A DNA stretch of 55,249 nt. Origin: Roseibium sp. TrichSKD4. GTDB taxonomy: Bacteria > Pseudomonadota > Alphaproteobacteria > Rhizobiales > Stappiaceae. Of this stretch, positions 1 through 55,249 are shown piece by piece (the stretch's first letter is position 1; the number at the start of each line of letters is the position of its first letter). The position numbers and the translations under genes were made by a program. Location: positions 398,377 through 453,625 of the forward strand of contig NZ_GL476319.1 in NCBI RefSeq assembly GCF_000148725.1, in the 5' to 3' direction. The notes under the pieces were generated by a model. It had not been told where the DNA came from and did no database searches. It saw only the letters and a program-made list of their open reading frames with translations.

Positions 1-732
1 AAAAGCCCCGCGAATAGATCCAATTCCACCGATCACAATCACCACAAAGGCGAGGATCAAGAGATTATCGCCCATGCCCGGTTCAACGGACAGGATTGGA
101 GCGGCCATGATACCGGCAAAACCTGCCAGCATTGTTCCAAATCCAAACACGATCATGAACAAACGGCGGATATTGACGCCCAGCGCTGCGACCATGTCCG
201 GATTTGTTGCCCCTGCCCGCACCAGCATTCCGATGCGTGTGCGTGTTACAAGAACATAGAGAAGCAAGGCAACACCGAGGCCAGAGCCAATCAGGGCGAT
301 GCGATATATCGGATACCGCAGATTATCCATGAGCTGGAAAGATCCATCGAATGCAGCCGGGATCGGCAAGGATAAGGGCGCCGCGCCCCATATCACCTTC
401 ACCGCTTCATTGAGAAAGATAATGACACCGAAGGTTGCCAACACCTGATCCAGATGGTCTCGATCATAAAGATGCCGGAAGATCAAAAACTCAAGCGCCA
501 GCCCCGCGAGCAAAGAGACTATGAGCGCAAACAGCAACGCCAGCCAGAATGACCCGGTGAGCTGGTACCCGGCAACAGCCAGGTAGGCCCCCAGCATATA
601 TTGAACCCCATGGGCCAGGTTGATGAAGTCCATCACCCCAAAAACGAGCGTAAGTCCCGCAGCGATCAGGAACAAAAGCACACCAAGCTGAAGGCCGTTC
701 AGTGTCTGGACAGCAAGAAGAGTTGCGCTCAC
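1..732 (-). CDS. livH: Branched-chain amino acid ABC transporter permease, LivH type (3' end beyond window)
   Basis: Translating the minus strand from a GTG at 732 gives a hydrophobic protein with the typical LivH opening (LNGLQLGVLLFLIAAGLT, then VFGVMDFINLAHG). Further on it has the RTRIGMLVRAGATNPDMVAA cytoplasmic loop that contacts the ATPase in this family. The frame stays open to the window edge, so the C-terminus is missing. No in-frame ATG lies upstream of the GTG before about 780. LivH is one of the two inner-membrane permeases of the high-affinity Liv importer. It follows livJ on the same strand across a strong hairpin (774-799). LivM and the two ATPases presumably lie outside the window. 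Confidence 0.88.
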   Translation of the reverse strand, partial: MSATLLAVQTLNGLQLGVLLFLIAAGLTLVFGVMDFINLAHGVQYMLGAYLAVAGYQLTGSFWLALLFALIVSLLAGLALEFLIFRHLYDRDHLDQVLATFGVIIFLNEAVKVIWGAAPLSLPIPAAFDGSFQLMDNLRYPIYRIALIGSGLGVALLLYVLVTRTRIGMLVRAGATNPDMVAALGVNIRRLFMIVFGFGTMLAGFAGIMAAPILSVEPGMGDNLLILAFVVIVIGGIGSIRGAF

Positions 733-773
733 AGCACAATATCCATTTTGATCATTGAGTTTAAGTTTGGACC

Positions 774-803
774 ACCGGGCAGGTCACGCCCTGCCCGGTT
801 TTA
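774..803 (-). terminator. Hairpin in the livJ-livH gap
   Basis: ACCGGGCAGG (774-783) pairs with CCTGCCCGGT (790-799): ten bp around a 6-nt loop. On the minus strand no U-run follows it, whereas on the plus strand TTTT does. Between a binding-protein gene and its permease such a hairpin usually protects the upstream mRNA or attenuates the downstream genes. That role is inferred. Confidence 0.5.
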
Positions 804-824
804 GCCCAAAGCCAAGCAGTTAGC

Positions 825-932
825 TTACATTCTGCACTTGCCGGCGTAAGCATCGGTCTTATCGTCAAAGACTTCTCCACCGCTCAGTGACAAACGCCCC
901 GTCTTCGAAACTGCTTTCACAAGATAGAAGTC
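825..932 (-). other. Displaced 3' end of livJ in the next frame
   Basis: Immediately after codons for FPVQ (ending near 933) the minus strand continues one frame over as DFYLVKAVSK and then EVFDDKTDAYAGKCRM, stopping with TAA at 827-825. This is the kind of C-terminus expected of a LivJ-type protein, unlike the TSIL-stop read in frame. One extra G at CAG/ACTTC (plus strand 931-933) would rejoin it. Confidence 0.7.
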
Positions 933-1978
933 TGAACAGGGAACTGGTTGTTATTGAACTTGAAGTCCCCGCGCACGCTTTCGAACGGAGCAGTTTTCAA
1001 AGCTGCCATCAAGGCGTCCTTGCTTTTGTCTCCACCCGTCTTTTCCAGAGCGCCATCGATCAACCGCGCAGCATCATAGCCTTGCGCAGCATAGAGTGAC
1101 GGTGCGTAGCCATACTCCGCCTTGAAATCAGCCACAAATTTGGCGTTGGCGGGGTTGTCCAGATTGGAAGCCCATTGTGCCCCGGCAAAAAGTCCAACAG
1201 CGGTATTCTGCGTTGCCGGCAGGGTTGTTTCATCCACTGTAAACGCAGACAGGAACGGGATTTCACCCTTCAAACCCGCCTGATCATATTGCTTGACCAG
1301 ATTTACACCCATGCCACCCGGCATGAAGGTGAAAATTGCATCCGGCTTGGCGTCTGCAATGCGCGCCAGTTCAGCTGAGAAGTCGAGCTGGCCAAGTTTG
1401 GTGTAAATCTCGTCGGCAACTTCGCCTTCATAGTGGCGTTTGAAGCCCGCAATCGCGTCTTTGCCTGCCTGATAGTTCGGGGCCATGACAACAACTTTGC
1501 CGTAGCCTTGTTGTGTCGCATGCTTGCCCATCACCTCGTGGTTCTGGTCATTCTGCCAAGAGGTGGAGAAGAAGTATGGGCTACAGCCCTTGCCCGCAAT
1601 CGGAGACGGACCGGAATTTGCGCCAACGAAAATCGTCTCCGACTGAATGACTGGCTTATAGACAGCCATCATCACGTTGGAAAACACAACGCCCGCCATC
1701 ATGTCGACCTTGTCGCGCTCCAGAAGGCCCTGCACCTTTGTCAGCGCCGCATCAGGCTTCAACTCGTCATCAACGACAAGGACTTCGGTTTCCAAACCGC
1801 CCAACTTGCCATCATTTTCCTTCACTCCCAGAAGGAAACCATCACGCATATGCTGCCCCAAAACAGCGGGAGGACCGGACAAAGTTGCCAGAAAGCCGAT
1901 TTTCAAGCTGTCTGCAGATGCAGCAGAAGCACCGCAAAGGATGGTAGATGCGGCTAATGCCGACAGGACTTTTTTCAT
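917..1978 (-). CDS. livJ: Branched-chain amino acid ABC transporter substrate-binding protein, LivJ type (3' frameshift)
   Basis: Periplasmic binding protein of the Liv system. Residues 1-22 form a Sec signal peptide (MKKVLSALAASTILCGASAA), and the mature part is a type-I periplasmic-binding fold starting LKIGFLATLSGPPAVLG. The start ATG at 1978 is preceded by GGGGAGA. In frame the protein ends abruptly (FPVQTSIL), about 30 residues short of the family. The missing end lies in the neighbouring frame (825-932), so the gene carries either a real 1-nt deletion or a sequence error. LivH follows on the same strand. The family also includes amide and urea binders, so the exact substrate is not certain. 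Confidence 0.88.
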   Translation of the reverse strand: MKKVLSALAASTILCGASAASADSLKIGFLATLSGPPAVLGQHMRDGFLLGVKENDGKLGGLETEVLVVDDELKPDAALTKVQGLLERDKVDMMAGVVFSNVMMAVYKPVIQSETIFVGANSGPSPIAGKGCSPYFFSTSWQNDQNHEVMGKHATQQGYGKVVVMAPNYQAGKDAIAGFKRHYEGEVADEIYTKLGQLDFSAELARIADAKPDAIFTFMPGGMGVNLVKQYDQAGLKGEIPFLSAFTVDETTLPATQNTAVGLFAGAQWASNLDNPANAKFVADFKAEYGYAPSLYAAQGYDAARLIDGALEKTGGDKSKDALMAALKTAPFESVRGDFKFNNNQFPVQTSIL

Positions 1979-2367
1979 AGACGTTCTCCCCTCGATGAAA
2001 GGGCCGGTTCAGTCCGACCTGAATCATTGATAACTTAACTTATAGTTGGGTCAGGGATGTAAAATCCCGCCAAAAGTATTTTAAGCATAAAATATTGAAG
2101 CTGTTAACCCCTCGAGCAACGAAACAATCTTTTAGATTTGAGCCATCAAGCCTCACATCGTTACACCCTCGTATAAATTGACAGGGATAACCCCTTCATG
2201 TTTTGACATTTCATGGGGAAGGCACAACTATTGCGCCTGCGTAAATTCGCATGCCGCATTCTTGACCTTTTTTCGGAGCAGGTATGAGAGTTACCTGCAA
2301 TCGGAAATCGCAAAATGCGGTCCCATAATCGATAATTTGCGCCAAGAAGCACCTGCAAGGTTCAGTC
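1979..2367. other. Intergenic region upstream of livJ and the SH3-domain gene
   Basis: 389 bp between two divergently transcribed genes, so promoters for both must lie here. The half nearer 2367 contains TTGACA-like hexamers (around 2178 and 2271), but I could not pair them convincingly with -10 elements. I see no credible gene and no clear operator. Confidence 0.4.
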
Positions 2368-3426
2368 ATGTTGCTAATTCGAGAGCCAAACAACAGCCCT
2401 GCTTCCCATTTAAAATCATCACAAAACTCTGATTCTGATATTGGTTCTTCCAAAAAATTGACACCGGCCGACACAAAACTTACCCCGACACCACCCCGTA
2501 AACCTGCTGTTTTTTCTGCTCCTCCAGCTCCGGCTCGCAAACAAATTCGCTGGGCAGACGAAGCTCATGTTGTGATTGAGCCAGCAGAAAGAGCACCATC
2601 AACTAATCCCGTCGCAGCTTCAGACATTGCCAGCGGCAAAGGCCCGTTTTCAACGATCGCTCGTGGCTTGCTGACAGCCTCACTTTGTGTGGTCATCGTT
2701 GGGACCGGGATCACACTCTATCTGGCCCGACCAGATAAAAACACTGCTGCAAGCTCGTCCAATGGACCTGTCACGCAGGTGATCCGCACCAGCGCCGATA
2801 TGGGCGTTCCACTTTCCGCGCAATTGGCCGCAAGCACCATCGAGCAACCAGCTCCCTCAGACCGTTTTGTTGATATCTTCAGCGTGGTGGCGAATAACAC
2901 GTCCTATCTGGAAGAGCAGCTGAAGCAGGAAGCTCTGGCTCAGCTGAAGCAACTACAAACAACAGCGGCCCTGCCTCAGGCGTCCTCCGAGGTTCTGGCA
3001 ATTCAAACAGCCCTGACCACCAGCTCAATCTCCGAACCTGATAGGCCCAACACCTCTCTCGGGTATGCGGACGACAACAAGTCAACCACACCAGCACAGG
3101 CAGCACTTGATGCCGTTGCGCCCAAAAAAGCTGAACCTGAGGCGATCAATCAATCAGCAGAGCGAACGGCTAAGGTCACTCCCGCAAAAGAACCAGTTCA
3201 GACCCAGCCCAAAGCAACCACTTCAACAGCTGCCAACGGCCCCAGCGGACGGATAACGTCCGCCGTTAACATGCGCCGTTCAGCCCAAAACGGCTCTACT
3301 GTTCTGGCCGTTGTGCCAACGGGCGCAAATGTAACGGTCAATTCCTGCGACAAGTGGTGGTGCTCGATCACATTTGAGAGCAAGACCGGGTATGTGGCTC
3401 GCCGATTTGTAGACCGGGCGGGATAG
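2368..3426 (+). CDS. Membrane-anchored protein with C-terminal bacterial SH3 domain
   Basis: 352 residues. The N-terminal ~95 residues are cytoplasmic, low-complexity and Pro/Ser-rich. One transmembrane helix follows at about 98-118 (ARGLLTASLCVVIVGTGITL), so the rest is periplasmic. The middle is Ala/Gln/Lys-rich and probably disordered. The last ~60 residues form an SH3_3 domain: RITSAVNMRRSAQNGSTVLA, then VPTGANVTVNSCDKWWC and ending GYVARRFVD. Such domains usually bind peptidoglycan or wall peptides, which suits the lytic transglycosylase downstream. The start ATG has AAGG about 10 nt upstream. No specific function can be named. Confidence 0.8.
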   Translation: MLLIREPNNSPASHLKSSQNSDSDIGSSKKLTPADTKLTPTPPRKPAVFSAPPAPARKQIRWADEAHVVIEPAERAPSTNPVAASDIASGKGPFSTIARGLLTASLCVVIVGTGITLYLARPDKNTAASSSNGPVTQVIRTSADMGVPLSAQLAASTIEQPAPSDRFVDIFSVVANNTSYLEEQLKQEALAQLKQLQTTAALPQASSEVLAIQTALTTSSISEPDRPNTSLGYADDNKSTTPAQAALDAVAPKKAEPEAINQSAERTAKVTPAKEPVQTQPKATTSTAANGPSGRITSAVNMRRSAQNGSTVLAVVPTGANVTVNSCDKWWCSITFESKTGYVARRFVDRAG

Positions 3427-3429
3427 CCA

Positions 3430-3881
3430 ATGGCGCGCCTGCACCGAACCTTTCCATTTGTGCTGGCGCTGCTTCTGCCAACTTCCTCTGCTCTTGCTGG
3501 CGGACGGACTGCGTGATCTACGCACCGATATGCAACAGTTACGCAAACGACAGTCTGCTTGGCGACACTGTCAGTGGCGGCATGGCAGGTGCTGTCACTG
3601 GCGGGGAATGGGAAGGCCAAAGTGGAGCCGAACGCGGTGCGCGAGTTGGCGGCGCCCTTGGCGTCCTAAACAATCTTGGTTCGCTACCCGGTGGTTGGCA
3701 GGCGCTTTACGACACGGCCTATCAGCTTTGTGTTCAAGGCAACACGACTTCCAATCAACCGATCCCGGGCGCAGGTCACATTCGCAGTCATTGCGGATCT
3801 TCAGCACGCTACAACGCCCCACTGAGAGACCCCAGAACCGGCGGCATTTCAGCAGGCTCAGCGCGCCCAGGTTGCCCCTAA
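3430..3881 (+). pseudogene. Small exported Cys-containing protein, broken by a frameshift
   Basis: From ATG 3430 the frame encodes a clear signal peptide (MARLHRTFPFVLALLLP then TSSALA) but stops at 3514-3516 just after the cleavage site. In another frame, through about 3507-3513, reading continues DCVIYAPICNSYANDSLLGD. A Gly-rich stretch (GGMAGAVTGG, GARVGGALGVLNNLG) follows, with a stop at 3881. One extra base near 3506 (CGGAC to CGGGAC) joins signal peptide and mature part. The last ~30 codons are also doubtful, since another frame reads ESNYTCPDEKPIGIG to a stop near 3940. It sits 3 nt after the SH3-domain gene and is probably cotranscribed. I do not recognise the family. Confidence 0.5.
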
Positions 3882-4000
3882 TCGACTTCGGGAAAGCAAT
3901 TACACTTGTCCAGATGAGAAACCGATCGGGATCGGTTGACGTTGCGCGTGCAAACAAGTCAACTTGCAGTCACAAGACTGAATTGCCAATAGGGATTCTC

Positions 4001-5185
4001 ATGCCATTGCCTTGCCGTCATTTGCTTCTTCCTGCTCTTGCTCTCACCCTGTCAATTGCCCCGGCTTTCGCTCAGCAATGCGGCGGCGATTTCCGCCAGT
4101 TCCTTGCAGGAGTGAAAAAGGAGGCCGTTGCCAAAGGTCTTTCTGCGAAAGCTGCCGACGCAACACTGTCTGGCGCTCAAATTGATCGCAAGGTTCTCGC
4201 CCGAGACCGTTCACAGGGCGTCTTCAAAATGCCCTTCATAAATTTCTCCCAGCGCGTGATCTCCGGTCACCGGATGCAGCACGGCGCGAAAAACATGAAG
4301 AAGTATTCCGGCATCTTCGCCCGCACCGAAAAGGAATATGGCGTCCCAGCCCCTGTGATCTCCGCCTTCTGGGCGCTGGAAACGGACTACGGTGCTGTCC
4401 AAGGCGACTTCAACACGGTCAATGCCTTGGCAACGCTCGCCCATGATTGCCGTCGCCCGGAACTCTTCCGCCCACAGCTGATCGCAGCCATTGAAATGGT
4501 GCAACATGGTGATCTTGATCCGCGCCGCACCACCGGCGCTTGGGCCGGGGAAATCGGCATGGTGCAAATGCTACCTGAAGACATCATCAAGTTCGGCAAG
4601 GACGGCAATGGTGATGGCCATGTCACTCTCAAAAAGAGTGCGGAAGACGCAATCCTGACTGCAGGCGCTTTCATCCAGAACCTTGGTTGGCGACGTGGTG
4701 ACCCATGGCTTCAGGAAGTTAAGGTTCCCGGCAATCTTGACTGGAGCAAAACAGGTCTCAAAACATCCATGCCGGTGGCCGATTGGGCCCGCCTTGGCAT
4801 CACAGCACGTTCCGGCAAACTGCGCACGGATCTGCCTGCATCACTGATCCTGCCGCAGGGACGGAAAGGCCCCGCCTTCCTCGCCTATCCGAATTTCGAT
4901 ATTTACCTCGAATGGAACCAGTCGTTTGTTTACACGACGACGGCGGCCTATTTTGCAACCCGCCTTGGCGGTGCACCGGTTTACAACAAGGGCAATCCGG
5001 ACAAGGGCCTGAACGACGCGCAAATGAAGCAACTGCAAACCAAGCTGCGCGCCATGGGTTATGACGTTGGCAAGATCGACGGCATTTTGGGTGCTGGCAC
5101 ACGGGGCGCTGTCCAGGACGTTCAGAAAAAGCTCGGCCTCCCGGCAGACGCTTGGCCAACCCCAACACTATTGAACAAACTATAA
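4001..5185 (+). CDS. Lytic murein transglycosylase, MltB type, with peptidoglycan-binding domain
   Basis: 394 residues from ATG 4001, which has AGGGA just upstream. The frame is open much further back, to 3458, but that stretch overlaps another gene and has no family resemblance. Residues 1-25 are a signal peptide. Residues ~28-320 form an SLT_2/MltB domain with catalytic Glu near 127 in SAFWALETDYGAVQGDFNT. Residues ~330-394 are a PG_binding_1 domain (MKQLQTKLRAMGYDVGKIDG). The enzyme cleaves MurNAc-GlcNAc bonds in the periplasm, leaving 1,6-anhydro ends. The mature N-terminus is AQQC, but the Cys context is not a standard lipobox, so it is probably soluble. Confidence 0.9.
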   Translation: MPLPCRHLLLPALALTLSIAPAFAQQCGGDFRQFLAGVKKEAVAKGLSAKAADATLSGAQIDRKVLARDRSQGVFKMPFINFSQRVISGHRMQHGAKNMKKYSGIFARTEKEYGVPAPVISAFWALETDYGAVQGDFNTVNALATLAHDCRRPELFRPQLIAAIEMVQHGDLDPRRTTGAWAGEIGMVQMLPEDIIKFGKDGNGDGHVTLKKSAEDAILTAGAFIQNLGWRRGDPWLQEVKVPGNLDWSKTGLKTSMPVADWARLGITARSGKLRTDLPASLILPQGRKGPAFLAYPNFDIYLEWNQSFVYTTTAAYFATRLGGAPVYNKGNPDKGLNDAQMKQLQTKLRAMGYDVGKIDGILGAGTRGAVQDVQKKLGLPADAWPTPTLLNKL

Positions 5186-5193
5186 AACAAACC

Positions 5194-5215
5194 GGTGGGT
5201 TCGCCCTCACCCACC
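5194..5215. terminator. Hairpin between convergent mltB-like and modC genes
   Basis: GGTGGGT (5194-5200) pairs with ACCCACC (5209-5215) around an 8-nt loop, at the point where the transglycosylase and modC converge. It overlaps the last codons of modC. It may act in both directions, but no long U-run is present. Confidence 0.35.
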
Positions 5216-6289
5216 CACATCTTCTGGTGCAATAGCCAATGTCTTGACGATGGCGTGGATAGAGACGCCTTCGGCGAGATCAAGACTATCGGCGGAACGA
5301 CGGGTCACGCGGGCGAGAACGGAGCCTGCCGGGGTTTTGACCGAGACAAGCGCCCCCGGCCCCTCGCCGCTTCTGATCGTCTCAACGGTTCCCGGCAAAA
5401 TATTGAGTGCAGACAGGCCCTCAGGTGCCTGACGCGACAAGATCACGTCCTGAGCCGGGATACGGACCCTCAAGCGGTGCCCCGTCGGCACCGGCACCTT
5501 GGGCAAAAGCAATCGGATACCGCCAGCATCCAGTTCAGAAAGACCATCTTCGTGGTGTGCAATCACCACAGCTTCAATCAATGCACCGGCAGCCCGCGCA
5601 CCGGCAGGCAGCACCATCGGATCGCCCAAAACTTCAACCGCCGGACCTTGCTTGGCGACTTTCCCATCCTCCAAGGCCACCACGGTCGTCGCCAATCGGC
5701 CGACCTCAGTGGGGGAATGACTGACATAAAGGATTGGCACGGACACTTCGTCCCGAAGACGTTCAAAAAACGGCAAAATTTCCTGTTTGCGCTCTTCATC
5801 CAGCGAGGCCAATGGCTCGTCCGCAAGGATCAGTTTCGGGTTGGATAACAGCGCCCGACCGATCCCAACCCGCTGCTTTTCACCACCAGAAAGCTTTTGA
5901 GGCCGCCGATCCAGCAAATGGCCAATGCCCAGCATCTCGACAATCCGGTCCAGCTCGGCAGACTGTTGAGATTGGCCAACAAACCAGCGGCCATACAGAA
6001 GGTTCTGACGCACATTCAAATGCGGGAACAACCGACCTTCCTGAAAGATGTAACCAAGCCGCCGCTTATGAGGGGGAAGATTTGTACCGGCCTCGCTGTC
6101 CAACAGTACCCAATCCTCGACCGAAATCCGCCCAGCCTTTGGGCTGAGGAGTCCAGCTACCGCGTTAATGATGGTTGTCTTGCCCGAGCCAGAGCGGCCA
6201 TACAGCACCGTGATTCCTGAAGGCGCTTCAAACTCGGCCTTCAAGGAAAAACTACCAAAGTCATGGGAAAGGCGAACCGACAGCGTCAT
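5207..6289 (-). CDS. modC: Molybdate ABC transporter ATP-binding protein ModC
   Basis: 360 residues. The ATPase domain has Walker A GRSGSGKTT (~32-40), signature LSGGEKQR, Walker B ILADEPLASLD and an H-loop in LYVSHSPTEV. The C-terminal ~80 residues (PVPTGHRLRVRIPAQDVILS onward) form the MOP/TOBE domain that binds molybdate in ModC. This domain separates it from sulfate, spermidine and iron ATPases. Its start overlaps the end of modB by 4 nt (ATGA), giving a translationally coupled modA-modB-modC operon on the minus strand. It supplies molybdenum for Mo-cofactor enzymes. Confidence 0.93.
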   Translation of the reverse strand: MTLSVRLSHDFGSFSLKAEFEAPSGITVLYGRSGSGKTTIINAVAGLLSPKAGRISVEDWVLLDSEAGTNLPPHKRRLGYIFQEGRLFPHLNVRQNLLYGRWFVGQSQQSAELDRIVEMLGIGHLLDRRPQKLSGGEKQRVGIGRALLSNPKLILADEPLASLDEERKQEILPFFERLRDEVSVPILYVSHSPTEVGRLATTVVALEDGKVAKQGPAVEVLGDPMVLPAGARAAGALIEAVVIAHHEDGLSELDAGGIRLLLPKVPVPTGHRLRVRIPAQDVILSRQAPEGLSALNILPGTVETIRSGEGPGALVSVKTPAGSVLARVTRRSADSLDLAEGVSIHAIVKTLAIAPEDVGG

Positions 6290-6975
6290 ACGCCACCTAC
6301 CCGCTTCGCGACCCGCCGCGACAGCATCTCGGACAGGAGCAACGCGCCCATGGATACAATGACGGAGACGATCACCAGTCGCAGCGCTGAGTTTTCGCCG
6401 CCCGGAACCTGCAGAAATGCATAAATTGCAGTTGGCAGGGTCTGCGTTTGTCCTGGAATATTGGACACAAAGGTGATCGTCGCACCGAATTCACCCATAG
6501 CCTTGGCAAACGCCAGAATGCTGCCCGCCAGTACACCGGGCAAGATTAACGGCAGCGTAACGGTCAAAAACACCCAGGGCGGCGAAGCGCCAAGCGTTGC
6601 ACTCGCCTGCTCCAGTTTGACGTCAACAGCCTCAATAGAAAGGCGAATAGCCCGGACCATAAGCGGAAAGGCCATGATCGCTGCCGCGAGGGCTGCACCC
6701 GTCCAGCGAAACGCAAACACGATGCCCAATTCTGCCAAGAAGCCGCCCAAGGGCGCTTTGGGAGCAAAGGTAACGAGAAGCAGATACCCTGTGACCACCG
6801 GCGGCAGAATAAGAGGCAGATGCACAATCCCGTTCAAAAGCTGACGACCGGGAAACGACCACCGCGCAAGCGCATAAGCAGTCAATACTCCAAGCGGAAG
6901 GCTGACCAGAGTTGCCCAAAAAGACACCTGCACCGACAGGTGAACCGCCTGCCATTCCGCCGGGCTCAGCATCAT
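6286..6975 (-). CDS. modB: Molybdate ABC transporter permease ModB
   Basis: 229 residues, about five or six transmembrane helices. The EAA loop carries MGEFGATITFVSNIPGQTQT, the ModB/CysT-type coupling sequence. The opening MMLSPAEWQAVHLSVQVSFW is typical of ModB. Both ends overlap neighbours by 4 nt (modA upstream, modC downstream). It forms the inner-membrane channel for molybdate. Confidence 0.93.
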   Translation of the reverse strand: MMLSPAEWQAVHLSVQVSFWATLVSLPLGVLTAYALARWSFPGRQLLNGIVHLPLILPPVVTGYLLLVTFAPKAPLGGFLAELGIVFAFRWTGAALAAAIMAFPLMVRAIRLSIEAVDVKLEQASATLGASPPWVFLTVTLPLILPGVLAGSILAFAKAMGEFGATITFVSNIPGQTQTLPTAIYAFLQVPGGENSALRLVIVSVIVSMGALLLSEMLSRRVAKRVGGV

Positions 6976-7799
6976 CCGCCCACTGCCCCAGCAACAGTCA
7001 AAAAACCATGAGCCTTGAGCAACGCTTGGGCCTCAAGGCTTTGGAGATAGGACATGAAATCCTTCGCAGCTTTGGAGCCCCGCCCATCCACCACAGCTGC
7101 GGGATACAGGATTGGAGGGTGGCTATCCTGCGGAAACCGGCCCAGAACAGTCACGTTGGGCTCAACAGCGGCATCTGTTTCATAAACAATGCCCAGTGAT
7201 GCTGCTCCTAGCGCCACTAAGGCCATTGCGGATCTCACATTGTTTGATTGCGCGACCTGTCCTTGAACACCCTGCCAGAGACCGAGATGTTCTAAAGCAG
7301 CCTTGCCGTAAATCCCCGCAGGTACTGCTTCAACCAGCGCCATGGCCAGTTGTCCGCCGTCAAGCGCACCGGCAAGATCAAACTTGGATGTGATTTCGGC
7401 CGGGTTGGTGTCAGACGGTGCGCCTGCACGGATCAACGCCAGTCGATTTCCTGCAAAATTGAACCGACTGTCCGGCTCTAGATACCGACCGCTCTCCAGC
7501 TGGTCCATCCAGTCGCGATTGGCCGAGATAAAGATGTCGGCAGGTGCGCCATATTCAATCTGACGGGCGAGAGCGGACGAGCCAGCAAAGGACAAGACTA
7601 TCTGGTAGCCGGTCCGTTTTTCAAACGTGCCTGCCAGATCCTCCAGAACGTTTTTCAAGCTGGCGGCCGCAAAGACCGTTACACTTTCTACCCTTGCGGT
7701 GGCAGCCATTTGCCCCAAGGCGTTGAAGCTCATCAGGAAAGCGCCAAGAAGCAGGATCAACCTGCTCCCGAAACGCCTGCCCTTCCTGATGATTTGCAT
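6972..7799 (-). CDS. modA: Molybdate-binding periplasmic protein ModA
   Basis: 275 residues. A signal sequence lies within the first ~35 residues (SRLILLLGAFLMSFNALGQ). The mature part starts VTVFAAASLKNVLEDLAGTF, the ModA hallmark. It continues with FAGSSALARQIEYGAPADIF, which includes the oxyanion-binding Ser residues, and ends with the usual KDFMSYLQSLEAQALLKAHG. It is first in the modABC operon. I searched the ~80 bp upstream for a ModE-type palindrome and saw none, so regulation is unknown. Confidence 0.92.
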   Translation of the reverse strand: MQIIRKGRRFGSRLILLLGAFLMSFNALGQMAATARVESVTVFAAASLKNVLEDLAGTFEKRTGYQIVLSFAGSSALARQIEYGAPADIFISANRDWMDQLESGRYLEPDSRFNFAGNRLALIRAGAPSDTNPAEITSKFDLAGALDGGQLAMALVEAVPAGIYGKAALEHLGLWQGVQGQVAQSNNVRSAMALVALGAASLGIVYETDAAVEPNVTVLGRFPQDSHPPILYPAAVVDGRGSKAAKDFMSYLQSLEAQALLKAHGFLTVAGAVGG

Positions 7800-7879
7800 G
7801 CCGATCCCGCTATGCTGACCTGAATTTTGCCAACAATTACAGCACCGACCACGAATGGCAATGGCCTAAACGAAGGGCT

Positions 7880-8647
7880 TTAGCGCGGTGCCATGCGGAT
7901 GGCACCATCGAGACGGATGGTTTCGCCGTTAAGCATGTCATTTTCGATAATAGCGCGAACCATCTTGGCATATTCCGTTGCCTTACCAAGACGAGATGGG
8001 AACGGCACCTGAGCGCCGAGAGAATCCCGCACCTCTTGAGGCAGGCCCATCAGCATCGGCGTCTCAAAGGTGCCTGGCGCAATTGTCATGACACGAATGC
8101 CGGATTTTGAAAGGTCCCGCGCGATTGGCAGGGTCATGCCTGCGACCCCCGCCTTGGATGCAGCATAGGCCACCTGCCCAATTTGGCCGTCAAACGCGGC
8201 AACAGATGCCGTGGAGACGATAACGCCGCGACCGCCATCCTCAGTGACAGGCTCTAGCCCCGCCATTCCCGTCGACGCCATGGCAATACAGCGGAATGAA
8301 CCCACAAGGTTCACATCGATCACCTTCTGAAACATGTCCATCGGATGTGGTTCACCGCGCGATGTGGTTTTGGCAACAGGAGCAATACCAGCGCAGTTCA
8401 CAAGAATGCGTTCCTGACCATGGGCCTCGCGACCGACCCTGAACCCGGCTTCTACGCTGGACTGATCCGTCACGTCGACTGATACAAACAGACCGCCAAT
8501 TTCCTTGGCAGTTGCCTCACCCTTTTCCGCATCCCGGTCAAACAATGTGACCTTTACCCCTTCAGCAGCCATCATGCGGGCTGTTGCAGCTCCCAATCCG
8601 GAAGCGCCTCCAGTTACAATTGCAGCTGTGTCTTGACCGATTTGCAT
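7880..8647 (-). CDS. Short-chain dehydrogenase, 3-hydroxyacyl-CoA dehydrogenase type II-like
   Basis: 255 residues. The NAD-binding Rossmann motif TGGASGLG is at ~12-19, NCAG at ~84-87, and the catalytic set S148, Y161, K165 is seen in STASVAAF and QVAYAASKAGVAG. The overall sequence (AMASTGMAGLEP, SKSGIRVMTIAPGTFETPML) resembles HSD17B10/2-methyl-3-hydroxybutyryl-CoA dehydrogenases used in isoleucine or fatty-acid breakdown. The substrate assignment is inference. Start ATG 8647 has GAGG 5 nt upstream. The gene stands alone and its promoter region contains a perfect inverted repeat (8673-8691). Confidence 0.85.
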   Translation of the reverse strand: MQIGQDTAAIVTGGASGLGAATARMMAAEGVKVTLFDRDAEKGEATAKEIGGLFVSVDVTDQSSVEAGFRVGREAHGQERILVNCAGIAPVAKTTSRGEPHPMDMFQKVIDVNLVGSFRCIAMASTGMAGLEPVTEDGGRGVIVSTASVAAFDGQIGQVAYAASKAGVAGMTLPIARDLSKSGIRVMTIAPGTFETPMLMGLPQEVRDSLGAQVPFPSRLGKATEYAKMVRAIIENDMLNGETIRLDGAIRMAPR

Positions 8648-8672
8648 GAATTCCTCATTGATTTAATTCTAT

Positions 8673-8691
8673 ATCATTATAATATAATGAT
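8673..8691. promoter_or_regulatory. Perfect 9-bp inverted repeat, likely operator of the dehydrogenase gene
   Basis: ATCATTATA and its reverse complement TATAATGAT are separated by one base, giving ATCATTATAATATAATGAT. It lies 26-44 nt upstream of the dehydrogenase start codon in a very AT-rich stretch. This is where a dimeric repressor (TetR, MarR or GntR type) would block the promoter. The repressor gene is not next to it. Confidence 0.55.
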
Positions 8692-8710
8692 TTTTTTAGA
8701 TTGATTGACG

Positions 8711-8740
8711 AAAACGTCACTCCGTAGCCTAAAGGTGACG
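8711..8740 (-). terminator. Possible terminator after the adenylate cyclase gene
   Basis: CGTCAC (8715-8720) pairs with GTGACG (8735-8740). On the minus strand TTTT follows. The stem is only 6 bp with a 14-nt loop, so this is weak. It lies 37 nt beyond the stop of the leftward cyclase operon. Confidence 0.3.
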
Positions 8741-8776
8741 AAAAACCCTGCTTCGGTCAAGCATTTTGAATGCCGC

Positions 8777-10222
8777 TCAGGCCAATACCTGCAAATCCAA
8801 TGGTTCGCGCAATCCCGCGACAGAACGCATTATGCGCCGCTCACCGGGTGTGCCGTCGTATCCCTGTTCAAGAGCCAAATCGAAAGTGCTCGCGTCCGTT
8901 AAAACGCAGGAGCATTCGGCTTTGTTGGCATCTTCCAATTTTGCGGCACGGTTCACAGCATCCCCAATAACGGTGAACTCCAATCGTTCACTGGACCCGA
9001 CCACGCCAACGGTCACAGGCCCGGCAGACACCGCCGTGCCGATCAGGAAGTCTCTCGGCCATCCCAGTTCCCTGAACCGGAGCCCTTCGGCTGCAATTGC
9101 AGTTACCAGTTCCTGAGCAGCAGAAAGCGCATCAGAAGCATAACTGGTCGAGGGATGGACGGCACCGAAGGTTGCCAGAATCCCGTCACCAAGGAACTTG
9201 TCGATCCGGCCACCATGCCCCTTGATGATGCCAATGGCCGTTTCCTGATACGCAGCCAGAATTGCCATCACTTTATCCGGAGGCAACTGGTCGGCTGTTC
9301 GTGTGAAGCCGCGAATGTCGACATAAAGGATCGCCGCCTCTCGAACCGTCCCCTCCCCGGCTTTCAGCGAACTTTCCGCATCCGTAATGGAGGCGGCAAC
9401 TTCCGGCGCGAAAAAGCGTTTCAAATCGGACGCGGCCGCGTGGTCACGAACGGAAGAGAAAAGCAACTCGCGGCCCCGAAAGAGCGCTGCAGATAATAGA
9501 ATTGTCACGGTGAGAATGACGACAGTCTTGTCTAACTCGGCCCCGATCAAAACGCTGTTTTCAGTAAGATATTCCACATAGTTTCGCGTGATATGCATGC
9601 CGTCCATATCTGACAGAACAGCATAGCCGACAAGGCCCAGCCACCCGGCAACGGCCACAAGCCCAGTGGTCAAGACAAACCGGGGATCGAACCGCAAAGC
9701 CCGAAGCCCAATGAAGATGAAAACATACATCAGGGTTGGTGCCTTGAGATAAAAGGTCGGCGGTTGGTTGTATTGAATATGGAAGGAGAAAATCAGCCCA
9801 ACCAATAACGCCATATCGACGCCAATGGACAGCAGGAGCAGCCATGTTGGCAGTTCAAATCGATATGACAGAACCAGTCGGACGACGGTAAAACCGAAAT
9901 AAATCGCAAGAGCAACCGGTACAAAATTAAACCCATCTGCTCCTTCAGCACGCGGCGCAAGCAGATAAAGCGTTGAAAACAGGCTGACAATTCCGAGTTG
10001 AACCCATGAAATCAGGCGCTCGGACGCATTTTCACGTTCGCGGATTTCGGCGCGCACACGTTGCGGAATACCGGTTTCCGGCGGTCCTCCGCGGAGAATA
10101 TAGGTAATCCATCCCGACCCATCCGACATACCTTGGCCAATGCTCCTTATCGTCGCTGCGTCCAACGCCCCGATTTTTCGCAGCGTCAAATAAGACCAAA
10201 GATCGGTGTTTTGGGTTCGCAA
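8777..10222 (-). CDS. Integral-membrane class III adenylate cyclase
   Basis: 481 residues. Residues ~70-250 hold about six transmembrane helices (ISWVQLGIVSLFSTLYLL, VPVALAIYFGFTVVRLVL, WLLLLSIGVDMALLVGLIF and others). Residues ~290-460 are the class III cyclase domain. Metal-binding Asp302 (YVDIRGFT) and Asp346 (DKFLGDGILATFG) are present, as are Lys342, an Asp in IGDAVNRAAKLE, and the Asn/Arg pair for catalysis. The Lys/Asp pair points to ATP rather than GTP, so the product is predicted to be cAMP. It lies 43 nt after the metallo-hydrolase gene as the last of four leftward genes, with a cyclic-nucleotide-binding protein two genes upstream. Confidence 0.88.
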   Translation of the reverse strand: MRTQNTDLWSYLTLRKIGALDAATIRSIGQGMSDGSGWITYILRGGPPETGIPQRVRAEIRERENASERLISWVQLGIVSLFSTLYLLAPRAEGADGFNFVPVALAIYFGFTVVRLVLSYRFELPTWLLLLSIGVDMALLVGLIFSFHIQYNQPPTFYLKAPTLMYVFIFIGLRALRFDPRFVLTTGLVAVAGWLGLVGYAVLSDMDGMHITRNYVEYLTENSVLIGAELDKTVVILTVTILLSAALFRGRELLFSSVRDHAAASDLKRFFAPEVAASITDAESSLKAGEGTVREAAILYVDIRGFTRTADQLPPDKVMAILAAYQETAIGIIKGHGGRIDKFLGDGILATFGAVHPSTSYASDALSAAQELVTAIAAEGLRFRELGWPRDFLIGTAVSAGPVTVGVVGSSERLEFTVIGDAVNRAAKLEDANKAECSCVLTDASTFDLALEQGYDGTPGERRIMRSVAGLREPLDLQVLA

Positions 10223-10265
10223 AACAAGGGCACTTGCCGATACGTGATCCGCCGTGATGCCGGGA

Positions 10266-11096
10266 TCACGGTTTGAGGATCAGTCCTTCTTTTGCAACGA
10301 GCGTGCCCGGATAAACATCCGCGGCAGCTGTTCCGATTTCGTCGAGTTCATCGTCAACACGGCGCGGATCGTGATGGAAAAGCACAGGCGTTTTCACCTC
10401 TGCTTCGCGCGCCAGCTCAACGGCTTTTTGCCAAGTTGAGTGGCCCCAGCCGATATAGGTTTCATATTCCTCGTCGGTGTACATGGCATCATAAATCATG
10501 ATGTCTGCCCCTTCGACGAAGCCGGGGAGCTTTGCATCTATCTCCACGTTTCCATGCTCATGGTCCGTGATGATGCAAATCACTTTACCTTGAAATTCAA
10601 TGCGGTAACCACAAGCTCCGCCCGGGTGGTTGAGACGCATTGTACGCACGGTCGCATCGCCACAAACCGGCAACTCGCTACCAACCTGATAATCACAGAA
10701 CGAGAGCGCTTTCAGCGATTTTGCGGCCAGAGGGAATACAGGCGGGGACATGATGCGATTGACCACGTCTGCCAGTTTCAGCTCAGGTTCTTCAAAGTGC
10801 CCCGCCCATGCATTGATCTGGGAATCGGGGTCAAAGGCTGGCCAAAAGAATGGCAACCCGCAAATGTGATCAAGATGCGTGTGGGTGAAGAGAATATCCA
10901 TGTCAGCGGATTGTTTTTTCTGACACAGCTCCATTCCAAGGTTACGAGCGCCAGAGCCACAATCGACCAGCATGCGCGCATTCCCTGCCCGAATTTCCAG
11001 ACAGCTGGTTTCTCCACCATAGCGAAGCGTGCCGGTGCCGGGCGTTGGAGTTGATCCACGCACACCCCAGAACCGTAGGGAAAACTCTTCAGACAC
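10266..11096 (-). CDS. Metallo-beta-lactamase-fold hydrolase, possible cyclic-nucleotide phosphodiesterase
   Basis: 276 residues. It opens with LRFWGVRGSTPTPG and YGGETSCLEI. The metal motif HTHLDH is at ~72-77, followed by a histidine in MRLNHPGG, Asp/His in IITDHEHG, and a late HHDP. This set is typical of RNase Z/PhnP-like phosphodiesterases. Class II cAMP phosphodiesterases have the same fold and HxHLDH motif. Because it lies between a cAMP-binding protein and an adenylate cyclase on one strand, cAMP or a related phosphodiester is a reasonable substrate, but that is inference. Confidence 0.8.
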   Translation of the reverse strand: MSEEFSLRFWGVRGSTPTPGTGTLRYGGETSCLEIRAGNARMLVDCGSGARNLGMELCQKKQSADMDILFTHTHLDHICGLPFFWPAFDPDSQINAWAGHFEEPELKLADVVNRIMSPPVFPLAAKSLKALSFCDYQVGSELPVCGDATVRTMRLNHPGGACGYRIEFQGKVICIITDHEHGNVEIDAKLPGFVEGADIMIYDAMYTDEEYETYIGWGHSTWQKAVELAREAEVKTPVLFHHDPRRVDDELDEIGTAAADVYPGTLVAKEGLILKP

Positions 11097-11174
11097 TCAG
11101 GTTCCTCGCTTCCTCGAAATGGAGATACTGCCAACCCAAATCATCCGGAAAAGGCGTTGACACTCTCCAAACTT

Positions 11175-11618
11175 CTATTGTTGCGCCGCAGCCAAATCCC
11201 GTGTTGTTCGCTCCAGTCGAAGCGCAAGTGTTCTCATCACCTCTAGTGATATATCGGGAAACTCGGTAAGCAATTTCAAGAAGTCGTCCTTAGAAACTGT
11301 CAAGACATCCATGTCCGAAGCCGCAGTCAGGCTGGCCGTTCGGGGCACATCACAAATAATTGCGATCTCGCCAACAATGTTGTTTTCCGCCACTTGAGCG
11401 ACAGTTTTTTCGCCATCCGGCGTGTTCACAAGAACGTCTGCCGTACCTTTGAGGATGATGAAGGCAGAATCTCCCGGTTCGCCCTGAATACACAGCCGCT
11501 CACCTTGCTGATACTCCGTTCGATCACTAATAAACGCCAGCAACCTCAGTTTTGTCTCGTCGATGCCCCGAAAGAGCGGCACGCGCCGCAAGGCTTCGAC
11601 TTCTGTTTCCAAACTCAT
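11175..11618 (-). CDS. Stand-alone cyclic-nucleotide-binding domain protein
   Basis: 147 residues, almost entirely one cNMP-binding domain. GEPGDSAFIILKGTADVLV and the phosphate-binding cassette VGEIAIICDVPRTASL (Gly83, Glu84, Arg93, Thr94, Ala95) are intact, so it should bind cAMP or cGMP. It has no helix-turn-helix after the C-helix, so it is not a Crp-type regulator. It ends with a short charged helix (LALRLERTTRDLAAAQQ). It lies between the unusual ABC exporter and the hydrolase and probably senses the product of the cyclase in the same operon. Its partner is unknown; the exporter is the obvious candidate. Confidence 0.85.
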   Translation of the reverse strand: MSLETEVEALRRVPLFRGIDETKLRLLAFISDRTEYQQGERLCIQGEPGDSAFIILKGTADVLVNTPDGEKTVAQVAENNIVGEIAIICDVPRTASLTAASDMDVLTVSKDDFLKLLTEFPDISLEVMRTLALRLERTTRDLAAAQQ

Positions 11619-11705
11619 TCCGACCTCCCGCTCAACGCGTCATTTGTGAAACAAACAAAATGCGGTTGGCTTTTTCATCCACAAAAGCACTTTAAAACCA
11701 ATCAC

Positions 11706-14300
11706 TCAAGCCTTCCGACGAGAGGTTGACGATATGCGCCCCTGATCCATCACGGCATGCGCTTCAAATTCCGCTGCAAGCTCTTCATTGGGAACACCGA
11801 ACACCAGGGTGCGTCCATCCAACAGCTCTCTCAAAGTGGCGCGAAGCTCACGGTCCTCATCATTGAGACCGGTCGCAATATCATCAAGGATGGTGATCCG
11901 GGCGTTTTTCAAAAGGCCGCGCACAAGCGCCAAGCGGCGACGTTGCCCCGCAGACAAGCGCGATCCGGCCACCCCAACATGATACCCGAACCCGGCATAC
12001 ATGATTGGCTCCCGCAGCCCCATTTCTTCCACCAAAGATCGGATCACCTGATCGATCCGCTGGCGGGCATCCCGGCGATCAACGCGCGCACGTCCGAACA
12101 GAAGGTTGTCTTCAATCGTAAGCGGCGGAAGATACGTCTCCGGATCAATACCGACAAAATTCTCGCTGTTGCCAACCACGCGTTGCTGGAACTGTTTGCG
12201 CGCCTCAATGACCTCAGCTTTCAATTCGTCGGTCATGATGCCCAAGCGGTGTCTGGCTGGAACCAACTTGAACGCAAGCCCGACAAGACGAGATTTATCG
12301 TTGTCACTGAGGCCCGGGCGTTGATTGCCGGATTTGGCGACCCGGACGATCCGATCAAACTCCGGCAAATCTTCCTGCGTGATAAACGAATAGGTTCCCA
12401 GCAAGCCACTATCGCCAGAGACGTTGGCAAAGAGTTCCACCATGGTTTCAGCAATCTTCAGGCCGATTTCTCGAAGCTTCAGATCAAGACCGGTCTCAGC
12501 AAGGAAGGCTTTGACTTCCGGCACATCAGGGATCTGCTCCATACCCATTTCAGGGTCTGTTGGAACGGCAAAAAACAGGTTCTCTGCCAAGGTTGCACTG
12601 GCATTGAAACTGTCGAGGTTCCAAAGCTCAACAAGATTGGCAAGGTTCGGATCATCTGCAATCCGTTTGGCCAAAGTGGAGCGCACTGACAAGATACGAT
12701 CTGCAAAGGCATCATCCATCGATGGATCGAAACGCGACTGCAGGCCAAGGCGGTAGATATCGGCATCCAGCCCCACTGCGGTCAGCAATGACAGGGCTTT
12801 CTGATCCAACTCAGCAGCATTCGTGACACCAGCTGCCGGATAATCTTCCCAACTTGCTGCAATGTCGTAAGTTGGGTTTTTGGTTTCCTTGGCTTCGCTC
12901 AACCGGCGCTGATAGTCACGCAAGTCTTCACCCTGCCGCTCAATGGTTTCAAGCGGACGGTGGCGCAGGCCATAGTAAAGGTTGTCCCGAATGGTGCCTG
13001 TCCAAACGTGGATTGAACCGCCGACAAATGCGACTTCACGCCCAAGGGTTGCCTCACTCAAGCGATCCAGATTTTGCCCGCCGATTTCCACCCGCCCCGA
13101 AGATGGGCTAACCAGTCCCGCAACTAGCTGCAGAACCTCTGCCCGTCCGGAGCCGTCTCCGCCAACGACTGCAACGTTGCTGTTCTCCGGGATTTTTAAA
13201 GAAGCATCAAAAACCTCCTGCCCCGCAGCTCCGCCGGAGAAGGTGACATTCTGGAAGACAATGTCGCCCTCCAGTTTGACGGTTTCATCACCTGTCAGGC
13301 GCTCGACGGGATAGATGTCAGCTGGATCAAAATTCTCAACAACGGTCTGGTACTTGACCGAGACATCAGCTGTCATCTGATAGTAAGCCAGCAGCTCTTT
13401 CCATGGGCCGGCCAGATCTTTATAGGCCGCGATCACCGCCAGAAGCGCGCCGATACTCAAATCCCCTTCGATCACCAGGTACCCGCCAATCAGGTAGAAG
13501 AAGAACGGCGTCAGCTGGTTCATGAAGTTATTGAGAAACTTAATGAAATACTTCCGGTTAAAGATCTCGTACCGGATCTTGAAGTTCTCATAGAGCCGGT
13601 CGGACAGGTCGGCGGAATGCCACGCGGATGCATCATTTGCGTGGATTTCGGGCACGCCCGTAATACTCTCCCCGACCTTGTCCGCAATCAAACGGACATT
13701 TTTGACCCGTCGCCGGGACAGCAAGACAACTTTCCGCTGAAGCTTGGGAATAATGTATGCTTGGATTGGGTATGAGCTGATGGCGGCAAGCCCAAGCAAC
13801 GGGTCTTGCATGAAGATGAAGCCGAGTTGCACAAACAGCATACCGCCCTGATAGGCGGGCAGCGCGAAGGCTTCTCCGATAAATCCGCCAACATCTTCCA
13901 CTTCCGATGTGATCATCGGAATGATCTCGCCAGAGCTTATTTTGCGGAAATGAGGGAGGCGAAAACGCAACACACGTTGAAAAAGTTCAAACCGCAACCG
14001 GCGCAACATGCGCTCGCCTAAACGTCCTTTATAAACGTTGATATAAAGCTTCAGTCCGTTCGAGACGACAACAAGTCCAAGAAATGAAAAGCATAGGAAA
14101 ATCAAATAGGAGATTTGATCGAATTCGAAAGACAAAATGCTCCTGGGGAAACCCTCCCCCTGCACAGCATCGTTGACGATCAGCTTCGGAAGCTCCAGCA
14201 GTATATACGTGACTGGATAGGATAATACAGTGACAAGTAAAATGAATATTTGCTGGCGCGAGCTGAACTTCCAAATAAAACTGAAGAGATTCTTTTCCAT
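11706..14300 (-). CDS. ABC-exporter-like membrane protein with degenerate, expanded nucleotide-binding domain
   Basis: 864 residues. Residues ~15-310 form an ABC type-I exporter membrane domain with about six helices, including GERMLRRLRFELFQRVLRF. The nucleotide-binding domain begins at ~345 but is unusual. Walker A is GGDGSGRA (380-387), lacking the Lys and Ser/Thr. The Q-loop lacks Gln (FVGGSIHVWTGTIRDNL). The signature is RLSAGQRRR (781-789). Walker B is ILDDIAT, with Asp in place of the catalytic Glu. No switch His is visible. About 300 residues of inserted sequence separate Walker A from the signature and repeat the segment TIRDNLYYG (436), TLAENLFFA (570), TIEDNLLFG (728). ATP hydrolysis may be lost. 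It heads the leftward operon and is divergent from the glycosyltransferase genes. Confidence 0.8.
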   Translation of the reverse strand: MEKNLFSFIWKFSSRQQIFILLVTVLSYPVTYILLELPKLIVNDAVQGEGFPRSILSFEFDQISYLIFLCFSFLGLVVVSNGLKLYINVYKGRLGERMLRRLRFELFQRVLRFRLPHFRKISSGEIIPMITSEVEDVGGFIGEAFALPAYQGGMLFVQLGFIFMQDPLLGLAAISSYPIQAYIIPKLQRKVVLLSRRRVKNVRLIADKVGESITGVPEIHANDASAWHSADLSDRLYENFKIRYEIFNRKYFIKFLNNFMNQLTPFFFYLIGGYLVIEGDLSIGALLAVIAAYKDLAGPWKELLAYYQMTADVSVKYQTVVENFDPADIYPVERLTGDETVKLEGDIVFQNVTFSGGAAGQEVFDASLKIPENSNVAVVGGDGSGRAEVLQLVAGLVSPSSGRVEIGGQNLDRLSEATLGREVAFVGGSIHVWTGTIRDNLYYGLRHRPLETIERQGEDLRDYQRRLSEAKETKNPTYDIAASWEDYPAAGVTNAAELDQKALSLLTAVGLDADIYRLGLQSRFDPSMDDAFADRILSVRSTLAKRIADDPNLANLVELWNLDSFNASATLAENLFFAVPTDPEMGMEQIPDVPEVKAFLAETGLDLKLREIGLKIAETMVELFANVSGDSGLLGTYSFITQEDLPEFDRIVRVAKSGNQRPGLSDNDKSRLVGLAFKLVPARHRLGIMTDELKAEVIEARKQFQQRVVGNSENFVGIDPETYLPPLTIEDNLLFGRARVDRRDARQRIDQVIRSLVEEMGLREPIMYAGFGYHVGVAGSRLSAGQRRRLALVRGLLKNARITILDDIATGLNDEDRELRATLRELLDGRTLVFGVPNEELAAEFEAHAVMDQGRISSTSRRKA

Positions 14301-14531
14301 TGCGCCATCCGAAATGAATACTGCCCGCCTGACCCTCGAGTCAGATCGGGAATATTACCCATTAAGTTGGAATGTGCCAGTCACGATTCTCCCAGCAGGT
14401 TTCATAAGCCATTGACGCACACTCACAGTTTTGAAAGGGTGGGCTTCTCAACAGACACAGAAAGACGTGACAACTTGGCGTTTGGCGGTGCATAAGGCCG
14501 CACACGTGCCAGGAAATCCAAAAAGCCAAGT
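14301..14531. promoter_or_regulatory. Divergent promoter region between ABC exporter and glycosyltransferase operons
   Basis: 231 bp without a plausible gene. Promoters for both arms of the cluster must lie here or just inside it. I looked for a Crp-type palindrome (TGTGA-N6-TCACA), because the cluster carries cAMP genes, and found only an unpaired TCACA half-site near 14424. Confidence 0.4.
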
Positions 14532-15752
14532 ATGCGTTCCAAATCGCCAAAGATCCTTATTTATAGTCATGACTCCTTCGGACTGGGACATCTACGCCGC
14601 TGCCGTGCAATCGCGCATTCCCTTGTCAAAGCCTACGGCGAGCTTTCTGTTCTGATCCTCTCGGGTTCGCCGATCATTGGCAGCTTCGAGTTTCGCTCCC
14701 GCGTAGATTTCGTCCGCATTCCAGGTGTCATCAAATTGCGGGACGGCGAATACACGCCGCTTTCCTTGCACCTGGACATTGAGCATACGCTGGAAATTCG
14801 CTCGTCCATCATCGAGCACACGGCGAAGGTGTTTGAACCGGATATATTTATCGTCGACAAGGAGCCCCTGGGGCTACGCGGCGAGGTTCTTGGCACTCTG
14901 GAAGCATTGAAGCACACCAAGACCAAGCTTGTACTCGGACTTCGGGATGTCATGGACGATCCCGAAATTCTGGCACAAGAGTGGGAACGCAAAGCTGTCA
15001 TGCCTGCGCTCAAGGATCTGTATGACGAGATTTGGGTTTATGGCCCTGAAGGCGTTTGCAATCCGGTTGAAGGCATAGACCTTCCCAATGGTGTTCCGGA
15101 GAAACTTCGCTATACCGGGTATTTGCGGCGACACTTGCCTGAAAACGCGGAAGGCGCAGCGTTGCCTGCTCCATTTGGGGAGCAACCCTACATTCTTGTA
15201 ACACCGGGTGGCGGCGGCGATGGCGTGGAAATGGTGGACTGGGTCATGCGTGCCTACGAAGCGCACAGTCGGCCATTGTTCCCTGCCCTGATCATTCTTG
15301 GTCCCTTCATGCCGGCAGCGGCCGTCACGCAGTTTACCGAACGCGCTGAACATCTGCGCGACGTTGAAATTCTGCGCTTTACGCCTCAAATCGAACCCTA
15401 CCTTGCCAGCGCCACGGCAATTGTCGGAATGGGCGGTTACAACACGTTCTGTGAGATCCTGTCCTTCGACAAGCCCACCTTGATGGTTCCGCGCATCGTT
15501 CCACGCCGCGAACAAGCCATACGGGCCGCCCGCGCTGAAGAGCGAGGTCTGTTGAAGGTTCTGCCGATCGACAAATACCCGGACCCACACTTGATGACTG
15601 AAGCGTTGGCGGAACTTCCCCATGCTCCATGCCCATCAGCAGCTGGTATCGAGAACCTCATGCTTGGTCTGGACCTCATTGGTGATCGCGTTGGCGAAAT
15701 CCTTGAAGAAAACCGTGCCGAAGACCTCCCCCGCCAGATTGTCAATTTCTAA
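14532..15752 (+). CDS. GT-B fold glycosyltransferase, GT28/MurG-like
   Basis: 406 residues. The N-terminus KILIYSHDSFGLGHLRRCRA has the Gly-His pair seen in UDP-sugar-dependent GT28-like enzymes. The C-terminal half has the nucleotide-sugar-binding pattern ILVTPGGGGDG and VGMGGYNTFCEILSFDKPTL. It is cytosolic with no membrane helix. The start ATG 14532 has only a weak, distant AGGAAA. It is first of five rightward genes (three further glycosyltransferases and a deacetylase-like protein), spaced 48, 15 and 4 nt apart and then overlapping by 4 nt. The sugar and acceptor cannot be told from sequence. Confidence 0.82.
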   Translation: MRSKSPKILIYSHDSFGLGHLRRCRAIAHSLVKAYGELSVLILSGSPIIGSFEFRSRVDFVRIPGVIKLRDGEYTPLSLHLDIEHTLEIRSSIIEHTAKVFEPDIFIVDKEPLGLRGEVLGTLEALKHTKTKLVLGLRDVMDDPEILAQEWERKAVMPALKDLYDEIWVYGPEGVCNPVEGIDLPNGVPEKLRYTGYLRRHLPENAEGAALPAPFGEQPYILVTPGGGGDGVEMVDWVMRAYEAHSRPLFPALIILGPFMPAAAVTQFTERAEHLRDVEILRFTPQIEPYLASATAIVGMGGYNTFCEILSFDKPTLMVPRIVPRREQAIRAARAEERGLLKVLPIDKYPDPHLMTEALAELPHAPCPSAAGIENLMLGLDLIGDRVGEILEENRAEDLPRQIVNF

Positions 15753-15800
15753 GTGAGCCGGATCGCCTGTCGAACCGCTCCTACTTAATCGAGACTTGCC

Positions 15801-17021
15801 ATGTCCCGCATCGCCGTCGTGGTGAAAGGCTATCCTCGCCTTTCCGAAACTTTTATTGCTCAGGAAATTCTCGGGCTGGAACAACGTGGCATTCCGATCC
15901 TGATCGTAGCCTTGCGCAAGCCTTATGATCCTTACATCCATGACCTGCATCGGAAAATCTCTGCAGACGTCATGTATCTGCCGGAATATGTGAAAGATGA
16001 CCCGGCCCGAGTGGCGCGAGCGAAGCGCTGGGCCGAAGAACAGCCCACTTATGAAAAAGCCAAAGCCCTGTTCGACAAGGACTTTGCTCAAGAAAGCAAT
16101 GCAGGCCGACAACGACGTTGGGCACAGGGTTGCGTCTTTGCTCATGAGCTTCCTGAAGACATTTCGTGGATCCACACCCACTATTTGCACACCCCCTGCT
16201 CGGTCTCGCGGTACGCTGCACATCTGGCCGGTAAGAGTTGGTCCTTTTCCGCCCACGCCAAAGACATTTGGACCAGCGAAGAATGGGACCTGCGGACAAA
16301 GCTAGATGATGCCGCTTGGGGCGTGACTTGCACCAAAGTCAATGTCGATCATCTGAAGTCCCTCTCCCAAAACCCGGAGAAGGTCGAGCTGGTGTATCAT
16401 GGCCTCGATTTTTCCGGCTTCCCGGACCCCGCCGACAATCCTCCCCGCCGAGATGGAACAGCAGATCCGGTTCGGCTGGTTTCAGTCGGGCGCGCGGTAG
16501 AAAAAAAGGGCTATGATGATCTTCTTGCAGCGCTCAAAAGCCTGCCTGAAACGCTGAACTGGCATTTCACCCATATTGGCGGCGGCGAACTGTCAGACAC
16601 ACTCAAGGCTCAGGCCGATGCGCTTGGGCTTGGTGAGCGGATCACCTGGCGCGGTGCCCAGCCCCGTGAGGAGGTCATCAAGACCTGTCAAATGTCCGAC
16701 CTCTTCGTCCTACCATCCAAGCTGGCGAAATCCGGCGATCGCGATGGTCTGCCAAACGTTTTGATGGAAGCGCAATCGATGGGCATTTGCTGCTTGTCCA
16801 CCTCGGTGTCCGCCATCCCGGAACTCATAATCTCCGGAGAAACCGGAATGCTCGTTCCGCCCGCAGACCCAAAAGCACTTGGCGCGGCCCTTCAAAAACT
16901 CATTGAAGCCCCAGAGGAACGAAACAAGATGGGCAAGTCTGCCGCGCATCACGTCCGCCATCACTTTGCCAGCGCGCCGGGTCTCGACCAACTGACCGAA
17001 AAATTCAAAAAGGTGCTCTGA
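15801..17021 (+). CDS. Glycosyltransferase family 4 protein
   Basis: 406 residues. The opening IAVVVKGYPRLSETFIAQEI is typical of GT4 colanic-acid-type transferases. The middle has SFSAHAKDIW and VTCTKVNVDHL. The C-terminal domain has LVSVGRAVEKKGYDDLLAAL and the retaining-GT4 signature region DRDGLPNVLMEAQSMG with its EX7E-like acidic residues. It is a cytosolic GT-B retaining enzyme using a nucleotide sugar. It is second in the five-gene run. Confidence 0.87.
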   Translation: MSRIAVVVKGYPRLSETFIAQEILGLEQRGIPILIVALRKPYDPYIHDLHRKISADVMYLPEYVKDDPARVARAKRWAEEQPTYEKAKALFDKDFAQESNAGRQRRWAQGCVFAHELPEDISWIHTHYLHTPCSVSRYAAHLAGKSWSFSAHAKDIWTSEEWDLRTKLDDAAWGVTCTKVNVDHLKSLSQNPEKVELVYHGLDFSGFPDPADNPPRRDGTADPVRLVSVGRAVEKKGYDDLLAALKSLPETLNWHFTHIGGGELSDTLKAQADALGLGERITWRGAQPREEVIKTCQMSDLFVLPSKLAKSGDRDGLPNVLMEAQSMGICCLSTSVSAIPELIISGETGMLVPPADPKALGAALQKLIEAPEERNKMGKSAAHHVRHHFASAPGLDQLTEKFKKVL

Positions 17022-17036
17022 CAGACGGACTAGCCC

Positions 17037-18149
17037 ATGAAAGTAGCCTTCACATCACCGATGAAACCTCTTGATCATCCGGTTCCATCCGGGGATCGGA
17101 CCATGGGGCGGTTGTTTGTTCAGGCACTGAAAGCAGGTGGGCATGAGGTCGACATCGTCTCAAACTTTCGCAGCTGGACAAAAACCGCAAGTGAAGAGGT
17201 TCAGCGCGCCATTCGCGACGACGCATGGCGAGAAGCTGACCGCATTGCCGAGAGCTGGGAGCAATCCGGCAGCAAGCCCGATGTCTTTTTGACCTATCAT
17301 CTTTATCACAAAGCCCCAGACTGGATTGGGCCACGATTGGCTGAGCGGTTCGACCTTCCTTACGCGATTTTAGAGGCAAGCCGCGCTCCCAAACGCCAGA
17401 CCGGTGACTGGGCCTTTGGCTTTGCGGAAGCGGACAAGGCATTGCAGCGAGCTGATATGGTCGGGGCACTTCACAATGCTGATGCTGGTTGCCTTAGCCC
17501 AGTTTTGAACGACGACCACCTTTCGATCATGTTGCCGTTCATAGACACCACTCCTTTCGAAGCCGCTACAAAAACGCGGTCAGCTGAGACACCCCTCAAG
17601 CTGCTCACTGTTGGCATGATGCGGCCCGGGGACAAGACAATATCCTATGAGGTTCTAGCAGCTGCCCTGAACCGCATTGCTGATTTGCCCTGGCAGTTGA
17701 CCATAATTGGCGACGGCGAAACCAGAGAGCACGTTCTCTCCCTTTTCCCGCAAGATCGGATCACCTGGCTCGGAGCCCTGCCGCCAGAAGACTTGCCCGC
17801 GCAGTATGCAGCCCACGACCTTTTCGTCTGGCCTGCCATTCGCGAGGCATTTGGCCTTGTGTTTTTGGAAGCGCAGGCAAGCGGTTTGGGCGTTATCGCA
17901 GGTGATACATTTGGGGTGCCCGATATCGTACAGAACGAAAAGTCCGGCCTTTTGTCAAAAGAAGGCGATGTCGAGACTTTCGCCCAAAACTTGAGGCGTG
18001 CGATTGAAAACCCGGACCTCTGCCGTGCACTGGGCAAATCAGCTCTTGACCATGTAAACGCCAATCATACGTTGAAAGCTGGCGCAGACAGACTGACCCG
18101 CTTTCTAACTGCCGCCATTGCCAACCATTCTCGCCGGACACCTTCCTAA
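17037..18149 (+). CDS. Glycosyltransferase family 4 protein
   Basis: 370 residues. The N-terminus MKVAFTSPMKPLDHPVPSGD carries the glycine/aspartate donor loop of GT-B enzymes. The C-terminal half has LTVGMMRPGDKTISYEVLAA and FVWPAIREAFGLVFLEAQAS, with the acidic pair E-(x7)-E of retaining GT4 enzymes (EAFGLVFLE). It starts 15 nt after the previous gene. It is a different branch of GT4 from its neighbour, which suggests that the operon adds more than one kind of sugar. Confidence 0.85.
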   Translation: MKVAFTSPMKPLDHPVPSGDRTMGRLFVQALKAGGHEVDIVSNFRSWTKTASEEVQRAIRDDAWREADRIAESWEQSGSKPDVFLTYHLYHKAPDWIGPRLAERFDLPYAILEASRAPKRQTGDWAFGFAEADKALQRADMVGALHNADAGCLSPVLNDDHLSIMLPFIDTTPFEAATKTRSAETPLKLLTVGMMRPGDKTISYEVLAAALNRIADLPWQLTIIGDGETREHVLSLFPQDRITWLGALPPEDLPAQYAAHDLFVWPAIREAFGLVFLEAQASGLGVIAGDTFGVPDIVQNEKSGLLSKEGDVETFAQNLRRAIENPDLCRALGKSALDHVNANHTLKAGADRLTRFLTAAIANHSRRTPS

Positions 18150-18153
18150 ACCC

Positions 18154-19308
18154 ATGCCCTTCAACGTTTTCATTCATGTGCAGCACCTTCTGGGAACCGG
18201 GCATGCAGTGCGCGCGGCCAGCATTGGCAAGGCCTTGATGGCAAAGGGCGCAAAAGTGACATTGGCGACCGGCAACACATTACCGCCGACACTCGACACC
18301 GGCGATCTGACCATCGTCAATTTGCCGGCAGTGCGCAGCCCGGATGCTAGCTTCAAGCGCCTTGTCACTTTAGACAATGAAGATTTTGACGAAGCTTGGA
18401 AAAAGACCCGCGTTGAATCAACACTTGAAGCCTTTCAGAGCGATCGGTTCGACCTCCTCCTGACGGAAACTTATCCATTTGGACGTCGGCACTTCGAGTT
18501 TGAATTGAGCGAATTGCTCAAAGCTGCCAAGACCTGCTCCCATCCACCGATGATCGCAACGTCAATCCGCGATATTCTGGTTCGTAAGCAAGAACTCTGG
18601 AAAGAGGAATGGATGGCCGATCAGGCCCTTACCTTCTACGACCGCATTCTCATTCATTCCGATCCGGATTTCGTGCAACTGGCAGACAGTTTTCCATTCG
18701 CGGACAAGGTGGAGCATTTGGTTCGTTATACCGGCTATGTCGGCGGTGGGGATCGTCCCGAACCGCCGGATGGTGTGGGTGTCGACGAAGTGATTATTTC
18801 TTGCGGTGGTGGCGCGGTTGCAGATGCGCTGCTGTCTGCAGCGCTCGAAGCGCGCCCTCTTTCCCGGCGCGCAGAAGACACCCTTTGGCGCATTCTTGTG
18901 GGCCACGATGTGTCCGATAACGCCTTTGAAATTCTGAAAAAAAGCGCTTCCAGCGGCGTGATCGTCGAACGCGCACGAAAGGATTTTCCAGGCCTGTTGA
19001 AACGTGCGCGATTGTCCGTCAGTCAGGCCGGCTACAACACCGTTCTCGATATTCTGAAAGCGGGGATTCCGGCTGTTTTTGTTCCCTTTGCGCAAATCAA
19101 CGAAACGGAACAAGCCCAACGAGCTGAAGCGCTCGCCGCCCACGGTCGTGCTGTTGTAACAGCTGAAAAAGACCTGACGCCGGAGCGATTGGCAGCAAGT
19201 ATTGATGATGCCCTTGCCCTGCCCCGTTCAAACCACCAGGTTCAGCTGGGCGGCGCGAAACAAAGCGCTGAAATCCTGATCAACGACCTGAAAGAGCGCG
19301 CAGCATGA
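18154..19308 (+). CDS. GT-B fold glycosyltransferase, GT28/MurG-like
   Basis: 384 residues from ATG 18154 (4 nt after the previous stop). The N-terminus FNVFIHVQHLLGTGHAVRAA has the GxGH loop of GT28-like enzymes. The C-terminal half has ISCGGGAVADALLSAALEAR and SQAGYNTVLDILKAGIPAVF, the MurG-like donor-binding site. It resembles the first glycosyltransferase of the run more than the two GT4 enzymes. An in-frame ATG at 18118 would overlap the previous gene by 32 nt and adds no conserved sequence, so I prefer 18154. Its stop overlaps the next start. Confidence 0.84.
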   Translation: MPFNVFIHVQHLLGTGHAVRAASIGKALMAKGAKVTLATGNTLPPTLDTGDLTIVNLPAVRSPDASFKRLVTLDNEDFDEAWKKTRVESTLEAFQSDRFDLLLTETYPFGRRHFEFELSELLKAAKTCSHPPMIATSIRDILVRKQELWKEEWMADQALTFYDRILIHSDPDFVQLADSFPFADKVEHLVRYTGYVGGGDRPEPPDGVGVDEVIISCGGGAVADALLSAALEARPLSRRAEDTLWRILVGHDVSDNAFEILKKSASSGVIVERARKDFPGLLKRARLSVSQAGYNTVLDILKAGIPAVFVPFAQINETEQAQRAEALAAHGRAVVTAEKDLTPERLAASIDDALALPRSNHQVQLGGAKQSAEILINDLKERAA

Positions 19309-20060
19309 ATGCGGACCTCACCCGGTTTCGACGAGACTTGACTGACCATCTTGACTGGTTTGCCGAGCGCGGCAAGAAGGTTCGCTTCTGGTGGCGTGAT
19401 GATGATGCGATTGAGCCGACGGACGACCTCGACCGCCTGCTGTTGATCGCCAACACCCATAAGGTGGACGTGGCTCTTGCCGTCATCCCGAAGAATGCGA
19501 CAGAAGCATTGGCCACCCACCTTGCAAATGAACCTCACGCTGTGGTGCTGCAACACGGCTGGCAGCACAAGAACTTTCAACGCAAGGATCTTGGCGAAAA
19601 GGCAGCCGAACTCGGCACGCGCCGAGACCCGGACGAGCTTTTGGGCCAGCTGGCACAAGGGCGTGATCGTCTAAAATCGCTGTTTGGCGATAAGTTTATC
19701 CCTGCAATGGTTCCGCCATGGAACCGGATCGCGCCCGAAATCTCTCGCCGCCTGCCCTCCATTGGCCTCACAGGCCTTTCCACCTTTACATGGCACAATT
19801 TTCCTCGGGCTGGACAGGTGCAGTCTCATGTTGACATGATCAAATGGAAAAAAGACAGGCGCTTTATCGGCTGGGAGAGCGCCCGCCTGCGCCTCGAACT
19901 CCAATTGTGTCGGCGCCGGACAAATCCATCAGAGCCACTCGGCATCCTGTCCCATCACCTTTCCCATGACGAAGGATGCTTCGAGTTCCTTCAAGAACTC
20001 CTCACCATTGCAGCTCATCACGACGGCGCTAAGTGGCCCCGAATAGAAAACCTATTCTAA
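19305..20060 (+). CDS. Polysaccharide deacetylase-like (NodB-homology) protein
   Basis: 251 residues; the start overlaps the previous stop (ATGA). The NodB-type motifs are recognisable but divergent: FWWRDDDA (motif 1 Asp pair), VVLQHGWQHKN (H-x3-H metal ligands), FIPAMVPPWNRI (motif 3 with Pro-Pro-Trp-Asn), and ILSHHLSHD near the end. Enzymes of this fold remove N-acetyl groups from glycans. No signal peptide is visible, so it would act in the cytosol, perhaps on a lipid-linked intermediate. It is the last gene of the glycan operon and is followed by a hairpin at 20106-20127. Confidence 0.78.
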   Translation: MNADLTRFRRDLTDHLDWFAERGKKVRFWWRDDDAIEPTDDLDRLLLIANTHKVDVALAVIPKNATEALATHLANEPHAVVLQHGWQHKNFQRKDLGEKAAELGTRRDPDELLGQLAQGRDRLKSLFGDKFIPAMVPPWNRIAPEISRRLPSIGLTGLSTFTWHNFPRAGQVQSHVDMIKWKKDRRFIGWESARLRLELQLCRRRTNPSEPLGILSHHLSHDEGCFEFLQELLTIAAHHDGAKWPRIENLF

Positions 20061-20099
20061 ATTTTAACCACCAAACCACTAATAACGTTAGGTCATTTT

Positions 20100-20132
20100 A
20101 AAATCGCAATTGGACCAAACCAATTGCATTTT
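20100..20132 (+). terminator. Rho-independent-type terminator after the glycan operon
   Basis: GCAATTGG (20106-20113) pairs perfectly with CCAATTGC (20120-20127) around ACCAAA, and ATTTTG follows. Flanking AAAAT/ATTTT can extend the stem past a bulged C. The ribosome-binding site of the next gene (GAGG, 20133-20136) begins directly after it, so the hairpin may also affect translation of that gene. Confidence 0.6.
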
Positions 20133-20144
20133 GAGGTTAGCCTA

Positions 20145-20825
20145 ATGAAGTTTGACCCATACAAAGCAATAGAAATCAAGGTCTCACCAACCGCACATTT
20201 CTTCAGACTAATTATTGAAACCTTTTTTATGTTGTTCTTTATTTTTGCAATTAAAGTTGTAATTGAAAGCCCATTTAGCATACTAACTATACCAGCTGTA
20301 ATTCTCTCCTTTATCATGTCGTTATATTTCCTATTTCTTTTGCCATTGCGCATTAAGTCTCTCCGCACAAAGGCGCCTGCTATTTTAATCGGCCCGGAAG
20401 GGTTTCTGGACACCAGGGTAATCAATAAGCCCATTAGATGGAATGAAATCGAAAGTATCAAAATCTTCAGCTTCGCCAGAGTTTACCTGATTGCTATATC
20501 AACTAACGAAAAACGAAATTTGAATCATAATTTCTTGAACTTGTACAAGCCATTCCTGAAATTAAAAGAACCCAATCTCCTATTATACCCGATCGGAGGA
20601 TTATCTATTAGACTAGAAGAATTCGATGAACATATATCAACTTACGAATACTACTGGAACAATCCTACGATCAAAGAGAATACAGGTTTAGGCAAAACGT
20701 TTTTTGAGCTGCATGCTCGGCATACAAGCGAACAGCCCGATACCACTTGGGAGACACACGGCAACTTCGGCCAAAACGATAACAAAGATACAGGCAATCA
20801 TGAAAAGCGGCGAAAACAGGATTAA
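20145..20825 (+). CDS. AT-rich membrane protein with PH-like domain, function unknown
   Basis: 226 residues from ATG 20145, chosen because GAGG sits 8 nt upstream; the in-frame ATG at 20124 lies inside the terminator hairpin. Two transmembrane helices occur near the N-terminus (FRLIIETFFMLFFIFAIKVV; ILTIPAVILSFIMSLYFLFL). A beta-rich segment follows (ILIGPEGFLDTRVINKPIRW, NEIESIKIFSF), the layout of small PH-like proteins such as the STM3941 family. The C-terminus is polar. Base composition is much more A+T-rich than its neighbours, and it ends against an IS-disrupted gene, so it was probably acquired. The exact family is uncertain. Confidence 0.68.
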   Translation: MKFDPYKAIEIKVSPTAHFFRLIIETFFMLFFIFAIKVVIESPFSILTIPAVILSFIMSLYFLFLLPLRIKSLRTKAPAILIGPEGFLDTRVINKPIRWNEIESIKIFSFARVYLIAISTNEKRNLNHNFLNLYKPFLKLKEPNLLLYPIGGLSIRLEEFDEHISTYEYYWNNPTIKENTGLGKTFFELHARHTSEQPDTTWETHGNFGQNDNKDTGNHEKRRKQD

Positions 20826-21076
20826 ACCGCCTCGATTTGCTTCAAGTCTGAAGCATAGGCAAAACGGTTTTTGCCGCCGGACTTGGCAAGATACATAGCC
20901 GAATCTGCGCTTTTCAAAAGCGATGAGACCTTCTTGCCGTCGTTCGGATAGCTTGCAATGCCTATGCTCACGCCGAGGCTGACCGGAAGACCGTCACGGC
21001 CAAATGGCGTATCCAGCGCGCCGATGATGGCACGGGCTTTGCGGACAACACTGTCATCATCCTTTACATGGTCCGC
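20822..21076 (-). pseudogene. C-terminal fragment of a diguanylate cyclase cut off by the IS element
   Basis: Minus-strand codons from 21076 read ADHVKDDDSVVRKARAIIGA, then PVSLGVSIGIASYPNDG and SADSAMYLAKSGGKNRFAYA. This is the second half of a GGDEF domain. It has no start signal of its own. Joining 21076 to 22546 restores the frame exactly (HHVVRADHVKDDD). It is the 3' part of the gene whose 5' part is at 22546-24099. Confidence 0.85.
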
Positions 21077-21077
21077 C

Positions 21078-22544
21078 CTGAACAACGTCTAAGCCATTGA
21101 TGTTGCGCGTGGCCGAAGCAATACGCAAATATTCGATTTGACCGGTTTGGGGATGGGGTTTGTGATCCAGAGCAGCAAAATGATCAGTGCATTGAGGATC
21201 AGACGCAGGTTATGACCGGCTGCGGCCAGCAGGGCGTTGATGGCATCGCCATTTTTGCCATTGAGGAAGTTCCGGTCAAGTCGTCCATCTGTTTTCATGT
21301 GGCCGATGGTGGCCTCGATCGCTGATCGTCGTTTCAGCTCACGCTTCATCTGTGCCGTCAGCCCGCGCTTCTGGCCGGAGATCATGACCTTGGCGTCGCC
21401 CTCATAATCATGCCCCCGATAGCCACGGTCCACATAGACACGCTCAGCTTTGGTGCCGCAGACTTTCTCAGCCTGACTGATGGTGTCATTCAAGGTGTGC
21501 CCATCATAGGGATTGCCCTCAAAAGCCCTCGCCGCAAGAACCAATCCTTCCCGATTGGTCGTGGCAATGCCAACCTTGGCCCCGAACTCGTAAGGTGTTC
21601 GCGCCTTGCCCTTGGCAATACAGGCCACTTCCGGCGCATGCATGGAATAAATCTTGTTTTTGTCCTTGGGGGTCTGGGCCAGAAGCCGCTCCACCAGTCC
21701 CAGCAGACGGGAGAACCGGTGCTCAAGACCTTCGTTGCCTGCGATCTTGCGGGAGATGTCGCGATAGACCCGGCCCAGATAGGTCTTCAGCTTTTTGAGT
21801 TCCCGGCGCATCCGCTTGAACTGTTTGGCATGGGCATAACGGCCCGCCATCAAGGCCGCCTTTTTGGCAACTCTGGTATGGCTGCGACGCAAGATGATGC
21901 CGGCCCTCTTGGCCTGGCGCACCAGAAGCTGCAAGGCCTTGTGATAAAGACGGCTATCGGTGGGATGGGCAATGGCTTTGGGTTGAACGGTCGTATCAAC
22001 CAAGACCCGCTCAAGGCTGCTCTTCTTGATCGTCCCGCTCTCAATCGCAACACCTACCGTAGCAGAAAGAAGCTTTTCCATTCCCTCAGGACCAATCCGT
22101 TTGCGCCAGCGGGTCATGGTTGAGGGATCAATGGGGAATTGGTGCTGGAAAAACTCAAAACCGCAGAAAGACTGCCAGTAGGGGTTTTCAACCCAACGCT
22201 CAACCGTCTCTTCATCGGAAAGATCGTACATGTGCTTGAGAAAGTGCAGCCCGGCCATCAGACGCGTTGGTTTGGCCGGTCGTCCCAAGGGGCGATAATG
22301 CCTGCCGAACTCCGCATCAAATTCATCCCAAGGCATCAGACCAGACAGCCGCACCAACGAATGGTTCATATCGATGATTGCGGCCAGGCGTTCCTTGAAC
22401 AGATCGCCACACCGTTTGTTGCGTTTTGAAGGTCTCATGAGAATATGCCAGAAAATGCGTGCTTCGGATCAACTAACCGGCATATTCACACATCCAAAAC
22501 CCAATGGGTATCCATACTCTTCAATCAGTTAAGGGGTTTTTCAG
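21078..22544 (-). mobile_element. IS5-like insertion sequence
   Basis: About 1.47 kb holding one transposase gene. The ends are imperfect inverted repeats: the left end reads CTGAACAAC inward and the right end, read inward on the other strand, CTGAAAAAC. The boundaries are good to about one or two bases. No clear target duplication is visible; a 2-bp GC is possible if the element is 21077-22543. It lies inside the GGDEF domain of a diguanylate cyclase gene. Confidence 0.82.
21089..22438 (-). CDS. IS5-family DDE transposase
   Basis: 449 residues and apparently intact. It has the N-terminal DUF772-like region (RLMAGLHFLKHMYDLSDEET, ENPYWQSFCGFEFFQHQFP), a first catalytic Asp in RVLVDTTVQPKA, a second in VYVDRGYRGHDYEG and the Glu in SAIEATIGHMKTDGRLDRNF, followed by the AAGHNLRLIL end typical of the family. 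A long Lys/Arg-rich insertion lies between the first two acidic residues. It catalyses cut-and-paste movement of the surrounding element. With full length and all catalytic residues it may still be active. Confidence 0.92.
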   Translation of the reverse strand: MRPSKRNKRCGDLFKERLAAIIDMNHSLVRLSGLMPWDEFDAEFGRHYRPLGRPAKPTRLMAGLHFLKHMYDLSDEETVERWVENPYWQSFCGFEFFQHQFPIDPSTMTRWRKRIGPEGMEKLLSATVGVAIESGTIKKSSLERVLVDTTVQPKAIAHPTDSRLYHKALQLLVRQAKRAGIILRRSHTRVAKKAALMAGRYAHAKQFKRMRRELKKLKTYLGRVYRDISRKIAGNEGLEHRFSRLLGLVERLLAQTPKDKNKIYSMHAPEVACIAKGKARTPYEFGAKVGIATTNREGLVLAARAFEGNPYDGHTLNDTISQAEKVCGTKAERVYVDRGYRGHDYEGDAKVMISGQKRGLTAQMKRELKRRSAIEATIGHMKTDGRLDRNFLNGKNGDAINALLAAAGHNLRLILNALIILLLWITNPIPKPVKSNICVLLRPRATSMA

Positions 22545-22545
22545 C

Positions 22546-24099
22546 GCGAACTACATGATGAAGCACCACAAGAAATTCGTCTCCGCCAAGACGCGCGAGA
22601 AAATCCCCTTCATCCAGACAGATACGGAAGCGCTTGGAGATCGTTTTGAGCACCTCGTCGCCAAAATCGTGGCCCAATTGGTCATTCACCGCCTTGAAGC
22701 CGTCCAGATCGCAAAAGAGAATGGAAACGGATGTCCGCGGGTTTGATTGCGCGTCCTCGACCAAGGCCTCAAGATGCTCCAGCGCAGCCTTTCGGTTTGG
22801 AAGCTCCGTTAGGGCGTCATGATTGGCCATATGAGAGAGCTGTTGTCTCAACAATTCCCGGTCAGTTGCAAATTCCTTAAGGCTAATTAGCGCTGCCGCC
22901 ATAAGGCCGACCTCATCTTTTCGGTCTGAAACGGAGACATTCGTGTTCAAATCATTTGCAGCCAACCGCTGCATTGTGCCTACCATCGACAGGATGGGTG
23001 ATGAGAGGTCCGTTGCCAATATATTACCAAGCACCGCGATCAACACGCCAAGAGCAATCCCAATCACGACCAGATACCGACTTAGCTGACTAACCGGCTT
23101 CACAACTTCCGCTTCATCGACCTCGGCCAGAACAGCCCAACGCACGCCCATGATATCCAAGGGTTTGTAAGCTGAATAAACCGGGATATTCCGATAATCG
23201 TCCGTGACTTGAACGCCCTCTTCCCCAGAAAGGGCAAGCCGGACCGACGCCGTATCGACGGAGCGAGTCAAGATGCTGTTGGCGAAAAAGCGCGAGTCGC
23301 TGCGCATGGTCTTGTCAGCACCAACCAGATAGGTCTCCCCTGTCTCTCCCATTCCCGCTGTGACCTGCATGATGGAATTGATCATTTCAATCGAAATTTG
23401 AAACGCCAGCACGCCCAGAAGCTCGTGATTATCATCAAACACAGCCTTTGCAATAAAACCGGCAGGCGCGTCATTGCTCGGTGCATAAGGATGGAAATCA
23501 GAGAAGACCGGTTGCCGCTTGTTTTTGTTTTGAACCGCCAGTTCGAAAGCGTGAGCAAGTGCGGAAGACTTATTCGAAGTTAAAACATTGGTTGCAAAGT
23601 CATTTTCCTTCAGCGCAGTGTAGATGATATTGCCATCAGGATTGATGAAAAAGATGTCGTAGAAATTTGCTGTCACAATCAGTGTATTGAAGGTTGGATG
23701 ATACTTCTCATGCAACGCACTGTAGTAAGAGCCGTCCGGCGCTACCAGATACTTGAATTTCTGCCCGTCATGATACGGGTTCTTCAGGATGTATTTCTCT
23801 TGAAGATAGGCTTCCTTTTCGCCGTCGATCTGCTCCCATGCCGTATTCAGCTCGGCAAACGAGTTACGGATCAAAGGGCTTTGTGTATGAAAAACCAGTT
23901 CGTTTTCAATGGTTTCAAAATATCGCGATAACGCATGCTCTCGCGATTCCAACAGCGCATAGAGTTTCGATTTCGCCTCGTCATGGAGCGCAGATGTTGC
24001 TTGCAGATAGGCCACGATCCCCGTCACGAGTGCCGCCAGCAAGGCGAAGCAAATCATCACCAACGGAAACTTCAATGTGATCCTGACATCTCTCAGCAT
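22546..24099 (-). pseudogene. Sensory diguanylate cyclase (Cache-HAMP-GGDEF), 5' part, disrupted by the IS element
   Basis: Starts at ATG 24099. Transmembrane helix at ~12-32, a double-Cache periplasmic sensor (~35-330, with LVAPDGSYYSALHEKYHPTF and GVLAFQISIEMINSIMQVT), a second helix (~345-365, LVVIGIALGVLIAVLG), a HAMP linker and the start of GGDEF (ANHDALTELPNRKAALEHLE, ILFCDLDGFKAVND). The active-site motif RLGGDEFLVVLHHVV is present, but the frame runs into the IS 4-5 codons later (EKPLN-stop at 22525). The intact gene would make c-di-GMP in response to an extracellular ligand. The truncated product lacks about 85 residues of the catalytic domain and is unlikely to work. Confidence 0.88.
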
Positions 24100-24346
24100 C
24101 GGCTCAACACACTCCCCCGCGCGCTGTCCAAAGTGACGACAGCGCCAAACAACTGTATTCCAACACGATTGTCGCCCTCACCACGACAAGAGTACGGTAG
24201 AAACAATCGAAATACAGCTTTTACGAGTATAAATAACACATATTTTCGAAAATCCAGAATAAAAGGACGCAGAACTCAAGATTTTACTAAAAATGGTAAA
24301 TATTTAAAATTCTACTCTAGGTTATTTTACGCAAAGAACGCGCTCT

Positions 24347-24847
24347 TCACTTGCTGCTGCCTTGCAAAAATCCGCGGTAATTTCGCTTTAAAAGAGCAAG
24401 CTTCGGATCGATATAGGTCTGACAAAACGGACGCTCTGCGTTCTTCAAATGGTAGTTTTGAAACCGCTCCTCAGAAGCGCGAAAGCCGCGATAGTCCAGA
24501 ACCTGCGTGACCAACGGCTCGTCAAACTCCGCTTGAAGCCTCAAAAGAATCCGCTGCACCTCAGACGACTGATTCTCATCAAAGACATAGACTGCACTGC
24601 GATACTTGCCGCGCATCTTGTGGTTGGACGTGGAGGCATGCGTGCGAAGGTGAATCTCGGTCAGAACCTCCAGCGGAATGATCCCGGGGTCGAACGTCAC
24701 GCCAACAGCTTCCGACCAACTGTCATGCGGCGGATCGGACATCATGAACCCCTGATCGACCTGGCTCACACCAGTAAGCGCCTGAAACACAGCTTCCGTG
24801 CACCAGTGACACCCGCCGCCAAATCCGATTTTCTGAAGGTCTTTCAT
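24347..24847 (-). CDS. msrA: Peptide methionine-S-sulfoxide reductase MsrA
   Basis: 166 residues. The catalytic motif is GFGGGCHWCTEAVFQ with nucleophile Cys13; most MsrA have GCFWC, here GCHWC. Downstream are SWSEAVGVTFDPG, the family pattern for the second strand, and YRSAVYVFDENQSSEVQRIL. It repairs oxidised methionine using thioredoxin. It stands alone, with the disrupted diguanylate cyclase gene across an AT-rich gap and a repeat-rich gap on the other side. Confidence 0.9.
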   Translation of the reverse strand: MKDLQKIGFGGGCHWCTEAVFQALTGVSQVDQGFMMSDPPHDSWSEAVGVTFDPGIIPLEVLTEIHLRTHASTSNHKMRGKYRSAVYVFDENQSSEVQRILLRLQAEFDEPLVTQVLDYRGFRASEERFQNYHLKNAERPFCQTYIDPKLALLKRNYRGFLQGSSK

Positions 24848-24984
24848 CGCCTTACCCCATGCGCTGAGGCTCTAGATTTGTGATCAGCACAACAGTTCGA
24901 CAAGGGCAGCGTGAAACAACTCTTCATCACCAGGAGTTGACAGGTGAAATGGTTCCGAATTGCAACACATGGCAATCATTCTCC

Positions 24985-25108
24985 TTCCCACAGGTCCGGC
25001 ATCAAATGCGGGACGGCACCTTACCAAACCATCACACTGCCGCTGTCCCGGCCACCGAGCCGAGACTTTCTCTGCCCGCTTGCCGTCCCGGCCTTCGCGC
25101 CGGAACCC
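24985..25108. repeat. Partial copies of a palindromic intergenic repeat
   Basis: This stretch of the 353-bp gap between msrA and the nitrile hydratase genes holds pieces of the repeat seen complete at 26846-27028. AGGTCCGGCATCAAATGCGG (followed by GACGG, 24992-25016) and CCGTCCCGGCCTTCGCGCCG (25083-25102) are inverted relative to those copies. The rest of the gap shows nothing beyond the AGGACC ribosome-binding site before 25201. Confidence 0.6.
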
Positions 25109-25200
25109 CACCTAAGGGATTGATACGAAATTCTATTTGGATCGTCGACAAATCACCTTAAGATCCCACCTCGAGATTTTTTGTCATTTCAGGACCGCCC

Positions 25201-25827
25201 ATGTCCCACGATCATGACCACGATCATTCCGAGCTTTCGGACATCGAATTGCGTGTCCGAGCGCTTGAGACGCTGCTGACAGACAAGGGCTATATCGATC
25301 CACCCGCTCTGGACGAACTGATAGAGACCTACGAGACCCGGATTGGACCGAAGAATGGCGCACGCGTGGTGGCCCGTTCGTGGATTAATCCGGAGTATCG
25401 CAAGCGCCTCCTGAGTGATGCGACCGCAGCAATTGCCGAATTCGGTTTCACAGGCCGTCAGGGCGAGCACATGGTGGCGGTGGAAAATACACCCGAGACC
25501 CACAACATGGTCGTTTGCACCTTATGCTCCTGTTATCCGTGGACCGTTCTGGGCCTTCCTCCTGTCTGGTACAAATCCGCCCCTTACCGCTCCCGCGCCG
25601 TACGCGATCCGCGCGGCGTTCTTGCCGAGTTTGGCGTCACCTTGCCGAAAGAGACCCAAATCAAGGTCTGGGATTCAACGGCGGAAGTCCGCTATCTGGT
25701 TATCCCCATGCGCCCAGTGGGCACTGACGGCTGGAGTGAGGACAAGCTTGCCGAGCTTGTGGTGCGCGACAGCATGATCGGCACCGCCCTCGCTCTCGAT
25801 CCCGCCAAACTGGAGACTGCCGCATGA
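25201..25827 (+). CDS. nthA: Cobalt-type nitrile hydratase, alpha subunit
   Basis: 208 residues. The metal claw is [10 protein letters not shown] (Cys106, Cys109, Ser110, Cys111). Thr between the first Cys and Leu marks the non-corrin cobalt type (iron enzymes have Ser). The two later cysteines are normally oxidised to sulfinate and sulfenate. The N-terminus is His/Asp-rich ([11 protein letters not shown]), as in several relatives. With the beta subunit it hydrates nitriles to amides in the cytosol. AGGACC precedes the start ATG, whose gene overlaps the beta-subunit gene by 4 nt. No amidase or nitrilase lies next to it in this window. Confidence 0.94.
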
Positions 25828-26483
25828 ATGGCGCACAGGACCTCGGCGGCCAGATGGGTTTTGGCCCCATTGAAATCGAAGAAAACGAGCCGAACTTTCA
25901 TGCCGAATGGGAAGAGCGTGCCTTTGCCCTCACCCTTGCCATGGGTATGACCGGCAGCTGGAACATTGATACCTCCCGCCATGCCCGCGAGACGTTGCAT
26001 CCCGTCGATTATCTCTCTTCTAGCTATTACGAAATCTGGACCAAGGGTCTGGAAAAGCTACTGCTGAACGCGGGGCTGGTTTCAGCGGAAGAACTGAAGG
26101 CCCGAGCAGCGCTTGGCCCGGCAGCTCCGGTCAAGCGGATCGCCAAGGCGCAGGACGTTGCCACGATCCTCGCCAAGGGTGGGCCTGCTGACCGACCAGA
26201 AACGCAGGCCGCACGTTACAAGGTGGGCGACAAGGTGCGCACCAAACGCATGCACCCGGAAGGCCACACCCGTCTGCCGCGCTATGCCCGCAACTGCATT
26301 GGCGTAATCGAGGCCGTTCACGGCGTTCATGTCTTCCCGGACAGCAATGCTGCCGGAAAGGGCGAAGCACCGACCTGGCTTTATAATGTCACCTTCAAGG
26401 GAAAGGACGTCTGGGGCGAGGACAGCGACCCGACCCTGACCCTCCAGATTGACTTGTGGGAGCCCTATCTTGACCCCGCCTGA
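25824..26483 (+). CDS. nthB: Nitrile hydratase, beta subunit
   Basis: 219 residues. The N-terminus [20 protein letters not shown] is the beta-subunit hallmark, then [20 protein letters not shown] and [20 protein letters not shown]. The C-terminal SH3-like barrel reads [20 protein letters not shown] and ends with [20 protein letters not shown]. It overlaps the alpha gene (ATGA) and its own end is overlapped by the accessory gene. It forms the heterodimer interface and part of the active site. Confidence 0.94.
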
Positions 26484-26826
26484 CCTTCTCGCCGCCCTGC
26501 CCGCCATTCCGAAAGATGAAGGCGGACCGGTTTTTGCCGCTCCGTGGGAAGCCCGCGTTTTTGCCATGACCCTGAAGGCTCATGACGCAGGCCTCTTCAG
26601 CTGGAACGAATGGGCGGAAACCCTTGGCACCGAACTACACAAGGATGATGATCTGCCTTTGGGCACAACCGCCCCCGGCTACTACGACCATTGGCTCGCT
26701 GCATTTGAAAAACTGCTGACCGCAAAGGGCATCGCTGCAGGATCGGCCCTCTCAGACCTCAAGCAGGCTTGGGACAATGCGGCCAAATCCACGCCGCACG
26801 GCGAACCAATAGAGTTGACACGATAA
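26470..26826 (+). CDS. Nitrile hydratase accessory (activator) protein
   Basis: 118 residues. It resembles the N-terminal half of the beta subunit (PVFAAPWEARVFAMTLKAHD, SWNEWAETLGTEL, GYYDHWLAAFEKLLTAKGIA), as small activators of the P14K/NhlE kind do. I place the start at TTG 26470 because GTGGGAG lies 7 nt upstream; a TTG at 26449 is also in frame. Such proteins escort the alpha subunit and help load cobalt and oxidise the claw cysteines. It is the last gene of the operon; a repeat cluster begins 20 nt after it. Confidence 0.85.
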   Translation: MTPPDLLAALPAIPKDEGGPVFAAPWEARVFAMTLKAHDAGLFSWNEWAETLGTELHKDDDLPLGTTAPGYYDHWLAAFEKLLTAKGIAAGSALSDLKQAWDNAAKSTPHGEPIELTR

Positions 26827-26845
26827 GTTCGAAGTCGCTTCACCG

Positions 26846-26912
26846 CCGTCCCGGATTTGATCAGGAAGCATCTAAGTTGCTGCAGGAAGTCCCGGCTCAT
26901 AGGCCGGGACGG
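26846..26912. repeat. 67-bp palindromic intergenic repeat, copy 1
   Basis: Bounded by CCGTCCCGG (26846-26854) and its inverse CCGGGACGG (26904-26912). It aligns along its length with the copy at 26962-27028, also 67 bp. Short GC-rich units of this kind are scattered in many alphaproteobacterial genomes. Confidence 0.75.
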
Positions 26913-26961
26913 CATCTCAGGTGCAACGATACTTCCGGAAAAGCTCAAGCCTGTGGGGGCC

Positions 26962-27028
26962 CTGTCCCGGACCTGATCCGGGACCTTCCCAACGGCTGCA
27001 TAAGGCCCCGGCGCAAAGGCCGGGACGG
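26962..27028. repeat. 67-bp palindromic intergenic repeat, copy 2
   Basis: Bounded by CTGTCCCGG (26962-26970) and CCGGGACGG (27020-27028), same length and orientation as copy 1. It contains a second internal dyad, TCCCGG-acctgat-CCGGGA. It lies between the nitrile hydratase operon and a convergent methyltransferase gene, where it may also help end transcription. Confidence 0.75.
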
Positions 27029-27046
27029 CAGAACAAAACTCTGAGA

Positions 27047-27640
27047 TCAGCGAACCGGCTTGACAAGCCGCATGCGCCAGGTGACGTTCTTCTTGTCCGA
27101 GGTCAGGCGATAATCGTCGAGGACGTCCCACTTTGCCTCATCGTCCGTCGCACCCCAAAGCTTGGCAATCAGCTTGTTGGCTCCGGAAGTCGGCTTGTTC
27201 GGTGCATACATCGAAAACGCGATGACCCCGTCTTCCTTCAAGAACGGCACATAGCGGGCAACAACCGCGCCGGGATCTTCGGCAAAATGCAGCACTTCGT
27301 TGAAGACGATGGCCGAAAAGGTTTCGCCTTCATTCGGCGTGAAGGTGTGCATATCCCCAGCCCGCAAGGACGCAATCTCTGGATCAACATTGGCGATTTT
27401 CAGAGAAGCCGGGGATAGGTCGACACCGACATAGCGCTTCAACCCCATCGGTGCGAGGCGCTCATACAAAAGCCCTTCACCACACCCGATATCCAGAACC
27501 TCGGCATTGCTTTCTGTCAGATTGAGCCACATGCCGATAATGCCATAACGCCCGCTTTCTGGCAGCGAGCGCAAGAACGCCCAGCGCCCGGCTTCATATT
27601 CTTCATCCCACCCTGCAGCGGTGCTGGCATTTTTCGACAT
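27047..27640 (-). CDS. Class I SAM-dependent methyltransferase
   Basis: 197 residues from ATG 27640, chosen because TGGAG lies 6-7 nt upstream; a TTG at 27652 is in frame. SAM-binding motif I is VLDIGCGEGLLYERL, motif II is YVGVDLSPASLKIA, and the post-motif is FSAIVFNEVLHFAEDPGAVV. The sequence resembles small-molecule methyltransferases of the Methyltransf_11/UbiE-like group. It follows the ABC-transporter operon on the same strand, after a strong hairpin (27663-27686), so it may be a separate unit or a weakly read distal gene. The substrate is unknown. Confidence 0.8.
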   Translation of the reverse strand: MSKNASTAAGWDEEYEAGRWAFLRSLPESGRYGIIGMWLNLTESNAEVLDIGCGEGLLYERLAPMGLKRYVGVDLSPASLKIANVDPEIASLRAGDMHTFTPNEGETFSAIVFNEVLHFAEDPGAVVARYVPFLKEDGVIAFSMYAPNKPTSGANKLIAKLWGATDDEAKWDVLDDYRLTSDKKNVTWRMRLVKPVR

Positions 27641-27656
27641 AAGGTACTCCAACCTG

Positions 27657-27686
27657 CAATAACCGCCTGCGGAGGAACGCAGGCGG
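27657..27686 (-). terminator. Terminator-like hairpin at the end of the ABC transporter operon
   Basis: CCGCCTGCG (27663-27671) pairs perfectly with CGCAGGCGG (27678-27686) around a 6-nt loop. On the minus strand TTATTG follows, so the U-run is poor. It lies 20 nt after the permease stop. Confidence 0.5.
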
Positions 27687-27706
27687 GAGAAAATCTTGAT
27701 AACAGA

Positions 27707-28894
27707 TCACTTATAGGGATCGGCAGCGTCGCGCAAACCGTCGCCAAGGAAGTTGAACGCCAGAACCACAATAATGATCGGGATAACCGGTGCCATGAGC
27801 CAAGGATAGACCGTCACCACCGAGATATTCTGCGCTTCATTGAGCAAAACACCCCAGGAAACGGACGGGCGGCGAAGCCCGAGGTTCAGGAACGACAGCG
27901 CCGTTTCCCCCAAAATCATGGAGGGAATGGACAGCGTGGCAGACGCGATCACGTGACTGGAGAAGCCTGGAAGCAGATGGCGGGTAATCACCCGCTTTGG
28001 CTTTGCCCCCATCAAAACGGCAGCCTTCGCGTATTCTTCTTCGCGCAAGGACAACAGCTTGGAGCGCACGGCGCGGGCCAGTCCTGGCCAGTCCAGCAAC
28101 CCGAGAATGATCGTCAAGCCGAAATAAATCCAAACCGGGCTCCACGTCACCGGCAAGGCAGCAGAAAGCGCCATCCAGAGCGGCAACTCGGGCAGCGAGC
28201 GCATGATCTCGATCACACGCTGGATCAGGTTATCGGCAATACCGCCGAAATACCCAGCAATCCCACCAAAAAAGAGCCCCAGAACGATAGAAATCGTCAC
28301 CCCGACGAGGCCAACGGTGAGTGAGAGACGCGCTCCATAGACCAGACCTGAGAACATGTCCCGCCCGAGCCTGTCAGTGCCGAGCAGAAACAGCGTTCCG
28401 CCTTCCGCCGGGCAGAACAAATGAAAGCTCCCGTCCCAAAGGCCCCAGAATTGGTACTCATCGCCAAAACAGAAATACCGGATCGGTTGAACATCGGTTC
28501 GGTCTTCAGAAAAGACCCACTTCATGCTGTTCAGATCGACCTCAGATTTCATGCCATAGACAAATGGGCCGACGAACTGCCCCTCGTGGAAGAGATGCAC
28601 ACTTTGCGGGGGCGCATAAAGGTGTTGGCTGTCGCGCGTGTTGGCCGTGTAAGGAGCGATTACTTCTGCAAACGGCACACACAAGTAAAACAGGATGAGA
28701 ACCACTCCCGACCAGACCGCAAGCTTGTGGCGTTTGAACTTCCACCACATGATCTGCCATTGAGAGGCCTGATAGAAGCGCTCCTGCTCCGGTGAGAGCT
28801 CTTCTGTTGTTGCCGGGTTAAACGGCGTCGGGTCTACATAATGCTCGACCTCATGCGCCGCTGCTTCGGGCTTTTTATCCAGATGATCGGTCAT
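27707..28894 (-). CDS. Peptide/oligosaccharide ABC transporter permease, OppC type
   Basis: 395 residues. A long cytoplasmic N-terminus (~70 residues, QASQWQIMWWKFKRHKLAVW before the first helix) is followed by a periplasmic loop of ~90 residues. The DppC/OppC domain (LGTDRLGRDMFSGLVYGARL, EAA loop EEYAKAAVLMGAKPKRVITR) ends with FLGDGLRDAADPYK. It overlaps the other permease gene by 4 nt and is last of four transport genes. The long extra N-terminal loop is found in a subgroup of the family. Confidence 0.9.
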   Translation of the reverse strand: MTDHLDKKPEAAAHEVEHYVDPTPFNPATTEELSPEQERFYQASQWQIMWWKFKRHKLAVWSGVVLILFYLCVPFAEVIAPYTANTRDSQHLYAPPQSVHLFHEGQFVGPFVYGMKSEVDLNSMKWVFSEDRTDVQPIRYFCFGDEYQFWGLWDGSFHLFCPAEGGTLFLLGTDRLGRDMFSGLVYGARLSLTVGLVGVTISIVLGLFFGGIAGYFGGIADNLIQRVIEIMRSLPELPLWMALSAALPVTWSPVWIYFGLTIILGLLDWPGLARAVRSKLLSLREEEYAKAAVLMGAKPKRVITRHLLPGFSSHVIASATLSIPSMILGETALSFLNLGLRRPSVSWGVLLNEAQNISVVTVYPWLMAPVIPIIIVVLAFNFLGDGLRDAADPYK

Positions 28895-29916
28895 TGGGAT
28901 GCCCTCCCCCCGAGACGAATTCGTGGGTCAAGCACCGCGAGCAAGAGGTCTGAAATCAACATGCCAATCAGGGTCAAAATGGCCACAAACAGAAGTATGA
29001 ACCCGGACAAGAACTGGTCCTGGCTTTGAAGCGCTGACAAGAGCACAGGCCCAACCGTTGGAAGGTTGAGCACTACAGATACAATCACCGAGCCCGACAC
29101 CATGGATGGGATGAGATTGCCAATATCGGCGATGAACGGGTTCAACGCCATGCGCAGCGGATATTTCACCAGCAACTGGCCTTCCCGCAAACCTTTGGCT
29201 CGCCCCGTCGTCACATATTGCTTGTGCAGCTCGTCAAGCAGGTTGGCGCGCAGCCGCCGGATCATAGCCGCTGTGCCGGATGTTCCAATCACAATGGTCG
29301 GAACGATCAAGTGCGCCAAAACCGAGAGTGCTTTATCCACGCTCCATGGTTGGTCAATGTACTCAGGCGCCATAAGACCGCCGACAGACAGGCCGAACCA
29401 GCGATTGAACAGATAAAGCAAGATCAAACCGAGCAGGAAGTTTGGTGTTGCCAACCCGATATAGCCAAGGAAAGTAAACCCGTAGTCCCCCCAGGAATAT
29501 TGGCGGGTCGCAGAGTAAATCCCGATTGGAAAGGACAGCACGTAGACGAACAATATGGTGGCAAAATTCAGAAAAACGGTCAGTGGCAGCGTTGGGCCGA
29601 CAACTTCAGCAACCGGCTTGTCGAACTCAAACGACCACCCCCAATTGCCCTGAAGCAGGCCGTCAAATCCGTGCGGCCCCGGCCAGGCCCCGATCCAGAT
29701 AAGGTAGCGCTCAAAAAACGGTCGATCCAACGCGAATTCCTTACGAAGGAACTCCAACTTGGCAACAGAGGATTGTTCACCAGAAGACTTCAGCGCAGCA
29801 ATCTGGTTGGTAATGTAATCGCCCGCTGGCAATTCGATAATAAAGAATGTCAGGAAACTGATCACGAACAAGGTCGGGATCATCAGCAATATTCGCCGGA
29901 AAATGTAAAACAGCAC
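28891..29916 (-). CDS. Peptide/oligosaccharide ABC transporter permease, OppB type
   Basis: 341 residues. It opens MLFYIFRRILLMIPTLFVIS, the OppB/DppB hallmark, and has the EAA loop QYVTTGRAKGLREGQLLVKY. About six transmembrane helices. It pairs with the OppC-type permease, whose gene overlaps its end. A 116-bp gap with a hairpin separates it from the binding-protein gene upstream. Confidence 0.91.
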   Translation of the reverse strand: MLFYIFRRILLMIPTLFVISFLTFFIIELPAGDYITNQIAALKSSGEQSSVAKLEFLRKEFALDRPFFERYLIWIGAWPGPHGFDGLLQGNWGWSFEFDKPVAEVVGPTLPLTVFLNFATILFVYVLSFPIGIYSATRQYSWGDYGFTFLGYIGLATPNFLLGLILLYLFNRWFGLSVGGLMAPEYIDQPWSVDKALSVLAHLIVPTIVIGTSGTAAMIRRLRANLLDELHKQYVTTGRAKGLREGQLLVKYPLRMALNPFIADIGNLIPSMVSGSVIVSVVLNLPTVGPVLLSALQSQDQFLSGFILLFVAILTLIGMLISDLLLAVLDPRIRLGGRASQ

Positions 29917-29992
29917 CCGTTTTGCCCCTGTCGCGTTCCGCGCAACCAGACCCTTTGCCTGGCCCCCATTATTATCTCATTTCAATTGGCGA

Positions 29993-30009
29993 AGCGGAGA
30001 AGCTCCGCT
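29993..30009 (-). terminator. Hairpin between binding-protein and permease genes
   Basis: AGCGGAG (29993-29999) pairs with CTCCGCT (30003-30009) around a 3-nt loop and no U-run follows. Its place just after the binding-protein gene parallels the hairpin in the liv operon. It probably stabilises the upstream mRNA. Confidence 0.4.
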
Positions 30010-30032
30010 GCACCATTTTCGTTTTCGGCTGA

Positions 30033-31922
30033 TTATTGATCAGCGAGGAAGAACTCGTCCATGCGGTGAACGCCGAACTGCGCGCCCGGATCCCAGCCAT
30101 AGAAAGTATCTGTCGGCACGTTTTTCACGCCATTGACCACCACCGGCTGACGAACCGCCGACACCAGGCCGATCTGGATCGTTTCCTCAGCATGGATTTC
30201 CAGGGTTTCGGTCCAGATGTCTTCCCGCTCCTTTTTAGATCGGGAAGAAAGCCAAGCCTCATAGAGTTCAGTTAGACGGATTGCGGGCTCCCAATCGGGC
30301 TTTTCGCCGCCCTCTCCGTTGGTCTCATAATAGTCACCCCACGCAAACCAGTTGAGGCGCTCGCCCAAAACCGGAGCGTAATCAACTGGCGGCATTTCGG
30401 ACGTCGGAATGCCATTTTCAAACCCGGTCCAGACGGACATGACCAGATCCCCGGTGATCGCACGTTCCCTCAAAATGTCCCGCTGGCTCGGTTTGACGAA
30501 CAGCTTGATGCCGATCTCCTTCCAGGTCTCGGCCACCAGTTCAAGAGCATCTGCCTGGGTCTGGCTTTCACCTGCTGTTTCAATGATGATTTCAAGCGGC
30601 CGCCCATCTGGCAGCATCCGCACACCGTCTCCTCGGCGCTCAGTCAAGCCAAGCTCGTCCAGCAGGGCATTGGCCTTGTCCGGATCATACTCAGCCCACT
30701 TGGTCACATATTCAGGCATGAACAGCGGACTTGCTGACAGCACTGTGTCATTGCCAGCCCGGCCCAACCCGAAATACAGCACCCGGTTGACCATTTGCCG
30801 GTCGATGCCGAGCGACAGGGCATGGCGGAACCGCTTGTCACGGTTGAGCTCCCGCCAGACCGGATCTTTGACTGTGAGGTTCGGCAGGATCGAGATTTCC
30901 GATCCCTTGGTGTTGAGCCAGAGGTTTGTTGTGTACCCCTGCTGCGCTTCTCCTTGCTTCAACACCGTAATGTCAGCAAAGGACAGGTTGCGGGCCTGAA
31001 GGTGAGTTTCGCCTGCCTGCGTCTTGGCTGGGATCAACTTGCCATCTGCAACCGTCATGATGATTTGATCGATATAGGGCAGTTGCTGACCTGCCTTATC
31101 AACGCGGTGGTAATAGGGGTTGCGGTGCAACTTGAACCGGCGGTCGCTGTCATCAGCCTTGCGTATCCAAGGCTGAAGGCTTGGCAGCTCCACATTCCGC
31201 GCGTTGTACAAATCATCTTTTTTGTTGTGAAGCGGCGCCCAGCTGCGTGCCTTCACCTTGGCGGCCTGTTCTGTGATGAAGTCCGGATCGCCATATTTTT
31301 CGTGGAACTGCTTCAGATAATGTGCCGGACGATAGATGAACGGCGGGCGCGACTTCGCAAGTTCTGGCAGAAACAGCGGGTTCGGATCATCCCACGTGTA
31401 ACGAACGGTAGTCTCGTCCAGAACTTCAAATTTTGGAGGTTTACCATTGGCCAAAAGAAACGGTGGCAAGCCTACCGGTGTCAGGCTTTCATTGGACGCA
31501 ACATCCTCAAAATAGTACCGAAGGTCCTCCGCGCCAAACGGATGGCCGTCAGACCATTTATGGCCAGCGCGCGTCTTCAGCGTGAAGATGCGCCCATCTT
31601 CTATTTCCACGCCTTCCAGAATATCTGGAACCAACTCCAGTTTTTCATTGTAACCAACAAGGCGCGCATACCCCCAAACATTGATCAATCGCACATCCTT
31701 GGAACGGCCAATCAAGGTGCTCAACGTACCACCCGGTTTGCCGATTTCGCGACCGGAGGCCGTAAGATCCACGATTAAAGGTTCAGACGGTACGCGTTCC
31801 GCAACCGGGGGCAGCGAACTGTCCAGCCCCGGTGTTTCCTTCAACTCCAAAGCCGAGGCGGACATCAATCCAAGCGAGGTTGCAAAAACGCCTGCAAACC
31901 CCAGGCTTTTCCAAAACGTCAT
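30033..31922 (-). CDS. ABC transporter substrate-binding protein, family 5 (oligopeptide/oligosaccharide type)
   Basis: 629 residues, long for the family (usually ~500-550). It has a signal peptide (SLGFAGVFATSLGLMSASAL). The SBP_bac_5 pattern includes YARLVGYNEKLELVPDILEG, FTLKTRAGHKWSDGHPFGAE and RDKRFRHALSLGIDRQMVNR. The start ATG overlaps the ATPase stop by 4 nt. Relatives of this length bind oligosaccharides (for example alpha-galactosides in rhizobia) as well as peptides, so the ligand is open. Confidence 0.88.
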   Translation of the reverse strand: MTFWKSLGFAGVFATSLGLMSASALELKETPGLDSSLPPVAERVPSEPLIVDLTASGREIGKPGGTLSTLIGRSKDVRLINVWGYARLVGYNEKLELVPDILEGVEIEDGRIFTLKTRAGHKWSDGHPFGAEDLRYYFEDVASNESLTPVGLPPFLLANGKPPKFEVLDETTVRYTWDDPNPLFLPELAKSRPPFIYRPAHYLKQFHEKYGDPDFITEQAAKVKARSWAPLHNKKDDLYNARNVELPSLQPWIRKADDSDRRFKLHRNPYYHRVDKAGQQLPYIDQIIMTVADGKLIPAKTQAGETHLQARNLSFADITVLKQGEAQQGYTTNLWLNTKGSEISILPNLTVKDPVWRELNRDKRFRHALSLGIDRQMVNRVLYFGLGRAGNDTVLSASPLFMPEYVTKWAEYDPDKANALLDELGLTERRGDGVRMLPDGRPLEIIIETAGESQTQADALELVAETWKEIGIKLFVKPSQRDILRERAITGDLVMSVWTGFENGIPTSEMPPVDYAPVLGERLNWFAWGDYYETNGEGGEKPDWEPAIRLTELYEAWLSSRSKKEREDIWTETLEIHAEETIQIGLVSAVRQPVVVNGVKNVPTDTFYGWDPGAQFGVHRMDEFFLADQ

Positions 31923-33805
31923 GCTGCTGTTCCCTCCAGTGCCCGGGCCTCTTGAAGGCCCGGTGCACAGACAAAATGTTCAGGTTCCATCTCGATCAGT
32001 GTTGGAGCAACGCCAGCTTCCAGACGGAACGGTTCGGGCCAGGATGCGGGTTCAGATGCCCGGTTTTCATCCAGCGCCGCAAAATCAAGCGGTGTGTTCA
32101 GATCAGGTTCGGGCACGGCAGACAACAGCGCCTGCGTATAGGGGTGAAGCGGGTTTGACACGATCTCCCGCGTCTCTCCAATTTCCACCACGCGCCCGCG
32201 GCACATCACAGCTATGCGATCAGCGATATAGTCCACCACAGCCAGATTGTGGCTGACAAACAGATAGGTCAGGTTCAAATCGCGTTTGAGATCCTGCAAC
32301 AGATTGAGGATCTGCGCTTGCACCGACACATCCAATGCAGATGTCGGCTCATCACATAATAAGAACTCCGGATTGAGCGCCAGCGCCCGCGCAATGCCGA
32401 TTCGTTGACGTTGGCCGCCCGAAAACGAATGCGGGTAGCGCCGCAAAAAACGTGCGTCGAGCCCAACAAGTGACATCAGGCTTCGTGCGCGATCCGCTCG
32501 TTCAGAAGGCGTTCCAATCCCGTGGATTTCCAGCGGCTCGATCAGCACATCATTGATGGTCATGCGCGGATTGAGCGAGGAAAAGGGATCCTGAAAGATC
32601 AACTGAACGCGCCGACGATAATCCATCAGATCATCGCCGGTGAGGTCGGCAATATCTCGAAGGCCATCACCGTGATTGTAACAGACAGCCCCCTCGTCGA
32701 TTTCCATGGCCCGCAAAATCGCCTTGGCTGCTGTTGTCTTGCCCGAGCCAGATTCCCCAACCAGTCCAAGGCACTCCCCGCGCCGGATGGTCAGGTTCAC
32801 CTGGTCCAGAGCGGTGACAAACGACTTGCTGCTGGAAAATAGCCCACTTTTGCGCAAACCGAACCGCTTGGTGATGTTTTTCACGTCGACCAGCGGCTCA
32901 CCAGGCGCGACCTTGCACTCCGTGCGACCTTGCTTCAGATCGTCCGCTTTCACCTCAATCGGGCGGATCGGGGCAAGCCGCTCGTCCTTATCCATGTGAA
33001 AGCTGGGCACCGCATTTAGCAGCGCTTTCAGATAATCATGCTTCGGGTTGGAGAAGAGCTGCTGAGCAGTCCCGCGCTCCATAATCCGCCCGTGATAGAT
33101 CACCACAACTTCGTCGGCCATATTTGCAACCACCCCGAAATCATGGGTGATCATCAAAACTGACATCTTAAGTTCAGACTGCACTTCCTTGATAAGTTTC
33201 AGGATTTCCGCCTGGATAGTCACATCAAGGGCAGTGGTTGGTTCATCTGCAATCAAGAGCGCGGGATGGCAAATCATTGCCATTGCGATCATGGCACGCT
33301 GACGAAGCCCGCCGGACAGCTCGAATGGATAGGCATCCAGCGCGCGTTTGGGATCAGGAAAACGCACCAGACGAAGCATTTCCTGCGTGAGTTCACGCGC
33401 TTCCGGACCTCCCACATTGCGATGAAGTAGCACGGCTTCACCTATCTGATCGCCGATCGTATGCAATGGTGACAGCGATGTCATAGGTTCTTGAAAGATA
33501 ATCGACACACGGTTGCCACGGAGCTGACGCATCCGCGCTCCCTTGCGATCAAGGCTACCAATGTCGACAGGGTCTATCTCACCAGAGGGATCACTCAGGA
33601 CAACTTGGCCAGACGAGATAACAGCCGATGGCGGCAACAGCCCCATGATTGTTTGAGAAATAACCGTTTTTCCGGAGCCGGATTCACCGACCAAGGCCAC
33701 CGTTTTGTTTTCGGGAACGGCGAAAGTGACGTCATCTACAGCCCGGACTTTGCCCTCGGCCGTATGAAAATCGACAGATAGTCCCTCAACTGAGAGAACA
33801 TTCAC
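31919..33805 (-). CDS. Dual-domain peptide/oligosaccharide ABC transporter ATPase (OppD-OppF fusion)
   Basis: 628 residues from GTG 33805, preceded by AGGGAGGG; an in-frame ATG at 33838 lacks a ribosome-binding site. Two complete ATPase domains occur in tandem. The first has Walker A GESGSGKT, signature LSGGLRQR and Walker B LLIADEPTTALD. The second has Walker A GESGSGKTT, signature FSGGQRQRIGIARAL and LLCDEPTSALD. An oligopeptide-transporter C-terminal extension follows the second. A single polypeptide therefore does the work of OppD and OppF. It is the first gene of the four-gene operon. Confidence 0.91.
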   Translation of the reverse strand: MNVLSVEGLSVDFHTAEGKVRAVDDVTFAVPENKTVALVGESGSGKTVISQTIMGLLPPSAVISSGQVVLSDPSGEIDPVDIGSLDRKGARMRQLRGNRVSIIFQEPMTSLSPLHTIGDQIGEAVLLHRNVGGPEARELTQEMLRLVRFPDPKRALDAYPFELSGGLRQRAMIAMAMICHPALLIADEPTTALDVTIQAEILKLIKEVQSELKMSVLMITHDFGVVANMADEVVVIYHGRIMERGTAQQLFSNPKHDYLKALLNAVPSFHMDKDERLAPIRPIEVKADDLKQGRTECKVAPGEPLVDVKNITKRFGLRKSGLFSSSKSFVTALDQVNLTIRRGECLGLVGESGSGKTTAAKAILRAMEIDEGAVCYNHGDGLRDIADLTGDDLMDYRRRVQLIFQDPFSSLNPRMTINDVLIEPLEIHGIGTPSERADRARSLMSLVGLDARFLRRYPHSFSGGQRQRIGIARALALNPEFLLCDEPTSALDVSVQAQILNLLQDLKRDLNLTYLFVSHNLAVVDYIADRIAVMCRGRVVEIGETREIVSNPLHPYTQALLSAVPEPDLNTPLDFAALDENRASEPASWPEPFRLEAGVAPTLIEMEPEHFVCAPGLQEARALEGTAA

Positions 33806-33973
33806 GTTATCGTCCCTCCCTGCTTCCGCATAGTGCACACTAAGCCTCTAGCGCGCAGGAAAGACAACCATATTTACAGTCATCACTGCAATGCGGACTT
33901 CGTAAAAGTTTCAATAGGCTTTGAGAATAGTATGATTATGAGCCAGCCTATGGTTCAAAAACGGCGTGAGTTG

Positions 33974-35872
33974 TCATTCAGCGGCGGGCAAATTCGCTTT
34001 TACTGCAACAGAATCAGAAGCTTCTACACTCTCTGATTGCCCGTCAGGATCAATCGCCCAAACGTCCAGCGTCTCTGCCTTCCCACGTAACTTTACGGTT
34101 CCAACCGCCTCGCAACGCTCAGTTGACGGCAATTGCTCGACCGTGTTTGCACTAGCCAGAATAACAACTTCCTTATCCGCCCCATAGTCTTTGCCCAGCG
34201 CTTGAAGGCGGTCTGCTGTGTTCACAGTGTCCCCTACGACCGTGTAGTTCCAACGATCCAAAGCTCCCACATTACCCACAACAGCCGTACCGGTGTGAAC
34301 GCCAATGCGCATGTGAACTTCCGCTCCGCCAGAGGTCCTCGCTTCAGCATTACGCTCTTTCAAAACACACGCTATGCGCCGGGCCGCGCGAATGGCCGCT
34401 TGTGCATGGTCTAGCCGCGCATCCGGCGCGCCCCAAAACGCCAACATGCCATCGCCAATGAACTTGTCGACTGTCCCGCCCTCTTCCTCGACAGCCTCAA
34501 CGAGAATGGCAAAATGATTGTTGAGTTTTTCAGCCGTTTCAGAAGCCGACATATTTTCGGAAATCGCAGTAAAACCAACGATATCTGTAAAGAGAACCGT
34601 CAATTCCGCTTCGCGGGCCTCAGCTGCGTCCTGTGCGCCCAACCTCATGAGTTTGGTAAAGAGCGAGCGTGGCACATATGTGTTCATTGCCTTGAGGCCC
34701 TCAACCATCGCATTGAAGGCCAAGGCCACCTGATCAAGTTCCGCAACCCGGCTGCGCGGCAGAGGTTCAACATCCTCCAGCGCCAACGTTCCGACCCGCG
34801 CTGATTGCCGCGCCAGATCACGCAAGGGACGCGCAACACGCCGCCCAATCCACACGGCCACCAGAACTGCGATAATCAGCGCGATAAAGCCTACAAATGC
34901 TGAGCCGGACAAGCGTTCCACTTCCCGGGAAATAGAGGTGCCTCGCACATACTGACCAATGATCCAGGGCTGATTGCTATAGCCTGGAATAACGGCCCGG
35001 ATCATGATGAATTCATTATTCAGAACATCGACCATTGAGACCTTGATGCCTTGACGAGCGGCCTGCCGAAATTCGGGCAAGACCACCTCATTATCACTTC
35101 CAATTGTCTCCAGAACCGGATCGCCGAAGCGGGATCGGCGCATTGGCAATGAGCCAGCAGGTTTTTGTCCGGTTTGAAGCCATTCGAGATCGGAATGCAT
35201 CACAACCTGATCGCCATCGGCAATAATGAAGGTGGTCATGTCGACACCCTCGTCGAGATTGGCCACCGCTCTGGCCACATCATCCAGAGAGGCCGCCGAC
35301 GTCAGGGTTCCGTACAAGACCCCATCACGTACCAAAGGCACGGACACATTGGCAAACAACCCGTATTCGTTCTGGATCAACTTTCCCCAGGTCGGTCCAT
35401 CTTGAGGCCTGAGTTTTGGTAGCTGAACCACATCCTTGCTGGCCTTGGGCATATCGCCAGCGAAGGATTCCACCGTTCCGTCCGGATTGCGGTAAGCCCC
35501 GAACTCGCGTCCGTCCTGTTGGCTGACGACAACCACCGTCAAAGCTGGATTAGCTGCAACAATATGAACGAGTGTGCGAACAGTTTCATCCAGTGTTTCA
35601 AATCCCATCTCCCCGTTGTCGAAATAGGGCTTGAGATTGACCACCGAAACAGAAAGGGATTTGAAATGGTTGCGAAGCTGCTCTTCCATGGAGCGGGTGA
35701 TCAGGATCGCCTTGTCATTCAAGAGAGAAAAAGTGTTCTTGAAATTGGCCATGACCGACAGGCCAAGTACCAAAGCAAGAGAAAGCGCGACAAAAGCACC
35801 AAAGCCGAGACCGATAAGCCGCGTGAGCGGCACATGCATCCGGCGTTCCTTTCGGCGCAATTTCCAGATCAT
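33974..35872 (-). CDS. Transmembrane adenylate cyclase with periplasmic Cache sensor and HAMP
   Basis: 632 residues. Helix ~19-41 (RLIGLGFGAFVALSLALVLG), a periplasmic double-Cache-type sensor (~45-325), helix ~328-348 (FIALIIAVLVAVWIGRRVA), a HAMP linker, then the class III cyclase domain (~425-600). Metal Asps are in LFTDIVGFTA and DKFIGDGMLAFWG. The Lys before the second Asp, and Asp/Asn/Arg in VVGDTVNTADRLQ, indicate ATP as substrate. It is a single-gene unit, the second adenylate cyclase in the window, and of a different architecture from the one at 8777-10222. Confidence 0.9.
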   Translation of the reverse strand: MIWKLRRKERRMHVPLTRLIGLGFGAFVALSLALVLGLSVMANFKNTFSLLNDKAILITRSMEEQLRNHFKSLSVSVVNLKPYFDNGEMGFETLDETVRTLVHIVAANPALTVVVVSQQDGREFGAYRNPDGTVESFAGDMPKASKDVVQLPKLRPQDGPTWGKLIQNEYGLFANVSVPLVRDGVLYGTLTSAASLDDVARAVANLDEGVDMTTFIIADGDQVVMHSDLEWLQTGQKPAGSLPMRRSRFGDPVLETIGSDNEVVLPEFRQAARQGIKVSMVDVLNNEFIMIRAVIPGYSNQPWIIGQYVRGTSISREVERLSGSAFVGFIALIIAVLVAVWIGRRVARPLRDLARQSARVGTLALEDVEPLPRSRVAELDQVALAFNAMVEGLKAMNTYVPRSLFTKLMRLGAQDAAEAREAELTVLFTDIVGFTAISENMSASETAEKLNNHFAILVEAVEEEGGTVDKFIGDGMLAFWGAPDARLDHAQAAIRAARRIACVLKERNAEARTSGGAEVHMRIGVHTGTAVVGNVGALDRWNYTVVGDTVNTADRLQALGKDYGADKEVVILASANTVEQLPSTERCEAVGTVKLRGKAETLDVWAIDPDGQSESVEASDSVAVKANLPAAE

Positions 35873-36050
35873 TCTATCTATCCCGAGCAGGCCCGCCCCT
35901 TGCGAGCTTAGGCAAAATCACAACGCGCTTCTTACCCGTAACCATGGGCCAAATATGGCAACGCAACACATAGCCCGCAATCTACCAGTGAAATTAAGCC
36001 AATCAGCGAGGAAAATGTAACCGTTTGTCAGAGCGAGGCAATGGCCGCTG

Positions 36051-36208
36051 TTAGCGCCCCTCCTCCGCCAACTCCGCTAATATTTCGTCCGTATGCTCGC
36101 CTAGTCGAGGCGCGGCGCGTTCCAACTTCAACTCACTCTCGGCAAAACTGATGGGAGTGCGAATGGTTGTCATCTCCCCATTCCGTGTTCCGGGAGCAGG
36201 AAGCGTCA
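36051..36208 (-). other. Displaced 3' end of the CoA-transferase gene
   Basis: After the codons for HRDLQ (near 36209) another minus-strand frame continues TLPAPGTRNGEMTTIRTPIS and then APRLGEHTDEILAELAEEGR, with a TAA at 36053-36051. This is the standard end of a CaiB/BaiF CoA-transferase. One extra G (CAG-TGACG to CAGGTGACG) would rejoin it. Confidence 0.75.
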
Positions 36209-37225
36209 CTGAAGGTCTCGATGGGCAACTTGCGGATCGTTGAAAACATCCTCGACCGAATTGATTGGACCCGCAGGCACACCCTTGCCTTCAAGCTGCA
36301 CCAGAAGATCATCCCGCTTAAAAGCGGCAATCAAAGGTGCGATTAGGCCAATCAATAGTTCGCGGTTGCCAACACGGGCCTTGTTGGTCGCAAATCGTGG
36401 ATCGTTCGCAAGCTCCGCAGCACCCAGAACATCACAAAGTTTGGCGAATTGCCCGTCATTGCCGACAGCAATGATCAGATGGCCGTCACTTACCGAAAAA
36501 ACCTGATAGGGCACGATGTTTGGATGCGCATTTCCCAAGCGTTTGGGTGATTTTCCAGACACAATAAAATTCTGCGCCTGATTGGCCAGAACACCAACTT
36601 GGGCATCAAGCAAGGCCATGTCGACATGCTCACCATGCCCGGTTCTATCTCTACGGTGAAGAGCCGACAAAACGCCGATAACGCCATAAAGGCCCGTAAA
36701 AATATCGGCGAAAGCCACTCCGATTTTCTGCGGTTCGCCTTGCGGGTCTCCCGTCAGGTCCATGATGCCGCCCATGCCCTGGATCATGAAATCATATCCG
36801 GCCCGGTGCGCATAAGGCCCAGACTGACCAAACCCGGTCACAGAACAATAGATCAATTTCGGATTGACGGCCTTGAGGCTCTCGTAATCAAGACCGTATT
36901 TCTCCAAACCGCCAACCTTGAAGTTTTCGATCAGGATATCGGACCGAGCAACAAGTTTGCGGACGGTCTCCTGCCCTTCACTGGTTCGAAAGTCGACGGC
37001 AATGGACCTTTTCCCGCGGTTGCAGGAATGAAAATAGGCAGCGTCAAGCGGTTCGCCTTCTTCATCTTCAACGAAGGGTGGTCCCCACCCCCGAGTATCA
37101 TCACCGGAAGGGCTTTCTACCTTGACGACATCAGCCCCAAGATCGGCGAGCGTCTGCCCGATCCATGGCCCCGCCAAGATCCGCGCCAACTCGACGACCT
37201 TCACTCCCTCCAGCGGCGCTGTCAT
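36206..37225 (-). CDS. CaiB/BaiF family class III CoA-transferase (3' frameshift)
   Basis: 339 residues in frame. It starts LEGVKVVELARILAGPWIGQ, the family signature, with the catalytic Asp in the GEHVDMALLDAQVGVLANQ region. Class III CoA-transferases move CoA between organic acids (formyl-, carnitine- or succinyl-CoA types); the substrate cannot be told here. The frame stops after DVFNDPQVAHRDLQ, about 50 residues short, and the expected end is in the adjacent frame (36051-36208). Its 5' end overlaps the upstream methyltransferase gene by 95 nt. Confidence 0.85.
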   Translation of the reverse strand: MTAPLEGVKVVELARILAGPWIGQTLADLGADVVKVESPSGDDTRGWGPPFVEDEEGEPLDAAYFHSCNRGKRSIAVDFRTSEGQETVRKLVARSDILIENFKVGGLEKYGLDYESLKAVNPKLIYCSVTGFGQSGPYAHRAGYDFMIQGMGGIMDLTGDPQGEPQKIGVAFADIFTGLYGVIGVLSALHRRDRTGHGEHVDMALLDAQVGVLANQAQNFIVSGKSPKRLGNAHPNIVPYQVFSVSDGHLIIAVGNDGQFAKLCDVLGAAELANDPRFATNKARVGNRELLIGLIAPLIAAFKRDDLLVQLEGKGVPAGPINSVEDVFNDPQVAHRDLQ

Positions 37226-37745
37226 CTTCCAAGCTCTCGTTTACGGCTTTCTCTACCGATACCTTTTGATAGATATAATACCGGCCCGGACGAATCCCAT
37301 CCGGCATCGGAAACTCGTTAAACCCATCAAGCTGAAGGGGCAAGCCGGACAGGACATAGCCGTCAGCTGCAAGATGCTTGTTGATCAATGGAGACAGCCA
37401 GCTGGATGTGGCCAAGTCGGTGGTTTGGTCGCCCGACCCCAAATCAGCATGAATAAACGCTGCCTTTGTTTTTATCCGGGGGCCACAGAACGCCAGCGTT
37501 TCACGGATCTCACCAAATATCATATGCTCGCTGTCGGGAATGCAGCTTGGATGGCAGGCAAGATCGCGATCAAAAACGTAAATGTCTCGTTCCGGCAATA
37601 TTTCCCGCAAATGGGAGTAGGTACGTCCATTGCCAAGACCAAGTTCAAGAACACACCCGTCCAAACCGGATATGCGGTCTGCGACAGTTTCAAGAAGTTG
37701 TTTTTGCGCTGTCAAACGGCGGATAAAACTGTCGAGACGGCTCAT
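37131..37745 (-). CDS. Class I SAM-dependent methyltransferase-like protein
   Basis: 204 residues. Motif I appears as GCVLELGLGNGRTYSHLREI and motif II as DIYVFDRDLACHPSC. It continues FIHADLGSGDQTTD and ends with PDGIRPGRYYIYQKV. The last ~30 residues are read in a different frame across the start of the CoA-transferase gene and look non-native. One extra A in the GGAAGATGA stretch near 37228 would instead end this protein at the CoA-transferase start in an ATGA overlap. No specific substrate can be assigned. Confidence 0.68.
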   Translation of the reverse strand: MSRLDSFIRRLTAQKQLLETVADRISGLDGCVLELGLGNGRTYSHLREILPERDIYVFDRDLACHPSCIPDSEHMIFGEIRETLAFCGPRIKTKAAFIHADLGSGDQTTDLATSSWLSPLINKHLAADGYVLSGLPLQLDGFNEFPMPDGIRPGRYYIYQKVSVEKAVNESLEDDSAAGGSEGRRVGADLGGAMDRADARRSWG

Positions 37746-37890
37746 AATTCAAACTCGATTTTGGTTGAAATTGAGCCACTAGATAACCGCCAAGGTTGCC
37801 GAGGTCAAAGAAGAATCAAAAATATAAATCATAACCATTGGAAATTCCTATTAATAAACTGACACACTGCACAGGCGGGAGGGCGCTAAG

Positions 37891-38736
37891 ATGCTAGAGG
37901 TTAAGACAAATTTGGAGGCGCAGTACGACAACCGTGCCCAAGTGCCGGAACATCCTGCGATTTTTGAGCGCTGGCAGAAATCCGCAGAGGAATTCAGAGA
38001 AGATTGCCTCAAACGAGGCCGTGCCATTTTGGACATTCCCTACGGCCCATCAGATCGGCACACATATGATTTCTTCAAAGCGGAAGAAAACACATTGCCT
38101 GCCCCTCGCCTGGCCCTGTTTGTCCACGGGGGGTATTGGCGTGCACTGGACAAATCCTACTTTTCCCATCTTGCCCGCTCCCTCACATCCCGCGGTTTTG
38201 ACGTAGGCGCCATCAACTACCGCCTTTGCCCTACTGTTGCGATCAGCGACGTCATTGACGACGTGAGATCCGTCGCAGAGCACCTGTTCAAGGCATATGG
38301 CAAGAAATTGCTTCCTTACGGCCATTCAGCGGGAGGGCATTTGGTCTCTGCACTCATGGCAACCGATTGGGCAGAACGAAGCCTGCCGAGTGACCTGATC
38401 ACATCAGGCATGATCCTCTCCGGAATCTACGATTTGACACCGCTGCTATCGATCAGCGTCAATCAAGACCTTCATTTAACCGAGCAAAGCGCGCAGGCCG
38501 CTTCGACCCGTTTCTGGCCAAATGTTCACATCAAAAATCTGGCTGTTGTTGCAGGCGGAAACGAAAGCCCAGCTTTCATCGGCCAAAGCACTTGTCTCTA
38601 TGAGGATTGGAAAGAGAAAGCGGAAACCGCCACACTGAATATCGTTGAAGGAGCCAATCACTTCACGATTGTTGATCCGCTGGCTGACCCAAACAGCGAA
38701 ATGTCGCGAAAACTAGCTGCTTTGGCTGCACTTTGA
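37891..38736 (+). CDS. Alpha/beta hydrolase, esterase/arylformamidase-like
   Basis: 281 residues. The oxyanion motif HGGYW (in ALFVHGGYWRALDKSYFSHL) and nucleophile elbow GHSAGGHLVSAL are clear. The late acid/His pair is probably in NIVEGANHFTIVDPL. This arrangement is typical of the kynurenine formamidase-like branch of the hormone-sensitive-lipase relatives. It is monocistronic and convergent with the lipid-kinase gene 10 nt away. The substrate is not known; no other kynurenine-pathway gene is nearby. Confidence 0.83.
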   Translation: MLEVKTNLEAQYDNRAQVPEHPAIFERWQKSAEEFREDCLKRGRAILDIPYGPSDRHTYDFFKAEENTLPAPRLALFVHGGYWRALDKSYFSHLARSLTSRGFDVGAINYRLCPTVAISDVIDDVRSVAEHLFKAYGKKLLPYGHSAGGHLVSALMATDWAERSLPSDLITSGMILSGIYDLTPLLSISVNQDLHLTEQSAQAASTRFWPNVHIKNLAVVAGGNESPAFIGQSTCLYEDWKEKAETATLNIVEGANHFTIVDPLADPNSEMSRKLAALAAL

Positions 38737-38745
38737 CGATAGGCA

Positions 38746-39648
38746 TTAAACGACCAGTTTCAGGCGTCCGGGTTCAACCCGAACGTCAAATCTGTCGCCT
38801 GCCACTGGCTCTCCATCCAGATTGAACTGAATGGGCGTTTCTGCTTCGATGGAAAATTGAGCCCCTTGAGCGTTGATCACCTGATCGCGCAAGGAGGTAA
38901 GCCCCTGCTTTACGAGGTGTTCAAGAACTGTGCTTACCTCATCCCGTTTTGGTGAGGGGATGATGGTCAGATCTAATAGGCCGTCGTCAATGCGAGCATC
39001 CGGACACAATTCAATCCCTCCACCTGCTTGGCGCCCGTTTCCAATGGCCATGGCCAAGAACTCTCCCTCCCAAGACATGTTCTCGCCGCGGACCTTGGCT
39101 TTAAAGCCAACAAGCTCCGAAAAGCGCTGAAGACCGGTGAAAAGATAGGCCGCCCCTCCAATCAGGGACTTCAATTTAGGGTCTGTTTCTACTGTCACCT
39201 TAGCGCCGAACCCACCAGTCGCCATGTTCACAAATACCCGGTTATTCAACCTGCCAATATCCACTGGCCGGGCATCCTTGGAGACTGCCGCCTTCGGGCT
39301 GGCCAGAATATCCGCCGGGTTCATCCCTGCCCCTCGGGCAAAGTCATTGGCAATCCCTAGGGGCAGAATACCCATGTTGAACGGAACCTCTTCATCCGCA
39401 CCGAGGTTTTCAATGAGAGCTGCAACAACTTCATTGATGGTCCCGTCACCGCCCGCTGCAACCAGAACATCAATGTCGGATCGATCCTGCAGTGCTTCCC
39501 GGATAATCCGTTCAACATCCCCAGCTTCATAAGTGACGCGTACAGAAACCGTGTGGCCTTCTGCCCGAACAGAGCCTATGGCCTGGCGAACATCATCGCG
39601 GCTTGCCGATTTCCCATTCAAAACGATCCGAAGGCACAAACCACCCAT
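38746..39648 (-). CDS. YegS/DgkB-type diacylglycerol or lipid kinase
   Basis: 300 residues from ATG 39648; TTG and GTG codons lie in frame up to 39663. The ATP-binding motif VLVAAGGDGTINEVVAAL is intact, followed by MGILPLGIANDFARGAGM and, near the C-terminus, RIDDGLLDLTIIPSPKRDEV and QFNLDGEPVAGDRFDVRVEP, all typical of YegS/DgkB. It would phosphorylate a membrane lipid such as diacylglycerol or phosphatidylglycerol. It stands alone and is divergent from pepN. Confidence 0.87.
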   Translation of the reverse strand: MGGLCLRIVLNGKSASRDDVRQAIGSVRAEGHTVSVRVTYEAGDVERIIREALQDRSDIDVLVAAGGDGTINEVVAALIENLGADEEVPFNMGILPLGIANDFARGAGMNPADILASPKAAVSKDARPVDIGRLNNRVFVNMATGGFGAKVTVETDPKLKSLIGGAAYLFTGLQRFSELVGFKAKVRGENMSWEGEFLAMAIGNGRQAGGGIELCPDARIDDGLLDLTIIPSPKRDEVSTVLEHLVKQGLTSLRDQVINAQGAQFSIEAETPIQFNLDGEPVAGDRFDVRVEPGRLKLVV

Positions 39649-39861
39649 AGAAAACACCACCAAAATACAAGAAATAGAAAACCACGCTTAGACTGAACAA
39701 GTTCAGCCTCGCATGTCTTGGTGGGTCAGTCCACTGCGGGAAACGGTCTCGATTTCCTCCGAACCGGTGCTTGCCGGGGTTTCCATTCGTGTCCAAAGCC
39801 CTTATTTGCGTGGGTGAATCGCGAAACGTTGCGCCACGCGCAGCGCCTGAAGGAGAATTTC

Positions 39862-42504
39862 ATGCGCCCGGAAGCACCGGTCACCATCCGATTGGAAGAT
39901 TATCAGCCCGCGCCCTACCGGATAGAGACGGTTTTTCTGTATTTCCGACTGATGCCAACGGCAACCACCGTTGACGCGCATTTGGTCATCACTCCGGCAA
40001 TTGGAACACCTGCAGGCACACCACTGGTTCTGGATGGCGATGAACTCGATCTGACAGGCCTACTCCTGAATGACCTGCCCCTTTCCCCTGACGACATTTC
40101 CGTCAGCTCTAATCAGCTGGAATTAAAATCGCCTCCCGCCGAGAAGTTTGACCTCAAAATACAGACCCGCATCAATCCGGACGGGAACTCCAAACTGGAG
40201 GGCCTGTACCGCTCAAGCGGAACTTACTGCACCCAATGTGAAGCAGAAGGCTTCCGGCGCATAACCTATTTCCTTGATCGCCCAGATGTTTTGGCCGTTT
40301 ACACAACCCGCGTTGAAGCCCGCAAATCTGAAGCACCAACGCTTCTTGCAAACGGCAATCCGGTCGAAGCAGGTGTTGTTGAAGGCACGGATCGCCATTA
40401 TGCGATCTGGCACGACCCGCACCCGAAGCCATCTTATTTGTTTGCGCTTGTTGCCGGTGATCTGGCCAAGGTTTCCGACCAGTTCGTCACTCAGTCAGGT
40501 CGCAAGGTTGACCTCAACATCTATGTCGAGCACGGCCGCGAAACATCTTGCGACTGGGCAATGGACTCCCTGAAACGCTCCATGAAGTGGGATGAAGATA
40601 CGTTCGGCCTGGAATATGATCTGGATGTGTTCAACATCGTTGCCGTTTCGGACTTCAACATGGGCGCGATGGAGAACAAGGGCCTCAATATCTTCAACGA
40701 TAAATATGTGCTGGCTGACCCGAAGACCGCAACAGATCAGGATTATGCAAACATCGAAGCGGTGATCGCACACGAGTATTTTCATAACTGGACCGGCAAC
40801 CGCATTACATGCCGGGACTGGTTCCAACTGTGCCTGAAAGAAGGTCTGACAGTTTTCCGGGATCAGGAATTTTCTTCAGATATGCGTTCGCGTGCTGTTA
40901 AACGCATCAGCGATGTGAAGCTTCTGAAAGCGCATCAATTTCCAGAGGATGCAGGCCCACTCGCCCATCCCGTTCGCCCACGCGAATATCAGGAAATCAA
41001 TAACTTCTACACTGCCACGGTCTACGAGAAAGGTGCCGAACTCATTCGTGTTCTCACGACACTGTTGGGTGCAGAAGGCTTCAAGAAGGGTCTGAACCTT
41101 TACTTCCAACGTCATGACGGCGACGCAACAACCATCGAAGCCTTCCTCGCGTGCTTTGAGAACGCCACCGACAAGGACCTCTCCCGCTTTGCGAAGTGGT
41201 ATGATCAGGCCGGAACACCTGAAGTCGCCATTGAGACACAATATGATGCGGCAGATGCGAAATTTTCCATCCATCTGTCCCAAAGCATCCGCGAACTTGC
41301 CAGCCAACCGGAGGCTGAACCAGTTTCTATTCCCTTGCGCTTTGGCTTGCTGAGCAAAGAAGGGCAGCCCCTTGTCCCATCATCCGCATCTGGCATGATG
41401 ATCAGCGGCGACATTTTGGTTCTGGACAAAACGGAGGGGACAGTCACGTTCAAGGGGCTATCGGAGGCCCCTGTATTGTCGATCCTGCGGGATTTCTCCA
41501 GTCCAGTGCAACTGAAGTTCGACCAAAGCGCTGAAGAACTGCTGTTTCTGGCGAGCCATGACGCCGACCCGTTTAACCGCTGGCAATCGCTCCAGACTTT
41601 GGCCATTCGCGAACTCCTGCGCCTGACAAAAGCATCGCGAACCGGCGCGAAGATGGTAGCGGATACTGCGCTGGTGGCAGCCTATGGCCAGGCTTTGGCT
41701 TTCGCTGAAAAAGACCCGGCCTTCTGCGCACAAGCGCTGACTTTGCCGAGCGAGCAGGATATCGCCCGCGAGCAAGCGCAAGATGTAGACCCGGACGCCA
41801 TATTTGCCGCTCGCAAAACCTTGATGCGCGCCGTAGCTGACGCGTATCGGGAGCAATTCGTCGACGTCATGAAGCTGCGGCCAACAGGGGCATTTTCCCC
41901 GGAAGCCGAAGCTGCGGGACGCCGCACCATTGCAAACCGCGCGTTAGTCTATTTCGCCCATTCCGGCGCTGACACTGTGGCAAAAACAATTGCAGATAAA
42001 TTCCGGTCAGCCGACAACATGACGGATGTGATGGCCGCCCTCACCTTGCTGGTAAATCTCAACATGCCAGCACGGTCGGAAGCACTCGGTATATTCCGCG
42101 ACCAATACAAGACAGCCTCCCTTGCTATGGACAAATGGTTCCAGGTTCAGGCAACCGATCCGAACAATGATTGCCTGGCCAACCTCAAGAGCCTTATGAC
42201 CGACCCGCTCTATGACGCGGGCAACCCGAACCGCATTCGCGCTTTGGTGCACTCCTTCGCAGCTGGCAACCCAACACAGTTTGCACGAAAGGATGGTCGA
42301 GGTTTTGACTTCGTCGCCGACGTTATCACCAAGATTGACAGTCGAAATCCACAAGTGGCTTCACGGCTACTCACAAGTTTCCGATCGTGGCGTTCTCTTG
42401 AAGAATCACGCTCTCAAAAGGCAAAACAGGCACTTTTACGTATATCGGACGTCTCTAACCTGTCCCGTGACTGCCGCGAAATCGTGGACAAGACACTAAA
42501 ATGA
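39862..42504 (+). CDS. pepN: Aminopeptidase N
   Basis: 880 residues from ATG 39862, preceded by AGGAG at 6 nt; an open extension back to 39718 has no family resemblance. Substrate motif GAMENKG is near residue 268, zinc motif HEYFHNWTGNR near 304, and the downstream Glu in LKEGLTVFRDQEFS. The long C-terminal helical domain ends with RLLTSFRSWRSLEESRSQ. Its length matches the M1 PepN (DUF3458) subfamily. It is a cytosolic zinc metallopeptidase that removes N-terminal residues from peptides. Confidence 0.94.
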   Translation: MRPEAPVTIRLEDYQPAPYRIETVFLYFRLMPTATTVDAHLVITPAIGTPAGTPLVLDGDELDLTGLLLNDLPLSPDDISVSSNQLELKSPPAEKFDLKIQTRINPDGNSKLEGLYRSSGTYCTQCEAEGFRRITYFLDRPDVLAVYTTRVEARKSEAPTLLANGNPVEAGVVEGTDRHYAIWHDPHPKPSYLFALVAGDLAKVSDQFVTQSGRKVDLNIYVEHGRETSCDWAMDSLKRSMKWDEDTFGLEYDLDVFNIVAVSDFNMGAMENKGLNIFNDKYVLADPKTATDQDYANIEAVIAHEYFHNWTGNRITCRDWFQLCLKEGLTVFRDQEFSSDMRSRAVKRISDVKLLKAHQFPEDAGPLAHPVRPREYQEINNFYTATVYEKGAELIRVLTTLLGAEGFKKGLNLYFQRHDGDATTIEAFLACFENATDKDLSRFAKWYDQAGTPEVAIETQYDAADAKFSIHLSQSIRELASQPEAEPVSIPLRFGLLSKEGQPLVPSSASGMMISGDILVLDKTEGTVTFKGLSEAPVLSILRDFSSPVQLKFDQSAEELLFLASHDADPFNRWQSLQTLAIRELLRLTKASRTGAKMVADTALVAAYGQALAFAEKDPAFCAQALTLPSEQDIAREQAQDVDPDAIFAARKTLMRAVADAYREQFVDVMKLRPTGAFSPEAEAAGRRTIANRALVYFAHSGADTVAKTIADKFRSADNMTDVMAALTLLVNLNMPARSEALGIFRDQYKTASLAMDKWFQVQATDPNNDCLANLKSLMTDPLYDAGNPNRIRALVHSFAAGNPTQFARKDGRGFDFVADVITKIDSRNPQVASRLLTSFRSWRSLEESRSQKAKQALLRISDVSNLSRDCREIVDKTLK

Positions 42505-42639
42505 CCAAGACTACTTACATTCGTTAACAACAAGAGCCAAAACAGCCTGACGCGTTAACCATTTTTTTCTCCACGACATCTGGACAAAACGCGCCCCTTC
42601 GATTCAAATGAAAGTGATTCGGGGGCGCGAAGGCCTCGT

Positions 42640-45045
42640 GTGTTGAACCACCAGAAAGTCGGGAAGCTTCCGATGGCGCGGGCATTTGCCGGCAGCGCGT
42701 CCGCGCGACGTGCTGACCAGACTTCAAAATCCGGAAGCGGCAAGCAAACACTTGCTGGACATCTGGAATTGCTGGCAGCACCAGCCTATCGACGGCTTTT
42801 GAGGTCTGAAACATTGCTGCGCAGACTTGTTCCCATCCTGTGCCTGATTTTCATCGGAACGCTGGCAAGCTACCGGGCAGCCGAGCTGATGAACGACCAT
42901 CAGCGTGTGGATGAAACAGTCCGCCACGAATTGGAACTGACCGCCACCATCATCTCAAAACATCTCGCCAGCGCAGAAAAAGACCTCCCAGAACAAGGAC
43001 AGCAATCCGCCATTCAACGTGTTCTTGCCGAGAGCTTGCCAACCGGCGCGACCAGCGATGGCAGAGTTATTCTGGTAACGGATGAGAACGCTCGCATTAT
43101 CGCAAGCGCCCCTCTTCGGCCCAACCTAAACGGTCAACCCATCAGCGATATTTTCGGCGCATCCCAACCGCTTACGGTTTTCGGCGCCCGCGCTGGCATC
43201 ATGGAAGTCGCTCTCGACATTTTCGGAAATGGCGAGATGGAAGATACCTATTCCACCATCCATCACCTTGATGGAGAACTTGGAATGGTCGCTATCATCC
43301 AGCCAACTAACAGTGTTTATGCTGAATGGCGGAGCGATGTATCTGCAAACGTAACGTTATTTGTCGGTACAGCATCCATCCTTCTGGTGTTGATTTATGC
43401 CTTTTATGCTCAAGCCAATCGGGCGGAACAGGCGGACGAGATTTACGCAGCCACCCGGACCCGGATTGATACAGCCCTTAATCATGGGCGCTGCGGGCTG
43501 TTTGACTGGGATTTGTCACGCGGACGCATTTTTTGGTCGTCTTCGCTCTATGAAATGCTGGGGCACAAACCCAAAGACTCCCTATTGAGTTTTGCAGAAG
43601 TCGCCGACCTCACCCACCCGGACGATGTTGATCTTTACGAACTCGCGACAGAGCTGCTGGAAGCCGGCGGCGGGATTGTCGACAAAATGTTCCGCATGCG
43701 CCACGCAAACGGCTCTTGGGTCTGGCTCCGCGCACGCGGTGAAATTCAAAGTGAACCCGGCCGAAGCGAACCGCACCTAATCGGCATCTGCATCGACGTC
43801 ACCGAGCAACATCGCCTGGAAGAACAAAGCCGAACAGCCGATCTTCGCCTGCGCGACGCCATTGAGACAATTTCCGAAGCCTTCGTTCTGTGGAACAAGA
43901 ACAACGAACTGGTCATCTGCAATTCCAACTATCAGGAACTGCACGGTCTACCGACCCATGCCGTTACGCCCGGAACGCCATACAAGGATGTGATGGCCGC
44001 TGCCGAAAACACCCAAGTAGCCCCGCAGCCGGTCAAAATCAGCCAACGCGTTGATGCCCCTGAAGGCAGCTACGAAGCCCAGCTGGATGATGGACGCTGG
44101 CTACAAATCTCCGAGCGCCGCACCAAGGACGGTGGTTTCGTATCAGTCGGCACTGACATCACCGCGCTGAAACGCCACGAAGAACAGCTAATTGACCGCG
44201 AAAAAGAACTGAACGCGACGGTTGATGATCTGACCCGCTCCCGCAAGACCCTTCAATTGCAGGCAAAACAGCTAGAAGAACTTGCCGACAAATACTCTGA
44301 AGAGCGGAACCGCGCAGAAAACGCTAACAAAGCGAAATCCGAGTTCCTTGCAAACATCTCACACGAACTCAGAACACCGTTAAACGCGATTATTGGCTTC
44401 TCGGACATCATGAACAAAGAGATGTTCGGGCCTCTGGGAACAGAAAAATACTCTGACTATTGTCATGACATTCACAACTCCGGCACATACCTTCTGAATG
44501 TGATCAATGACATCCTCGACATGTCCAAGATCGAGGCCGGGCGGATGTCCATCGAGACCGAAGACCTTTCCGCCAAAGAGGCCGCAGAAGATGCAGCTCG
44601 GATCATGTCGACCGCCGCGCGTGAAAAGCACATCGACGTCACCTGCACTGTGGAAGATGGCATTCAGGTTCGCGCAGACCGCAGGGCGCTCAAACAAATC
44701 CTTCTCAACCTGCTCGCCAATGCCGTAAAGTTCACCCCCGAGCATGGCACGGTCAGCCTCAAGGCTCATCAAGAGAAAAACCGTATATGCTTTGAGATCT
44801 CTGATACAGGGATTGGCATTGCAGACAAGGACATTGCGCGTCTCGCCCAACCTTTCGTTCAAGTCGAAAACCAGTTCACGAAAACACACCAAGGCTCTGG
44901 ACTTGGCTTGGCCATCGCAAGGTCGTTGATTGAAATCCACGGTGGTAAGCTGGAAATCTCCTCCGAGCTTGGAGAAGGGACACACGTTCGCTTCCTGTTG
45001 CCTTCCAGCGACCCAAGCGCGGAAGTTCAGCCGGAACTGCTCTAA
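42640..45045 (+). CDS. PAS-domain sensor histidine kinase (PleC/DivJ/PdhS-like)
   Basis: 801 residues from GTG 42640 (AAGG upstream); ATG 42673 is an alternative. Transmembrane helices at ~65-82 (VPILCLIFIGTLASY) and ~245-262 enclose a periplasmic domain. Two PAS domains follow (GRCGLFDWDLSRGRIFWSSS onward, and AIETISEAFVLWNKNNELVI), then a coiled coil, the H-box NISHELRTPLNAIIGFSDIM with His575, EMFGPLGTEKYSDYCHDIHN, and a full HATPase domain (NLLANAVKFTPEHG, DTGIGI, GSGLGLAIA). The text around the H-box is typical of alphaproteobacterial cell-cycle kinases acting on DivK-type regulators; that link is inference. It has no receiver domain and no adjacent regulator gene. Confidence 0.86.
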   Translation: MLNHQKVGKLPMARAFAGSASARRADQTSKSGSGKQTLAGHLELLAAPAYRRLLRSETLLRRLVPILCLIFIGTLASYRAAELMNDHQRVDETVRHELELTATIISKHLASAEKDLPEQGQQSAIQRVLAESLPTGATSDGRVILVTDENARIIASAPLRPNLNGQPISDIFGASQPLTVFGARAGIMEVALDIFGNGEMEDTYSTIHHLDGELGMVAIIQPTNSVYAEWRSDVSANVTLFVGTASILLVLIYAFYAQANRAEQADEIYAATRTRIDTALNHGRCGLFDWDLSRGRIFWSSSLYEMLGHKPKDSLLSFAEVADLTHPDDVDLYELATELLEAGGGIVDKMFRMRHANGSWVWLRARGEIQSEPGRSEPHLIGICIDVTEQHRLEEQSRTADLRLRDAIETISEAFVLWNKNNELVICNSNYQELHGLPTHAVTPGTPYKDVMAAAENTQVAPQPVKISQRVDAPEGSYEAQLDDGRWLQISERRTKDGGFVSVGTDITALKRHEEQLIDREKELNATVDDLTRSRKTLQLQAKQLEELADKYSEERNRAENANKAKSEFLANISHELRTPLNAIIGFSDIMNKEMFGPLGTEKYSDYCHDIHNSGTYLLNVINDILDMSKIEAGRMSIETEDLSAKEAAEDAARIMSTAAREKHIDVTCTVEDGIQVRADRRALKQILLNLLANAVKFTPEHGTVSLKAHQEKNRICFEISDTGIGIADKDIARLAQPFVQVENQFTKTHQGSGLGLAIARSLIEIHGGKLEISSELGEGTHVRFLLPSSDPSAEVQPELL

Positions 45046-45068
45046 CTGATCCAGCACATTTGAAACGC

Positions 45069-48062
45069 CTACTTGGCCTCTACGACCGCGACCTCGCCAA
45101 CAATTCTCTCGAACGCTGCTCGAACTGATGTTTGCGTCTCCGCAAGGTCCAGCTCCAGCCGTTGGAAGTCAGGCGCACCGCCAGCCTTGATCAACAAATC
45201 CAGTACGCCGCGCGGCGCTTCGCCAGCCACAAACTTCCCGGAAAGGACCATCCGCAAAACCTGCGTGAGCCTCTGATAAAGCAAGAGCGCGTTGTTCAGA
45301 AGATCCGCATCATCAGGTGCAAGAACATTGGCCACTCTGAGCTTTGACAGAGCCTGTTCGGTTCCTTGGGCGAAGATATCTGCGTCATCTGTTGCATGCG
45401 CCAGCTGCAGAAACTGGGCGATGAACTCGATATCAACCAGCCCCCCTGCGACCTGTTTCAGTTCCCAGATGTCCTTTGTGCCCTTTTCCTTCTCGATCCG
45501 TGCTCGCATGGTCCGCACATCATCGGCAAGCTTTGTCCGCTCTCGCGTTTGGGCCAGCGTTTCTGAGAGGTGTGCATTGATCTTCGCCTTGAAAGCGTCT
45601 GATGTGGACGCAATTACGCGGGCCCGCGTCAAAGCCATGTGCTCCCATGTCCAAGCCTCGGATTTTTGATAGGCGACGAACCCGTTCAGATGAGTGGCCA
45701 ATGGCCCGGCATTGCCGGATGGACGGAGGCGGAAGTCGACCTCATAAAGGCTGCCTTCAGCAGTTGGGGCGGACAGCGCAGTGACAAGCCTTTGAGTGAG
45801 ACGCGTATAATATTGGCTCACGGCCATCGGACGCTGCCCATCCGACTGGGTTGCCCCTTCCGGCGGCTCATAAAGCAGAATGAGATCAAGGTCGGACGAG
45901 GCCGTCATTTCTCGCCCGCCAAGTTTGCCCATGGCGAGCACTGCGATTTCTCCACCTTCGATCCGGCCATGTGTCTCCGCAACATGATCGATCACGCGCG
46001 GTAGAAGGCGATCAACGACCACCTCGGCCAAACGGGCCATGGCAAAGCCAACCTTATCCGCCGATAAAGTGTCAGAGAGAAGCCGGAGGCCGATCAGAAA
46101 CTGCTGCTCCTGAGCAAAGATGCGCGCGCGATCCAGCGCCTCTTCATAAAACCGCGCTTGGGCCAGTGTGCGGTCCAGACCGACACGAAACTCGTCGACG
46201 CTCGGCATGGCCCCGAAAAAGGCTGGATCAAGCACACTATCAAGAACATGAACCCGGCGAGACACCGTTTCAGCCAGTCGCGGGGCCGCCCCCATGACGG
46301 TTGCCAACAGATGCAAGAGTTGCGGATTGGAGCGCAGCAAGGCAAACAGCTGCACCCCAGCGGGCAGTTTGGTCAGGAAATTATCAAACGCCCTAAGGGC
46401 AACATCTGCATTGTCCGTATCCGCCAGAGCCTTGATCAAGACAGGATGCAGCTCCGTCAAGCGCTCCCGCGCCTTGGTGGAACGAACTGCCGGATATCGT
46501 CCAAAATGCCATGACTTGACGATGCTCGCCGCGTCAGCTGGTTGCTTGAAACCAAGTCGTGACAAGGTCTCCAGCGTATCTGGATCATGATCATCACCGG
46601 TGAAAACAAGATTGCCCAACTCGGACGACAAGGCCGGTTCATCCTCAAAGAGATCGGCGTAATGCCCCTGAACCGTCTGCAATTGCTTCAGAAATGCGGC
46701 TTCGAACCCCTCAAGGGTGTCAAACCCCATCAGCCAGGCAATGCGGTTCAACCCCTCCCCTTCCTTGGGCAAAAGCTGGGTCTGCTCGTCATTCAGCATC
46801 TGGATACGGTGTTCAACCGCACGCAAGAAGATATAGGCCTCGGTTAGCTCGTCGCGCGCGTCATCCTTGATCCAGTTCGCTTCCGTGAGCTTGGCGAGCA
46901 TGTCGAGTGTTCGACGTCCGCGCAGGTCAGGGTTCCGCCCACCGGCAATCAGCTGCTGGGTCTGCACAAAGAACTCCACCTCACGGATGCCCCCACGGCC
47001 CAATTTGACATTGTGACCTGCAACGGCAATCGCCCCGTGGCCTTTGTGGAGGTGGATTTGCCGCTTGATCGACTGCACATCGGCAATCGCCGCGAAATCC
47101 AGATACTTGCGCCACACGAAGGGAACAATCTCTCGCAGGAAATCTGCTCCCGCTTCAAGATCAGCTGCGCAGGGACGGGCTTTGATTAAGGCTGCACGTT
47201 CCCAGTTTTGGCCCAGCGCTTCATAATAGGAAAGCGCTGCCGGAACGGACATGGCCAGCGGTGTTGCGCCGGGGTCCGGGCGCAGTCTCAAATCGGTGCG
47301 AAACACATAGCCGTCCGCTGTCCGATCCTGCATGATTTTGACCAAGCGCCGGGTCAAACGCACGAATTCCACTGGAGCCTCAGCGGATCCTGCCATGGGC
47401 GCTTTTTGCGGATCATAAAGAATGATCAGATCAATATCGGAAGAGTAATTCAGCTCCAGCGCGCCATGCTTGCCCATTGCGAGCACAACAAGTCCTGAAT
47501 CCTTGCCCGGATTATCTGGATCAACAGGCGCAAACTTACCCTTGTTGCTCAGGTCAGTGAGGCAAAAGCGGATCGCTGCATCAAGCGACGCGTCGGCGAA
47601 CAGTGACAGCCCGGCTGTCACACCATCAAGGTGGATCGCCCCGCCAATATCCGCAAGCCCGAGGGTCAAAGCAAGATCCTGCTTCAAGAGACGCAGGTCT
47701 CGCATAATATCCGCCTCGGTCTCTGCTCGCAGCGCCTTCGTCCGCTCCAGGATTTCCTCGATGCGCGTTTCCGGGCTTGAGGTTAAAATCGCATTCAGAC
47801 GGCCGACATCAGAAACCGCCAACTCCCGCAAATATGGAGAGTTGCCGATCACGCCGAGCAAAAAATCAGAGACGTTTGACTTGCCGCCTAAAAGGTCGAC
47901 GAGACCGGCAGCTTCACGGTCTTCTGACGCCAGCTTGACGACATCATCCAGAAACAACTGGGCATGGTCCCGGTCTTTGCATCGCGGCACCGTGACGAGG
48001 CGTTCAAACAAGGAGCCCACATCAGAGTGTTTTGTTCCTGCTGCGGCTGCTTGTCCTGTCAT
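45069..48062 (-). CDS. glnE: Bifunctional glutamine synthetase adenylyltransferase/deadenylylase
   Basis: 997 residues, full length for the family. Two nucleotidyltransferase domains are visible: the N-terminal adenylyl-removing domain with MGKHGALELNYSSDIDLIIL (~200-220) and the C-terminal adenylylating domain with MGKLGGREMTASSDLDLILL. Each has the paired Asp metal ligands. A linker with GRGGIREVEFFVQTQQLIAG lies between them. It switches glutamine synthetase off and on according to PII and glutamine. It starts 6 nt after the histidine-kinase gene, so it is probably in one operon with the two-component pair. Confidence 0.95.
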   Translation of the reverse strand: MTGQAAAAGTKHSDVGSLFERLVTVPRCKDRDHAQLFLDDVVKLASEDREAAGLVDLLGGKSNVSDFLLGVIGNSPYLRELAVSDVGRLNAILTSSPETRIEEILERTKALRAETEADIMRDLRLLKQDLALTLGLADIGGAIHLDGVTAGLSLFADASLDAAIRFCLTDLSNKGKFAPVDPDNPGKDSGLVVLAMGKHGALELNYSSDIDLIILYDPQKAPMAGSAEAPVEFVRLTRRLVKIMQDRTADGYVFRTDLRLRPDPGATPLAMSVPAALSYYEALGQNWERAALIKARPCAADLEAGADFLREIVPFVWRKYLDFAAIADVQSIKRQIHLHKGHGAIAVAGHNVKLGRGGIREVEFFVQTQQLIAGGRNPDLRGRRTLDMLAKLTEANWIKDDARDELTEAYIFLRAVEHRIQMLNDEQTQLLPKEGEGLNRIAWLMGFDTLEGFEAAFLKQLQTVQGHYADLFEDEPALSSELGNLVFTGDDHDPDTLETLSRLGFKQPADAASIVKSWHFGRYPAVRSTKARERLTELHPVLIKALADTDNADVALRAFDNFLTKLPAGVQLFALLRSNPQLLHLLATVMGAAPRLAETVSRRVHVLDSVLDPAFFGAMPSVDEFRVGLDRTLAQARFYEEALDRARIFAQEQQFLIGLRLLSDTLSADKVGFAMARLAEVVVDRLLPRVIDHVAETHGRIEGGEIAVLAMGKLGGREMTASSDLDLILLYEPPEGATQSDGQRPMAVSQYYTRLTQRLVTALSAPTAEGSLYEVDFRLRPSGNAGPLATHLNGFVAYQKSEAWTWEHMALTRARVIASTSDAFKAKINAHLSETLAQTRERTKLADDVRTMRARIEKEKGTKDIWELKQVAGGLVDIEFIAQFLQLAHATDDADIFAQGTEQALSKLRVANVLAPDDADLLNNALLLYQRLTQVLRMVLSGKFVAGEAPRGVLDLLIKAGGAPDFQRLELDLAETQTSVRAAFERIVGEVAVVEAK

Positions 48063-48067
48063 GTCGC

Positions 48068-49471
48068 CTAATCCTTGCTGGCCGTCCCAATTGGAAGATC
48101 AATAGATGCTTTTAAACCGGGTTGCGCATCGTGCAAGGTCAGTTGTCCGCCGTGAAGGCCTGCAACGGCGTGAACAAGGCTCAGACCGAGGCCATAGCCC
48201 GGTTCCGTTCGGCTTTCCTCGAGACGGACAAATCGGCCTCTTACCCGCTCCCGTTGATCGGATGGAATGCCCGTTCCGTGATCGCGAACAGACAGAACAA
48301 TCCGGTCAGCCACTTTCTCTGCCATGACTTCAATTTTGACAGCGCCAGTATCGTTCCGGCCATATTTCATCGCATTTTCAATAAGATTGACCAGAACCTG
48401 AGAGATCAGATCACTGTTGCCCTTCACCCACAATTGCGGGGCCGTGGCAACTGTCAGTGTGCCGCCCTCATCATCCACCACGGGTTCGTAGAGTTCAGCA
48501 ATCTTGTCAACAACATCGGACAGGTCCACGTCATCCATGCCAGCTTCCGGGGTCATCGCCTCAATTCGGGCAATGCGAAGCAGTGCGTCGAAAATCCGGA
48601 TCAGATTTTCAGAATCTTCGAGTGTTGCCTCCAAGGCTTCTCTGTAAGCCTCTTCGCTACCCGCATCACGCAAGGCCGTCTCCACCCGCCCTCGCAAGCG
48701 CGTCAGCGGGGTTTTCAGGTCATGAGCGATGTTGTCGGTCACATCTTTCATGCCGCGCATAAGCAGTTCAATACGCTCCAGCATGTCATTGAGATTGACG
48801 GCCAGACGATCAAACTCGTCATTGTTGCCTTCAACCGGCAAGCGGCGGGACAAGTCGCCATGCATGATGGTTTTGCTGGTGGCCGAAATCCCGTCAATGC
48901 GTTTCATGATCCGTCGGTTGACAAAGAACCATGTGATAACCGCCATCAAGACAACCGCACCAATCCAGACCCGGCGCGCTTCTTCAAGGATATGAACAAA
49001 ATGCCGCCGTTCACCCAGATCACGTCCGACCAGAAGACGGTAGCCACCGCGCAGGTCAAAGGTTCGTATCAAGGCTTCGCGGCGGATTTCCTCGCCATCA
49101 ATGTTCCGGCGGGCATATTCCACCCGGCGCACATCTGCTGAACTTTCCTCCAGCACGATCCGCGGCATGCGGGCAATGTTGCCTGCGATGATATTGCCAG
49201 CAAAATCCGTCAGCAAATAAAGGCTGGCATCCGGCCGGCGAGCACGGCTGTCGATCGCTGCCACAAGTGCCCGCACGCCGCCGCGCGCATATTCTTCCGG
49301 CAAACCCGTAATCTCCGCGTCCAGCGTCTGCGTGACCTGCGTCAGCATCAACTGGTTGGTGTTCCGAGAAATGTAAATCAGCATGAAAGCTGACAAGGCC
49401 GTAAAGACGGCCAGATACACAAGCGCCAGTTTGAAGGCTGTGGTGCGGGCGATCCTAGCGAGTCTGTTCAC
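48068..49471 (-). CDS. Two-component sensor histidine kinase
   Basis: 467 residues from GTG 49471 (VNRLARIARTTAFKLALVYL), which gives a 17-nt overlap with the response-regulator gene; a TTG at 49519 would overlap by 65 nt. Helix ~14-33, a short periplasmic domain of ~130 residues, helix ~165-185 (VWIGAVVLMAVITWFFVN), HAMP, H-box DNIAHDLKTPLTRLRGRVET, then a HATPase domain with LVNLIENAMKYGRND and VRDHGTGIPSDQRERV. It is an EnvZ/PhoQ-type kinase partnered with the regulator immediately upstream. Confidence 0.9.
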   Translation of the reverse strand: MNRLARIARTTAFKLALVYLAVFTALSAFMLIYISRNTNQLMLTQVTQTLDAEITGLPEEYARGGVRALVAAIDSRARRPDASLYLLTDFAGNIIAGNIARMPRIVLEESSADVRRVEYARRNIDGEEIRREALIRTFDLRGGYRLLVGRDLGERRHFVHILEEARRVWIGAVVLMAVITWFFVNRRIMKRIDGISATSKTIMHGDLSRRLPVEGNNDEFDRLAVNLNDMLERIELLMRGMKDVTDNIAHDLKTPLTRLRGRVETALRDAGSEEAYREALEATLEDSENLIRIFDALLRIARIEAMTPEAGMDDVDLSDVVDKIAELYEPVVDDEGGTLTVATAPQLWVKGNSDLISQVLVNLIENAMKYGRNDTGAVKIEVMAEKVADRIVLSVRDHGTGIPSDQRERVRGRFVRLEESRTEPGYGLGLSLVHAVAGLHGGQLTLHDAQPGLKASIDLPIGTASKD

Positions 49472-50141
49472 GGATCGAATACCCGGCACCGCGAATGGTC
49501 TGAAGCAAGGGTTTGTCAAAATCCTTGTCGATCTTTGCCCTCAAACGGGAAATATGCACGTCAATCACATTGGTCTGCGGGTCAAAGTGATATTCCCAGA
49601 CGTTCTCCAAAAGCATGGTTCGGGTCACCACCTGCCCGGCATGCTGCATGAGGTATTCCAGCAAACGGAACTCGCGAGGCTGCAAGGGAATTTCCACATC
49701 GCCGCGCCGACAGGAATGCGCCAACCGGTCGAGAACAAGATCTCCCACCTGATAGGTTGTTTCCAGATCACCAGATGCTTTCGGGCGACGGGCCAGTGCC
49801 TCTACCCGCGCCTGAAGCTCGGTAAAGGCGTAAGGCTTTGGCAGATAATCATCGCCGCCGGCTTTCAAGCCCTTCACCCGGTCATCCACTTGCCCAAGTG
49901 CCGACAAGATCAACACTGGCGTGTGGTCTCCCGCACTGCGAAGGCTTTCAATCACCGACAAACCATCGCGCTTGGGAAGCATGCGATCTACGATCAAAAC
50001 ATCATAACTGCCCGCCATGGCCTGCTCGAGACCGGCTTCCCCATCTTCGGCACGATCTGCGCTGTGGCCAAGCTCATCGAGGCCCTTTGCCAAATAAGCG
50101 GCGGCTTCGGCGTCATCTTCAATGATCAACAATTTCAACAT
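49455..50141 (-). CDS. OmpR/PhoB-family response regulator
   Basis: 228 residues. The receiver domain has the acidic pair in LLIIEDDAEA, phosphoacceptor Asp52 (IVDRMLP) and the conserved Lys in DDYLPKPYAFTEL. The C-terminal winged helix (QPREFRLLEYLMQHAGQVVT, TNVIDVHISRLRAKID) binds DNA. It forms a pair with the overlapping kinase gene. The degP-type gene lies upstream on the same strand behind a terminator, as in other rhizobia, so an envelope-stress role is plausible but not shown. Confidence 0.92.
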   Translation of the reverse strand: MLKLLIIEDDAEAAAYLAKGLDELGHSADRAEDGEAGLEQAMAGSYDVLIVDRMLPKRDGLSVIESLRSAGDHTPVLILSALGQVDDRVKGLKAGGDDYLPKPYAFTELQARVEALARRPKASGDLETTYQVGDLVLDRLAHSCRRGDVEIPLQPREFRLLEYLMQHAGQVVTRTMLLENVWEYHFDPQTNVIDVHISRLRAKIDKDFDKPLLQTIRGAGYSIREQTR

Positions 50142-50182
50142 ACGTGACGGTTCCAGTCGTGAGTCGCTTCAAAAAGCATAAA

Positions 50183-50223
50183 CAATTAAAACGAGCAGCG
50201 GCGACCATTTTACCGGTCGCCGC
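50183..50223 (-). terminator. Rho-independent terminator of the degP-type gene
   Basis: GCGGCGACC (50198-50206) pairs perfectly with GGTCGCCGC (50215-50223) around an 8-nt loop. On the minus strand TGCTCGTTTTAATTGTTT follows. The stem is strong and lies 63 nt after the protease stop. Confidence 0.7.
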
Positions 50224-50285
50224 CACCAGCCGCAACAAGGAGAGTTAGGGGCAGAGGGGCTTCCCCTTGTCGGGCAATCTCGTCG

Positions 50286-51428
50286 TCAGGCCGCGTTCAT
50301 CGGCAAGGCAACAAAGCGGGTGTTCTGATTGCTCTCCACCCGGAAGAGAACAGCCTTGCGACCTTCGTTCTCCGCCTTGGAGAGGGCTTCAACCACATCG
50401 GCTGGTGATTTCACCGGTGTCCCGGCAACTTCCAGAATACGATCACCGCGACGAAGGCGTTTTTCTGCAGCAGGACCACCGGCTTTTACGTCAGAAACGA
50501 TCACACCTTCGCTCTTTTCGCCGGACGGGTCAGTTGCAGACAGGACAAGGCCGAGATCTTCCAGCGTTGTTTCGGTCGGAGTGACTTTCACGGCCGCCGC
50601 CACAGAGGCTGGTTCCTTCAAGCTGCCGAGTTTGACGGCGACGTCCTGCTCACGGCCATCACGCCAGACCGTAATGTCGACCAAGGTGTCAGGATCAAAA
50701 CCTGCGATGACTTTCGACAAATCGCGTGGGCCTTTGATCTCATTGCCTTCGACGGCAAGGATAGTATCCCCGGAGCGAAGGCCTGCCGCTTCAGCTGGGC
50801 TATCCGGCTGCACTTCAGAAACAATCGCACCTCGGGCTTCGTCAAGATCAAGGCTCTCGGCGATATCTTCGCTCACGCCCTGAATTTGAACGCCAAGCCA
50901 GCCACGTGTGACCTTGCCACCATCCTGTAAGTCCATCAGGACATCTGTTGCCGTGGACGCTGGAATAGCAAAGGCGATACCCACATTGCCTCCGGACGGA
51001 GAGAAAATTGCCGCATTCACGCCAATGACTTCACCGTTCATGTTAAAGGCCGGTCCACCCGAGTTCCCCCGGTTTACAGGCGCGTCAATCTGAATGAAGT
51101 CATCGTAGGGGCCTGCTCCGATATCACGTCCGCGAGCCGATACAATCCCGGCTGTAACCGAGCCACCAAGACCGAAAGGATTGCCAATCGCCACGACCCA
51201 TTCTCCAACATGCGGAGCGTCATCAGCGAATTTCACATAGGTGAACTCTTCATCCGTATCGATCTTCAGGAGGGCCAAGTCGGTCCGCGCATCCGCACCA
51301 ATCAATCGTGCCTCATATTCCTTGCCGTCGTGACCGATGACCGTGAACTCGGTGCCTTTATCGATGACATGGTGGTTTGTCACCACATACCCGTCATCAG
51401 AAATGAAGAAGCCGGAACCTTGCGACAA
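50286..51428 (-). CDS. degP: DegP/HtrA-type serine endoprotease, main part (5' frameshift)
   Basis: This frame encodes QGSGFFISDDGYVVTNHHVI with catalytic His, DLALLKID with Asp, and APVNRGNSGGPAFNMNGEVI with Ser, so the triad is complete. Two PDZ domains follow (GWLGVQIQGVSEDIAESLDL, then LGLVLSATDPSGEKSEGVIV). The signal peptide and first ~110 residues are in another frame (51397-51816), and two one-base insertions near 51489-51493 and 51452-51458 would join them. DegP is a periplasmic protease-chaperone for damaged envelope proteins. The ATG-like start used here is only the first Met in frame. Confidence 0.88.
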   Translation of the reverse strand: MSQGSGFFISDDGYVVTNHHVIDKGTEFTVIGHDGKEYEARLIGADARTDLALLKIDTDEEFTYVKFADDAPHVGEWVVAIGNPFGLGGSVTAGIVSARGRDIGAGPYDDFIQIDAPVNRGNSGGPAFNMNGEVIGVNAAIFSPSGGNVGIAFAIPASTATDVLMDLQDGGKVTRGWLGVQIQGVSEDIAESLDLDEARGAIVSEVQPDSPAEAAGLRSGDTILAVEGNEIKGPRDLSKVIAGFDPDTLVDITVWRDGREQDVAVKLGSLKEPASVAAAVKVTPTETTLEDLGLVLSATDPSGEKSEGVIVSDVKAGGPAAEKRLRRGDRILEVAGTPVKSPADVVEALSKAENEGRKAVLFRVESNQNTRFVALPMNAA

Positions 51429-51816
51429 TCCGTATGGGCGTGGCTGACGCTCGCGCGGCTTTCATCACCTCGGCCACCAAACTCGCGGAAAAACGCTGAA
51501 GTGGATGATCTTTTGGCACATCGCCAAAGAAATCACCAAAACCGCCCTGCCCGTCAAAATTCATCATGCGAGGTGTCGCTGCCTGTTTGACCCGAACGCT
51601 GACAACTGCAGGCTGAACAGCCTTCACAACATCAGAAAAATCTGCAGGCGCGTTCCGCTCAACGCGAACCGGATCAGCAAGAGCCAGCTGGTTTGGCACA
51701 ACGGTTTGAACCGTCATCAGGCCTGCAGCGCCCAAGGCCATGACACCCGCCAGCAAGCGGGTGCGGCGTGACATCCAGATGGAACGGTTGGTCGGCAGAT
51801 CTTGGCTATTGTGCAT
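51397..51816 (-). CDS. N-terminal part of the DegP-type protease, split off by a frameshift
   Basis: Starts MHNSQDLPTNRSIWMSRRTR with a signal or anchor helix (LLAGVMALGAAGLMTVQTVV). It continues FSDVVKAVQPAVVSVRVKQA and DFFGDVPKDHPLQRF, the normal start of a DegP. After that the frame gives unrelated sequence to a stop at 51397. In the neighbouring frames FREFGGRGDESR and then ERQPRPYGLSQGSGFF appear in order, which is the usual DegP continuation. It is the 5' part of the gene at 50286-51428. Confidence 0.85.
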   Translation of the reverse strand: MHNSQDLPTNRSIWMSRRTRLLAGVMALGAAGLMTVQTVVPNQLALADPVRVERNAPADFSDVVKAVQPAVVSVRVKQAATPRMMNFDGQGGFGDFFGDVPKDHPLQRFSASLVAEVMKAARASATPIRIVARFRLLHF

Positions 51817-51956
51817 GGTATCCTATCCTCAAGTGACTGCTTGGAGCTGAGATCATTCGCGGGGAGAGCGATGTCTCGTGTCACTTTCAAAGATAGGAAC
51901 GCCAACCTTACAGCCGCCTGTCGCTGAGATTAAGGATCGGTAAGGTTGGGACGTTT

Positions 51957-52610
51957 TCAGCTTTTCCCGAAGAAAACCGGGGCATTGCCGGCTTCCCATT
52001 TGTCGAATTTTGGCATCATGGCCGAAAATTCATATAATTTTTCGAACCGAACAAGCCATGTAATCAGGTGTTCCCATGGCTCCGATTCGAACCAATCCCG
52101 CCCGGAATTGGCAAACTGTCGTACGAAGGGAAGGATCGCGTAATCGGCAAGGCTGGCTCTGGCACCAAAAAGCCAACCAGAGCTGGACAATTGCGCATCA
52201 AGTTTGCGCAGGAACCGGGAAGCCCCTTCCCGCTCCTCCAGCTTATTTGCCCCTTCATAACGGGTATCATACTTGTAGCGGTCGAGATGCCGCTTAAATG
52301 GGCCATCGTTTTCCGCAATAAGCTCCATCATTGCTGTGCGGCTCCCCTCTTCTGGCTCCAGCCATTTGTTTGGGTCATTTTGCTCAAGCGCCCAGACCAT
52401 GATGTCGAGGCTTTCATCAATAACGGTTCCATCCGACAGCACCAGACACGGCACTGTCGTAGAGGGCGAGACAGCCAAAAACTCGGGAGCCTTGTCCTTC
52501 AAAACGATTTCCCGCAGTTCCACGACCGGGCCGCAGGCCAGAAGCGCCAATCGGGCACGCATGGCATAGGGACAACGGCGGAAGGAATAGAGGATTGGTG
52601 TATCGGTCAT
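51957..52610 (-). CDS. Glutathione S-transferase family protein
   Basis: 217 residues. The thioredoxin-fold N-terminus has ILYSFRRCPYAMRARLALLA, with the CPYAMR motif, and STTVPCLVLSDGTVIDESLD, the cis-Pro and the Glu-Ser that hold glutathione. The all-helical C-terminal domain contains FGARASLADYAILPFVRQFA with the N-capping motif. The Cys-Pro-Tyr pattern is closer to omega/beta-like or glutaredoxin-2-like branches than to classical Ser/Tyr GSTs. Role not assignable. Divergent from the GFA-family gene. Confidence 0.87.
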   Translation of the reverse strand: MTDTPILYSFRRCPYAMRARLALLACGPVVELREIVLKDKAPEFLAVSPSTTVPCLVLSDGTVIDESLDIMVWALEQNDPNKWLEPEEGSRTAMMELIAENDGPFKRHLDRYKYDTRYEGANKLEEREGASRFLRKLDAQLSSSGWLFGARASLADYAILPFVRQFANSGRDWFESEPWEHLITWLVRFEKLYEFSAMMPKFDKWEAGNAPVFFGKS

Positions 52611-52723
52611 GGCACAGCAAAGGTTGGTGTTAGAGTATGTAGACGAATTGGAGATGCATTTCGCCGCTCGCCTGAGACATACTCAACACAGTATTCACTT
52701 AAAGCTAAAGCGAGATTGCCCAG

Positions 52724-53107
52724 ATGGTCAAAGGTCGATGCGATTGCGGTCAGGTTTCATTCGAGATCGATACCGTTCGTGACACAGTCACAGTGTGTCA
52801 TTGCAGCAAGTGCCGCCGATTAAGCGGGCATGTCTGGGCCAGCACTCACGGGCAGTTTGAGAAATTGAAGTTCACCAACTCGGCCGGGCTGAAGTGGTAC
52901 ATTTCATCCGACTTCGCAAAGCGTGGCTTTTGCCAAGACTGTGGGGCAAATCTCTTCTATCGCCAAAACGATGAGGCCGGGATCGGCATTGCGGCCGGGT
53001 GCCTCGACGCGCCCACAGGTCTCAAGCTGGGAAAACACATCTTTGTCAAGGACAAGGGAGACTATTACCTCATCCCTGACGAAGAAATACAGATCGAGCG
53101 TTATTAG
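52724..53107 (+). CDS. GFA-family zinc protein (glutathione-dependent formaldehyde-activating enzyme-like)
   Basis: 127 residues. Zinc cysteines are in GRCDCGQVSFEI, CHCSKCRRLSG and GFCQDCGANLFYR, the complete GFA pattern of seven or so cysteines. The C-terminal half is a beta-rich fold. Most members are of unknown function; the founding member accelerates formation of S-hydroxymethylglutathione. Being next to a glutathione S-transferase gene on the opposite strand is suggestive only. Confidence 0.88.
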   Translation: MVKGRCDCGQVSFEIDTVRDTVTVCHCSKCRRLSGHVWASTHGQFEKLKFTNSAGLKWYISSDFAKRGFCQDCGANLFYRQNDEAGIGIAAGCLDAPTGLKLGKHIFVKDKGDYYLIPDEEIQIERY

Positions 53108-53124
53108 AGCAGGTCAACCAAGCC

Positions 53125-54366
53125 TCATGGCTTTTCTTTGGTCACGACGGCCGAGCCAGCTTCCAGGGTTTTGTGAACCGGGCACTTGTCCGCGATCTCC
53201 AGAATGCGGGCGCGTGTCTCCGCATCCACATCACCGTCATAGGAGATCAGACGTTCAAACCGGTCGATCCGTCCACCTTTTTCCTTGGCTTCGTCCGAGC
53301 ACTCATCGCAATCGCTCGCATGTACCTTTGCATGCAGCACCGTTGTTGAAATGTTGCTGATCGGCAGGTTCTTGCGATCCGCGTAAAGCCGAAGCGTCAT
53401 GGTAGTACAGGCGCCAAGGGCCGTGGACAGGAAGTCGTAAGGGGTTGGTCCGCTGTCAAAGCCGCCATAGCTCACCGGCTCATCGGCGATTAAGCGATGA
53501 CTGCCAACAGCGACGGTTGATTGGAATTTGCCGAGGCCGGTTTCGCGGACTTCCACGCCCTCCAGACCTTCAGGAGGCTGTTCACTCAAGGTCGACGTTT
53601 CAACATCGAGATAACCGCTGGCCCAGGATGCAATCACGCGTGCAGCATAAGCAGCATCTTCCTCACGGCTCAACAGGTGATCAGCCTTATCAAGCGAGAC
53701 AAAGCTCTTCGGGTGTTTGGCGGCCATAAAAATGTTCGACGCGTTTTCAATACCAACTGTTGTGTCCAGCGGCGCGTGCAAAACAAGCAAGGCTTTGCCA
53801 AGAGCGCTCACACGATCACGCACCCTTTGTGTCTCAAGGTCGTCAACGAACTCACGGCGGATCGTGAACGGACGGCCGGCAAGGCTGACTTCACTGACGC
53901 CTTTCTCGCGGATCTCATCCAGCTTGGCACCGAAATTGTGAACCACATGATCTGCATCAGACGGCGCACCGATTGTTGCAACGGCCCGCACTTCGGGAAT
54001 ATCACCAGCAGCGGCCAGAACTGCAGCCCCACCGAGCGAATGGCCGATCAAGAGCTGCGGACCCTCGAAGTTATCACGCAGATATTGAACAGCCTTGTTC
54101 AGGTCTTCGACGTTGGACGAAAAATCGGTTGATGAAAAGTCGCCGCCGCTGCCACCGAGGCCGGTAAAATCAAACCGCAAAACGGCGATGCCTTCAGCGC
54201 TTAATGCGCCCGCAATATGCCGTGCAGCAGCGATGTCTTTCGAGCAGGTAAAACAATGTGCAAACAGCGCATAAGCTCGGACCTGCCCCGCGGGCATATC
54301 CAGCCGAGCCGCCAGTTTCGCGCCCCGAGCGCCGTCAAATTCCACCTTGATTGGACGTTGTGCCAT
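53125..54366 (-). CDS. Alpha/beta hydrolase-OsmC fusion protein
   Basis: 413 residues, two domains. Residues ~1-255 are a serine hydrolase with nucleophile Ser110 in LLIGHSLGGAAVLAAAG, a lid region and catalytic His in SLDKADHLLSREED. Residues ~275-413 are an OsmC-like domain with LSTALGACTTMTLRLYADRK and ADKCPVHKTLEAGSAV, containing the two cysteines that reduce organic hydroperoxides. This fusion recurs in proteobacteria, but its substrate is unclear; a lipid or ester peroxide would suit both halves. Confidence 0.9.
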   Translation of the reverse strand: MAQRPIKVEFDGARGAKLAARLDMPAGQVRAYALFAHCFTCSKDIAAARHIAGALSAEGIAVLRFDFTGLGGSGGDFSSTDFSSNVEDLNKAVQYLRDNFEGPQLLIGHSLGGAAVLAAAGDIPEVRAVATIGAPSDADHVVHNFGAKLDEIREKGVSEVSLAGRPFTIRREFVDDLETQRVRDRVSALGKALLVLHAPLDTTVGIENASNIFMAAKHPKSFVSLDKADHLLSREEDAAYAARVIASWASGYLDVETSTLSEQPPEGLEGVEVRETGLGKFQSTVAVGSHRLIADEPVSYGGFDSGPTPYDFLSTALGACTTMTLRLYADRKNLPISNISTTVLHAKVHASDCDECSDEAKEKGGRIDRFERLISYDGDVDAETRARILEIADKCPVHKTLEAGSAVVTKEKP

Positions 54367-54460
54367 TGTTGCTTCTCCCAGCCGTATTTCTCTTTTCTTC
54401 GAAAGACATAGGTGAAGCCATCAGGCATGCAAATCACGAGAATGTTTACTCTGCGTGAAT

Positions 54461-54937
54461 TCAATCACCCTTTGAGTTTAACAACGCCTCAAGGCGCTTC
54501 TTTTCCTCGTCGCTCAGGCGAGGTGCCGCAACCGGATCCACGGTCATCATTTTGCGGCGGCGGATTGCCATTGCGATCCCAATCACGCCCGCGATCAGCG
54601 CGATTGGAGCCGCCGCCCACAAAATCAGTGTGTGGGTTCCAAGGCGCGGCTTGAGAAGCACAAACTCCCCGTAGCGGTCCACGAGGTAGTCAATAACCTC
54701 ATCGTCGCTGTCGCCTGCGACAAGGCGCTCGCGCACCAATACCCGCAGATCTTTTGCCAGTGGCGCATCGCTGTCATCGATTGATTGGTTTTGACACACC
54801 ATGCAGCGCAGATTGGCCGACAAACCACGCGCCCGCTCTTCCAGCACCGGATCATCGAGGATCTCATCCGGGGCAATTGCAAAGGCAGGAGCAAAGCTCA
54901 CCAGAAAAGCCAGACAAAAAGCGCTTAGAAGCCGCAT
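54461..54937 (-). CDS. ccmH: Cytochrome c-type biogenesis protein CcmH/CycL
   Basis: 158 residues from ATG 54937, which has GGAG 8 nt upstream overlapping the ccmF end. It has a signal peptide ([18 protein letters not shown]), the hallmark [20 protein letters not shown] whose two cysteines reduce apocytochrome c, and one C-terminal transmembrane helix ([20 protein letters not shown]). It works with CcmF in haem ligation on the periplasmic side. It is the last gene of the leftward ccm/cyc operon, with a convergent-free gap before the hydrolase-OsmC gene. Confidence 0.93.
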
Positions 54938-54941
54938 ATTC

Positions 54942-55249
54942 TCACTCCGCCGGTGTTGCATTGGGAACAGGCCCGCGTTTCGCAGCCGGTTTCGGGGCTC
55001 CGACTCGCAACCGACGATCAGCCATGGAGAAGACTGCGCCTAGCGCCATGAACAGTGTTCCAATCCAGATCAGGGTAATCAGCGGCTTGTAGTAGACCCG
55101 CACATCAATCGACGTGCCTTCGCGCGGCTCGCCAAGGGACAGATAGATCTGGGAGAAGCCGATCGTGTAGATGCCAGCTTCTGTCGTCGGCATCTGACGG
55201 GCTGTGTAAAGCCGCTTGGACGGCTCCAGTTCCGTGACAACAACACCGC
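54942..55249 (-). CDS. ccmF: Cytochrome c-type biogenesis protein CcmF/CycK, C-terminal part (window edge)
   Basis: The last 102 codons of a gene that continues past the window. It reads [20 protein letters not shown], then [20 protein letters not shown] and a final membrane helix ([20 protein letters not shown]), and ends with a basic tail. The TEAGI and YLSLGE segments and the closing helix are characteristic of CcmF, the haem lyase subunit. Its stop is 5 nt from the ccmH start. Confidence 0.88.

Follow-up and report, generated by a model that had tools for sequence, protein, structure and literature searches.

The effect of cAMP on bacterial surface glycans is usually explained via Crp-type transcription. 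In Sinorhizobium meliloti, nine genes of the smb21252–smb21271 stretch were reported (PMC10128002) as necessary for an uncharacterised surface polysaccharide, PPP, which is protective against phazolicin; in smb21252 and smb21265 mutants, the phazolicin MIC fell from 1.47 to 0.18 µg/mL. The same paper reports that insertions in the adenylate cyclase gene cyaA were strongly depleted in the screen, and that the MIC of the cyaA mutant was 0.74, a change that Travin et al. (2023) class among the small ones; cAMP is cited there as regulating polysaccharide genes, potentially those for PPP. The term "cyclic nucleotide" has zero occurrences in PMC10128002, and the available part of it makes no mention of an exporter without an ATP site.

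The locus described here lies in Roseibium sp. TrichSKD4, in a stretch of 55,249 nucleotides (the window), and pairs an ABC-exporter-fold protein (EXP) with a protein for cyclic nucleotide binding (CNB). The closest precedent for this pair is HetC of Nostoc PCC 7120, an ABC exporter whose CNB domain is required in vivo and, according to PMC10986499, bound ppGpp and not cAMP. In HetC, the CNB domain is N-terminal, a C39 peptidase is present and one ATPase residue is essential (PMC10986499), whereas in the EXP/CNB pair the CNB is separate or C-terminal, and both a peptidase domain and Walker A are missing. Lipid-linked glycan flippases of the MsbA/PglK type share the membrane domain and the exporter fold with EXP, which nevertheless scores far under the family cut-off, has lost Walker A, has gained a repeated helical insert and has a CNB partner; the best of the NCBIfam matches listed for EXP was TIGR02203, at 155 bits against a family cut-off of 602. 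A CNB protein tied to transport is also found in the NHLM bacteriocin type (cNMP-binding transport-associated protein, TIGR03896), but the window CNB reaches 34 bits against a cut-off of 161, and no leader-peptide system was seen among the module genes. Among the NCBIfam matches listed for the nine proteins of the locus, none exceeds its cut-off.

The counterpart in S. meliloti (L230) has profile matches for the nine-gene set and for an importer within about 22 kb, although its cyclase is matched by domain only and is of another kind. The gene order around it matches SMb21247–21249, and by gene order, on which the assignment to SMb tags rests, the counterpart would lie inside smb21252–smb21271. 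The two loci have in common homologues of all nine genes (with the different cyclase type) and the importer; they differ in gene order and in the FkbM and UDP-sugar dehydrogenase genes of S. meliloti. The initial annotation knew of no named system with this composition, which is only partly right: the S. meliloti counterpart falls, by gene order, in the PPP locus. Adjoining this counterpart is another polysaccharide cluster, which includes a gene of the O-antigen-ligase type and a sugar transferase, so PPP may need genes outside the module.

Table 1. Features of the locus, in window coordinates.
Feature	Coordinates	Strand	Description	Basis or remark
CYC	8777..10222	-	membrane class III cyclase, accessory	Pfam Guanylate_cyc, E 3.5e-8
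MBL	10266..11096	-	MBL-fold hydrolase, accessory	Pfam Lactamase_B_2
CNB	11175..11618	-	147-aa stand-alone cyclic-nucleotide-binding protein	Pfam cNMP_binding, 4e-20
EXP	11706..14300	-	864-aa ABC-exporter-fold membrane protein; degenerate nucleotide-binding domain; ~270-aa repeat insert	
Promoter region	14301..14531	.	231-bp divergent promoter region	gap between two arms exactly 231 bp
GT28a	14532..15752	+	GT28-like, weak MJ1255/VC2487 similarity, core	Pfam Glyco_tran_28_C
GT4a	15801..17021	+	EpsE-like GT4, core	Pfam; NCBIfam below EpsE cut-off
GT4b	17037..18149	+	GT4 glycosyltransferase, core	Pfam
GT28b	18118..19308	+	MurG-like glycosyltransferase, core	Pfam
DEAC	19305..20060	+	polysaccharide-deacetylase-like protein, core	conserved motifs
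Importer permease 2	27707..28894	-	importer permease	Pfam
Importer permease 1	28891..29916	-	importer permease	Pfam
SBP	30033..31922	-	importer solute-binding protein, family 5	related solved structures
Importer ATPase	31919..33838	-	double NBD, Opp type	Pfam
HCYC	33974..35872	-	HAMP adenylate/guanylate cyclase, accessory	Pfam
Methyltransferase	37131..37745	-	Methyltransf_17 SAM methyltransferase	Pfam; recurrent partner in part of family

An ORF check bore out the nine reading frames (8777–20060) and the divergent gap given by the initial annotation. Its grouping of the nine genes also stands, but not its extent: the conserved set runs on past an IS element to 27707–37745, where an Opp-type importer, the HAMP cyclase and a methyltransferase belong to it; the importer and this second cyclase had been missed. 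All nine genes lie within 10 kb of EXP in 47 of 58 close orthologous loci (two of an original 60, L059 and L060, were judged to match ABC proteins by chance and were removed), and at least five distinct gene orders keep the same gene set among the loci compared. The nine-gene grouping is far beyond chance, and synteny together with co-inheritance rules out chance or an annotation artefact. General genome synteny was rejected as the cause in the distant loci, where the flanking genes are all but absent (SDR 2/80, ModA 0/80, ModB 1/80, STM3941 0/80, CoA-transferase 0/80); among the close loci, plain synteny does count, since the SDR is retained in 50 of 58. ModC matches were seen in 34 of the 80 distant regions, at about 30% identity where shown, and were read as generic ABC ATPases.

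The exporter had been called degenerate, and this description held throughout its family. The ABC_membrane domain is present (Pfam, E 6e-17, residues 61–290) with a split ABC_tran match, while the Walker A motif G..G.GK[ST] is missing from all 143 distinct orthologues. The window protein reads GGDGSGRA at this site, and the single orthologue with Lys followed by Ser/Thr at the aligned positions also lacks the full motif. After Walker B, the window protein has DD in place of the catalytic Glu, and the H-loop His is absent; the aligned columns hold Glu in 57 and His in 27 of the 143. HHalign revealed repeated helical segments in the nucleotide domain, and a Pfam scan found no C39 peptidase domain. 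The membrane domain is the best-conserved part, with the invariant residues clustered in the membrane half. A predicted ABC-exporter fold without a canonical ATP site is a feature of the EXP family.

The description of CNB as a pure cNMP-binding protein fits its predicted domain content: cNMP_binding is the sole Pfam domain of the window protein, which has no Crp/Fnr-type C-terminal DNA-binding domain, and it matches the PKA regulatory domain at E 1e-21. With a median length of 154 aa, most of its orthologues are too short to include a DNA-binding domain as well, and only 2 of 130 reach at least 210 aa as ORFs; a Crp-type output for CNB itself was rejected. The phosphate-binding cassette reads GEIAIICDVPRTA; its Glu is kept in 123 of 130 distinct proteins and the motif with Arg in 125. 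EXP and CNB are adjacent or fused in 57/57 close and 78/80 distant loci, that is, in 134 of 136 distinct mapped loci, given that L054 and L124 are one locus counted in both sets and that L025, whose contig ends inside CNB, was excluded. In a tree of 92 rows, the 11 with CNB fused to EXP form one clade and require one change, which makes the fusion a single evolutionary event. Several fused CNBs (at least L057, L058, L197, L198 and L199) have an altered cassette, so sensing would not be universal. CNB is likely to be a regulatory subunit of EXP, to judge from this pairing, of which the literature searched gave no description.

The other arm fitted its first description, four glycosyltransferases and a deacetylase-like protein, with two GT28-like and two GT4 proteins by Pfam and DEAC by its motifs. 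GT4a is present in 57 of 58 close loci, and the S. meliloti homologue of GT4b scores 411. GT28b probably starts at the ATG at 18154; its homology often begins at residues 10–15. DEAC has no Pfam match and no PDB match at E 1. Its family nevertheless carries RDDD-type (108/108), HGxxHxN (101/108) and PPWNR (107/108) motifs (95 distinct sequences), which we take to be typical of polysaccharide deacetylases, and its homologues are annotated as such. No Wzx/Wzy, initiating transferase or Wzm/Wzt was found among the module proteins scanned.

For the importer, the top match of SBP among solved structures is an uncharacterised oligopeptide-type protein, with the pectin-binding SPH1118 in the second-best group and an alpha-galactoside-binding protein also present; the ligand of SBP is possibly an oligosaccharide. 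SPH1118 and the alpha-galactoside-binding protein serve sugar uptake or chemotaxis, whereas the importer of the window goes with genes for glycan synthesis. The methyltransferase has homologues in 41 of the 80 distant exporter regions, in 4 of 20 regions on the importer side and, among the close exporter loci, in 1 of 58.

Genome-wide co-inheritance was measured for EXP, GT28a and SBP in 385 sampled genomes of the Alphaproteobacteria, where they occur in 131 (about one third), 127 and 122, respectively. All three are present in 118 genomes, none in 249, and one or two in 18: EXP alone (G082, G207, G248, G293, G304, G321), EXP and SBP without GT28a (G109), EXP and GT28a without SBP (six genomes), GT28a without EXP (G063, G108, G361) and SBP alone (G102, G175). 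EXP and GT28a are both present in 124 genomes and both missing from 251, with 7 and 3 having one only; since the sampled genomes are related, Fisher values overstate independence. The two arms had been expected to be often adjacent if they form one system, and EXP and GT28a indeed lie less than 20 kb apart on one contig in 84 of the 124 genomes (farther apart on the same contig in 10, on different contigs in 30). Among the 118 full-set genomes, 56 have the set in one stretch, and 27 keep glycosyltransferases and importer side by side while EXP lies elsewhere or on a different contig. In the 10 sampled genomes with a fused EXP-CNB, no glycosyltransferase is near EXP, and GT28a and SBP are together elsewhere in 10/10. 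Co-inheritance and EXP-CNB adjacency support the claim that exporter, CNB and glycosyltransferases form one system. Regions were fetched for 78 of the 131 EXP hits of the class, the rest being counted by position, and 2 more came from phylum hits; partner counts are lower bounds because many regions are truncated at a contig end or at the 20-kb limit. The genome searches scored the best 3 to 6 candidates per genome, so that misses are possible, and one of them covered 38 of the 58 close genomes and 3 plasmid records.

The best reading, to which we give a probability of roughly 0.57, is that the locus represents a module conserved in Alphaproteobacteria which makes a surface glycan of the PPP type and translocates it, with a cNMP-binding subunit as the gate; the four glycosyltransferases, DEAC, the Opp-type importer, EXP and CNB recur together in the loci compared. 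The glycosyltransferases would build, inside the cell, a glycan that is short or made of repeats, the membrane domain of EXP would move this glycan, or a lipid-linked form of it, across the inner membrane, and the importer would recover glycan fragments. CNB would bind a cyclic nucleotide, most likely cAMP, and open or license EXP, so that cAMP would act directly on the transport step and not through transcription alone. The protein-level control proposed by the initial annotation is supported indirectly, by the fusion of CNB to EXP, by the cassette Glu conserved in most CNB proteins and by a search of little power that found no Clr or Crp box in the promoter region, whereas its picture of a maker, a reader and a destroyer of cAMP was not upheld (see below). 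More tentatively, EXP may have given up ATP pumping and become a second-messenger-gated glycan conduit, which cAMP-bound CNB would open or license, much like the gating of ion channels by CNB domains, and in which coupling would depend on the helical repeats instead of the ATP switch. Several points count against the gated module: the cyaA effects may be indirect; in HetC, the closest precedent, the CNB domain bound ppGpp and not cAMP (PMC10986499); the ATP site is missing from EXP, which leaves the drive for transport without explanation; and six genomes have EXP but neither GT28a nor SBP.

An alternative is a single glycan module in which cAMP acts solely by transcription via Crp/Clr, CNB sensing something else or being structural. 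Clr activates genes of the neighbouring nodP2–smb21248 polysaccharide cluster of S. meliloti, the regulation by cAMP cited by Travin et al. potentially extends to PPP genes (PMC10128002), and the ppGpp ligand of HetC (PMC10986499) would fit a CNB with another ligand. We consider this explanation rather unlikely, however: a search of the 231-bp region and of 55 homologous 260-bp upstream stretches turned up neither a Clr nor a Crp box, although it had little power, chance alone would give fewer than one, and boxes of divergent sequence would escape it; smb2126x, smb2127x and smb21252 are absent from the main text of the Clr paper; and most orthologues have a canonical CNB cassette. Another explanation, to which we give slightly less credence, is that EXP is not a transporter and that its degenerate ABC fold serves as a scaffold in the membrane for the glycosyltransferases, CNB tuning the assembly of the complex. 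The universal lack of Walker A beside a best-conserved membrane domain would suit a scaffold, and the helical repeats could act as docking surfaces; yet the gathering of invariant residues in the membrane half is what is expected of a conduit, and neither the nine proteins nor the annotated clusters viewed in Azospirillum, Sulfitobacter and Rhizobium include a flippase or polymerase (in S. meliloti, genes of this kind are adjacent), so that some component has to pass through the membrane. It is very improbable that the locus merely sets unrelated functions side by side by shared ancestry, a glycan operon and a cNMP-regulated exporter of another substrate: EXP is indeed away from GT28a in the 10 and 30 genomes mentioned, but these unlinked genomes still hold both sets, including 10/10 of those with the fused exporter, and the same set is preserved through the different gene orders.

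If true, the gated module would link cAMP directly, at the level of proteins, to the glycan output of the bacterial cell surface, and might explain the partial loss of antimicrobial-peptide protection in the S. meliloti adenylate cyclase mutant. The EXP family would also offer a natural set of ABC-fold proteins without an ATP site.

The cyclases and the MBL-fold protein are distributed differently from the core. CYC is found in 48 of 58 close loci, whereas a cyclase domain is found in only 11 of 80 distant regions; MBL is in 54/58 close and 3/80 distant ones, with a counterpart also in the S. meliloti locus. CYC and MBL being lineage-specific, the maker-reader-destroyer set is not core. Moreover, CYC keeps the transition-state Asn but has Lys in place of Arg in all 45 readable sequences of 51 orthologues. 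MBL keeps the metal motif HxHxDH in 59/59 homologues (57 distinct), but a role as cAMP phosphodiesterase is unsupported, its score against NF041851 (cNMP phosphodiesterase) being 44.8 with a cut-off of 400. HCYC is present in 16 of 20 importer-side regions and keeps both Asn and Arg in 19/19. HCYC and CYC would be lineage-specific inputs, the general cAMP pool serving elsewhere. The N-terminal half of CYC, ahead of the cyclase domain, is hydrophobic as judged by eye, and its start is uncertain, homology often beginning near residue 32. In the MAG behind L054, MBL and a CYC sit beyond the importer (L220).

The nine ORFs described in the initial annotation are all present in the window at the coordinates it gave, and the gap between their divergent arms is 231 bp, as it had stated. 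Domain searches (Pfam/NCBIfam) identified a class III cyclase domain (CYC), an MBL-fold hydrolase, a stand-alone cNMP-binding protein (CNB) and an ABC-exporter-like protein (EXP) in the leftward arm, and two GT28-like and two GT4 glycosyltransferases (GT28a, GT4a, GT4b and GT28b) in the rightward one. The last ORF, DEAC, has no Pfam match; a motif count in its homologues found conserved deacetylase-type motifs. An Opp-type importer and a second cyclase form the same set that adjoins the Sinorhizobium meliloti counterparts, and a Methyltransf_17 gene lies on its far side. Between this set and the nine genes are genes for a transposase, a GGDEF protein, PMSR and nitrile hydratase. The parts are members of known superfamilies, and we consider the package to be one functional module with a probability of roughly 0.93.

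Positions of the two module halves and of the genes around and between them
Feature	Position	Strand	Remark
SDR gene	7880-8647		adjoins CYC
CYC	8777-10222	-	
MBL hydrolase	10266-11096	-	
CNB	11175-11618	-	147 aa
EXP	11706-14300	-	864 aa
GT28a to DEAC	14532-20060	+	rightward arm
IS-type transposase (DUF772/DDE)	21089-22438		sits between the module halves in this genome
dCache-HAMP-GGDEF diguanylate cyclase	22525-24099		between the two module halves
Nitrile hydratase alpha and beta genes	25201-26483		
Opp-type importer and cyclase	27707-35872		
Solute-binding protein (SBP)	30033-31922	-	importer component
HAMP cyclase	33974-35872	-	

Co-inheritance was assessed for three of the genes. A profile built on the insert specific to the exporter matched 131 of 385 genomes sampled from the class of the R. 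sediminis genome, Alphaproteobacteria by established taxonomy, and 31 of 398 in an overlapping phylum sample. GT28a was matched in 127/385 class genomes (E 1e-60) and the SBP in 122/385 (E 1e-150). The exporter and GT28a occurred together in 124 of the 385, singly in 7 and 3, respectively, and 251 had neither; all three genes were found in 118, any of them in 136 and none in 249. Fisher p values are inflated by the relatedness of the genomes, so the weight is put on the pattern instead. The 118 genomes with all three carry them in one stretch (56), with GT and importer together and the exporter away (27), with exporter and GT together and the importer away (24), with exporter and importer together (4) or with none near another (7), draft contig splits swelling every class except the first.

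Scanning a collection of species-representative genomes yielded 60 loci. Of these, 58 were accepted as orthologues (the close loci), mostly from Roseibium/Labrenzia, Stappia, Pannonibacter and Pseudovibrio, plus Acuticoccus and a few MAGs. The exporter is present in 58, CNB, GT28a and GT4a in 57 each, GT4b and GT28b in 56 each, the deacetylase in 55, MBL in 54 and the cyclase in 48; absences at L015 and L025 are due to stretch ends, and the CNB scored as missing at L057 is fused to the exporter. The SBP was detected in 41/41 genomes or records searched (38 from the close set of 58, plus three plasmid records), all selected for carrying the exporter, and the HAMP cyclase in 16/20 importer-side regions. 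Among solved structures, the SBP best matches an uncharacterised oligopeptide-type protein, followed by the pectin-binding SPH1118 and an alpha-galactoside-binding protein.

All nine genes lie within 10 kb in 47/58 close loci. A further 80 distant regions came mostly from the class sample. The cyclase domain is found in 48/57 close versus 11/80 distant regions and MBL in 54/57 versus 3/80 (lower bounds, owing to short regions); in the MAG behind L054, MBL and CYC homologues lie beyond the importer (L220). A closed circuit of cAMP maker, reader and possible destroyer, as first proposed, is consequently not the core, which is the CNB sensor. CYC orthologues have Lys for the transition-state Arg in 45/45 readable sequences of 51, and their first metal site fits a strict pattern in only 10/51 and a looser one in most of those listed; the HAMP cyclase retains the Arg (19/19).

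Canonical Walker A is absent from all 143 distinct exporter sequences with >90% profile coverage among the mapped loci. Its Lys is replaced by Arg in 84, and one has Lys then Ser/Thr at the aligned positions within an incomplete motif. At aligned columns, 86/143 are without the catalytic Glu and 116/143 without the H-loop His; an LSxGQ-like stretch is partially retained, and the membrane domain is the best conserved part. The insert separates the first half of the nucleotide domain from the signature and contains extra copies of a 'TIxDNLxFG' helical segment (HHalign probabilities of 90, 98 and 73 for three repeat pairs, the 73 spanning only 18 columns).

Exporter and CNB are adjacent or fused in 57/57 close loci (55 and 2) and in 78/80 distant regions (68 and 10; exceptions L196 and L200), or 134/136 distinct loci, one being common to both sets. 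Of 130 distinct stand-alone CNBs (median 154 aa), 123 carry the cassette Glu and 125 match the motif with Arg. Fused cassettes look intact in L061 (which shares its genome with L125), L184, L186, L188 and L189 and are altered in L057, L058, L197, L198 and L199; L185 and L187 are ambiguous. In a tree of 92 exporters the fused form lies on one side of a single branch, so the fusion is a single event. Besides L057, fused forms occur on Azospirillum and Sulfitobacter plasmids, there beside GT genes. Ten sampled genomes with the fused form have their exporter apart from the GTs, yet GT28a and SBP are still together in 10/10; these genomes give the strongest hint that the exporter-glycan link is functional and not merely an operon effect.

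Direct cNMP control of EXP seems slightly better than an even bet: CNB would gate EXP, a putative conduit, with cAMP as its candidate ligand, and the importer might act as a recycler. Clr, strict Crp and relaxed Crp boxes were all absent from the 231-bp region and 55 upstream 260-bp stretches, a search of low power since chance expectations were only 0.3, 0 and 0.4. The nearest mechanistic precedent is HetC (PMC10986499). Searches of open-licence papers found no account that combines an exporter fold lacking its ATP site with a CNB subunit and co-inherited glycan and importer genes.

S. meliloti CP050512 has counterparts of the nine genes within about 22 kb, among them MBL, deacetylase and GT4b, the cyclase being matched by domain; GT28b is split there and whole in strain 2011. 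If the nearby LacI gene is SMb21272, counting back would make the GT28a homologue SMb21265. The order PIG-L deacetylase, aminotransferase, sulfotransferase agrees with SMb21247-21249 in Zou et al. (2017), and counting onward from this match, the GT4b homologue would be SMb21252. Travin et al. (2023; PMC10128002) report that nine genes in the interval from smb21252 to smb21271 are required for an uncharacterised surface polysaccharide, the phazolicin-protecting polysaccharide (PPP), that the phazolicin MIC is 0.18 vs 1.47 ug/mL in smb21252 and smb21265 mutants, and that cyaA insertions were strongly depleted in the screen, the cyaA mutant (MIC 0.74) being classed among small changes. Seven of the nine genes reportedly go up under Myxococcus attack. 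The module quite probably makes a PPP-type glycan. A nearby S. meliloti cluster that carries a sugar transferase gene and one of O-antigen-ligase type may contribute. In the S. meliloti 1021 pSymB record (L229) the exporter is in two overlapping frames, perhaps a record error, and in strain 2011 in one.

Other genes recur in relatives. A histidine phosphatase family (L158:3898-4500 and homologues) is found in 52/80 distant regions; in Azospirillum and Sulfitobacter it separates GT4b from GT28b, a place where the window has none. An endonuclease/exonuclease/phosphatase-family gene (L142:12623-13549 and homologues) is found in 30/80. The SDR gene is kept in 50/58 close loci versus only 2/80 distant regions, and a nitrile hydratase alpha-subunit homologue in 20/58 close loci, 6/20 importer-side regions and 0/80 distant ones. 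At L138 (G248), the exporter is in two frames and GT28a was not found, with other GT genes still there, which resembles module decay. Sulfitobacter and S. meliloti (L226, L230) have a mechanosensitive channel gene and a UDP-sugar dehydrogenase gene within the module or next to it.
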